Assembly (NCBI RefSeq): GCF_900119185.1
Contig: NZ_FPJE01000036.1
Coordinates: 1-42,106 of the forward strand
Reading direction: 5' to 3'
Length of the DNA stretch: 42,106 bases
Source of the DNA: Sinomicrobium oceani
GTDB lineage: Bacteria; Bacteroidota; Bacteroidia; Flavobacteriales; Flavobacteriaceae
Shown here: positions 1 through 42,106 of the stretch, in pieces
Layout: every line of letters starts with the position of its first letter
Position numbering within the stretch: position 1 is the stretch's first letter
The notes under the pieces: model-generated
What the model was told of the DNA's origin: nothing
The model's database searches: none
What the model saw: the letters and a program-made list of their open reading frames with translations, nothing else
Program-made: the position numbers and the translations under genes

Positions 1-63
1 ACTATACTCAAAATAACCTTGCTTAAATCTTCCTAATTCGTAGCGAACAAATCGCTACTGTTA

Positions 64-92
64 GTGCTGTCAACAATATATCAAGGAACTCC
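64..92 (-). promoter_or_regulatory. rRNA leader with boxA-like element
   Basis: Read on the minus strand, this stretch contains GTTCCTTGATATATTG followed by TTGACAGC. This resembles the GTTCTTTGACATATTG element found ahead of 16S genes in Bacteroidota and thought to act in antitermination. It lies just downstream of three strong leftward promoters, and bases 1-63 read as further leader. The 16S gene itself is not in the window. The identification rests on motif memory and on the promoter context. Confidence 0.6.
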
Positions 93-133
93 TTAGTCAA
101 TCTTTATCCACTTACTGTTTTTGTAAGCGGCTG

Positions 134-165
134 CAAAAGTAAAAACCTTTTTTATTCTGACCAAA
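134..165 (-). promoter_or_regulatory. rrn promoter P1 (proximal)
   Basis: On the minus strand there is a TTTG -33 element (162-165), a 20-nt spacer and a perfect TAnnTTTG -7 element, TACTTTTG (134-141). It is followed by GCAGCCGCTT at the expected start site. This is the Bacteroidota primary-sigma consensus. It is the most downstream of three tandem copies. Confidence 0.8.
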
Positions 166-233
166 CTTTTGCTTAACTTTTTTCAAAAAACTTTCCCGCT
201 ATCACTCTCCTAATCTCCCTCGCAAAGCGGCTG

Positions 234-264
234 CAAAACTAATACCTTTATTCGTTCTGACAAA
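234..264 (-). promoter_or_regulatory. rrn promoter P2 (middle)
   Basis: On the minus strand there is TTTG (261-264), a 19-nt spacer and TAGTTTTG (234-241), followed by the same GCAGCCGCTT start region as the proximal copy. The near-identity of the initially transcribed bases across the copies points to an rRNA-type promoter array. Confidence 0.8.
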
Positions 265-335
265 CTTTTTGAAACATTTTTTTAAAGAACTTTTTCGCTT
301 CCTTCTTCATCAATCATTCTCCTCCAAAGCGGGTG

Positions 336-368
336 CAAATATATAATCTCTTCACAATCCCAACCAAA
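336..368 (-). promoter_or_regulatory. rrn promoter P3 (distal)
   Basis: On the minus strand there is TTTG (365-368), a 21-nt spacer and TATATTTG (336-343), followed by GCACCCGCTT. It is the most upstream of the three tandem leftward promoters, spaced about 100 bp apart. Confidence 0.8.
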
Positions 369-785
369 TAATTTATGCCTTTTTTTTAATGTTTTTTACC
401 AACACCTAAAGATGAATTACTTACACGAAAAAAGATTTTAGTCAAGACTTCCTTCGCTTCATCAAAACTGTACTTTCAGATGTGTTTGCAGAAAGAAATC
501 AGTATAAAACAGACATACATAAAGCCCATATATACGGTTTGAAACTCATCCGCTTCCCGGTTTCCAGGTATTATTTCCGTCCATATTCCCAAAATTGCAA
601 TAAACTTTACACCACAAACCTGCTGTTCCCGCTTCCTAAAGGGCGATAACCATAGTAATATCTGCCCGAAAGAATACTCCCTCTTCCCGACACAGCCTCT
701 GCAGACCTTAGTTTTTATACTATATATAGACCATAATGATATCCTGAACCTTATGTTTTTACATTCCTTTTTTATCCCCGGATTT
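369..785. other. Intergenic region, no gene seen
   Basis: This is AT-rich DNA between the leftward rrn promoters and the rightward thiamine promoter. No open reading frame with coding character, tRNA or hairpin with a T-run was recognised. It probably carries upstream promoter elements for both divergent units. Confidence 0.6.
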
Positions 786-791
786 TTTATA

Positions 792-799
792 TACCTTTG
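792..799 (+). promoter_or_regulatory. Promoter -7 element of thiamine operon
   Basis: TACCTTTG matches TAnnTTTG perfectly. A T-rich stretch (768-771) lies at the -33 distance but is not an exact TTTG. The predicted start, near 805, falls just before the TPP riboswitch. Confidence 0.75.
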
Positions 800-807
800 T
801 ATATGAA

Positions 808-908
808 CTTTAGGGGTGCTTTACCTCCTGTTCCGGAAAGGACACAGGAAATAAGGCTGAGAAATACCCTCTGAACCTGATCCGGGTAATACCGGCGAAG
901 GGAAAAGG
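808..908 (+). promoter_or_regulatory. TPP riboswitch (THI element)
   Basis: The aptamer hallmarks are present in order: GGGGTGCT (813-820), a variable hairpin, GGCTGAGAAATACCCTC, GAACCTGATCCGGGTAATAC and CGAAGGGAA. This is the thiamine pyrophosphate aptamer and it sits directly upstream of thiS and thiC. It should lower expression of the thiamine operon when TPP is abundant. A short stem at 932-950 may be part of its expression platform. Confidence 0.97.
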
Positions 909-931
909 CGAATATTGTATTTTCTGACACG

Positions 932-950
932 AAATCCGTTGCCCGGATTT
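932..950 (+). promoter_or_regulatory. Candidate riboswitch expression-platform hairpin
   Basis: AAATCCG (932-938) and CGGATTT (944-950) form a perfect 7-bp stem with a 5-nt loop, followed by a weakly T-rich tract. It lies between the TPP aptamer and thiS and could act as a terminator or as a partner in the ligand switch. The T-tract is poor, so control could instead be at translation. Confidence 0.4.
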
Positions 951-1018
951 TCTGTATTCACGTATTCTTACCCGCCACAGGCATTCCTATTGTTCCAGAC
1001 CCTTAAAAAACAAGACGT

Positions 1019-1273
1019 ATGGAAACAATAACGGTACGCGTTAACGACAAATCTGTCTCTTTAGCAGGACAAAGCACTATTACAGACCTCATCAGGCATA
1101 TCAATATCCCTCCGAAAGGCATCGCCATTGCGTTGAACCTGCCTCCCGATGACAACGTTGCTTTTATCGAACAGCAACATTCCCGCGAAGTCATCCCGCA
1201 AAAACAATGGGATACGTATACGCTTGCCGACCAACAGGACATCCTTATTATCAGAGCTACGCAAGGGGGATAA
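1019..1273 (+). CDS. thiS: ThiS sulfur-carrier protein
   Basis: A small ubiquitin-like protein of 84 residues ending in ThrGlnGlyGly. The C-terminal Gly-Gly is adenylated by ThiF and then converted to a thiocarboxylate that supplies sulfur to ThiG for thiazole synthesis. It begins METITVRVND, typical of the beta-grasp fold, and is slightly longer than the usual 65-70 residues. It is the first gene after the TPP riboswitch. A start at 1019 gives the expected N-terminal beta strand. Confidence 0.95.
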   Translation: METITVRVNDKSVSLAGQSTITDLIRHINIPPKGIAIALNLPPDDNVAFIEQQHSREVIPQKQWDTYTLADQQDILIIRATQGG

Positions 1274-1315
1274 CCAGACATTCCCGTTTTTCACTTACAC
1301 CGTATTACCTCATAA

Positions 1316-3166
<1,851 letters not shown>

Positions 3167-3168
3167 AA

Positions 3169-3819
3169 ATGAAAAACAGTAAACGCAGCACAAATATACC
3201 GGAACTTGTCGTCATCACCTGCCCGGGAATCTCACCTGATGAGATTCCCGCTATTATCGGCATGTTTGAGGAAGGGTTGCAAACCCTTCACCTCCGGAAG
3301 CCCGGAATGAACCGGGCAGAGACCATACGTTTCCTCGATCAGATCCCGGAAACGTATCACCCGGGGATTGCGCTGCATCAGCATTACGACATTACGGACG
3401 ACTATACTCTAAAAGGTATTCACCTTCCGGAAAAAGCCAGGAAAAAAAAGGACGCAGGAACTCTTATCGATATTTACCGAAAAAAAGAACTGTCGGTAAG
3501 TACCTCCTTTCACGCTACCGAAGCGCTCCTTTCCTGTAAGGCTGATACCTTTGACTATGCTTTTCTCAGCCCCGTTTTTGACAGTATTTCCAAAACAGGG
3601 TACGGGGGACATTCCTTTGACCTTTCCGGACAAGAACTTCCTTTCCCCGTTCTGGCACTGGGAGGTGTAACTCCGGAGCATATTCCGACGGCACTACAAA
3701 ACGGCTTTTCAGGGATAGCTGTCCTCGGGTATATATGGAACGCTTCTTCTCCTGTTGAAGCTTTTCGATATCTCCTGGAACAATACAATAAAAAATCCGA
3801 ACTACTCCGATCAAAATGA
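3169..3819 (+). CDS. ThiE/TenI-like thiamine phosphate synthase paralogue
   Basis: A 216-residue TIM-barrel protein of the ThiE/TenI family. Family features are LHLRKP (about residues 41-46), GIHLPEK, LSPVF, LALGGVTPEHI and GIAVLGYIW. The phosphate-binding TxTK-type loop of true ThiE is replaced by SKTGYGG, and the usual D-x-GVHLG segment is degenerate (LKGIHLPEK). A canonical ThiE domain is encoded in the next gene. This copy may therefore be a TenI-type thiazole tautomerase rather than the coupling enzyme. That assignment is inference. It starts 3 bp after thiC and overlaps the next start by 4 bp (ATGA), indicating translational coupling. Confidence 0.75.
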   Translation: MKNSKRSTNIPELVVITCPGISPDEIPAIIGMFEEGLQTLHLRKPGMNRAETIRFLDQIPETYHPGIALHQHYDITDDYTLKGIHLPEKARKKKDAGTLIDIYRKKELSVSTSFHATEALLSCKADTFDYAFLSPVFDSISKTGYGGHSFDLSGQELPFPVLALGGVTPEHIPTALQNGFSGIAVLGYIWNASSPVEAFRYLLEQYNKKSELLRSK

Positions 3820-5255
3820 AAATCATGACTACATCGTATGTGCTGACCATCGCGGGACATGACCCATGCAGCGGTGCAGGTATGACCGCAGATCTCAGTA
3901 CCATCAATGCTCTGGGAGGTACAGGACTTAGCGTATGCACGGCTTTGACAGTTCAGAACGACCTGACCTTCGAGCAATGCTACTGGACGGATCCCGGCAT
4001 TATACTGGACCAACTTCAGCTGCTTCTTAACAGTTATCCGGTAAGGGTAGCCAAAATCGGCATTATAGAAAATCCGGATATCCTCCGCCAAATCATCAGG
4101 ATGATACACGAGGTCAGCCCGGAGACCGATATTATATGGGACCCGGTACTGAAATCAGGAAGCGGATATACATTTCACCGAAACCTGTCGGTCGGAGGAT
4201 TGTCTGACATCTTTGAAATGTGTTCGCTGGTCACCCCAAATTACGATGAACTCCGGGCCATTGCCGAAAACGGAAATATAAAGAAGGCCATATCCGACAT
4301 TTCTTCGCGCTGTCCCCTCTTACTCAAAGGCGGACACCGGAGTGATGCGCAGAAAGGAACCGACATCCTGTACTTTAAAGATGCGATTTCTGCAACGCTC
4401 CTTCCACGGAATATTCTGGATGTAAACCGACACGGAAGCGGTTGTGTGCTCTCTGCCGGTATAGCTTCCTATCTCGCTCGCGGATACGACCTGTTACAGT
4501 CCTGCATCCTGGCTAAAGAATACACCTACCGCTTTCTGCTTGCCGATCCGGCCAAAAGGAAAGCGGAGCATATCGCCCTGCAATACATTTCCACCGGCAA
4601 AAGCCCGGAAGAGCATCTGCAACATATACAGGAAGTCTGTATTTCCGGAGGGAAGTGGATACAGCTCCGCATGAAAGACCATACCGAAAGGGAAATATTT
4701 GACACTGCAGGAAAGGCCCGGGATATCTGTACCCGTTACGGAGCTGTACTCATTATAGACGATGGTGTTTCCGTGGCCCGGGCCATCGGAGCCGATGGGG
4801 TACATCTCGGAAATAACGACCTTCCCCCTGCCGAAGCCCGAAACATCCTCGGGCCCGAAGCAATCATAGGCGGAACAGCCAATACTCTCGAAGATATAGA
4901 TCGACTTCAGCGCGAAGGAGTAGACTATATAGGACTGGGACCTTTCCGTTTTACTACAACCAAAAAGAACCTTGCGCCGGTTCTCGGTCTGGACGGTTAT
5001 TCGCAAATAATGGAAACCTTGCAGCAACTGAAAACAAATATACCGGTCATTGCCATAGGAGGAATTACCCTACGGGATATCGGGCCCATCCTGGAAACAG
5101 GAATCTCAGGAATAGCCGTATCGGGTCTGCTCACCCCCAAACAACGTGTAACGACACCAGGCAGCACCAAAGACATGATCAGAATGATCGGGGAACTTAT
5201 CCGGCATGCTGCCGGTCCGAGTAAACAAACAACCGAAATTGTAAAACATCAGTAA
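3816..5255 (+). CDS. thiDE: ThiD-ThiE fusion: HMP-P kinase / thiamine phosphate synthase
   Basis: A 479-residue fusion. The N-terminal part (about 1-245) is ThiD, the ribokinase-like HMP/HMP-P kinase, with [14 protein letters not shown] at the substrate site and [12 protein letters not shown] at the ATP/anion hole. The C-terminal part (about 255-465) is ThiE, which joins HMP-PP to thiazole phosphate. It has [39 protein letters not shown] and [10 protein letters not shown]. The first beta strand of a stand-alone ThiE (LYLVTD-like) is replaced by the linker [13 protein letters not shown], as in other Bacteroidota copies. An alternative start at 3825 would shorten it by three residues. Confidence 0.93.
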
Positions 5256-5257
5256 AC

Positions 5258-6037
5258 ATGAAAACCAACGATACATTAATTATTGCAGATAAAACATTCT
5301 CGTCCCGCCTTTTTATCGGAACGGGAAAATTCAGTGCTGCCAGCCAGATGAAGGCTGCCGTCCGAGCTTCGGAAAGCGAACTCGCCACGGTTGCCCTGAA
5401 AAGAGTTAATCCGGAGGAAAAGTCAGAAGACATTCACGCTTCGTTGCTGGATACAGGGATCAGCCTTTTACCTAATACCTCCGGCGTAAGAACAGCCACA
5501 GAAGCCGTGTTTGCGGCTCAACTGGCCCGGGAAGCCCTGGAAACCAACTGGATTAAACTGGAAATACATCCCGATCCCAGGTACCTGCTTCCCGACCCTA
5601 TAGAAACACTGCTCGCTGCGGAAGAACTGGTGAAACAAGGATTTGTCGTCATGCCTTATATCCATGCCGACCCCGTTTTGTGCAAACGCCTCGAAGAAGT
5701 CGGCACCCAGTGTGTTATGCCTCTGGGAGCACCTATCGGCAGCAATAAGGGATTAAAAACACTGGATTTCCTGAATATTATTATCGAACAAAGCAACATC
5801 CCGGTTATCGTAGACGCCGGTATCGGCAGCCCTTCACATGCGGCGGCGGCCATGGAAGCCGGAGCAGATGCCGTACTGGTAAATACGGCTATCGCCGTGG
5901 CGGGAGATCCCATAGCTATGGCTCACGCTTTTAAACTTGCCGTCGAAGCCGGAAGAACTGCGTACCGTTCCAGACTGGCTCCGGCCCGGTCAGAGGCAGA
6001 AGCCAGCAGTCCGTTAACTTCATTTCTCACGGAATAA
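5258..6037 (+). CDS. thiG: Thiazole synthase ThiG
   Basis: A 259-residue TIM-barrel protein. ThiG condenses deoxyxylulose phosphate, dehydroglycine and sulfur from ThiS thiocarboxylate into the thiazole ring. The Schiff-base lysine is expected at Lys100 in [18 protein letters not shown], matching the family's K-[VL]-E motif. [22 protein letters not shown] is the phosphate-binding end. It lies 2 bp after thiDE and 16 bp before thiH, its partner in the thiazole complex. Confidence 0.97.
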
Positions 6038-6053
6038 CCACACGACAAAAAAT

Positions 6054-7223
6054 ATGGCTATGACACTTCAGAACAACTCACATTCCGAAATTTCCTTAAC
6101 GTCAACAGAAAATCGGGATTTTTATGAGATCTTCAGTACCTATGACTGGCAGCACACAGAGAAAGACATCTATGCCAAAACCGTTGAAGATGTGCAAAAG
6201 GCGCTGCGCTCCGAGCGGAAAACCCTGGAAGACTTTAAGGCCCTGATTTCTCCGGCGGCACGTCCTTTTCTGGAAAAAATGGCTTCGGAAAGCATGAAGA
6301 TCACCCGTAGACGGTTCGGTAAGGTGATACAGATGTATGCCCCGATGTACTTGTCGAACGAGTGCCAGAATATCTGCACGTACTGCGGATTCAGCCTTAC
6401 CAATAAAATTCCGCGAAGGACACTTACCGACGAAGAAATTCTGAAAGAAGCGGTTTTCCTGAAGAAAAAAGGATACGATCATATTCTGCTGGTCACCGGA
6501 GAAGCTAACAGAACCGTCGGGGTCGATTATCTGAAAAATGCCATCCGGCTGATCCGTCCTTACTTTTCCAACATCAGTATAGAAGTTCAGCCTCTGGACA
6601 CCAACGAATATGAAGCCCTCATAGCCGAAGGCCTGTACGCCGTACTGGTTTACCAAGAAACATACCATGAATCCTGCTATAAAATTCATCACCCGAAAGG
6701 TAAAAAATCGAATTTTCGTTACCGGCTTCATACCCCGGACCGATTGGGAAAAGCCGGGATTCACAAAACCGGACTCGGAGCTTTATTCGGGTTGGAAGAC
6801 TGGAGAACAGATAGTTTTTTCACCGCGCTTCACCTCAGGTACCTGCAGAAACAGTACTGGAAAACACGGTATTCTATCTCCTTTCCCCGCCTTCGACCTC
6901 ATTCGGGAGGACTTGAGCCCAAAGTAGTCATGACCGATACGGACCTCGCTCAACTGATCTTTGCCTACCGGATATTCGACGAAGATGTGGAACTTTCCCT
7001 GTCTACACGGGAAAGTATGAATTTTAGGAACCATATCATTCAGCTTGGTGTTAATTCCATGAGTGCGGAATCCAAAACCAATCCCGGCGGTTATACGGTA
7101 GACCCTCAATCGCTGGAACAATTTGAGATCTCCGATGAGCGAAGTACGGAAGCTATTGCAGCCATGATCAGAAATAAAGGGTATGAAGTGGTTTGGAAAG
7201 ACTGGGAGAAGGGGTATAAATAA
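6054..7223 (+). CDS. thiH: 2-iminoacetate synthase ThiH
   Basis: A 389-residue radical-SAM protein. ThiH cleaves tyrosine to dehydroglycine (2-iminoacetate) for ThiG. The iron-sulfur cysteines are Cys104, Cys108 and Cys111 in CQNICTYCGFS (CX3CX2C). The C-terminal BATS-type region contains ISFPRLRPH and SLSTRE. No thiO glycine oxidase is seen, consistent with the anaerobe-compatible ThiH route. It ends the tight part of the thiamine operon. A start at 6060 is also possible. Confidence 0.97.
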   Translation: MAMTLQNNSHSEISLTSTENRDFYEIFSTYDWQHTEKDIYAKTVEDVQKALRSERKTLEDFKALISPAARPFLEKMASESMKITRRRFGKVIQMYAPMYLSNECQNICTYCGFSLTNKIPRRTLTDEEILKEAVFLKKKGYDHILLVTGEANRTVGVDYLKNAIRLIRPYFSNISIEVQPLDTNEYEALIAEGLYAVLVYQETYHESCYKIHHPKGKKSNFRYRLHTPDRLGKAGIHKTGLGALFGLEDWRTDSFFTALHLRYLQKQYWKTRYSISFPRLRPHSGGLEPKVVMTDTDLAQLIFAYRIFDEDVELSLSTRESMNFRNHIIQLGVNSMSAESKTNPGGYTVDPQSLEQFEISDERSTEAIAAMIRNKGYEVVWKDWEKGYK

Positions 7224-7262
7224 GAAGGATAATATTATGGTTTCCCTTTTCAACATTTTTAG

Positions 7263-7270
7263 TATGTTTG
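7263..7270 (+). promoter_or_regulatory. Promoter -7 element ahead of the outer-membrane gene
   Basis: TATGTTTG matches TAnnTTTG perfectly. It lies 93 bp before the start of the frameshifted outer-membrane gene and 40 bp after thiH ends. GTTT (7240-7243) is a rough match at the -33 position. It suggests that the inserted gene is transcribed independently of the thi operon. Confidence 0.5.
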
Positions 7271-7363
7271 ACAAATTTTACAAATCATAGCCAAAAGGTA
7301 ATCCCTCCCCCAACCTGTCTGTAACATTAGACATCACTATCCTGCTGGTTTAAAAATTAACTT

Positions 7364-8589
7364 ATGCAAAAAAAACTACTTGTCCTTTTTGTCACAATGC
7401 TTTGTGCCCGTTCTTATGCTCAGATTTCTTTTGAAAAAGGATATTTCATTGATGAGTCCGAACGAAAAACGGAATGCCTGATTAAAAATATCGATTGGAA
7501 AAATAACCCTTCGGAGTTCGAATACAAGCTTTCACAAGATGGTGTATCCAAAGTCAAAACAATTAAAACAACCAAAGAGTTTGGTATTACGGGATATTCT
7601 AAATTTATAAGGGCCCATGTCAATATAGATCGGTCTAACGATGAAAGGATCAGTTCCCTGAGCACTACCAGGGCTCCCGATTTCCACAAAGAAGAACTCT
7701 TCCTCAAAGTCCTGATCGAAGGTAAAGCCAGTCTTTATTACTACGAAGGCGGAAATACCAAGCGCTATTTTTTCAAGCGTGAAGACCAAAGCGAAATACA
7801 ACCACTGATCTTTAAGAAGTATATCACTCAAAACAACAAGATAGGAACCAATGTAGGCTATAAACAGCAACTCTGGGATGCCTTGAAATGTGAGGAAATT
7901 AGCAGGAGCACCATAGAGAGGCTCGATTACACGCAAAGTTCTCTGGCTAAAATCTTTATTAAATATAATTCGTGTACCTCATCTGAATATATCAGTTATA
8001 AAAAAGGACAAAACTAAAGCTTCATTTAGCTCTGCGCCCGGGAGTCAAGTTTTCTTCCCTGGATCTACAAATAGCTTCCAAAAACAGACCACAGGTAGAA
8101 TTTGGCAATAAGACAGGATTTCGACTGGGAATAGAAGGGGAATTTATTCTTCCCTTTAACAACAATAAATGGGCAATATTGGTAGAACCCACCTATCAGT
8201 ATTATAAAGCCGAAGAAACTGTAAACGTCAATGATGTTTCGGGTCGAAAGATTATTTCCCGAATAGATTATAAATCTATAGAGCTTCCGATTTCTGTCAG
8301 GCATTATTTTTACCTGAACGATACATCCAAATTATATATCAATGCCGCAATCGTTTTGGATTTTGACCAGGATTCTTCGTTGAGAATTACCCGTGCGGAT
8401 GGCAGTAGTCTTTATCCCAGGATTGACCTCGATTCTTATACCCATTTGGCATTAGGAGCCGGCTATACCATAAATGACAAATATAGCCTGGAGTTGAGAT
8501 ATCAATCGAGACAAATAGTACGCTACGGTGGGCAATGGGACTCAGACTACAGGAGCTTATCTGTTATCTTAGGGTACAGACTATTTTAG
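7364..8589 (+). pseudogene. Frameshifted outer-membrane beta-barrel protein
   Basis: Two reading frames join into one protein of about 408 residues. The first part (7364-8017, 217 aa) begins with a signal peptide (MQKKLLVLFVTMLCARSYAQ) and a soluble domain. The second (about 8005-8589, in the -1 frame) continues LALRPGVKFSSLDLQ and ends in alternating beta strands finishing LSVILGYRLF, as in Bacteroidota PorT-like outer-membrane barrels. The break is at an A6 run (8000-8005): a seventh A, or a -1 slip, restores the frame as SYKKRTKLKLHLAL. Apart from this the coding is intact, so the mutation is recent, a sequencing error, or bypassed by slippage. The function is unknown. It splits thiH from thiF. 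Confidence 0.75.
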
Positions 8590-8641
8590 TTTTTCACCTA
8601 TATCGGCTGCCTGTGTTTTAACGGAAGAACCATTTTATAAG

Positions 8642-8660
8642 CAGGTAAATAGCTTACCTG
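8642..8660 (+). terminator. Weak hairpin after outer-membrane gene
   Basis: CAGGTAA (8642-8648) and TTACCTG (8654-8660) form a perfect 7-bp stem with a 5-nt loop. The following tract is A-rich rather than T-rich, so it is a weak terminator candidate or an mRNA end stabiliser. Confidence 0.3.
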
Positions 8661-8706
8661 AGGTTTAAAAAAGAGAGGCTATCTATCATAAGACGGTACT
8701 ATTTGT

Positions 8707-8714
8707 TATTTTTG
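8707..8714 (+). promoter_or_regulatory. Promoter -7 element upstream of thiF
   Basis: TATTTTTG matches TAnnTTTG. It would give a leader of about 70 nt before thiF. No clear -33 element was found. It may allow thiF expression despite the interrupting gene. Confidence 0.4.
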
Positions 8715-8791
8715 AAATTCAGCAGTGTATCTCAGTAATCATTTTACGAATACGCTACATAGATTATTTTGGTATTTAAATTAAGACATCC

Positions 8792-9886
8792 ATGTTTTCC
8801 AAAGGTGAACAACAACATTATCACAGGCAGCTTATCCTGGATGAGATCGGAGAAAGCGGGCAAGCCCGTTTGAAAGATGCAAAAGTGCTGGTTATAGGTG
8901 CAGGCGGACTGGGATCGGCTATATTGCCGTATCTCGCGGCGGCTGGTGTCGGGCATGTCGGAATTATAGACCATGATACTGTTGCCACGTCGAACCTCCA
9001 CCGGCAGGTGATGTTCGGCATGGACGATGTCGGAAAAAACAAAGCTGTAACTGCCGCCGGTAAGTTATCACAACTCAATCCGCACATCGGTATCACCTCC
9101 TATCCGGAAGCACTGACCTCCGGAAATGCCGGGATGTTGTTTTCCGGATATGATATTATCGTGGACGGTTCGGACAATTTCCCTACACGTTATCTTGTCA
9201 ATGATGCTGCTGTAATGTGTGGTAAGCCTGTTGTTTTCGGTTCTATTTTTAAGTTCGAAGGACAGATTTCCGTTTTCAACTACCTGGATGGCCCTACCTA
9301 TCGTTGTCTTTTTCCGGAGCCTCCGCTTCCGGGAACCTCCCCTAATTGTTCTGAAATCGGGGTGCTGGGTGTTTTACCGGGAATCATAGGAACCCTCCAG
9401 GCCAATGAAGTCATTAAAATAATCTGCGGCATAGGAGAAGTACTGCGCGGAAAGCTCTTTACCATAGACTGTCTGTCGCTGCAGACCCAGGTTTTACGGT
9501 TTAAAAAAACAGTCTTCGAAATTCCCGAAACACTTCAGGATACCGGTTATGACTGCAACTTTGCCCCGGAAGATCTCGAGATCACACCGGAACAGTTGTC
9601 CAAAAGCCTTCCGGAAGAATCTGTCCTGATCGATGTAAGAACACATACCGAAAGAGAAAAATACACTATAAGTTCCGTGATAAACGGTCCGGATGACATA
9701 CATATTCCCCTTGACGAACTCATGTCGCGTGACCAGGACATTCCTGAAAACAAACATCTTATCTTCTATTGCCAAAGCGGAATACGTAGCTTACAGGCGG
9801 TACGGACATATCTTCAGAAATATCCTCTTGCCAAAGTTTCGAGTGTAAAGGGCGGACTAAATGCCGTGCTTAATTCCGTAAACTGA
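8792..9886 (+). CDS. thiF: ThiF/MoeB-type adenylyltransferase with rhodanese domain
   Basis: A 364-residue protein. The N-terminal E1-like domain (1-245) has the ATP motif GAGGLGSA (36-43), a HRQ segment and the active cysteine Cys186 in SPNCSEIGVLG. The C-terminal rhodanese domain (about 265-364) has its catalytic cysteine, Cys327, in FYCQSGIR. Such proteins adenylate the Gly-Gly end of ThiS (or MoaD) and can also carry the persulfide. The paired zinc cysteines of E. coli ThiF/MoeB are mostly absent: only Cys172 of the first CXXC remains and there is no second pair. ThiS adenylation is inferred from the locus; a MoeB role cannot be excluded. Confidence 0.88.
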   Translation: MFSKGEQQHYHRQLILDEIGESGQARLKDAKVLVIGAGGLGSAILPYLAAAGVGHVGIIDHDTVATSNLHRQVMFGMDDVGKNKAVTAAGKLSQLNPHIGITSYPEALTSGNAGMLFSGYDIIVDGSDNFPTRYLVNDAAVMCGKPVVFGSIFKFEGQISVFNYLDGPTYRCLFPEPPLPGTSPNCSEIGVLGVLPGIIGTLQANEVIKIICGIGEVLRGKLFTIDCLSLQTQVLRFKKTVFEIPETLQDTGYDCNFAPEDLEITPEQLSKSLPEESVLIDVRTHTEREKYTISSVINGPDDIHIPLDELMSRDQDIPENKHLIFYCQSGIRSLQAVRTYLQKYPLAKVSSVKGGLNAVLNSVN

Positions 9887-9896
9887 AACAAATAAC

Positions 9897-9904
9897 TATT
9901 TTTG
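9897..9904 (+). promoter_or_regulatory. Promoter -7 element of purK
   Basis: TATTTTTG matches TAnnTTTG and is followed by CGGAGG. It would give a leader of about 20 nt before purK. No convincing -33 TTTG was found. Confidence 0.5.
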
Positions 9905-9930
9905 CGGAGGAAAATACAAACACAGCATAG

Positions 9931-11082
9931 ATGAACTACTTTTCTTCCGATTTTAAACTGGGCATTCTGGGTGGCGGACAACTGGGTAAAATGTTGCTAT
10001 ACGAGACCCGCAAGTACGATATATATACTTGTGTCATGGACCCGGCAGAAGATGCCCCCTGCCGTATAGCATGTAATGAGTTTCTAACCGGTGACCTTAT
10101 GGATTTTGACGCGGTTTATGAATTCGGAAAAAAAGTGGACGTGCTGACCTTCGAAATAGAGAATGTCAATGTAGCTGCCCTGGATAAACTGGAAAAAGAA
10201 GGGATTAAGGTTTATCCTTCTCCAGCCACCTTAAAAACCATCCAGAACAAAGCCAAACAGAAATTATTTTACGTGGATCACGAGATCTCTACGGCCCCCT
10301 TTACACGTTTTGCCTATACGAGCGAGATTGGTACCGCACTGAAAAACGAAAGCATTCGTTTCCCTTTTGTATGGAAAAGTGCACAATTCGGTTATGACGG
10401 TCGCGGTGTCAAGGTCATCCGTACCCATTCCGATCTCGAAGGCCTTCCCAATGTAGAATGTATCACGGAAGAGATGATCCCCTTTAAAAACGAACTGGCT
10501 GTTATTGTAGCCCGGAACAGTAAAGGTGAGGTCGCTACGTATCCGGTTGTGGAAATGGAATTTCATCCTACGGCAAACCAGGTCGAATATGTGATATGCC
10601 CGGCCCGGATAGATGCCGCCGTTGCCGAAAAAGCCCGGCATATTGCACTCCGCGTTTCGGAAGCTTACCGGCACGTAGGGCTTCTGGCCGTAGAAATGTT
10701 CCAGACCCAAAACGATAATATCCTCGTCAATGAGGTAGCTCCCAGGCCGCACAATAGCGGACATTACAGCATTGAAGCCAGCTATACCAACCAGTTCGAG
10801 CAACACCTCAGGGCCATTCTCGGACTACCACTCGGAAATACCGATAGCAAGGTAGGTGGCATTATGGTGAACCTCACCGGGGAAGAAGGATATACCGGAA
10901 AGGTAAACTATCAGAATATCGAAGACATTATGAAAATGGACGGAGTAACCCCGCATATTTACGGGAAGAAAGAAACCCGGCCTTTCCGTAAAATGGGACA
11001 CGTCACCATTGTCAATAAAGATATTGCCAAAGCGAGAGAAATCGCCGAAAAGGTAAAAAACACGATTAAAGTCGTAAGTTGA
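9931..11082 (+). CDS. purK: 5-(carboxyamino)imidazole ribonucleotide synthase PurK
   Basis: A 383-residue ATP-grasp enzyme that makes N5-carboxyaminoimidazole ribonucleotide from AIR, bicarbonate and ATP in purine synthesis. The N-terminal GILGGGQLGKML (about 11-22) is the PurK nucleotide-site signature. The ATP-grasp region has WKSAQFGYDGRGVK, and the metal-binding end has NEVAPRPHNSGHYSIEA. Length is normal for the family. It pairs with purE 61 bp downstream, the usual two-step route in bacteria. AIR is also the ThiC substrate, so the purine and thiamine loci side by side share an intermediate. Confidence 0.97.
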   Translation: MNYFSSDFKLGILGGGQLGKMLLYETRKYDIYTCVMDPAEDAPCRIACNEFLTGDLMDFDAVYEFGKKVDVLTFEIENVNVAALDKLEKEGIKVYPSPATLKTIQNKAKQKLFYVDHEISTAPFTRFAYTSEIGTALKNESIRFPFVWKSAQFGYDGRGVKVIRTHSDLEGLPNVECITEEMIPFKNELAVIVARNSKGEVATYPVVEMEFHPTANQVEYVICPARIDAAVAEKARHIALRVSEAYRHVGLLAVEMFQTQNDNILVNEVAPRPHNSGHYSIEASYTNQFEQHLRAILGLPLGNTDSKVGGIMVNLTGEEGYTGKVNYQNIEDIMKMDGVTPHIYGKKETRPFRKMGHVTIVNKDIAKAREIAEKVKNTIKVVS

Positions 11083-11143
11083 ATCTCTTGCCGAATCCTA
11101 ACGGGACAAACGTCAAGAAGAAGATTTAAATAAAAATTAAAGG

Positions 11144-11629
11144 ATGAGTAAAGTAGCCGTAATTATGGGAAGTACCAGCGATCTGCCCGTCATGCAGGAA
11201 GCAGTGGACATATTAAAAGGTTTTGACATTGAGGTCGAAGTGGATATTGTGTCTGCTCACCGCACTCCGGAGAAAATGTTCGAGTTCGGAAAAAAAGCAC
11301 ATGAGCGGGGTATTGCCGTGATCATAGCTGGTGCCGGAGGTGCCGCGCACCTCCCCGGTATGGTCGCCTCCCTGTCTCCCTTACCCGTAATAGGTGTACC
11401 CGTAAAAAGTAGTAATTCCATCGATGGCTGGGATTCGGTACTATCAATTCTGCAAATGCCCGGCGGAGTTCCTGTAGCTACCGTTGCACTCAACGGTGCG
11501 AAAAACGCGGGTATCCTTGCTGCACAGATCATAGGAAGCAGTGACAAATGCGTTCTTGATAAAGTTATTGCATACAAAGAGGGCCTGAAGATAAAGGTTA
11601 TCGAAGGCGCTAAAAGCATAAACTCATAA
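11144..11629 (+). CDS. purE: N5-CAIR mutase PurE
   Basis: A 161-residue class I PurE that converts N5-CAIR to CAIR. The N-terminal IMGSTSDLPVMQEA carries the phosphate-binding Ser and Asp residues. SAHRTPEKM holds the conserved active-site histidine, and AGAGGAAHLPGMVA is the family's glycine-rich loop. It is the second gene after purK and is followed by a bidirectional terminator. Confidence 0.97.
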   Translation: MSKVAVIMGSTSDLPVMQEAVDILKGFDIEVEVDIVSAHRTPEKMFEFGKKAHERGIAVIIAGAGGAAHLPGMVASLSPLPVIGVPVKSSNSIDGWDSVLSILQMPGGVPVATVALNGAKNAGILAAQIIGSSDKCVLDKVIAYKEGLKIKVIEGAKSINS

Positions 11630-11643
11630 ATAAAATCGCATCG

Positions 11644-11668
11644 AAGGGGACCTCTCATAGGTCCCTTT
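11644..11668. terminator. Bidirectional terminator between purE and lanthipeptide cluster
   Basis: A 10-bp stem (AAGGGGACCT, 11644-11653; AGGTCCCTTT, 11659-11668, with one wobble) and a 5-nt loop lie between two convergent genes. The arms are A/T-rich at the base, suiting termination from both sides. Confidence 0.75.
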
Positions 11669-11682
11669 CATTATAAAAAGCG

Positions 11683-12600
11683 TTACACCGCCTTTTCAGA
11701 AACCTGCTTCTTCTTTTTCTTTTTGGCTATCGAAGACCTGTAATAGCGATACAAAAAGTCGTAGCATACCATTTCATGCATCCGGTTTTTGGACTTGAAC
11801 AAGCGGTTCATCAGCATGTGAATATAACTTGCCATCAGATCATTTACCGGAACTTCCAGGGTCTCTTTGTTCTTACGGGCAATCATTTCCTCTGCAACAG
11901 GGGCTATACCGGTTTTCTTCTGCGCCAGAATTTCCAGTATAGGCTCATAATCCGGATCGGAACCGGCATCAAAAACCATGAAACGATCTATTTTTTCCCG
12001 GTGCAGACGATACTTTCCGTCCAGCTGTTTTTTTAAAGGTCTGCCCATACCAAATTCTTCTCCGAAACCTGTTTTTAAGCGCTCCATAAGCTGCAGTTTC
12101 TCATCTTCGGAATACCCGAAACTATCCAGATGTTCATCCATGGCCCGTAACGCGAACAGCCATCGCAGTTCTTCTCCTTCGTCTCCTTCGATCATATCCA
12201 GGAAATTCACAATCATCTCACTGTCGTGATAAAACAGGGATTCCGCGAGTTCCATCGTCTTTCTTCCGTAACGTTCGAGCTCTCTCTTATACGTATCGGT
12301 TTGTATCTGCCAGACCAGGTCCTTGTCCATGAAGTCTTTTAGTCCCGGGAGCAGGCTATTGATAACGGCTGCTATGGCTTCGGGATGATTATAGTGAAAT
12401 CTCACCCTCAGATGGTGACCGGAATCGGAGTAACGTATAAAAAACCACTTGTCGATAACTCCGCGGTCAATAAGCTGCCGGGCCACGGGACGAATGATCT
12501 GGGTAAGAATCACGTCTGAAGTTTTGGGTCCGGTATATATTTTATAGAACAACCAGCTATCGCCGAGAATGAAATTGCGTTGTATAGGTTTATTGTTCAT
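11683..12600 (-). CDS. LanB C-terminal domain protein (SpaB_C / thiopeptide-type)
   Basis: A protein of about 305 residues starting MNNKPIQRNF at 12600. The frame stays open to 12690, but that stretch overlaps the dehydratase gene too far to be likely. It matches the SpaB C-terminal or thiopeptide-type bacteriocin biosynthesis domain: SWLFYKIYTGPKTSDVIL at the start, then WFFIRYSDSGHHLRVRF, which is the family hallmark. In full-length LanB this domain eliminates glutamate from glutamylated Ser/Thr to give dehydro-residues. Here it is a separate gene whose start overlaps the dehydratase stop by 11 bp. The C-terminus is lysine-rich. Confidence 0.9.
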   Translation of the reverse strand: MNNKPIQRNFILGDSWLFYKIYTGPKTSDVILTQIIRPVARQLIDRGVIDKWFFIRYSDSGHHLRVRFHYNHPEAIAAVINSLLPGLKDFMDKDLVWQIQTDTYKRELERYGRKTMELAESLFYHDSEMIVNFLDMIEGDEGEELRWLFALRAMDEHLDSFGYSEDEKLQLMERLKTGFGEEFGMGRPLKKQLDGKYRLHREKIDRFMVFDAGSDPDYEPILEILAQKKTGIAPVAEEMIARKNKETLEVPVNDLMASYIHMLMNRLFKSKNRMHEMVCYDFLYRYYRSSIAKKKKKKQVSEKAV

Positions 12601-14833
12601 TTTTCTGTTTTTTACTATTGTAAAAGGAGAGTACGATCTGGTTGGTATAATGCTGTCCCCTATCGTCCCTGATCTTACTCCCTTTGGCAAACAAAAATTC
12701 CGTGAGCTTAAAGCCGGACCTCTTCTTTACCGTATCCAGAAGCATTCTTACCGAAGTAAGATTTCCGAAATTGATCAGTAACTCATTATCTCCGTCCGTA
12801 AGCATGGTATACTGCGGGATTTTTCGTTTATCACAAAAATCCCGGATGCTCTTGCGGAGTTTTTCATCATCCTTTTGCTCCTTTTTTAACGGTTCTACAT
12901 CCTCCTTCTTCAGGTTCCATGTGGCTTCGGAAAGTATGATATTTTCGTATTCCACACGGGGAATAAACTCGTATTCTCCGGCAAAAGGCCCGAGATTAAA
13001 CCCCACTCCCGACCGCAATCCCTGAGTTTGCATATCGCACAAAAACTGATAGATAGGCAGCGCATTAGAACTGTAATTATGGGCATTTGTCAGGTGAGGG
13101 ACAACTTCTTTGTTCAGTTTACGGGAGCGCAACAATACATTCCTTCCGTACTTTACGGAAATGTGCAGATCGTCAAGAGGCAACTGTTCATCTTCATTCA
13201 ACACAGATTTTGCCAGGTAGGGAATTTCATAATTCCGGAATGCCGGACGCATTAATATATTTCCTACCCTCGACTCGGGCAGATGTACGATCTCGGCCAG
13301 GATTTTATCGTTCTTAGCGTGTTTTTCGGAGTCGATAATTTGTTGCGTGTACAGGTTCAGAGCTTCATCTCCGTGACAAAACCTTCCCAAAAGATTGGCA
13401 GCGCTTGATCCGCCAGCCCCTCCAAAACGATATTTTTGTACACCTTCTTCCTCTACCAGCTCAATCATAGCCGAAAGGGTATCGGGCAAGTCATTCCAGT
13501 CCGCTTCGAAATTTGCGAAATCCTCGTCTGTAACTGTTATAAGGTATGCTCCCGTGCCTATGGCATAGGTTAGTTTTTTCTGTATGATATTCTGTACCGC
13601 ACTCCAACGGATTTCAGAAACCTCGTGCTTTGCCCTTTTACCCGGAATAATAAGATCATCCACCAGCGGATTGACATCTCCCGATCCCTGATCCTGTTTA
13701 TATCCTATCCCCATTTCTACATCAAGGGCTTTTGCCAAAGGTACTTCGCGTTCTTCAAAACGTTCGTAAAACGCTTTTTTAAACTGGTCGAGTAATGTAC
13801 TTTTTGGAGGCAGTGTTATTTTATTGAGGAAAGTGATTCCTTTTTTCAGCGTTTCCACCACAGCTGTATCGAGCGTATTTTTTTCGGTATTCAGAATCAT
13901 ATCGGTCTGAAACAGGTATTTCAGTTCAAAACCGGTCCCCAATTGTTTCAGGTATTCACTGAGTTCAAGATATTTCCCGGGAGCGTTGCCGATATGATTA
14001 TCCAGTTCCGCAAGACGAATATCTATGTCGTCCAGTATTTGCAGTAAGGGCACTGTACCTTCCAGTTTGCGCAAGACCTTTTTGATCTGCTCCAGAAATT
14101 CGGGTCCGGATACGGAAGGCTCCAGTTCGCTCGTCAGAAGCTGGCTTTCTACAAGCTCTTCGACAAAACCTTCTGCCTCTTCGTACGTAATCTCCTCATC
14201 GACCAGACTGTTTGCCAGATCCTCCAGCAAGGCACCCCGACCGGCTTTCTCCAGCACCCCGGTAAGATATTCGGAATTGTCTACAGCTACAATATGATGA
14301 TGGCGTTTGCTGTTTACATATTTATATTCTATGTATCGCAATTGATCGCCCGCCGGATATATACTGGTATTGGGATAAAACAACAATTGTTTCCTGATAT
14401 TTCCGTTTTTAACCAGGTCCTGCGAAAGGGCCACCAGGTAATTCATATCCAGTCGGGTATGTCTCCGGTTTTTCTGCGCTCCGCCGAGTTGTATTTCGGT
14501 CTGCGCTCCCAATACTCCTATACTACACCCTGCAAAAAGTCCGAAAGGTGTGCAACGGGAAGACATTCTGGACAGGTATTTGAGTAAGGCATAACGCAGT
14601 TTATCGGTCTTTTTTTTATCTGTGACCGTTCCGGCTTCCCAACGGGTCAGTTCTTCATAAAGCGGCGGAGAAGCCAGGAACACGGCTTCCCGGATGAGTG
14701 TATCCTTGAATAATGCTTTTAATTTTTCTTCCGGAATACGATCTCCCCCTGTAAGGTCTTTGTAAAACTCAAGAGGGAAAAGTGGTGTTCGCAATACAAA
14801 ACCGGGAAAATTTTGATATGAGTTATCGTTCAT
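12590..14833 (-). CDS. Lantibiotic dehydratase LanB, N-terminal (glutamylation) part
   Basis: A 747-residue protein of the lantibiotic dehydratase N-terminal family. The signature SRMSSRCTPFGLFAG is at 88-102. Its known role is to glutamylate Ser/Thr of the precursor using Glu-tRNA; elimination is then done by the separate C-terminal-domain gene just downstream. Full-length LanB is about 1000 residues, so this is a true two-gene split and not a recent frameshift, since both halves are complete. It probably acts in the cytoplasm with LanC on the four nearby precursors. Confidence 0.93.
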   Translation of the reverse strand: MNDNSYQNFPGFVLRTPLFPLEFYKDLTGGDRIPEEKLKALFKDTLIREAVFLASPPLYEELTRWEAGTVTDKKKTDKLRYALLKYLSRMSSRCTPFGLFAGCSIGVLGAQTEIQLGGAQKNRRHTRLDMNYLVALSQDLVKNGNIRKQLLFYPNTSIYPAGDQLRYIEYKYVNSKRHHHIVAVDNSEYLTGVLEKAGRGALLEDLANSLVDEEITYEEAEGFVEELVESQLLTSELEPSVSGPEFLEQIKKVLRKLEGTVPLLQILDDIDIRLAELDNHIGNAPGKYLELSEYLKQLGTGFELKYLFQTDMILNTEKNTLDTAVVETLKKGITFLNKITLPPKSTLLDQFKKAFYERFEEREVPLAKALDVEMGIGYKQDQGSGDVNPLVDDLIIPGKRAKHEVSEIRWSAVQNIIQKKLTYAIGTGAYLITVTDEDFANFEADWNDLPDTLSAMIELVEEEGVQKYRFGGAGGSSAANLLGRFCHGDEALNLYTQQIIDSEKHAKNDKILAEIVHLPESRVGNILMRPAFRNYEIPYLAKSVLNEDEQLPLDDLHISVKYGRNVLLRSRKLNKEVVPHLTNAHNYSSNALPIYQFLCDMQTQGLRSGVGFNLGPFAGEYEFIPRVEYENIILSEATWNLKKEDVEPLKKEQKDDEKLRKSIRDFCDKRKIPQYTMLTDGDNELLINFGNLTSVRMLLDTVKKRSGFKLTEFLFAKGSKIRDDRGQHYTNQIVLSFYNSKKQKNEQ

Positions 14834-14888
14834 TCGTCAGATTTGGTTATGGGTATTTCAATACATTTTATCGCGGGAAAATTTCTGC

Positions 14889-16097
14889 TCAACCTATCAT
14901 CAGGCACTCATCCCACGAATGGTCTCCGGACAAATGACTAATGATACTCAATCCTATTCCCGCTATTCCTTCGAGGAGGTTTAACTCTTCTTTCCATTCA
15001 CTCTCCCGGCCCTTCCACTGTTTATAACCGGAATAGCCATCGGGGTGCACCGCTTTTTCGAGTCCGTCTCTGATCCAGAAATCTGCTGCTTCCCTGAAGA
15101 TTTGCTCTCCTGTTTCGGAATACATCCGATTAAACATCTGGGCATTGCCATACGAGCCGTGACAAACGCCGGCATCCCGGACCATATGACTTTCCGGCGA
15201 GGTTCTGCCTGCGGCATGCCGGAGAATATCCAGGGCTTCTGCATGGAGTTCCTCATCCTTTAAATGCCTGGAGGCCTGCCACAGGGATATACCTATACCG
15301 AGATCGCCGTAGCACCAGGCCAGACGACTTACACTATCTCCTTCTTCTCCGGCTTTCACCCAGCTCGGAAACAACGAAATCCCATTCTGGTCTTTGTTAC
15401 GGCAGTTACGTATAAAGGCTATTCCTCCTTTCAGCATTTCCCCGACCTGGTCTCTGAACGTTTCATACGCGTACAGCCTGGACAAAAAGTTAACGATACT
15501 CGACATTCCGTGAGACAAACTCAGGTTATACCCGGTCTCGCCGGTCTCCGGTACGAGTGTGGAAAGCCATTTTACGGTATTCCCTTCCGTCTCTGCCAAA
15601 TCCAGTAAAAGGACAACGAGCTCCCCAAGGTAATTTTCATATATCTGCCTTCGCTCCTCTGAGACCGTATTCCGGTAACGCTTAAAAAAATAAAAACCAT
15701 AGCCCAGGGCACCGTGAAGAAAATCATAATTTCCGTTTTTCATGTCAGAACGCATCACACGGTACAGATAAGGGTCGAGTTCCCCGAGCAGTTCATCACT
15801 TTCGGCATCCATAAAACCCTGCTGTTCCAGATGGTCCAGCACCCAGCCGGTACCGGCCAGTCCGGAGCAATAGGTAGGAAAGCCGAATCCTTCATTGATT
15901 CGGTCTATACTACTGCTGAGTACCTCAACTCCTGTATCGGCAAACGCATCCGTATCCGTATATTTGGCGTAATAAAAATGAAACAGAGCAATTCCCGATA
16001 TCCCCGCAAGTACCCCGGTCTGATCATTTTCCGAATATTTTTCCTTGAGAATAGCGTGTATTTCGCTGAGCTTTTGGTGCAAAAGTTCCTTTTCCAT
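14889..16097 (-). CDS. LanC-family lanthionine cyclase
   Basis: A 402-residue alpha/alpha-toroid protein. LanC adds cysteine thiols to dehydroalanine/dehydrobutyrine to form lanthionine rings. The three zinc ligands are visible: Cys262 in WCYGDLGIG and Cys312-His313 in GVCHGSYGNA. Other family motifs include GVLAGISGIALF near the N-terminus and SLSHGMSSI in the middle. All catalytic residues appear present, so it should be active. It lies between the precursor genes and LanB. Confidence 0.95.
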   Translation of the reverse strand: MEKELLHQKLSEIHAILKEKYSENDQTGVLAGISGIALFHFYYAKYTDTDAFADTGVEVLSSSIDRINEGFGFPTYCSGLAGTGWVLDHLEQQGFMDAESDELLGELDPYLYRVMRSDMKNGNYDFLHGALGYGFYFFKRYRNTVSEERRQIYENYLGELVVLLLDLAETEGNTVKWLSTLVPETGETGYNLSLSHGMSSIVNFLSRLYAYETFRDQVGEMLKGGIAFIRNCRNKDQNGISLFPSWVKAGEEGDSVSRLAWCYGDLGIGISLWQASRHLKDEELHAEALDILRHAAGRTSPESHMVRDAGVCHGSYGNAQMFNRMYSETGEQIFREAADFWIRDGLEKAVHPDGYSGYKQWKGRESEWKEELNLLEGIAGIGLSIISHLSGDHSWDECLMIG

Positions 16098-16254
16098 GCA
16101 TAAAGATAATGTAGGTTCTGGTCATATTATGTGATGTCCTGTACCAGATAAACAGATCCGTAAAATTCCTGAAAAACTAATTTTAAAATACAAGCAAAGC
16201 TATATCCCAGTATTTTGAATATAGCTTTGGTTAAATACCTTAAGTTTAATGAAA

Positions 16255-16518
16255 TTACATGCAGGGTCCGCATGTTCTGCAATGAATGGGATCGGAAACA
16301 GGATGTACATCGGTGGTACAATTGTATTCGGTAACACATCCGCCCGTTCCGCAATTACCGGTTCCGCAGCCATTGGTTCCACAATCATTCGTAGCACAGG
16401 TAGCATACTCATCGGTATTACAGCCTATGGCTGTCTCCCATCCTCCCTTGATTTCATCCAGATTAGATACTTTTTCTTTTTTGAGAATGAGTTTTCGTGT
16501 AAGCTTCTTTTTTTTCAT
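16255..16518 (-). CDS. Class I lanthipeptide precursor LanA1
   Basis: An 87-residue peptide. The leader (1-26) begins MKKKKLTRKLILKKEK and ends EIKGG, the double-glycine site for the C39 exporter. The core (27-87) is long for a lanthipeptide, about 61 residues, with ten cysteines and many Thr. It contains a repeated GTxxC pattern (NDCGTNGCGTGNCGTGGC) and ends HCRTCGPCM. The first ATG is used. It sits below a terminator-like hairpin that separates it from the other three precursors, and just upstream of lanC. Confidence 0.9.
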   Translation of the reverse strand: MKKKKLTRKLILKKEKVSNLDEIKGGWETAIGCNTDEYATCATNDCGTNGCGTGNCGTGGCVTEYNCTTDVHPVSDPIHCRTCGPCM

Positions 16519-16599
16519 AATGAGGTCTGTTTTTGGTTAGGACTCTTCTAATTTATAAAAATTAGCTTAGAACTACCTGTGATTTTCCTTTTTTAACGT

Positions 16600-16643
16600 T
16601 AAAAAGAAAAGCCACCCCAGGATTTTACCCCCCGGGGCAGCCA
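16600..16643 (-). terminator. Terminator/attenuator between precursor genes
   Basis: Read on the minus strand, GCTGCCCC and GGGGTGGC can pair (with two wobbles), with further GG/CC pairing inside, and are followed directly by TTTTCTTTTT. It lies after the LanA2 gene and before LanA1. It should cut or reduce read-through from the exporter and precursor genes into LanA1, lanC and lanB. Confidence 0.65.
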
Positions 16644-16697
16644 ATACTCAACATTTATATTTCAAAAACAATTTTCTTTACCGAAAACAGGTGCTCT

Positions 16698-16901
16698 TTA
16701 CGGGCACCCTCCCGTAGTTCCTCCACAATTACCGTCGCCGGTAGCCGGATCACAATTTTTTTGGGTTGGCGGATCACAAACCGGCCACCAACTATTTCCG
16801 CAGCCATAACTTATCCAGTCTCCTCCGCGTACGGTACCTGAATGAAGTGCAGAGACCGTCTGCTTGTTTAGTTTCAGACTATTCAAACTTTTTTTCTTCA
16901 T
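16698..16901 (-). CDS. Class I lanthipeptide precursor LanA2
   Basis: A 67-residue peptide starting MKKKSLNSLKLNK (an upstream in-frame ATG at 16910 adds three residues). The leader ends TVRGG at residue 27. The core starts DWISYGCGNSWWPVC and ends GNCGGTTGGCP, with five cysteines. It is related to LanA4 (YGCG then SW-P-C) and carries the same K-K-x-L leader. Confidence 0.88.
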   Translation of the reverse strand: MKKKSLNSLKLNKQTVSALHSGTVRGGDWISYGCGNSWWPVCDPPTQKNCDPATGDGNCGGTTGGCP

Positions 16902-16911
16902 GATCGACATT

Positions 16912-17082
16912 TTAATTGTTACATACTGTCGGGCACTCTCCTTTTATGGATTGTGTCGGTCCGGGACAACTCTGACAGGTAAGCCCGGTAACCCCACCAC
17001 GGATATGATCTGTATTTTGAGGATCAAGTTGACTGATAATTATTTTATTCAGGTTCAGATTTTTAAGCTTCTTTTTTTTCAT
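16912..17082 (-). CDS. Class I lanthipeptide precursor LanA3
   Basis: A 56-residue peptide starting MKKKKLKNLNLNK at 17082. The frame is open to 17199, but only this ATG begins the family leader. The leader ends DHIRGG (residue 30). The core of about 26 residues, VTGLTCQSC through CPTVCNN, has four cysteines and several Ser/Thr, a typical size for a classical lanthipeptide. A perfect GC-rich hairpin (17128-17141) lies just upstream. Confidence 0.88.
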   Translation of the reverse strand: MKKKKLKNLNLNKIIISQLDPQNTDHIRGGVTGLTCQSCPGPTQSIKGECPTVCNN

Positions 17083-17127
17083 AAGTAAGGAATTTAAGTG
17101 CCAGATAGATTCTCCATATTTTCTCAT

Positions 17128-17141
17128 CCGGACCTGTCCGG
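17128..17141 (-). other. Short hairpin upstream of LanA3
   Basis: CCGGAC (17128-17133) and GTCCGG (17136-17141) form a perfect GC-rich inverted repeat about 45 bp upstream of the LanA3 start. It may shape the precursor mRNA or its processing. No T-run follows it. Confidence 0.4.
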
Positions 17142-17184
17142 GGAGAAAACGGACAACATGGTTTTCTAAACATATCAGTAGAAT

Positions 17185-17206
17185 ACTCCCCTTGAACAAG
17201 GGGAGT
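17185..17206 (-). other. Perfect hairpin after LanA4
   Basis: ACTCCCCTT (17185-17193) and AAGGGGAGT (17198-17206) make a 9-bp stem with a 4-nt loop, 15 bp after the LanA4 gene end. The minus-strand sequence that follows (ATTCTACT) is only mildly T-rich. It may be a partial terminator or an RNA-stabilising or processing element between precursor genes. Confidence 0.55.
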
Positions 17207-17220
17207 CTGATGTCAGGATA

Positions 17221-17376
17221 TTATCCTATACAAGGTCTTACCGCCGAACATGCCGGTGGCCAGGAATCTCCACAGCCATAGGTTGGCCAGTCTTCCCCTC
17301 CTTTTATGTTTTCAGGGGTGAAATTGGAAATTGTCTTCTTGTTCAGCTTTAACGATTTAAGGCTTCTTTTTTTCAC
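17221..17376 (-). CDS. Class I lanthipeptide precursor LanA4 (GTG start)
   Basis: A 51-residue peptide. The frame runs open to 17640, but that stretch is antisense-frame overlap with the adaptor gene. The leader homology starts exactly at a GTG codon (17376): (V)KKRSLKSLKLNKKTIS, ending ENIKGG. The core is EDWPTYGCGDSWPPAC followed by SAVRPCIG, about 24 residues with three cysteines. It closely resembles the start of the LanA2 core. It lies 52 bp after the HlyD-type gene. Confidence 0.85.
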   Translation of the reverse strand: MKKRSLKSLKLNKKTISNFTPENIKGGEDWPTYGCGDSWPPACSAVRPCIG

Positions 17377-17428
17377 GGTTGTAATGTTTAAGATTCGGAC
17401 TTTCAATATAGGAAAAAATCTACGAATC

Positions 17429-18748
17429 TTAAGTGTTACGGGAAAATATTTTTGTAAGCTGATAAAATATACGTTGTAAAATGCTGAGTTCTTCCGTAAT
17501 GATCTCTGCATTTCCCTGCATTTCCTGGCGGAATTCCAATTTCTTTTCAAAAGATGTTTCCAGGCTACCGACATTGACATAAATAGAGTACATAGCTTCC
17601 CCTTTTTTTGGCACAGCAGATATATCGACAATTTCTCCACGTAAGCTGCCCCATTCTTCGTAAGGATAATTATCCAGTTTTATAAGTACTTCCTGTCCTA
17701 CCTTAACCTTACCGGAGTTTTGCACCGGCATAGTCACCTGTCCAATAAGAGAATCGGTTTCTTCCGGCACCACCGTAAATACGATATCTCCTGCTTTGAC
17801 ATTCTGGTATTTGTGCCTGATATCAAACATAGAAACTTTTCCTTTCATAGGACTTTTCAGTACATAAGCCAGTTCCCAGTTATGGATCTCGTTTTTAAGG
17901 ATTTCCAACCCGCCTTCCAGTTCCTGCCTGTAGCTATAGGTCAGTTCTTTACCTGTAATTGTAGATTGGGTTTTGTTTCCGCTCAGGGAAGCAATGGATA
18001 TCCTTGTATTGGATATGGCGCTTTTCAGGTTTTCATACCGCTGTTTATCAGCGAGATAACTCCGGGACACCGCATCAAATTCCGATTTGGAGATTACCCC
18101 TTTGTCAAGCAGCGCCTTGTTTCTGGCATATTCCGATTCGGAAAGGGCCAGTTCCTGGGCAAATAATTCCAGCTGATTTTGTTGTTTTTTCAGAAGGTCA
18201 TACTGTTCTTCAATTTGTTGTGTTGCGGCAAAAATCTCTTTCTTATTGGGTTCCAGGAGGTGAAAGAGTACATACTTCTGATATTGCGAGGCAAAATTGG
18301 AATACGCCTGCCGGATACTTCCCAGCTGAAGGTGCGGAGGAAAAATCCCGGGTATCGAATCCGGAGGGACCAACTCGGGCGTAAAATCCGAAAGCTTCCT
18401 TTTCAGCCAATACACATCCTGCAGATTTGCAGTATTCTCTATTTCGGCAAGGATTTCGTTTTCTACCACCGGCTGATCTGCTGCTACGTACAAATTGGTC
18501 AGTTTCCCATTGCTGTTCGCCTGTATATATGCCGGGGGAATTTTGGTTGTTATGGTGATACGTGCGGTGATCATGTCATCATAGCTGATGAGCGCACTTC
18601 CTATAATAAGGAGGATTACAATAATAAATACCACGGTAGTTCCCCACCGGATCATCCAGTGTGGTGCCTCCCCGAGAATTTCCTGTACCTGGTCAGAGCG
18701 TTCGTCCAGGAAATCTATTTTTTTCTTTTTGTCTTTAGCTTTACTCAT
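17429..18748 (-). CDS. HlyD-family membrane fusion protein
   Basis: A 439-residue protein with a basic N-terminal cytoplasmic segment, one transmembrane helix (about 33-55) and a periplasmic part. It has a split biotinyl-lipoyl-like domain (YIQANSNGKLTNLYV and LKSPMKGKVSMF) around a helical hairpin rich in Gln/Glu (about 150-270). Such adaptors link an inner-membrane ABC exporter to an outer-membrane channel. It lies 38 bp after the C39 ABC transporter, so it should take part in lanthipeptide export. No TolC-like gene is present in the window. Confidence 0.9.
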   Translation of the reverse strand: MSKAKDKKKKIDFLDERSDQVQEILGEAPHWMIRWGTTVVFIIVILLIIGSALISYDDMITARITITTKIPPAYIQANSNGKLTNLYVAADQPVVENEILAEIENTANLQDVYWLKRKLSDFTPELVPPDSIPGIFPPHLQLGSIRQAYSNFASQYQKYVLFHLLEPNKKEIFAATQQIEEQYDLLKKQQNQLELFAQELALSESEYARNKALLDKGVISKSEFDAVSRSYLADKQRYENLKSAISNTRISIASLSGNKTQSTITGKELTYSYRQELEGGLEILKNEIHNWELAYVLKSPMKGKVSMFDIRHKYQNVKAGDIVFTVVPEETDSLIGQVTMPVQNSGKVKVGQEVLIKLDNYPYEEWGSLRGEIVDISAVPKKGEAMYSIYVNVGSLETSFEKKLEFRQEMQGNAEIITEELSILQRIFYQLTKIFSRNT

Positions 18749-18786
18749 AGGTTTTCCGAAAAGAATTTAAAGGGCTTGTATACTCA

Positions 18787-20988
18787 TTATTCTCCAAGTT
18801 CGAGCTGGTTCTTTACCAGGGTAAAATACGCTCCTTTTTTCTTTGCCAGTTCTTTGTGCGTTCCCTGTTCTATGATCTTTCCTTTTTCCAGCACGATGAT
18901 CTGATCGGCATTTTTTACTGTACTCAGGCGGTGAGCTACGATAACCACGGTCTTGCCCTTATAGAATTCCTCCAGGTTTTCCATAATAACTTTTTCATTG
19001 TTCGCATCAAGTGCACTGGTAGCTTCATCAAAAAAGATATATTTAGGGTCTTTATATACCGATCGGGCTATAAGGATCCGCTGTCGTTGTCCCCCACTGA
19101 TATTTACACCACTCGATCCTATTTTGGTATTATAACCGGAAGGTTGTTCTTCTATAAATTCCTCGATATTCGCTACATTGACGGCATGGATAAGCCTTTC
19201 CTTACTGATAATCCCTTCCGAATCGGACTCCGTAATATTGCGGGCTATGGTATCACCGAAGAGAAATCCGTCCTGCATGACCGATCCGCATGCTTTTCGC
19301 CATACCGTGGTATTCATGTTTTTTAATCTCACATTACCTACCTGTATGGTCCCCTCCGTAGGATCGTAAAACTTGAGAAGGAGTTTTACAAGCGTTGTCT
19401 TTCCGCTTCCGCTCGCCCCTACTACCGCAGTGACCTTTCCTTCTGGAATTTCAAAAGTAAGGTCATCCAGGACAAGTGGTGAAGAATTTCCCCCGTACCT
19501 GAAGCTGACATGCTGAAATTTGACTGTTTTATCTTGCGGAAGATCAATGATATCGTCGTCAAAAGGGTTTTCTTCATCATCCTTGGCGTGAATTTCGGAT
19601 AACCGCTCCAAACTTATCTTAGCATCCTGTCCGGCCTGAATAAAGGTGATAAAATTGTTGATAGGGAGGTTGAGCTGACCTATAATATATTGTACCGAAA
19701 GCATCATACCCAATGTCAGATCTCCCTCTATGACCGATTTGGCAGCTATAAAGGTGATCAATATGTTTTTCAGTTCATTGAGAAATTTCCCTCCTGTATT
19801 CTGTGTCTGGGAAAGCGACAATCCCTTTATGGATATTTTGAAGAGCCTTACCTGTATGGCTTCCCACTCCCATCGCCGCCGGCGTTCGGACCCGTTGAGT
19901 TTTATTTCCTGCATTCCGGATATCAACTGATATAAGCTGCTCTGATTGTCGGATGACTGATCGAAACGTTTATAATCCAGTTCGGCCCGCTTCTTCATAA
20001 ACAAGAGGGTCCAGCCGATATAGAGTATCGAACCGAATAGGAATACCAAAAAGATCCCCATATTGTAATACGCCAGTACAACCCCGAAAATTATCACATT
20101 AAAAGCGGAAAACAAGGTATTTAATGTCGTGGTCGACAGAAAGCTCTGTATCCGGTTATGATCGTATATCCGCTGGATGATATCGCCCGTATTTTTGGAA
20201 TCGAAAAAGGCAATAGGTAACCGCATCAGTTTGATGAGGAAGTCAGATATCAGGTTGATGTTTACCCGACTGGTCACATGCAGTAAGATCCACCCTCTTA
20301 TCAGTTCTACCGTAGTCTGGGAAATAAAAAGGGTAAGCTGTGCCACCAGTACGAGATAAACAAAGTTGAGATTCTGATAATTTATACCATAATCCACCAC
20401 AGCCTGGGTGAGAAAGGGAAAAATAAGCTGCAAAAGACTCCCGACAATCAACCCGAGGAACAATTGGGTAAGGTGTTTTTTATACGGTTTGAAATACCAG
20501 AACAGGAATCTGAAACCGTATTCGACCTTGGTATCTCTCCCGGTTTCGTAAAAATTCGGTGTCGGTTCGAGCAAGAGCAGATAACCCTCATCGTCCATAT
20601 CGGCACTTTTACCTATCCAGCCGGCAACAAACTCTTCCCTACTGTACTTGACCAATCCATGTGCAGGGTCGGCAACAAATACCGTTCCTTTTTTTATCGC
20701 ATAAATAACAACAAAATGCCTTTGTCGCCAATGAGCAATGCAAGGCAGTGGTACTTCCTCCTCAAGGGTCTTGAAATCGATACTTACGGCAAGAGAATGA
20801 AAGCCGATACTTTCGGCAGCTTCGGCTATCCCCCCGAGAGAAACACCTTCTCTGGTAATGTTGGCCTTACGGCGCAAAAAATCGGTAGCGTAAGATCTCC
20901 CGTAATACTTAGCTATCATCCGGAGACAGGTAGGACCGCAATCCATTTGATCCAACTGTCTGTAAAACGGAAATTTCTTCAGGTTCAT
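18787..20988 (-). CDS. C39 peptidase-containing ABC exporter (LanT-like)
   Basis: A 733-residue three-domain exporter. The N-terminal C39 cysteine peptidase (1-130) has Cys17 in QMDCGPTC, His91 in RHFVVIY and Asp107 in VADPAHG. The membrane domain (about 165-440) has several helices. The ATPase has Walker A GASGSGKTT (524-532), signature ISGGQRQR (about 631) and Walker B YIFFDEATSALD. Known relatives cut leaders after double glycine while exporting the peptide, which matches the GG ends of all four precursors. It is the first gene of the cluster. Confidence 0.95.
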   Translation of the reverse strand: MNLKKFPFYRQLDQMDCGPTCLRMIAKYYGRSYATDFLRRKANITREGVSLGGIAEAAESIGFHSLAVSIDFKTLEEEVPLPCIAHWRQRHFVVIYAIKKGTVFVADPAHGLVKYSREEFVAGWIGKSADMDDEGYLLLLEPTPNFYETGRDTKVEYGFRFLFWYFKPYKKHLTQLFLGLIVGSLLQLIFPFLTQAVVDYGINYQNLNFVYLVLVAQLTLFISQTTVELIRGWILLHVTSRVNINLISDFLIKLMRLPIAFFDSKNTGDIIQRIYDHNRIQSFLSTTTLNTLFSAFNVIIFGVVLAYYNMGIFLVFLFGSILYIGWTLLFMKKRAELDYKRFDQSSDNQSSLYQLISGMQEIKLNGSERRRRWEWEAIQVRLFKISIKGLSLSQTQNTGGKFLNELKNILITFIAAKSVIEGDLTLGMMLSVQYIIGQLNLPINNFITFIQAGQDAKISLERLSEIHAKDDEENPFDDDIIDLPQDKTVKFQHVSFRYGGNSSPLVLDDLTFEIPEGKVTAVVGASGSGKTTLVKLLLKFYDPTEGTIQVGNVRLKNMNTTVWRKACGSVMQDGFLFGDTIARNITESDSEGIISKERLIHAVNVANIEEFIEEQPSGYNTKIGSSGVNISGGQRQRILIARSVYKDPKYIFFDEATSALDANNEKVIMENLEEFYKGKTVVIVAHRLSTVKNADQIIVLEKGKIIEQGTHKELAKKKGAYFTLVKNQLELGE

Positions 20989-21640
20989 AAATAGGTTTTA
21001 TCAAGCAGAACTCCTTTTTTGTTAGGGGCAAGGAATTTCGTTTGGTTTACTAAAATAAAAAAAAGTAGAGACGTTGAGACTTAAAGCGGAGAAGGAAACG
21101 ATTTTCATGCTCCCTCCGGGCGAAAACATACTGACTAACAGTTTTTTACAAAAAAAATGTAGTATATCGATATTATGCCTGCTATAATTCCCCCGTTTTC
21201 ATTCTGTCAATATAGGATTTTTTGGCAAAATGAGGAAGATAAAACAACATTCTCCTTCACGGCCTTCACTTCCTTTTTAACAGGATATGCTGATGCGTTA
21301 CTATCAAAAAATTAATAAAAACGCATTTAAATTACTTTTTCACCTTAAAAACAACACTGTAGCAGATTGAACGAACATTAGTGATCATGAAATCTGCCTC
21401 CTTGATTTTTACGGTCTCCTATTCACATTAAAAAAAATCAGAACACACTTATGCAAACTGCCTGTACCATGTTCGAGGATGTAAGCATACACGGGCAAGC
21501 TTTCCCGACGAAAGTAAAGAGTAACAGGACTTCCCATCTCCCCTCAAAGAGCACATAGTCTGTTTCGGGTGTTGCAAACCGGTAAATGCCGCTGCTATCT
21601 GCCTTTCTTTATACGCCGATAAAGCAAGACTTCTTTTTCG
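20989..21640. other. Long divergent intergenic region
   Basis: About 650 bp between the leftward exporter and rightward rlmB, AT-rich for the most part. No gene with coding character was recognised. On the minus strand no perfect TAnnTTTG element was found; the nearest is TCATTTTG at 21226-21233. The lanthipeptide operon promoter must lie here or be non-consensus. Confidence 0.5.
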
Positions 21641-21648
21641 TACCTTTG
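21641..21648 (+). promoter_or_regulatory. Promoter -7 element of rlmB
   Basis: TACCTTTG is a perfect TAnnTTTG match whose last base is only 5 bp before the rlmB ATG. Transcription should start at or next to the start codon, so the mRNA may be leaderless. A -33 TTTG is not evident. Confidence 0.65.
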
Positions 21649-21652
21649 CAAG

Positions 21653-22390
21653 ATGCAAAAAGACTATCAGATATTCGGTATACGTGCAGTAATAGAAGCT
21701 ATACATGCCGGAAAAGCCATCGATAAAGTGTTTATCCAGAAAGGATTGAAAGGCGCCTTGTTTTCCGAACTTGAAACCTTGCTTCGGAAGGAACAGATCA
21801 ACGTATCTCATGTTCCCCTGGAAAAACTCGACAGGCTCAGCAAAAAAAATCATCAGGGCGTTATTGCCCATATATCTCCCGTAGAATTTCATTCGCTCGA
21901 AACCCTGGTCATCAACACCGTAGAATCGGGAGAAACTCCTTTCTTCCTGTTACTCGACCAGCTTTCTGACGTCCGCAATTTCGGGGCTATCATCCGTACA
22001 GCCGAATGTACCGGTGTTCATGGCATTATTGTGCAGAACAAAGGCGGAGCTCCTGTAACAGCAGACACCGTTAAAACTTCTGCCGGGGCCGTTTTTAACG
22101 TCCCGATCTGTAAAGTCGATCACATTAAGGATGCTGTTTTCTACATGCAGGCGTCGGGCATTCAGGTGGTAGCTGCCACAGAAAAAACCGAAGATATGAT
22201 TTACGATGTGCCCCTGGACGTCCCCCTGGCTATTGTTATGGGGGCAGAAGACAAGGGTATTTCGCCCTCGGTCATGAAATCGGCAGACCACAGGGCTAAA
22301 CTCCCTATGTACGGTAATATCGGTTCGCTCAATGTATCCGTGGCCTGTGGTGTTTTTCTGTATGAAGTCATCCGTCAACGAAAAAAATAA
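21653..22390 (+). CDS. rlmB: 23S rRNA 2'-O-ribose methyltransferase, RlmB-type (TrmH/SpoU family)
   Basis: A 245-residue SPOUT methyltransferase. The N-terminal substrate-binding domain (1-75) begins QIFGIRAVIEAI and includes KKNHQGVIAHISP. The SPOUT domain has the three family motifs: LDQLSDVRNFGAIIRTAECTG, IVMGAEDKGISPSV and MYGNIGSLNVSVACGVFLYE. RlmB methylates G2251 in the 23S P-loop; the family also includes tRNA enzymes, but the N-terminal domain fits RlmB. Homology begins at the first ATG, which supports this start despite the very close promoter. Confidence 0.9.
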   Translation: MQKDYQIFGIRAVIEAIHAGKAIDKVFIQKGLKGALFSELETLLRKEQINVSHVPLEKLDRLSKKNHQGVIAHISPVEFHSLETLVINTVESGETPFFLLLDQLSDVRNFGAIIRTAECTGVHGIIVQNKGGAPVTADTVKTSAGAVFNVPICKVDHIKDAVFYMQASGIQVVAATEKTEDMIYDVPLDVPLAIVMGAEDKGISPSVMKSADHRAKLPMYGNIGSLNVSVACGVFLYEVIRQRKK

Positions 22391-22457
22391 CAACAATTTT
22401 ACATCGATATCCCATTGCCTGTGCGAACGGGAAACTTTATAACACAATTCAGCACTT

Positions 22458-23276
22458 ATGAAAATAGAAGCTATTCCACAGATAAAACATACGGATGCCG
22501 ACAACTTCTTTCTCCTGGCCGGTCCCTGTGCCATAGAAGGAGAAGATATGGCCATGCGTATTGCGGAAAAGGTGGTCGGTATTACCGATAAATTACAGAT
22601 CCCTTATATCTTCAAAGGTAGTTTTAAGAAAGCTAATCGCAGTCGTATTGACAGTTTCACCGGAATCGGGGACGAAAAAGCATTGAAAATACTCCGCAAA
22701 GTATCTGAAACCTTTCACATCCCGACGGTTACGGATATTCATGAAATAGACGATGCCGAAAAAGCTGCTGCGTACGTAGATATTCTACAGATTCCGGCTT
22801 TCCTTGTCCGCCAGACCGATCTTGTTGTGGCTGCAGCCAAAACCGGAAAAACCATAAATCTCAAAAAAGGACAATTTATGAGTCCGGAAAGTATGAAACA
22901 TGCCGTACAGAAAGTGCTGGACAGCGGTAATGAGCAGGCCGTGATTACAGACCGGGGCACCATGTTCGGCTATCAGGACCTCATCGTGGATTTCAGAGGA
23001 ATCCCAACGATGCGCAAATATGCTCCGGTAGTACTCGATATCACACATTCCCTGCAGCAACCCAATCAGACCAGTGGCGTCACCGGGGGAAGACCGGAGA
23101 TGATAGAGACTATAGCCAGGGCCGGTGTAGTAAACGGTGTCGATGGTTTGTTTATCGAAACCCATTTTGATCCCGCCAACGCTAAGAGTGACGGTGCCAA
23201 TATGCTCCACCTGGATCATCTGGAAAAGCTGATGACCAATCTCGTGGCCATCCGAAAAACAATAAACACGTTATAA
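22458..23276 (+). CDS. kdsA: 3-deoxy-8-phosphooctulonate synthase KdsA
   Basis: A 272-residue enzyme that condenses PEP and arabinose 5-phosphate to KDO-8-phosphate for lipopolysaccharide. Motifs include LAGPCAIEGED, GSFKKANRSR, TDRGTMFGY and HSLQQPNQTSGVTGG. Cys24 in AGPCAIE is at the position that is Cys in metal-dependent enzymes and Asn in E. coli KdsA, so this copy is probably the metal-dependent class. It lies 67 bp after rlmB on the same strand. Confidence 0.97.
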   Translation: MKIEAIPQIKHTDADNFFLLAGPCAIEGEDMAMRIAEKVVGITDKLQIPYIFKGSFKKANRSRIDSFTGIGDEKALKILRKVSETFHIPTVTDIHEIDDAEKAAAYVDILQIPAFLVRQTDLVVAAAKTGKTINLKKGQFMSPESMKHAVQKVLDSGNEQAVITDRGTMFGYQDLIVDFRGIPTMRKYAPVVLDITHSLQQPNQTSGVTGGRPEMIETIARAGVVNGVDGLFIETHFDPANAKSDGANMLHLDHLEKLMTNLVAIRKTINTL

Positions 23277-23443
23277 TCCCACAGCATCCCGGAGCAAACC
23301 ATAAGCACGGACAATCAAAACACTACAATAAATATTAACGTATATTAAACTTAATATTAAGGAAAATTTACATAGGGTTTGATTGTCTCTGATAAAGGAA
23401 AAGACTATCTTAGTGTAAGAATCTTTTTAAAACCATACATATT

Positions 23444-23608
23444 ATGAGTATACTGAGATTAATATGCGCCATTCTTTTACCGCCATTAGGAGTGTTCCTG
23501 ACCGTAGGTCTTAAAGGAGCCTTCTGGTTGAACATTCTTTTAACCTTACTTGGATTCCTCCCGGGAATTATTCATGCTATCTGGGTTATTGCCAAACACG
23601 ATAACTAA
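23444..23608 (+). CDS. Pmp3/YqaE-family small membrane protein
   Basis: A 54-residue protein beginning MSILRLICAILLPPLGVF and ending in AIWVIAKHDN. It has two hydrophobic helices (about 3-20 and 29-50) and the family pattern of LPPLGVFL followed by LNILLTLLGFLPGIIHA. Members are tied to membrane potential and to salt or cold stress; the molecular function is unclear. Its TAA stop overlaps the next gene's ATG by one base (TAATG), suggesting coupled translation. Confidence 0.88.
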   Translation: MSILRLICAILLPPLGVFLTVGLKGAFWLNILLTLLGFLPGIIHAIWVIAKHDN

Positions 23609-24714
23609 TGCAAATACCGGAAATAACAGCCTTTGTGCTTTCTTCCGTCTTTATGATATCCACACTCGCCCCACTAATCCGGTGGGACGATTGGTGGATT
23701 CGTATCTTCGACTTTCCAAGACTTCAATTATGGCTGATAGGATTGACAGGGTTCATCCTATGTCTTTGCTTTTTCCATTTTTCCGGTCCTTTCCATTATA
23801 TTTTTGCAGCAGCCCTCCTGGCCTGCCTGATTTTTCAGACTTCAAAAATACTCCCCTATACCAGGCTTTACCACCAGGAAGTCATTCGGTTTAAGGGAAA
23901 GCAGGATGCCGAGAACCGGGTTTCGGTATTAGTGAGTAATGTACTGACTCCCAACAGAAATTCGGATAAACTCATTGAGATTATCCGAAAAAAGAAACCG
24001 AACATGTTCCTGACCCTCGAAACCGATTTATGGTGGGAGGATAAACTGGACGAATTGGAGAAGGATTATCCCTATACCGTAAAGATCCCGCTGGATAATT
24101 TGTACGGAATGCATCTCTACTCCAACCTGGAGCTCGAAAATGCCAAAACAAAATTTCTGATCAAGGATGATATCCCCTCCATCGAAGCCTATGTAAAACT
24201 TCCCTCAGGGAAAAAAGTAAAAATTTACTGTCTGCATCCCATGCCTCCGAGCCCTACGGAAAGTGATACTTCTACGGACAGGGATGCCGAACTGCTGCTC
24301 GTAGGGAAGAAAGTGAAAAAAGCAGATGAGACCACATTGGTATTCGGCGACCTCAACGATGTAGCCTGGTCTTACACCACCATACTTTTCCGAAAGATCA
24401 GCGGGTTACTCGATCCGAGGATCGGCCGGGGGATGTTCAGTACATTTCACGCCAATTACTTTTTCCTGCGCTGGCCCCTGGATCATGTTTTTCACTCCAA
24501 AGATTTTATGCTCAATGAAATCAGGAGATTGCCGAGTATAGGGTCGGATCACTTTCCTATCTATGCCAGTCTGCAGTTTCGTCCGGTAGCCGAAAAGGTA
24601 CAGGAAGAACCAGAAGCAGATGCAGAAGATGAAGACCTGGCCCGGGAAAAAATAGATAAAGCAGACCCTATCGTTAAAACAGAGAAAACCCAGTACAAAG
24701 CATTTTCGCTCTGA
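23608..24714 (+). CDS. Membrane-anchored endonuclease/exonuclease/phosphatase-family protein
   Basis: A 368-residue protein with two or three N-terminal transmembrane helices (within 1-80) and a C-terminal EEP catalytic domain (about 105-330). EEP marks are LETDLWW (the Glu metal site), VFGDLNDVAWS (Asp/Asn pair) and SIGSDHFPIYASL (the terminal Asp-His). The C-terminal tail is acidic and then lysine-rich. The substrate is unknown; relatives act on nucleic acids or phospholipid/inositol phosphates. It starts inside the stop of the Pmp3-like gene. Confidence 0.88.
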   Translation: MQIPEITAFVLSSVFMISTLAPLIRWDDWWIRIFDFPRLQLWLIGLTGFILCLCFFHFSGPFHYIFAAALLACLIFQTSKILPYTRLYHQEVIRFKGKQDAENRVSVLVSNVLTPNRNSDKLIEIIRKKKPNMFLTLETDLWWEDKLDELEKDYPYTVKIPLDNLYGMHLYSNLELENAKTKFLIKDDIPSIEAYVKLPSGKKVKIYCLHPMPPSPTESDTSTDRDAELLLVGKKVKKADETTLVFGDLNDVAWSYTTILFRKISGLLDPRIGRGMFSTFHANYFFLRWPLDHVFHSKDFMLNEIRRLPSIGSDHFPIYASLQFRPVAEKVQEEPEADAEDEDLAREKIDKADPIVKTEKTQYKAFSL

Positions 24715-24727
24715 TTGGCACGACTGC

Positions 24728-25930
24728 TTATTTTCCGGCTACATAATCCCGAAGATAAGCAAAACGTTCGGTCAACTTACCTCCGAAAGTCATACGCGCC
24801 CTTTCCAGAACGCCATCCTGGTCACCGTTGAAAAATGCAGGAATGACATAGGTCATAAACATATCTCCGAAACCTTCACTGGCATCTCTGGGCAATTCGC
24901 AAGGCAGATTATCAACGGCCATAACTGCTATAGCCCCTTCTTTCCTGTAATCTGTTTCCTCCCCTGTTACACGATCGTAACCGTATACCGGATCGGCGAT
25001 CGTCGAAGCCCTGATAGTCGAAGCTACGGGCCCGTCGATGTCACAACTTATATCGGCCACAACACTGATCTTAAAACCGGAAGTAGCCGCATCTTGGCGT
25101 GTAAATAAATAAGGTGCCCCCTGCCCGTAAAAATGTCCGGCCATATAAAGATCGGTAACCCGGGCAAATCGCATGAAATCCGATTCGTAGGCTTCCGGAT
25201 GTTTATAGAAATCCTCCGCAGAAGCTTTCGCACCGTCCTTCCGCTTGTTATAATCCAGCACATCGATCTGGCAATACACCGGCTCGGCGAAGTTGTCGGT
25301 CAGGTACTCATCAGGAAGCACTTCCCGAACTCCCATACCATCCAGCATTTCTTTGGCTCCTCCTCCTACTCTTCCTTTCCCGGTAAGCAGGATTTTAACA
25401 GCAGGCAATTCGGTTTTCCGCAGCACAGCGATAAGCTCCTGCTGGTCTGCAAGGGTCTCCGCCTTAGGAATGGTAAACAGACCGGTCTTTAATCCATAAG
25501 CACGGATGCCGTTGTATGCCCCCACAATGCCGGCATATCGGCCAAATGCCACAAGTCTTTGCCCATTGGGCGCTGTAATAACTTCATGGTCGTACAGCTC
25601 GATATTTCTATCGAGAATAGCCTCTAATAATTTTCGGTTATAAGGTTGCTTTTTTATCGTATGTGAAAAGAAAAAGTACTTTTTATCAGGTATAAGAGCC
25701 TCCGTAGGAACTTCCTTAACGCCAAGGAGAACATCGCAATGTGAAACATCACCGGTCAGCGTTACCCCGGCGTCTTCATAGTCCTTATCGGGAAATACCC
25801 TGATATCCGACGGTTCCACAAACAACTCGACATCAGGAAACTGCTGCTTCACTTTACGGCAGGCCACAGGTGAAAGTACCACGCGCTTGTCCGGGGGATT
25901 TTTGCGTTCCTTGACAATTCCTATTTTCAT
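24728..25930 (-). CDS. Saccharopine/alanine dehydrogenase-like NAD(P) oxidoreductase
   Basis: A 400-residue protein with the AlaDH/PNT fold. The N-terminal domain begins KIGIVKERKNPPDKRVVLSP, and the nucleotide-binding domain has LLTGKGRVGGGAKEMLDGMG (about 180-200). The layout resembles lysine-forming saccharopine dehydrogenase and alanine dehydrogenase; the substrate cannot be settled by eye. It converges with the preceding EEP gene (13-bp gap) and is divergent from ssrA, with its own upstream -7 element. Confidence 0.8.
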   Translation of the reverse strand: MKIGIVKERKNPPDKRVVLSPVACRKVKQQFPDVELFVEPSDIRVFPDKDYEDAGVTLTGDVSHCDVLLGVKEVPTEALIPDKKYFFFSHTIKKQPYNRKLLEAILDRNIELYDHEVITAPNGQRLVAFGRYAGIVGAYNGIRAYGLKTGLFTIPKAETLADQQELIAVLRKTELPAVKILLTGKGRVGGGAKEMLDGMGVREVLPDEYLTDNFAEPVYCQIDVLDYNKRKDGAKASAEDFYKHPEAYESDFMRFARVTDLYMAGHFYGQGAPYLFTRQDAATSGFKISVVADISCDIDGPVASTIRASTIADPVYGYDRVTGEETDYRKEGAIAVMAVDNLPCELPRDASEGFGDMFMTYVIPAFFNGDQDGVLERARMTFGGKLTERFAYLRDYVAGK

Positions 25931-25970
25931 ATAATGAGACGTTTTTAATCCTTTGGCATACTCTTTGAAC

Positions 25971-26002
25971 CAAATGTAACCGTTGTTATGATGACCTACA
26001 AG
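25971..26002 (-). promoter_or_regulatory. Promoter of the dehydrogenase-like gene
   Basis: On the minus strand TACATTTG (25971-25978) matches TAnnTTTG, with CTTG (25999-26002) 20 nt upstream, one mismatch from the TTTG -33 element. It gives a leader of about 35 nt. Confidence 0.6.
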
Positions 26003-26024
26003 GTTTTCGATGAATAATTTTTCG

Positions 26025-26032
26025 TACCTTTG
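26025..26032 (+). promoter_or_regulatory. Promoter -7 element of ssrA
   Basis: TACCTTTG is a perfect TAnnTTTG match, about 35 bp before the mature tmRNA 5' end. The -33 region is T-rich without an exact TTTG at the ideal distance. Confidence 0.65.
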
Positions 26033-26066
26033 TCCTCAAATTAAAAGACAACGTTCTTTACATACT

Positions 26067-26461
26067 GGGGTCGACTGGTTTTGACAGCGGGTCGAATTGA
26101 AATGTAAGCATGCAGAGCGCCGGGACACAGCTCTTAAATCTCATGTTTCACACCTTTTAAATGGCGAGAATAACTACGCTCTTGCTGCGTAATCTGAATT
26201 ATAGTAGGATTTAGCCAAGTTTCCGCAAGGCGGAAAAGCAGGATGTCTCCGGATAGCCCTTGTTGACGGCGGTCCGCAAGGAGGCACCATAAAAGTCAAC
26301 ATAGAAACACTGTAGCTTCGTCAGTGTTTTAAACCTTAAGAAGCTAAGCATAGGATAGGCGGTTTTCGGTCAGCCCTATGTCGAAAAACAAACGAAAACT
26401 AAGCACGTAGAAAGCATTTTGATTGCCTGTTTGGACGAGAGTTCGATTCTCTCCGACTCCA
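26067..26461 (+). ncRNA. ssrA: Transfer-messenger RNA (tmRNA)
   Basis: The 5' end GGGGTCGACTGGTTTTGACA and the 3' end GTTCGATTCTCTCCGACTCC,A are the two halves of the tRNA-like domain. The acceptor stem pairs GGGGTCG with CGACTCC and includes the G3-U pair needed for alanine charging. The tag reading frame is at 26163-26192 and encodes GENNYALAA then TAA. CCA is not encoded (CTT follows the discriminator A), so it must be added by nucleotidyltransferase. tmRNA rescues stalled ribosomes and tags the products for degradation. Confidence 0.98.
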
Positions 26462-26465
26462 CTTT

Positions 26466-26506
26466 AAAATCCCTTGCAAACAAGTTGTTTGCAAGGGATT
26501 TTTTTT
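26466..26506 (+). terminator. Strong intrinsic terminator of ssrA
   Basis: AAATCCCTTGCAAACAA and TTGTTTGCAAGGGATTT form a near-perfect long stem with a minimal loop, followed by a run of T. It immediately follows the tmRNA. It could also work from the other side for the convergent PepSY gene, as the left flank is A-rich. Confidence 0.92.
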
Positions 26507-26587
26507 GAAGCAGTAATACATCTCATTACACCCGGCTGTATTCTATCTGTTTAGGAAACCTTCATCGCCAGGCAAACAGCATTGTTG

Positions 26588-27736
26588 TCAAGCCTTCCCC
26601 GGCTTCTTTTTTTTCCATGTCCTGTTATACCATATCAAAAAACCGGTAACAGGTAATGAGGCACAAATCAGCGATACGACAAACATCAGTATCTTACTCC
26701 CCAACCCCATAAAAGAACCTACGTGAAGATCGAAATTCATGGCCCTGACTTTCTGGGCCGTATTGAGGTCAGCCGTATCATAACTCCATAAAAAATCTCC
26801 AGTGCCCCGGTCGTAATAGCTCCAGTCGAAGTGATAGGTCCTTCCCTTTTCTTTTCTGACCTGAAAATCGTAAGGCGCGGTCTCCGAACTCCTAAACCTT
26901 ATGGAAACCATATCTGCGCCGGGAAACCTGTCAAGTACATCGATCAGTGCCCGGTCCAGAGTATGCAGGGAATCATCCTTCGCAGGGTGGGACACAGGAA
27001 TATGCTTTTCCGGTTTTTCCCCTCCACCGCTGAATGTAACGTATAAGGTATTCTCCACCCATGAAAACGTATAAACCAGTCCGGTAACAGCAAGCACCAG
27101 TGCCGGGATGAGTATGTAAAATCCCCATACGTTATGCAGATCATAGTTCAGGCGTTTAAAACGGGCATTCCATTTTACCTTTAAACTTTGCTTCAGTGTC
27201 CTTAGGTTCCATTTTCTGGGCCACCATAGTACAAGTCCGCTAAGCAAAAGAAAAACGAATATAAGCACGGAATACCCGACTACATAATGACCGGCTTTCT
27301 TTCCGAGTAGCAGATTCATGTGCAGACTGAGTATAAGCTGAAAAAATTCGTTCCGGGTATCCTCTACACGGATGACCTCTGCGGTGTAGGGGTTGACATA
27401 GACACGGTAGTAATACCGGAAATAATTCCAATGCCCTATACCATCAGGATCGACATCCATAGCTCTGAAAACCCAGCTCCTATCCGGTGCGGGAAAGAGA
27501 TCGCAACGGCTTATTTCGTATTCGGGACCCAGGGCTGCACCGGCATTATCCAACATTTCCGACAAAGGTTTCCTCCCGTCCTCAGCAGGTGTAACAAAGA
27601 GACGATCTTCATAAACCACAGCCTTGATCTCATCGACAAATACATACACACAACCGGTGAGACTTACTACCAACACAACGATTCCGGTGATAAGTCCCAG
27701 CCAGAGATGAAGCCATGCATTTAATTTCGAAAACAT
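26588..27736 (-). CDS. PepSY-associated membrane protein (iron-uptake linked)
   Basis: A 382-residue inner-membrane protein of the PepSY-associated TM family. It begins KLNAWLHLWLGLITGIVVLVVSLTGCVYVF (first helix about 9-34). It has a periplasmic PepSY-like part with conserved HMNLLLGKKAGHYVVGYSVL, a WPRKWNLRTLKQSL segment, and a final helix ending LIWYNRTWKKKKPGKA. Relatives often sit beside siderophore receptors, and some reduce ferric siderophores. Its start is 17 bp after the TonB receptor gene, so it is in the same unit. Confidence 0.88.
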   Translation of the reverse strand: MFSKLNAWLHLWLGLITGIVVLVVSLTGCVYVFVDEIKAVVYEDRLFVTPAEDGRKPLSEMLDNAGAALGPEYEISRCDLFPAPDRSWVFRAMDVDPDGIGHWNYFRYYYRVYVNPYTAEVIRVEDTRNEFFQLILSLHMNLLLGKKAGHYVVGYSVLIFVFLLLSGLVLWWPRKWNLRTLKQSLKVKWNARFKRLNYDLHNVWGFYILIPALVLAVTGLVYTFSWVENTLYVTFSGGGEKPEKHIPVSHPAKDDSLHTLDRALIDVLDRFPGADMVSIRFRSSETAPYDFQVRKEKGRTYHFDWSYYDRGTGDFLWSYDTADLNTAQKVRAMNFDLHVGSFMGLGSKILMFVVSLICASLPVTGFLIWYNRTWKKKKPGKA

Positions 27737-27752
27737 AAACCGTGGTCTTTAA

Positions 27753-30362
27753 TTAAAACGAATAGGTAAAGTTAAGACTCGCCCGCGTTCCGTATCCCAT
27801 ATAGTAACGGTCGTTGTGTGCACTGTACTGACTGTAAAAAGGATAATAGGAATTATTAAAAAGGTTTTCAACACCCAGGCTGCATTTAAAGGCTTCCGTA
27901 ATTTTGAAGGTACTATTCAGGTTAAAAAGGTTCACCGAATGCACCGGTCCTTCTCCCGTACGGTACATCCCGTTTTCCTGTGGTGCAAAACGATCTCGAT
28001 GCCCGGTATACACCCAGAACAATTGTATCTTAAAACGGTCTGACGGCTTATACTGTACGTTTGCCGTAGCCTTGGGCGGTGCTATACGGGAGTACCCCAG
28101 GAACACTCTACTCCCGTCTTCCTGCTCGGCCTTACCTTCTACATAAGCATAGGTAGCCCCGAGAGACCATTGCGGGTTGATATGGGCATCGGCTGTGAAC
28201 TCAAAACCGTGTATACGCTCCGGAGCTCTTTTGGGAATGAGCGTTCCGTATTCGTTGGCCACAAGATTGGCGCCGAGTTTTGAAGTGCTCACATAAAAAG
28301 CCCCCGTAAGATGAAATACGGAAAAACGGCTGTCTGCTCCAACCTCATAATTATTGGTAATAATGGCATCTGTTTTAAGGTCGGACAGCGTACTTTCTTC
28401 GGCGGCACGCACTACTCTCCCCAGTTCGTTCAGACCGAAGGCCTGGGAAAAACTCACAAACGGATTGAAATAATCAAACCTGGTGTATCGCAGCCCGGCA
28501 TTGAACATCGTAGCCTTGTAATTTATGGTTCCACCGGTTACGCCAATACTGCCTTCCCCGTCGGGCCCCTTAGGGAGCGTCTGAAAATCTTTGACCTTTA
28601 CACTAGCATTTTCATAACGCAAACCACCTTTAAATACAAAATCATCCCATAGTGTAGCCTTTACCTGCAGATACGGGGCAACATTGGTCATATCCATATC
28701 CGGAACATACACCCGGCCGTCGAGCAGGGGCTGGCTGGTAACGTCCCCCAGAATATCCGCTCCATAAACTACGTTCCCGGTAACCTTTTGGCCAAACTGC
28801 CACGGGGTATGCAGGTTCAGGCGCAATCCCTTTTTGATGGAACTGATCTGCGACTGTCCCGGTCCGTACCAGCCGGAGGCACTTTCTATATAGCGGTTGG
28901 TAGAAAGAAAGCGGTTATAGTAGGCCGAAAATTCCATAGAAGTATCCCCGAAAAGATCGTCATGCCTGTAACTGAGATATACATTATGATTCTGAGGAGT
29001 TCCTGAAGGTGCCCCGGGGTTTTCTCCTTTTACACCGTATGCAGGACGCTCCGGATACGTACCGGGCTGGTTGATATAATCGGTATCCTGCATACTCCTG
29101 AAGTAATTATAAGCTACCGTCAGTTTGGCCGAGGGTGTAAAGTCGTATGCTGCCTTCGCATATACATTGGCAGAGTACGATTCGGAAAGTCCGTCGTCAT
29201 AAGCCAGAACGTTACCATCACCATCCCTGAATATACCTATGGAATTATACGTTCCGCTGACTACATAAGAAAATTTATCCAGCTTTCCGTTGAATAGCTG
29301 AGATACACGATATCCCAGTGAGTTCGAAGGGTGAAAAACATGCCCGGACGCTCCGACCAGGGTTTGCCCGCTTATTTTCTTATCGGATTCCGGATTTTTA
29401 GTAATATAATTGATAATACCTCCTCCGGAACCGTTACCGTAGATAGATGTAGCTCCTTTTATAACTTCCACCCTACGGATCACCATAGGGTCAAGCGAAC
29501 GGATGTCCCGGTTTCCATTGAGTAAAGGAGTCGACTGCGGAATACCGTCAATCAGTACCAATACACTCCTTCCCCGTAGCGTCTGTCCTGAATTTGTTGC
29601 CTTATTGCTGGTAGGCCCCAGACCCGGTATGGTAAAACTTAGAATATCACTGATCGACGTATTGATGTTCATCTGATCTTCGATATCCCCGGCTCCCAGA
29701 ATCGTCACGGAAGAAGGTACTTCATCAATACTCTCTTTTACCCTTCCGGCAGTAACCACCACTTCCGAAAGATGGTTGTTCTGGGTAAGCATAACATCGA
29801 GAGTCACTGTCTGTCCGCTAAAAACATCGACCTGGGCAGACGCTTTGTTAAATCCTACGGCACTGATGTTTACCTTCCTGTTTCCGGCTTCCACATCATG
29901 CATGACATATACCCCTTCCTCGTCTGTATGGGCCGAATTGGTATTCGATATACTTACAAAAGCATAAGGCACAGGCAACCCGTCATCTCCCCGTACCACA
30001 CCTCGTATCGTCCCGAATCCTCTCCGGGGTTGCAGACGTATCTGGCGCCCGTCCACCCGGATTCCCCCGGCCTGTGTACCGAGGATATCCCGGAGCACTT
30101 GTTGCAACCGGACACCCTGATAGGATACCGTTACTCTTTTTTCGAGATCGATCATATCCGGGCTGTAACTGAATTCGTATCCTGTTTGTTCTTCTATAGC
30201 ATCCAGTACCTGTTTTACAGTCACTTCTTCCATACGCAGATCGAGGTTTTTATCGAGAATTTTCTCCTGGGCACTTGCAGAGGTCAGCGCCATAAAGTAC
30301 AATAGTACAATGACGGGTAACTGATAGTTCAATGTAAAAAGTCGTATTAAAAAAGAATTCAT
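27753..30362 (-). CDS. FecA-like TonB-dependent siderophore receptor
   Basis: An 869-residue outer-membrane receptor. The order is signal peptide (1-31), STN signalling domain (about 35-110, with VTVKQVLDAIEEQTGYEF), carboxypeptidase-like beta-sandwich (about 115-200), plug (about 205-325, with VVVTAGR and NGSGGGIINYITKNPES) and a beta barrel ending SLNFTYSF. STN domains pass ligand binding to a FecR anti-sigma, and fecR and fecI genes lie directly upstream. The ligand is probably a ferric siderophore, which is inference. SusC-like features and a SusD partner are absent. Confidence 0.93.
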   Translation of the reverse strand: MNSFLIRLFTLNYQLPVIVLLYFMALTSASAQEKILDKNLDLRMEEVTVKQVLDAIEEQTGYEFSYSPDMIDLEKRVTVSYQGVRLQQVLRDILGTQAGGIRVDGRQIRLQPRRGFGTIRGVVRGDDGLPVPYAFVSISNTNSAHTDEEGVYVMHDVEAGNRKVNISAVGFNKASAQVDVFSGQTVTLDVMLTQNNHLSEVVVTAGRVKESIDEVPSSVTILGAGDIEDQMNINTSISDILSFTIPGLGPTSNKATNSGQTLRGRSVLVLIDGIPQSTPLLNGNRDIRSLDPMVIRRVEVIKGATSIYGNGSGGGIINYITKNPESDKKISGQTLVGASGHVFHPSNSLGYRVSQLFNGKLDKFSYVVSGTYNSIGIFRDGDGNVLAYDDGLSESYSANVYAKAAYDFTPSAKLTVAYNYFRSMQDTDYINQPGTYPERPAYGVKGENPGAPSGTPQNHNVYLSYRHDDLFGDTSMEFSAYYNRFLSTNRYIESASGWYGPGQSQISSIKKGLRLNLHTPWQFGQKVTGNVVYGADILGDVTSQPLLDGRVYVPDMDMTNVAPYLQVKATLWDDFVFKGGLRYENASVKVKDFQTLPKGPDGEGSIGVTGGTINYKATMFNAGLRYTRFDYFNPFVSFSQAFGLNELGRVVRAAEESTLSDLKTDAIITNNYEVGADSRFSVFHLTGAFYVSTSKLGANLVANEYGTLIPKRAPERIHGFEFTADAHINPQWSLGATYAYVEGKAEQEDGSRVFLGYSRIAPPKATANVQYKPSDRFKIQLFWVYTGHRDRFAPQENGMYRTGEGPVHSVNLFNLNSTFKITEAFKCSLGVENLFNNSYYPFYSQYSAHNDRYYMGYGTRASLNFTYSF

Positions 30363-30415
30363 ATTTTTGATTACTTGCGATTATTTTATGTGTCTTGCAT
30401 AATGGTTGCGATAAG

Positions 30416-30448
30416 CCCGGTAACGGCGTTTGGCGACAAGTTACCGGG
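30416..30448 (-). promoter_or_regulatory. Inverted repeat between fecR and fecA genes
   Basis: CCCGGTAAC (30416-30424) and GTTACCGGG (30440-30448) form a perfect 9-bp stem with a 15-nt loop. On the plus strand it is followed by TGTTTTTAT; on the transcribed minus strand there is no T-run. It may be an operator or an mRNA-processing hairpin separating regulator and receptor expression. Confidence 0.5.
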
Positions 30449-30506
30449 TGTTTTTATAGCTGGAGCAGCCGGTTATTCTATGAGGTATTGTACATTTTGG
30501 TATATT

Positions 30507-31478
30507 TTATAAATAAACAAAGACTTCTTTTTGCCGGATATCATAACTGACATTCAGCAAGTAGGACAGGTTATCCATAAAAGCATGGAGCGTCTGCTTC
30601 GGAAAGCGTCCTTTGATCCTGACCTTCTCCAATTCGGGATTTTTTACAGTCATTCTTATTCCGTACCAACGTTCTATGACGGGAATCGCTTCTTCAAGCA
30701 ACAGGTTATCGAACTTCAGGACCCCATCCATCCATTCCGTTACATCGTTATCTTTTACCTTTTCCTCGTACAGGGTGTCATTGCCCAGGAGAACAGCGCG
30801 ATCATACTTTTCCAGAAAAAGAACCTGTGTCGTGTCTATCCCAGAAAAGGCGACCTTACCATGGTTTACGGTAATCTCACTGTTTTTTTCTTCTTCAAAA
30901 TCCCGAAGATTAAATTCCGTGCCTAAAACCTTGGTCCGGGTACGGGAAGTCCTTACCAGGAAAGGATGTTCCGGGTCTTTGGCGACACGAAAAAAACCTT
31001 CCCCATGAAGTTCTACCATACGCTCTTTTTCCATGAAACGTTCCGGAAAACGGAAAGTACTCCCGGAATTCAGATGAACCGTAGTACTGTCTGAAAGAAT
31101 AAGGGTTATTTTTTGTCCGTAAGGCACTGATACTTCCCGATAGACAGGTTGTTCCGTCTCTTCCGCAAAGAAGTTTGAATATTCAGGAGCCACATAATAA
31201 CAGCACAAAAATATTATGACCACCGCGGCAGCCATAAGTGCTTTCACCGAAGACGATAAACGATTTTTTTTTCTGATGGAACTCTGTGTACTCTCCTGTA
31301 TTTTTTCAAACAGTGCTTTACGCATCCGTTTTTCTTCGGTTTCCCTGTCTATATAATCCGGGAGCTTATATTCCTCCGAAGGTGCTCCCTGCTTCAGCCA
31401 CTGCTCTACTTTTTCGACCTCTGTTACGGAACATTTTCCCTCGCTGTAGCGCCGTAGTATTTCGGAATCCAACTCCAT
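30507..31478 (-). CDS. FecR-family anti-sigma factor
   Basis: A 323-residue protein. A cytoplasmic N-terminal anti-sigma region (1-75) is followed by one transmembrane helix (about 79-97, VKALMAAAVVIIFLCCYYV). The periplasmic FecR domain has VPYGQKITLILSDSTTVHLNSGSTF and HGEGFFRVAKDPEHPFLV, then a C-terminal DUF4974-type domain with FDNLLLEEAIPVIERWYG. It relays the signal from the receptor's STN domain to the ECF sigma factor encoded 122 bp upstream. Confidence 0.95.
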   Translation of the reverse strand: MELDSEILRRYSEGKCSVTEVEKVEQWLKQGAPSEEYKLPDYIDRETEEKRMRKALFEKIQESTQSSIRKKNRLSSSVKALMAAAVVIIFLCCYYVAPEYSNFFAEETEQPVYREVSVPYGQKITLILSDSTTVHLNSGSTFRFPERFMEKERMVELHGEGFFRVAKDPEHPFLVRTSRTRTKVLGTEFNLRDFEEEKNSEITVNHGKVAFSGIDTTQVLFLEKYDRAVLLGNDTLYEEKVKDNDVTEWMDGVLKFDNLLLEEAIPVIERWYGIRMTVKNPELEKVRIKGRFPKQTLHAFMDNLSYLLNVSYDIRQKEVFVYL

Positions 31479-31600
31479 AGTTTTGCGGTTTACTATACCA
31501 ATAGTTCCACAAGCCGCAAAAAACCCTTAGTCCCTTCGGGAAAAATTAAAGTGTATACGGAAAAAGCGTGCTTTGGGTGAATAAATACCGGAAAAAGGAA

Positions 31601-32158
31601 CTAAAATCCGAGCTGTCGTATCCTGCCCTTCAGAAATTTCAACGCCTTGGAGAGGTGCGCTTCTACGGTTTTCTCGGAAAGGTCCAGTTTCAGGGCAATC
31701 TCCCTGATCTTCAAACCTTCGTTCCTACTCATTACATAGACCTGGCGGCTGCGATTCGGAAGTTCTGCTGTGATCAGCCGTAACTGCCATTGAAGGTCCT
31801 TATACAGGATATATTCCTGTGTGTTGCAGGTTTCGTTACGGACACCTTGCCCTACATCGGATATCTTTTTTTCAGCATAGGCTTTATCCCTGTAATATTT
31901 CGCGATTTTCAACCGGGCGCCGCTAAAGAGATAATGTCCGATATTGGTTTTGATCTCTACTTTTTTCCGGCGTTCCCAAAGCGATAAAAAAAGATCCTGA
32001 ACCATTTCTCTCGATCCTTCATCATCGTTCGTGTGAGATAGACAAAAAGCAAACAGCTTTTCCCAATATCGGCCGAATAATTCGTTGAACAATCCTTCGT
32101 TCAGCCAATTCTTGGTACTGTTATTCTGAAAATATAATCTGTCCGCTTTGTTTTTCAT
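31601..32158 (-). CDS. FecI-type ECF RNA polymerase sigma factor
   Basis: A 185-residue sigma-70 family protein. Region 2 (about 20-95) contains FAFCLSHTNDDEGSREMVQDLFLSLWERR. Region 4 (about 125-180) contains MSRNEGLKIREIALKLDLSEKTVEAHLSKALK, the Bacteroidota FecI pattern. It probably activates the iron-receptor genes downstream. It has a consensus promoter only a few bases upstream of its ATG, so it is also transcribed by the housekeeping polymerase. Confidence 0.95.
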   Translation of the reverse strand: MKNKADRLYFQNNSTKNWLNEGLFNELFGRYWEKLFAFCLSHTNDDEGSREMVQDLFLSLWERRKKVEIKTNIGHYLFSGARLKIAKYYRDKAYAEKKISDVGQGVRNETCNTQEYILYKDLQWQLRLITAELPNRSRQVYVMSRNEGLKIREIALKLDLSEKTVEAHLSKALKFLKGRIRQLGF

Positions 32159-32169
32159 GGTTACGAATG

Positions 32170-32177
32170 CAAATATA
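32170..32177 (-). promoter_or_regulatory. Promoter -7 element of the ECF sigma gene
   Basis: On the minus strand TATATTTG matches TAnnTTTG; TTAG at 32198-32201 is a partial -33 match with a 20-nt spacer. Transcription would begin about 5 nt before the ATG, giving an extremely short or leaderless mRNA. Confidence 0.6.
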
Positions 32178-32275
32178 TATTTTTAAAAAGACTTATTCTA
32201 AATAAAGTTTTTTATCATTGGTATCACACCTACTTTCAGCTTTCAGAATATCAATAATTTATTTATCTTGTAGAC

Positions 32276-32860
32276 ATGTATAGAGTATATTTTGAGAATT
32301 TCCGACAAAAAGTTGCGCTGACCGAGGAAGAGCAGGAACTTATTCAGGCGCATCTCATGACCAGGAAAATCCGGAAAAAGCTATATATTCTTCGGGAAAA
32401 GGATATATGTAAATTTGTTGTTTTTGTCGAAAAAGGACTTTTAAAATCATATTCTACCGGAGAAAACGGAGCCGAACACATCATACAATTTGCTCCTGAA
32501 AACCAGTTTATCCTGGACATCTACAGCTTTCTTACCGGTGAGCAGGCCACTTATAACATCCAGGCTGTAGAAGATTCGGAACTTATTATTATCTCGAAAT
32601 CTTCTCATGAAACCCTGCTGAAGAAAAGTCACAAATATGAAACTTTCGTACGAATACTTGTTACCGATGCCTATATAGAGCTGCAACAAAGACTTAACGC
32701 CAATATTTCCCTGCACCCTGATGAACTTTATATTGCTTTTATGCACAAGTATGCCCATATCGCCCAACGGGTACCCCAACACATGATAGCATCCTATCTC
32801 GGGCTTGCCCCGGAAACACTGAGCCGGATCCGGAGAAAGATTGCCGGAAGGAATTCGTGA
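32276..32860 (+). CDS. Crp/Fnr-family transcription regulator
   Basis: A 194-residue protein with an N-terminal cyclic-nucleotide-binding-like beta roll (about 20-115, with FVVFVEKGLLKSYS and FILDIYSFLTGEQA) and a C-terminal winged-helix segment, VPQHMIASYLGLAPETLSRIRRKI. Fnr-type iron-sulfur cysteines are absent (a single Cys, in DICKFV), so it is probably not an oxygen-sensing Fnr. It is divergent from the iron sigma gene and heads a set of redox genes on the same strand, which it may control. Confidence 0.9.
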   Translation: MYRVYFENFRQKVALTEEEQELIQAHLMTRKIRKKLYILREKDICKFVVFVEKGLLKSYSTGENGAEHIIQFAPENQFILDIYSFLTGEQATYNIQAVEDSELIIISKSSHETLLKKSHKYETFVRILVTDAYIELQQRLNANISLHPDELYIAFMHKYAHIAQRVPQHMIASYLGLAPETLSRIRRKIAGRNS

Positions 32861-32945
32861 TCGTCCCGAAAAATATTATTTCTTGACGAGAGTCATTGGT
32901 ACACGTAAGGATCTTGCAGAGTTTTGTCAAACGGAAACCCAAATT

Positions 32946-33614
32946 ATGAGAACGAAACAACATATAGCTATCATAGGGGCTACGGGAAGCATGGGCTCTG
33001 CTATATCCAAAAGCCTTTGCAGGGGCAATTACAGATTGTTACTCTGCGGACAGGACACTAAAAAAACAGAAAAACTGCTCGCCGAGATCAGGAGAGACTA
33101 CCACAACGCCGATGTTACTATCGCTCCTTGTATTAAAGAAGCCTCTTGGGAAGCAGAAATTATAATTCTCGCAGTACCTTGTTGTACGGAAAAGGAAATA
33201 GCGGAAAGAATACGGAAAGTGGTAAATCAGAAAATTATAATCAGCCTGACCAATCCGGTTCACAAAGACCTGAAAAGCATGGTTACCGATGTCAATAGCA
33301 GTGCTACCGAAGCACTGCAACAGCTATTACCCTATGCGAAAGTCATCAAGGCATTCTGTACGACTTTTGCTGCGGATTTCGAAACTCCCGTCATCGATGG
33401 CAACCGATTTGATGCCTTCATTGCAGGCAACGATACCGAAGCGCTTGAGAATGTATCCGAACTGATAAGCTGCTCGGGATTCAACCCTGTCATTGTCGGT
33501 GACCTTTCTGCCAGCCAGACCTTAGAAAGAATGCAGTTCCTCCTTATCCAGCTCGATCTGAAAATGATTATGGCCGAAAAGCAGGCTGGAAAATCTTACA
33601 TCATTAATTCTTAA
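32946..33614 (+). CDS. NADPH-binding oxidoreductase, F420-dependent reductase-like
   Basis: A protein of about 222 residues beginning MRTKQHIAIIGATGSMGSAISKSL. The frame is open from 32841, overlapping the regulator, but homology to the Rossmann nucleotide-binding motif (GATGSMGSA) fits the ATG at 32946. Later motifs are IIILAVPCCTEKEIAE and IIISLTNPV, as in the NADPH-dependent F420 reductase family. Bacteroidota usually lack F420, so the substrate is probably different. It lies 18 bp ahead of a YceI gene. Confidence 0.75.
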   Translation: MRTKQHIAIIGATGSMGSAISKSLCRGNYRLLLCGQDTKKTEKLLAEIRRDYHNADVTIAPCIKEASWEAEIIILAVPCCTEKEIAERIRKVVNQKIIISLTNPVHKDLKSMVTDVNSSATEALQQLLPYAKVIKAFCTTFAADFETPVIDGNRFDAFIAGNDTEALENVSELISCSGFNPVIVGDLSASQTLERMQFLLIQLDLKMIMAEKQAGKSYIINS

Positions 33615-33632
33615 CCTTTAAATTTTAACCTT

Positions 33633-34214
33633 ATGAAAAAGTTAGTTGTCATTGCTATCGCTTTTCTCACTTTAAGCGCATTTACTACTATAGGTAACAC
33701 TTGGAAAAGCGACCCGCCACATACCCAGCTCGGATTTACCGTTACCCATCTTGGCATTAACGATATCTCCGGAGCATTTGAAGATGTATCTATCACCCTC
33801 AATGCCAAGGGAGAAGACCTTAGAGATGCTGCGTTTAGCCTGGTTGCTCAAACGGTATCTGTAGACACCAGGGTAGACGCCAGAAACAATCACCTGAAAA
33901 GTACCGATTTCTTTAATGCGGAAAAATATCCTGAAATGAGCTTTACAAGTACGGAGATAAAAAAGGAAGGAAACAACAGGTATTCCCTCACCGGAGAGCT
34001 CAGTCTTCACGGTATTACCAAAACCGTACATCTCAATGTTCTCGACAGGGGTCTGGTAACAAACCCGATGAGCAATAAGGAAACCCGGGGAATCCAGGTT
34101 AGCGGTACTATAAAACGTTCTGACTTCGGGATAGGAGAAAAATTTCCGGAAGCCGTGATCAGCGATGAAGTACGTATTATTGCGAATGCCGAATTCCTTC
34201 AGGACGAAAATTAA
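33633..34214 (+). CDS. YceI-family periplasmic protein
   Basis: A 193-residue protein with a signal peptide (MKKLVVIAIAFLTLSAFTTI) and the YceI lipocalin-like barrel: WKSDPPHTQLGFTVTHLGI at the start, then HLKSTDFFNAEKYPEMSFTS and LTGELSLHGITKTV. Family members bind isoprenoids such as polyprenyl or ubiquinone-like lipids in the periplasm. It is co-directional with the oxidoreductase and dioxygenase genes around it. Confidence 0.95.
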   Translation: MKKLVVIAIAFLTLSAFTTIGNTWKSDPPHTQLGFTVTHLGINDISGAFEDVSITLNAKGEDLRDAAFSLVAQTVSVDTRVDARNNHLKSTDFFNAEKYPEMSFTSTEIKKEGNNRYSLTGELSLHGITKTVHLNVLDRGLVTNPMSNKETRGIQVSGTIKRSDFGIGEKFPEAVISDEVRIIANAEFLQDEN

Positions 34215-34292
34215 AAAAAACCACGAAAGAATATCAAACCCGGTATGCCATTCCGGGTTTTGAATTTTGTGTCCCCATAACCTGATCATAAT

Positions 34293-35174
34293 ATGGATCG
34301 AAAAAACTTTATCAAATCCGTAATGGCGGGAGCTGCCGGAGAGTCTTCCCTCTCTTCCTTCCATACCCTGACCTCGGGGCTCAAAGAGAACGGAAAAGTG
34401 ATGCCTGTACTTTTTATAGGCCACGGTTCGCCTATGAATGGCATAGAAAATAACGAGTTTTCAAACGGCTGGAAAAAAACAGCTGAAGCACTCCCTACCC
34501 CAACGGCGATTCTCGTGATCTCCGCACACTGGTATACGAAAGGAACCCGGGTTACCACCATGGATTTTCCTGAGACCATTCACGATTTCGGGGGATTTCC
34601 CGAAGCGCTTTACGACGTACAATATCCGGCTCCAGGAAGTCCGGAACTGGCTAAAGAAACTTCTGAACTCATCCGGTCCGCATCTGTCATTCCCGACCAC
34701 GAATGGGGACTCGATCACGGGGCCTGGGTCATTACCAGGCACATGTATCCGGATGCCGACATCCCCATAGTACAGCTTAGTATCGATTATTCCAAGCCAC
34801 CCGAATATCACTACAGCCTCGGAAAAGAACTTTATAAACTGCGTAAAAAAGGAGTATTGATCCTCGGCAGTGGAAACATGGTGCACAACCTAAGAATGAT
34901 AGCATGGGATAAAATGGAAGGTACGTACGGTTACGACTGGGCACTGGAACTCAACGAGACCTTTAAAAACCGGATCGCTACAAAAGATCACCGTTCGCTC
35001 ATAGCTTACGACACCCTGGGAGAAGCTGCAAAAATAGCCATCCCTACACCGGAACACTATCTCCCCCTGCTATACACTCTGGGGTTACAGGACAGTAAAG
35101 ACGAAACCTCGTTCTTTAACGATAAGGCCGTGGCCGGATCGCTTACCATGACTTCTGTGAAGATCGGACGTTAA
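34293..35174 (+). CDS. ygiD: LigB/YgiD-like extradiol dioxygenase
   Basis: A 293-residue protein of the 4,5-DOPA extradiol dioxygenase family. Expected metal ligands are in PVLFIGHGSPMN, VISAHWYTKG, GLDHGAWVI and LGSGNMVHNLR. The first 30 residues (DRKNFIKSVMAGAAG) look like a leader with a weak Tat-like pattern lacking the double arginine. The enzyme opens catechol rings such as DOPA in vitro; its natural substrate in this group is uncertain. It lies 78 bp after the YceI gene. Confidence 0.9.
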   Translation: MDRKNFIKSVMAGAAGESSLSSFHTLTSGLKENGKVMPVLFIGHGSPMNGIENNEFSNGWKKTAEALPTPTAILVISAHWYTKGTRVTTMDFPETIHDFGGFPEALYDVQYPAPGSPELAKETSELIRSASVIPDHEWGLDHGAWVITRHMYPDADIPIVQLSIDYSKPPEYHYSLGKELYKLRKKGVLILGSGNMVHNLRMIAWDKMEGTYGYDWALELNETFKNRIATKDHRSLIAYDTLGEAAKIAIPTPEHYLPLLYTLGLQDSKDETSFFNDKAVAGSLTMTSVKIGR

Positions 35175-35183
35175 AACAACGAT

Positions 35184-36107
35184 TCAACCCGGTACTATCG
35201 AAGCCTTGAATTGCTGGGGTGTCATCAATTCCATTTTTTTGAACTGCCTGTTAAAATAACTGGTATTATTAAAACCAGACTTGAAGGCGATCTCCGATAT
35301 GCGGAGTTCTTTTGATTCTTTGATCAGCTTTTTTGAAAATCTGATTTTCTCCGAATTGATGTAATCGATCGGTGAGACCCCCAGTGTGCTTTTAAATTTC
35401 TTGTGGAAGTGTGATACACTCATACAGGCTTTCCTGGCCAGTATATCTACGGAAATTTCCTTATCGGTGAGATTTTGCTTGATATACTTGATCACCATTC
35501 CAATTCGGGTATCATTAAAAACATCATCGTCCGTATTTTTCAGTAAAAAGGCTTTCGCTTTGGTTTGCAATAGCCTTACGATCAGCTCCTGTATCATCAG
35601 GTCCAGTAATATGTCCTTGGAGACCTCATTTTTGGTAAAGGTGTAAACCAGGCGTTTCACCAGGTAATCCACTTCGATATTGTGTAAGAGATGAGAAGCG
35701 GTACTGTCGAGTGCCCAGTTATGACTTTCCTTCTCCACGGCTATATCGGCGTTGAACCGCTCTACGACCTCCGTGATCTTTTCGGTATCTATTCCGAGGG
35801 TGAGACATTGCGTCGGATTATTTTTCCGTGCAAGCGGAAAATCGATCACCATTTCCTTTCCCGCCGGCATCACTACCGATTCGCCCGGAAAAAAATCAAA
35901 AGAAGACATGCCCTCAATATGCATTACTTTCTTACCGGTGAGCATACTCGCAATAACAGGAAAGTCGAACCGCAATGCGATCTTCTCGGCATACTCGTGC
36001 GTCTCGTAAATATTCAGTTCTGCATAATCCGCACTGTACGTAGTTTTATTCTCTACCAATGTAGTAAGTTTTCTACTGCTTTTATGATGCTTTAGTAAAT
36101 GGTTCAT
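35184..36107 (-). CDS. AraC-family transcription regulator
   Basis: A 307-residue protein. The N-terminal half is the AraC-type effector domain (FDFFPGESVVMPAGKEMVIDFPLA), and the C-terminal 100 residues carry two helix-turn-helix motifs (ISVDILARKACMSVSHFHKKFK and RISEIAFKSGFNNTSYFNRQFKK). It is divergent from an aldehyde dehydrogenase gene with a 220-bp intergenic region containing a perfect palindrome. It is probably the regulator of that gene. The effector is unknown, possibly an aldehyde or alcohol. Confidence 0.93.
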   Translation of the reverse strand: MNHLLKHHKSSRKLTTLVENKTTYSADYAELNIYETHEYAEKIALRFDFPVIASMLTGKKVMHIEGMSSFDFFPGESVVMPAGKEMVIDFPLARKNNPTQCLTLGIDTEKITEVVERFNADIAVEKESHNWALDSTASHLLHNIEVDYLVKRLVYTFTKNEVSKDILLDLMIQELIVRLLQTKAKAFLLKNTDDDVFNDTRIGMVIKYIKQNLTDKEISVDILARKACMSVSHFHKKFKSTLGVSPIDYINSEKIRFSKKLIKESKELRISEIAFKSGFNNTSYFNRQFKKMELMTPQQFKASIVPG

Positions 36108-36193
36108 ACATATTAAGACTAAAATTAATAAAGGCGGTGAGGAATGATAGATTCGTACAACAATTTAATAAATATGTTCAAGAATATCACAAT

Positions 36194-36214
36194 ATCATAA
36201 TATAAATTTATGAT
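36194..36214. promoter_or_regulatory. Palindromic operator candidate
   Basis: ATCATAA (36194-36200) and TTATGAT (36208-36214) form a perfect inverted repeat with a 7-nt AT-rich spacer. It lies between the divergent AraC regulator and aldehyde dehydrogenase genes and could be a regulator-binding site. Confidence 0.45.
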
Positions 36215-36328
36215 AATTAAAAATGTCGCAATCCGGACCTAAAAACAGAGGTTGTGTATTTCAAGAAAATTACCCTTAAAAAACAAGTAAAACAATCATT
36301 AAAGTCTAATAGATTTAATTGAAAAAAG

Positions 36329-37828
36329 ATGAGTTATTCCAAGCCAAAGTTTAAGAAGACCTACGGAAATTTTATCAACGGAAAGTTTGTAGATCCCGTA
36401 GGAGGTGAATATTTTGAGAACCGGTCGCCGATAGACAACAGTCTAATTGCCAAATATCCCCGTTCGCAAAAGGAAGATGTAGAAATGGCACTTGACGCGG
36501 CCAATGCGGCTAAAGAAAGCTGGGGCAATACCCCGGCTGCAGAACGTGCCGCCCTGTTGTACAAGGTAGCGGACATTATCGAAGAAAACCTCGAAGAATT
36601 TGCACTTGTGGAGACCTGCGACAACGGGAAAGCCATACGTGAGACCCTCAATGCCGACGTACCTTTATCGGTAGACCACTGGCGTTATTTTGCAGCCTGC
36701 ATACGGGCCGAAGAAGGAACGGCAACAGAACTTGATGCCAATACACTCTCTATGAATATCAAGGAACCACTCGGGGTGGTCGGGCAGATTATTCCGTGGA
36801 ATTTCCCCTTACTCATGCTCTCCTGGAAACTTCCGCCTGCACTGGCCACCGGAAACTGTGTCGTTCTGAAGCCTGCTGAGCAGACACCTGCATCGGCAAC
36901 GCTGCTCATGGAAAAAATAGCCGATGTTTTCCCTCCCGGAGTGGTCAACGTAATTCACGGATTTGGTCCTGAAGCCGGAAAACCCCTCGCATCGAGTTCG
37001 AAATTATCAAAAGTTGCATTTACAGGAGAAACCACTACAGGGCAACTTATTATGCAATATGCATCGAAGAACCTGAACCCGGTAACCATGGAACTCGGAG
37101 GGAAATCGCCCAACATATTCTTTAACAGTGTGATGGATGCGGACGACGATTATCTGGACAAAGCAATAGAAGGTGCCGTACTGTTTGCCTTTAATCAGGG
37201 AGAGGTATGTACCTGTCCTTCGCGCATGCTGGTACAGGAGAAAATTTATGACAAGTTCATGGAACGCGTTGTCAGGCGCACCAAAGCCATCGTACAGGAC
37301 AACCCTTATGATACCAAAACCATGATGGGAGCCCAGGCCTCCAATGATCAGTATGAAAAGATAAAATCATACCTGGACATCGGTAAAGAAGAAGGTGCAA
37401 AAGTATTGTGCGGCGGAGAAGCCAATAAACTCGATGGTGATCTGGCCAATGGTTTCTACATCAAACCCACCATACTCGAAGGGCATAACAAGATGCGGGT
37501 TTTCCAGGAAGAGATCTTCGGCCCGGTGGTTTGTGTAACCAAATTCAAAGATGAAAAAGAAGCTATCGAAATAGCCAATGATACTTTGTATGGTCTCGGA
37601 GCCGGGGTATGGACCAGGGACGCCCACCAGTTATACCAGATTCCCAGGGCAATCAAAGCAGGCCGCGTATGGGTAAACTGCTATCATGCCTATCCGGCAC
37701 ACGCTCCTTTCGGCGGTTATAAAAAATCGGGCTTCGGAAGAGAAAATCACCTGATGATGCTCAATTACTACCGTCAGACCAAAAATATGCTGATCTCATA
37801 CGACAAGAAGAAACTCGGTTTTTTCTAA
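36329..37828 (+). CDS. NAD-dependent aldehyde dehydrogenase (AldB/ExaC-like)
   Basis: A 499-residue aldehyde dehydrogenase. The Rossmann signature is FTGETTTGQ (about 231-239), the general base Glu255 is in MELGGKSPN and the catalytic Cys294 is in GEVCTCPSR. The GEVCTCPSR variant is typical of acetaldehyde/long-chain aldehyde dehydrogenases of the AldB/ExaC/AcoD type. Such genes commonly neighbour DUF779, as here. It oxidises aldehydes to acids with NAD(P). The AraC regulator upstream suggests induction by substrate. Confidence 0.95.
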
Positions 37829-37848
37829 AAAAACATGAAGTAGAATCT

Positions 37849-37881
37849 GAAAGGCTGAATCGTTTACGGGTTCAGCCTTTT
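37849..37881 (+). terminator. Hairpin between aldehyde dehydrogenase and DUF779
   Basis: AAGGCTGAA and TTCAGCCTT pair in a 9-bp stem, followed by TTATATGAT. It lies in the 72-bp gap and should reduce, without fully blocking, read-through into the DUF779 gene. No own promoter for that gene was recognised. Confidence 0.7.
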
Positions 37882-37900
37882 ATATGATAATTATACAAAT

Positions 37901-38257
37901 ATGCAACGAATAGCTATAACAGACCTTGCAGCAAAGACCGTACGTGAACTCAAAACGAAACATGGTGTACTGATCTTCCATCAGAGTGGTGGATGCTGTG
38001 ACGGCTCCTCTCCGATGCTCCTGGAAAAAGATGATATCTATCTCGATGAAAGCGACGTATTATTGGGTCGTATAGAAGGTATCGATTTTTATATGAATAA
38101 AGATCAGTACGAATACTGGAAACACACACACCTCACTATCGATATCACCGAAGGACGGGGAGCGAGTTTTTCTTTGGAAATACCTTTAGGCAAACGCTTT
38201 ATCACCCGTTCGAGATTACTGACCGAAGAAGAACGGAAATTTTTCGGGGACAACTGA
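37901..38257 (+). CDS. DUF779 family protein
   Basis: A 118-residue protein matching DUF779: FHQSGGCCDGSSPM with paired cysteines near residues 31-32, and EIPLGKRFITRSRLL near the end. The function is unknown. It is regularly found beside aldehyde dehydrogenases, which suggests an accessory role in aldehyde handling. That is genomic association and not proof. Confidence 0.9.
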   Translation: MQRIAITDLAAKTVRELKTKHGVLIFHQSGGCCDGSSPMLLEKDDIYLDESDVLLGRIEGIDFYMNKDQYEYWKHTHLTIDITEGRGASFSLEIPLGKRFITRSRLLTEEERKFFGDN

Positions 38258-38267
38258 CTTCGGGCAC

Positions 38268-39494
38268 TCAGAAGGATATGTCCCACTGCACTCTGAAACG
38301 GAATTTATCGTCTATACCATTATTTCCTACTTCGTAATCGAAATGACTGACCTCTACGGTGAGCTTGTTTTTATGCCGTTTAAAGAACCAGTTGAACCCA
38401 AGGGTAGCCTCCTCCTGAAAATCGCCCCTGATCTCCGTATCGGGTGTAAAGCGTGCATATCGCGCTGCAATTTCCAAGGGCCTGGGCCACCAGGCTATCA
38501 AAGCGTTGGCAAGATATCCTCCCTGCACATAAAATCCTTCCATCCTGGTTGTAGCATTGGTTTCGGTTAGACGATCGACAACCTGTTTGTGATGCCACTC
38601 CGATTGCCAGCTAAATCCGTTGTAGACCAGAGCGGTTTCCAGGTTGTACTGGTTCACCCGGTATTGCCCGGCAACACCGTCTTCAAAACCATTTAAAAAT
38701 CCTCCTCCGGATTGCGAAAAACGAGTGTACGGACTTCTGTTTGTAACGCCTGCCAGGGCGATAATAGCTGCAGGTCTGGAATGAAATTCAAAATCGGTAC
38801 TCTTGAAACCGATGTCTTCTCCCAGAAAATTCCATTGCAACCTTCCGAAGTACATCAGGTGTTTGTCGTCATTACTATCGGTTCCTCTTCCGGTTCCGGT
38901 AAACATACCGGCCCAGTAACTAAAATCGAGTATCCCGTTATTTTTTAATCTGCCGTATAGTTCTATGCCCTGCTGTCTGTCTACAGTAAAAGGGCGGTTT
39001 ATAATGGATCGGTCCATAAGTCCCTGCTCTCCGCTACTTATCCTTCTTTCCCTCGAATATTCTACTTTCCATTGTCCGACCTTCAGTTTTAACCATTCCC
39101 ACTTTTCTACCATTACACGAAAATCCAAAAGATTGGAACGCTGTAATTCGTATTCCCAATAGTACTTTAACCAGGGTTCATATACATTTCCTCCTACTTT
39201 CAGCCGTGCCCGGTTAACTTCAAACTGCCCATTGTTCTGACTGTTATAATCATCGAAAGTCACAGGGTCCTGGTCATCCGGAGTAGCAAAACGGAACTGC
39301 ACTCTTCCCTGGATCTGAAGTAAATAACGCCGGTCCGAGGATTTGATTTCAAAGCCCCTGCTGCCGTAATCGATCTTCCATTCCGGGATCGAGTCTACAG
39401 ATACTTGCTGAGCAAAACCAAGGGAACTAAAGAAAAGGTAGAAAAAAGAGAATACGAATAATACGGGATAAATACGGTTGGTCATTATGTACAC
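38268..39494 (-). CDS. Phosphate-selective porin O/P-like outer-membrane protein
   Basis: A 408-residue protein with a signal peptide (about 1-28, ending LGFAQQ) and a beta barrel of the OprO/OprP type. Typical pieces are RYLLQIQGRVQFRFATPDD, FEVNRARLKVGG, WLKYYWEYELQRSNLLDFRV and a C-terminal strand RFRVQWDISF ending in Phe. Phosphate or pyrophosphate selectivity is only a family name; the true substrate is unknown. It converges with the DUF779 gene (10-bp gap). Confidence 0.9.
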   Translation of the reverse strand: MYIMTNRIYPVLFVFSFFYLFFSSLGFAQQVSVDSIPEWKIDYGSRGFEIKSSDRRYLLQIQGRVQFRFATPDDQDPVTFDDYNSQNNGQFEVNRARLKVGGNVYEPWLKYYWEYELQRSNLLDFRVMVEKWEWLKLKVGQWKVEYSRERRISSGEQGLMDRSIINRPFTVDRQQGIELYGRLKNNGILDFSYWAGMFTGTGRGTDSNDDKHLMYFGRLQWNFLGEDIGFKSTDFEFHSRPAAIIALAGVTNRSPYTRFSQSGGGFLNGFEDGVAGQYRVNQYNLETALVYNGFSWQSEWHHKQVVDRLTETNATTRMEGFYVQGGYLANALIAWWPRPLEIAARYARFTPDTEIRGDFQEEATLGFNWFFKRHKNKLTVEVSHFDYEVGNNGIDDKFRFRVQWDISF

Positions 39495-39629
39495 TTCACT
39501 TTAAGCTATAATATAAACTGTCCCCATCCGAAATATGGTGAAATACAGATAATAAAAAAGTGCTTGACGTTCATAAAAACATTGACAAACAACGTTTTGA
39601 AGAACCGTAAACACCCTTAAAATAAAATG

Positions 39630-39637
39630 CAAAATTA
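39630..39637 (-). promoter_or_regulatory. Possible -7 element of the porin gene
   Basis: On the minus strand TAATTTTG matches TAnnTTTG. It would give a leader of about 130 nt. No good -33 element was found, so this is tentative. Confidence 0.35.
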
Positions 39638-39731
39638 GGAAATTCTTTGGTAATATGAACAGGGTTTTACCCGAAAGTTAATTTTGTATAAAGAACAACT
39701 TATAACACGCTCGGAACATCGCAGGCTCTGC

Positions 39732-41537
39732 TTATTTATCATTATTCATAAACTTTCGTTCCAGTTCCTCCTGAAATTCTTCCATAACTGGTTTTACAGT
39801 ACTTTCCGGAAGATCCGCGATACGGATATACATAAGGCCGTCTACGGAGTTATTAAATAAAGGATCAACATTGAATGCCACTACCTTGGCATTCTGTTTT
39901 ATATATTTTTTGATAAGTACCGGTAAACGCAGGTTCCCAGGTTCCACTTCATCGATGATACGATCAAATCTGTTGAGATCCGCCTCGGTCTCATCAAAGA
40001 CAAAATCCTTATCGGCATCCTTGAGCTTTACCTTAAACTCTTTTTTGGGTTTTATATACTGGGCCACATAAGGATCGTAATAATTGGATTTCATAAATTC
40101 GATCATCAGTGACTTGGAAAAATTCGAAAACTGATTACTGATACTTACCCCCCCGATAAGGTATTTATGCTCGGGGTACCTAAGCGTTGTGTGTACAATA
40201 CCTTTCCACAACAGGAACAACGGCATTGGTTTTTGCTGATATTCCTTGATGATAAACGCGCGTCCCATCTCAATAGATTCGCTCATCATTTTGTACAACT
40301 CGGGTTCGAACCGGAAAAGATCCTGCAGGTAAAAACCGTCGATCCCGTATGCCGAAAATATTTCCGACCCCAATCCCATACGATAAGCTCCTACGATACG
40401 TTTTTCTGCATTGTCCCACAAGAACATATGGTGGTAATAGGTATCAAAGTGATCCAGGTCCACAGCCTGATTTGTCCCCTCTCCGACTTCACGGAAAGTA
40501 ATTTCCCTTAACCTTCCGATTTCCTGCAGAACATGGGGAATGCGCCCGGAAGGTGCCAGAAAGACCTCATAGTCTTTACTCTTCAGCAAACGGCAGTCAT
40601 CTTCCCTGAGCTTACAGATCTCCGCGTCCATCAGTTCCGGTTCTACGGGAGTAATAATTTTCTTAGGAACCTTAGGTAATTTTAAAGAAGTAGGCACTTT
40701 GGTCAGCAAACTCTCCTTCTCGTACGGATTGGCCAGCATGTAAGTCTTTTTCCTCAGAAATTCGGTAAATGTTTCCAGGGTTTCGAATTCCCTTTGCGTC
40801 TCTACCGATATCGGACGGCCAATACGCACTTTAATTACCCTGTTCTTCTGTGTGAGCAGTTCGGAAGGCAATTTGGCCGTTCGCAAGGTATCGTTCATTT
40901 TGGCAAGCCTGTAAAACAAACGACTGTTCTTTGCATGAAAATATACCGGGATTACAGGCACTTCTGCTTTTTTTATAAGCTTCATCGCAGCTTCTTCCCA
41001 GGGTTTATCCACGATCAATTTACCATCTCTATAGGTAGAAACCTCACCTGCAGGAAATATCCCGAGCGGATGACCTTCCTTTAAATGCCGCAAAGACTGC
41101 TTGAACCCTGATATGCTCGACTTGGCATCCTTATGATCTTCAAAAGGATTGACAGGCATAATATAAGGTTCCAGGGGTTTTATACGATGTAAGAGAAAAT
41201 TGGCTATGATTTTATAGTCCGGCCGTTCTTCGAGAAGCAGCTTGAGCAAGAGAATACCATCAATACCACCGAGAGGATGATTGGATATGGTGATATAGCT
41301 ACCCTCTTTGGGCAATCGCTTCAGGTCTTCTTCCGGGATTTCGAAACGAATCTGAAATTCATCAAGTATGCCGTTGAGAAATTCGATATCACTGAGATGC
41401 TTGTTTCTGTTATATATTTTATTCAGTGTAGATATTTTAAGTAACTTCATCAGAAGCCAACCTATAAAGGTTCCGAAAACACCATACTTGTCAACATGAA
41501 TTGCCTTTGCAACTTCTTTAGCCGTTACTAATCCCAT
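39732..41537 (-). CDS. olsF: OlsF-like bifunctional acyltransferase for amino-acid lipids
   Basis: A 601-residue fusion. The N-terminal part (about 60-290) is a PlsC-type O-acyltransferase with NHPLGGIDG at 86-94, FPAGEVSTYRDGK and VPVIPVYFHAKNS. The C-terminal part (about 325-515) is an OlsB-type, GNAT-like N-acyltransferase with EIGRLREITFREVGEG and FLWKGI. Such fusions make ornithine or related amino-acid lipids without phosphorus. The spacing in the PlsC motif is HX5D rather than the usual HX4D. A glycine-lipid product is equally possible. It follows a -7 element on the minus strand. Confidence 0.85.
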   Translation of the reverse strand: MGLVTAKEVAKAIHVDKYGVFGTFIGWLLMKLLKISTLNKIYNRNKHLSDIEFLNGILDEFQIRFEIPEEDLKRLPKEGSYITISNHPLGGIDGILLLKLLLEERPDYKIIANFLLHRIKPLEPYIMPVNPFEDHKDAKSSISGFKQSLRHLKEGHPLGIFPAGEVSTYRDGKLIVDKPWEEAAMKLIKKAEVPVIPVYFHAKNSRLFYRLAKMNDTLRTAKLPSELLTQKNRVIKVRIGRPISVETQREFETLETFTEFLRKKTYMLANPYEKESLLTKVPTSLKLPKVPKKIITPVEPELMDAEICKLREDDCRLLKSKDYEVFLAPSGRIPHVLQEIGRLREITFREVGEGTNQAVDLDHFDTYYHHMFLWDNAEKRIVGAYRMGLGSEIFSAYGIDGFYLQDLFRFEPELYKMMSESIEMGRAFIIKEYQQKPMPLFLLWKGIVHTTLRYPEHKYLIGGVSISNQFSNFSKSLMIEFMKSNYYDPYVAQYIKPKKEFKVKLKDADKDFVFDETEADLNRFDRIIDEVEPGNLRLPVLIKKYIKQNAKVVAFNVDPLFNNSVDGLMYIRIADLPESTVKPVMEEFQEELERKFMNNDK

Positions 41538-41559
41538 TCGTTAATTGTTATGCGAACTA

Positions 41560-41567
41560 CAAATTTA
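41560..41567 (-). promoter_or_regulatory. Promoter -7 element of olsF-like gene
   Basis: On the minus strand TAAATTTG matches TAnnTTTG, predicting a leader of about 15 nt. No TTTG lies at the ideal -33 distance. Confidence 0.5.
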
Positions 41568-41770
41568 AACAAAATAGTTTCACTGTTTATTCTTACAAAG
41601 TAACTTAAATCCCGGACACTTCTTAACAGCTTGAGGATTAGACAGATTTATAGACAGATAAGCTGTTTTAATGCCCAACATTTCCGGGATCATCCGAATA
41701 TCTGAAGAGTGCAGAATATCGACGGGTACCGATAAAAGATATTCCTATGATTTACTAACCTTACATCAAA

Positions 41771-41802
41771 AAAAAAACCCTTCACGTCTTGTGAAGGGTT
41801 TC
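41771..41802 (-). terminator. rrn operon terminator
   Basis: On the minus strand AAACCCTTCAC and GTGAAGGGTTT pair around a 5-nt loop and run into a long T-tract (A10 on the plus strand). It lies immediately after the 5S gene. Confidence 0.92.
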
Positions 41803-41806
41803 GAAG

Positions 41807-41911
41807 AAGGCGGCGACATACTCTCCCGCTCTCGCAGTACCATCTGCGCTCATGGGCTTAACTACTCTGTTCGGTATGGTAAGAGGTGAGCCCCATGGCT
41901 ATAACCACCTT
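41807..41911 (-). rRNA. rrf: 5S ribosomal RNA
   Basis: On the minus strand it starts GGTGGTTATAGCCATGGGG and ends TATGTCGCCGCC, with the conserved central CCGAACAGAGTAGTTAAGCC segment. The ends can pair as helix I. Length is about 105 nt. It lies downstream of the 23S gene and is followed by a terminator. Confidence 0.95.
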
Positions 41912-41987
41912 AAATCTATGGCACAAAGGCCGATATCGTAACATATTGAGATAAAACAACACCATAAATACTAAAGTAAACAAGCGG

Positions 41988-42106
41988 TATTATAAGTTTA
42001 CGGGTAATTAGTACTACTCGGCTAACACATTACTGCCTATACACCTGTAGCCTATCAACGTGGTCATCTCCCACGACCCTTTAAAGAAATCTCATCTTGT
42101 GGCGGG
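41988..42106 (-). rRNA. rrl: 23S ribosomal RNA, 3' end (partial)
   Basis: The minus strand contains the last part of a 23S gene, with CCCGCCACAAGATGAGATTT, the GGGAGATGACCACGTTGATAG segment and GTAGTACTAATTACCCG near the 3' end. The gene continues beyond the right edge. The exact 3' end is approximate. Confidence 0.93.

Follow-up and report, generated by a model that had tools for sequence, protein, structure and literature searches.

The question raised by this locus is whether the class I lanthipeptide enzymes it encodes are dedicated to the precursors beside them, or also modify precursors elsewhere in the genome. The window, a stretch of 42,106 nucleotides from Sinomicrobium oceani (contig NZ_FPJE01000036.1), carries at 11683-20988 nine genes, all on the minus strand, encoding a C39 peptidase-ABC exporter, a HlyD adaptor, four precursors, a LanC and a LanB divided between two genes (Table 1). 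Coordinates and Pfam domains confirm this contiguous arrangement, with the boundaries given by an earlier sequence-only reading, and the view that it is a class I lanthipeptide cluster of the Bacteroidota is supported by all sequence tests run. The cluster is flanked by purE and rlmB in four of six Sinomicrobium genomes, namely the four that carry it, and its exporter and adaptor are 92-93% and 85-88% identical, respectively, to those of the three congeners. Pinensin-like clusters have been described with ‘perception and import’ genes (PMC10112250), and genes for a PepSY protein, a TonB-dependent receptor and FecR-/FecI-like proteins, so named by eye rather than by domain search, lie at 26588-32158. 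These were left out of the cluster because tblastn gave no match in the flanks of G297, G299 and G300, a comparison that is partial for G297, where the flank reaches only shortly past an alanine-dehydrogenase-like gene.

Table 1. Genes of the lanthipeptide cluster in the window, with supporting matches or leader and core lengths
Feature	Coordinates	Strand	Details
LanB elimination-domain protein, 305 aa	11683..12600	-	Pfam Lant_dehydr_C (PF14028) 8.9e-75, TIGR03891
LanB glutamylation-domain protein, 747 aa	12590..14833	-	Pfam Lant_dehydr_N (PF04738) 1e-148
LanC cyclase, 402 aa	14889..16097	-	Pfam LANC_like 3.2e-43
Precursor D	16255..16518	-	26-aa leader + 61-aa core
Precursor C	16698..16901	-	27-aa leader + 40-aa core
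Precursor B	16912..17082	-	30-aa leader + 26-aa core, 4 Cys
Precursor A, GTG start 17376	17221..17376	-	27-aa leader + 24-aa core
HlyD-family periplasmic adaptor, 439 aa	17429..18748	-	Pfam HlyD_3 3.9e-13
C39 peptidase / ABC exporter, 733 aa	18787..20988	-	Pfam Peptidase_C39 4.6e-37, ABC_membrane, ABC_tran

The reactions of LanB, LanC and C39 proteins are established for these families. The split LanB would thus transfer glutamate from glutamyl-tRNA onto Ser/Thr residues of the core and then remove it to leave dehydro-residues, LanC would add Cys thiols to these to close rings, and the C39 exporter would cleave after GG, with subsequent export through the HlyD adaptor. Both LanB domains, a class I feature, are present as separate genes that overlap by 11 bases, the elimination gene starting with ATG at 12600. 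Residues 38-709 of the glutamylation protein align with NisB (4wd9, E 3.8e-25), and the elimination protein aligns to the MibB-type 5ehk and to 9g04. The LanC, which aligns to the LanC structures 8byk and 6wq1, has SHG, WCYG and CHG motifs at positions 195, 261 and 312; the latter two are presumably the zinc ligand positions, and such zinc-binding motifs are again a class I feature. Its best NCBIfam match is a LanM model, at a score far under the cut-off of that model, and pinensin-type LanCs have been placed near class II cyclase domains in PMC7268733. That survey describes split LanBs as typical of thiopeptides too, and the elimination protein matches a model named ‘thiopeptide-type’ (TIGR03891). 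Nevertheless, the LanC with its zinc motifs, the single elimination protein beside a glutamylation protein and the Cys-rich cores with Ser/Thr between the Cys make it very improbable that the split LanB serves some other chemistry in place of lanthionine dehydration, for example adding amino acids or closing rings as in thiopeptides.

All four precursors combine a leader with a core containing Ser, Thr and Cys, as class I precursors do, and the claim of a shared leader followed, after GG, by cores ranging from 24 to 61 residues holds. On alignment the leaders fit the LxLxKx5L type ending in GG, and a C39 protease is encoded in the same cluster. Against the NCBIfam ‘class I lanthipeptide’ leader model NF038153 (cut-off 22 bits), precursors B (29.0 bits) and D (23.3 bits) score above the cut-off, C just under it (21.2 bits) and A weakly (13.0 bits, E 0.09). 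The core of A has three Cys with one Ser/Thr before each, that of C five Cys in alternation with Ser/Thr, and that of D ten Cys and 12 Ser/Thr, and it includes tandem T-x-x-C units. The start of C is most likely at 16901, an alternative in-frame ATG lying at 16910. A lack of conserved frames in related genomes, named in the earlier reading as a refutation, was looked for in the congeners and not found; the frames are kept there with dN below dS. Precursor C is intact in all four cluster-bearing genomes, the window genome included (orthologues at L049, L101 and L105), and the others in three of the four: A (L101:11994-12146 and L105:8293-8445; core dN 0.02-0.06, dS 0.64-0.92) is reduced to a stump of its leader in the remaining genome, B (L049, L105) is represented by a divergent copy in the one genome where it is not intact, and D (L101, L105) keeps only a leader remnant at L049 in G297. 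An extra paralogue of A is present in all three cluster-bearing congeners other than the window genome. The cores show dN below dS in every congener pair with a computable dS, the sequences being short and dS often close to or past saturation, and this pattern indicates purifying selection on the cores.

This kind of cluster is already known, and the present one is a new member of it. Bacteroidetes class I precursors with an LxLxKx5L leader, a GG site, a C39 protease and a split LanB are described in Walker et al. 2020 (PMC7268733), and the present cluster shares all four features with that group. Pinensins, from Chitinophaga pinensis, are likewise class I products of the Bacteroidota with a split LanB and a LanC, according to PMC10112250 and PMC9248904, and PedA15.2 of Pedobacter lusitanus NL19 is a characterised class I product from the same phylum (Bothwell et al. 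2021, as cited in PMC12328550 and PMC9576775). The split-LanB layout agrees with the pinensin-like layout of PMC10112250, by description rather than by sequence, but, unlike the pinensins, the present cluster has four precursors whose cores differ from one another. For Sinomicrobium oceani PAP.21 a pinensin-like cluster has been reported, its predicted core being 24 residues long (PMC10112250); this core equals that of precursor A in length, and perhaps, as a guess, that cluster is the present locus. The expectation of new products is upheld in part, in that the cores are likely to be new and the cluster type is not. The idea that one enzyme set handles very different cores stands for the four local precursors, which would be recognised as substrates through their common leader, and its reach seems to extend to unlinked loci.

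Six further precursors with the same leader are present in the window genome, at three unlinked loci, all without LanB, and Kordia and Leptobacterium-like genomes carry many more. A leader profile was preferred over a loose pattern, which gave many false precursors. In Kordia (G179), with a single LanB, 64 distinct leader-bearing frames were found in the approximately 1.1 Mb read, and G288 yielded 30 in the portion of its DNA read. Untargeted Kordia DNA (775,575 bases) contained 16 leader-bearing precursors, three dinucleotide shuffles none, and extrapolation from 16 in 0.78 Mb suggests a Kordia total of about a hundred; one of ten scattered Kordia precursors scanned with NF038153 scored above the cut-off. 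Since unlinked precursors bear the same leader and have no LanB beside them, it is proposed that the hub LanB, that of the cluster, acts on them in trans. It is likely that class I lanthipeptide production is centred on this cluster as a hub, whose LanB also acts on unlinked precursors, and the Kordia and Leptobacterium-like genomes would be included in such dehydration in trans. Certain dispersed precursors may be aided by a local LanC. Three Sinomicrobium genomes share with G138 a satellite consisting of LanC and a CPPPG-core precursor, and in G102 the LanB locus is without LanC, the sole LanC found lying approximately 284 kb off, beside a precursor and with no LanB there. A further satellite LanC, that of L044, lies near a nucleotidyltransferase and has lost the WCYG and CHG zinc motifs. 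This pair was considered as a new dehydratase pathway because no LanB is nearby; the idea was rejected on the absence of the motifs and on the pairing being known, LanC beside a nucleotidyltransferase having been reported in Kordia (PMC11118758).

Scattered and satellite precursors might also be leftovers of once complete clusters, in which production has ceased. One precursor (L045) is an orphan in the window genome and its orthologue in G300 adjoins a second LanB cluster, and decay is seen in the broken precursors of G190 and the remnant of precursor D in G297. Such a history is nevertheless quite unlikely for the whole set, as nearly all of the 64 and 30 distinct frames of G179 and G288 have in-frame Cys/Ser/Thr cores and the LanC and CPPPG-core satellite is recurrent.

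LanB copy number counts in favour of trans action by the hub LanB. A single N-domain copy is present in each of G179, G288, G077, G138 and G297, and two in the window genome; on the other side, Sinomicrobium G300 has two close LanBs. The second LanB locus of the window genome (L042, C33:84000-103900) has its own C39-ABC exporter, LanB pair and long LanC-like protein. It is a less likely enzyme for the satellites, its LanB pieces being only 23-26% identical to those of the hub and its surroundings (19.9 kb) giving no leader match better than E 0.7. Among 299 genomes, leaders were found in 12/12 with a LanB of at least 51% identity (a count that takes in leaders beside LanB, a leader far from LanB being present in 6/12 only), in 1/12 with a more distant LanB and in 1/275 with none; these genomes are related rather than independent (G077 and G288 belong to the same genus), and seeding of the profile with 13 LanB-linked and five satellite leaders favours a LanB-leader association. 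Two genomes, G122 and G162, had LanC matches and no LanB found.

Other GG leaders known from the Bacteroidota are similar to this one, which may therefore mainly serve C39 export. The enzymes would then act on the four local precursors alone, and scattered GG-leader peptides would be exported unmodified or be modified by other enzymes. GG leaders are common to several Bacteroidota RiPP types, precursor B scoring 19.1 bits against TIGR04149 (GG leaders of rSAM RiPPs), under the cut-off of 25, and C39 exporters are frequent, occurring in 89 of the 299 genomes, with four in G179. However, 65 of these 89 genomes are without a LanB match, and among them only G190 shows such leaders, in two precursors both broken past the leader. 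Leaders thus track LanB rather than C39, and the notion of a mere C39 export signal was rejected. Modification by other enzymes finds little encouragement in the surroundings of the dispersed precursors (94) in G179 and G288, where an rSAM-like motif, tallied as a motif match and not by domain search, occurs in 4/793 neighbour counts, from three distinct ORFs.

Core composition bears on the same choice. Ser/Thr lies between successive Cys in 377/481 cases in hub cores (shuffled 279.8 +- 7.8) and in 422/519 in dispersed cores (shuffled 301.1 +- 8.7), values reached by 0/500 shuffles in either set, so that the Ser/Thr-between-Cys order is alike in both. For these counts identical peptides were taken once, L119, L120 and L165 were omitted as duplicates of L105, L049 and L107, and the two broken precursors of G190 were excluded from the 106 dispersed cores, one of which (L314) is clipped by the end of its stretch; 20 of 82 hub loci yielded no precursor at the threshold used. 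Cys is present in 103 of the 106 dispersed cores. At a threshold of E<=0.01, 14 of the 106 resemble a hub core, which speaks for trans action, and the 92 without a hub counterpart would fit enzymes confined to local precursors. Core families that occupy the hub in certain genomes lie, however, away from it in others, and confinement of the enzymes to the local precursors is considered unlikely, if still the foremost of the alternatives to a hub LanB acting in trans.

The arrangement invites comparison with ProcM and SyncM, where one enzyme serves many scattered precursors with a common leader and diverse cores (prochlorosins and synechococsins; PMC10783134). The pattern of one enzyme and many scattered precursors is present here at the level of genes. 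Trans action has been demonstrated for the prochlorosins in that account, whereas for the hub LanB we infer it, together with the activity of the hub enzymes and any biological role, from sequence. Prochlorosins depend on a class II LanM and Nif11-type leaders; here a class I split LanB and a separate LanC are found with a short KKxLxxLxLxK leader, so that the hub may work like the prochlorosin system but is not a member of it. On balance, though with less assurance than for the hub itself, it is probable that certain marine flavobacteria use one split LanB to modify in trans from about ten (window genome) to about a hundred (Kordia, by extrapolation) scattered precursors of highly variable core, as a separately arisen class I counterpart of the prochlorosins. 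TrRiPP mining has reported that Kordia is rich in lanthipeptide and rSAM-type precursors, with up to 176 RiPP precursors in one Bacteroidota genome (PMC11118758); in its main text the terms LanB, dehydratase, ‘in trans’ and ‘dispersed’ are absent, and the supplement may say more. The survey of PMC7268733 covered genes around LanC, and precursors without a neighbouring enzyme fall outside it. In the open-access literature searched, mostly as excerpts, no assignment of scattered class I precursors to one LanB was found, which is weak evidence that none exists.

The standard example of a single lanthipeptide enzyme with substrates spread through the genome is that of the prochlorosins. The window alone offers the smaller gain of four conserved, unlike, Cys-rich cores for one enzyme set. 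If the hub LanB does act in trans, mining around LanB or LanC genes would miss many precursors, and the flavobacterial set would be a second, separately evolved library, built on a tRNA-dependent LanB and not a LanM, with another leader and in another phylum. With dehydratase, leader and phylum all different, a comparison of the two systems could then address leader-guided tolerance and what such a library is for.

The genes of the hub, the LanB/LanC/C39 cluster with precursors A-D, are listed in the table. The precursors have the leader consensus MKKxxLxxLxLxKxxxSxLx...GG, and the NCBIfam leader model NF038153 places B and D above its cut-off and C slightly below, with A a weak match. The gene set makes it close to certain that class I chemistry would act locally on these four precursors. 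Residues 38-709 of the LanB glutamylation protein align to NisB (4wd9), arginine-rich 'RMSSRCTPFGLF' stretch included, and both 5ehk and 9g04 align to the LanB elimination protein across 'WFFIRYSD..HHLRVRF' and 'Y.RE.ERYG'. The hub LanC retains its SHG, WCYG and CHG motifs. Following the NisB and NisC literature, the aligned stretches and LanC motifs are expected to carry the catalytic and zinc-binding residues. As read from sequence, core A has three Cys with one Ser/Thr before each (T5-C8, S11-C16, S17-C22), core B contains four Cys along with six Ser/Thr, each of the five Cys in core C is preceded by Ser/Thr, and core D has ten Cys and 12 Ser/Thr, with T-x-x-C units in tandem and a Ser/Thr present since the preceding Cys for nine of the ten. 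A class I enzyme pair would be expected to make rings of this Ser/Thr-then-Cys pattern.

Genes of the hub cluster in transcription order, with window coordinates
Feature	Coordinates	Strand	Position in order	Support
C39 peptidase/ABC exporter	20988-18787	-	first	Pfam, strong
HlyD adaptor	18748-17429	-	second	Pfam, strong
Precursor A	17376-17221	-	after HlyD adaptor	
Precursor B	17082-16912	-	after precursor A	
Precursor C	16901-16698	-	after precursor B	
Precursor D	16518-16255	-	after precursor C	
LanC	16097-14889	-	after precursor D	Pfam, strong
LanB glutamylation protein	14833-12590	-	after LanC	Pfam, strong
LanB elimination protein	12600-11683	-	last	Pfam, strong

The hub LanB is present in four of the six Sinomicrobium genomes in the collection, and in all four purE and rlmB flank the hub; rlmB adjoins the hub in the window genome and in S. 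pectinilyticum (G300), and the exporter-to-rlmB gap is ~17 kb in S. weinanense and ~15 kb in G299. In G094 and G301, LanB, LanC and an above-cut-off leader were all not found, G301 giving one weak leader match (E 0.14). Across the four hub genomes, core C is intact in all and each of cores A, B and D in three; three also have a paralogue of precursor A. For every congener pair with computable dS, dN was below dS (core A, dS 0.64-0.92 versus dN 0.02-0.06), the most variable core being B, with a core dN of 0.20-0.23. Near the hub, genes named by eye as PepSY-like, TonB-dependent receptor-like, FecR-like and FecI-like stand side by side (window 26588-32158); in the flanking DNA read from congeners, no counterparts turned up next to the cluster.

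As a cluster, the window locus falls within the class I group of pinensin-like, GG-leader systems; this leader, with GG, C39 and a split LanB, is described by Walker et al. (PMC7268733). At least one leader-bearing precursor was found at 62 of 82 LanB loci scanned (78 named-genome loci, from the top 80 of over 554, and four from the genome-collection search or the window, duplicates dropped). At least four were found at 11 of these same 82, so that the hub lies at the high end, with other examples in existence. More distant LanB loci (L060-L067) encode LanB-N and LanB-C, usually with C39-ABC and HlyD; the window's LanC as query gave no match in the stretch read, and many candidate cores, taken by a loose pattern, are Cys-poor, so that the products may be dehydrated peptides without lanthionine.

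In the window genome, leader profile A2 detects ten precursors, of which four are at the hub. Elsewhere, three adjoin a LanC with intact motifs (L043, C33:304 kb), two Cys-rich precursors accompany a nucleotidyltransferase-domain protein and a LanC-like protein without WCYG/CHG motifs (L044, G000:C13:88000-107900, 9266-11743; C13:99 kb), and one stands alone (L045, C8:17 kb); no LanB was found near these precursors in the window genome. This genome has two LanB N-domains: one belongs to the hub, and the other, at C33:88 kb, is divergent. The second, divergent cluster (L042, G000:C33:84000-103900, 1725-9492) comprises C39-ABC (737 aa), LanB (892 aa), LanB-C (297 aa) and a LanC-like protein (654 aa), and has conserved counterparts in both G299 and G300; a window-type leader was not found near it. 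Related LanC-plus-precursor satellites occur in G299, G300, G102 and G138, the G300 relative of the L044 LanC and precursor (L108) having its LanC match spread over two frames. In G102 the LanB site has no LanC and the LanC-plus-precursor site, ~284 kb off, has no LanB, each being incomplete alone. G300 also carries a second close LanB/LanC cluster (L107, on C150), 52-53% identical to the window's; among the precursors belonging to it, one is almost identical to the orphan L045 precursor of the window genome.

In Kordia periserrulae (G179), all 28 scored candidates, a subset of 160 first-look candidates, passed, on ten contigs. The DNA taken, mostly stretches picked for known matches, holds 64 distinct precursors in G179 and 30 in G288, a congener of Leptobacterium flavescens; each genome has one LanB. 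A less biased G179 sample (contig C6 entire, with one previously known match, plus the initial 400 kb of C4, whose known match lies outside) contained 16 precursors in 775,575 bases, with none in three shuffles, which extrapolates to ~97 per 4.7 Mb genome. Kordia has already been named RiPP-rich, and LanC beside a nucleotidyltransferase already seen, in the TrRiPP study (PMC11118758), the sections of which used here contain no link of the Kordia precursors to one LanB.

Cys content is much the same in hub cores (12.5%) and dispersed cores (12.4%), as is Thr content (11.3% and 12.3%, respectively). In both, Ser/Thr between consecutive Cys is much commoner than in cores of shuffled order (z 12.5 and 13.8; 0/500 shuffles as high), and 14 of the 106 dispersed cores have a match (E<=0.01) to a hub core from another genome or cluster, with the CPPPG family and the L045/L107 pair as examples. 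Pfam assignments for eight proteins beside eight scattered loci were mainly housekeeping or unrelated, and among the neighbours of 94 dispersed G179 and G288 precursors a LanC-like motif accounted for 3 of 793 counts and an rSAM-like motif for 4 of 793. One Kordia locus away from LanB (L269, G179:C1:231000-245000, 5120-7844) carries two precursors together with genes for a transglutaminase-like protein and a LanC that keeps its motifs.

Among 299 Flavobacteriaceae-level relatives, one and the same set for LanB, LanC, leader and C39, the leader profile matched in 14: all 12 genomes with LanB of at least 51% identity, one of the 12 whose LanB is more distant and one of the 275 that lack LanB. 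In six of the first 12 a leader lay far from LanB, and Fisher's test, kinship uncorrected, gave 2.5e-20 when any leader was counted and 8.6e-9 when distant leaders alone were. C39 exporters are found in 89 of the 299 relatives, 65 of them lacking LanB, and leaders are present in a single genome of these 65. In that genome (G190), in which no LanB was found, the two leader-bearing precursors (L285, G190:C1:419000-433000; 6625-6801 and 8639-8719) are broken right after the leader, with a Cys-rich reading in another frame. Leader sharing, co-occurrence, the presence of one LanB and the division of the system in G102 are best accounted for if the same LanB would act on the scattered precursors too; taken as a whole this is rated as fairly likely, since leaders may also serve for export only. 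The window system is not a member of prochlorosin biosynthesis, since it has no LanM, but its working would be alike, with the hub LanB also modifying scattered precursors.
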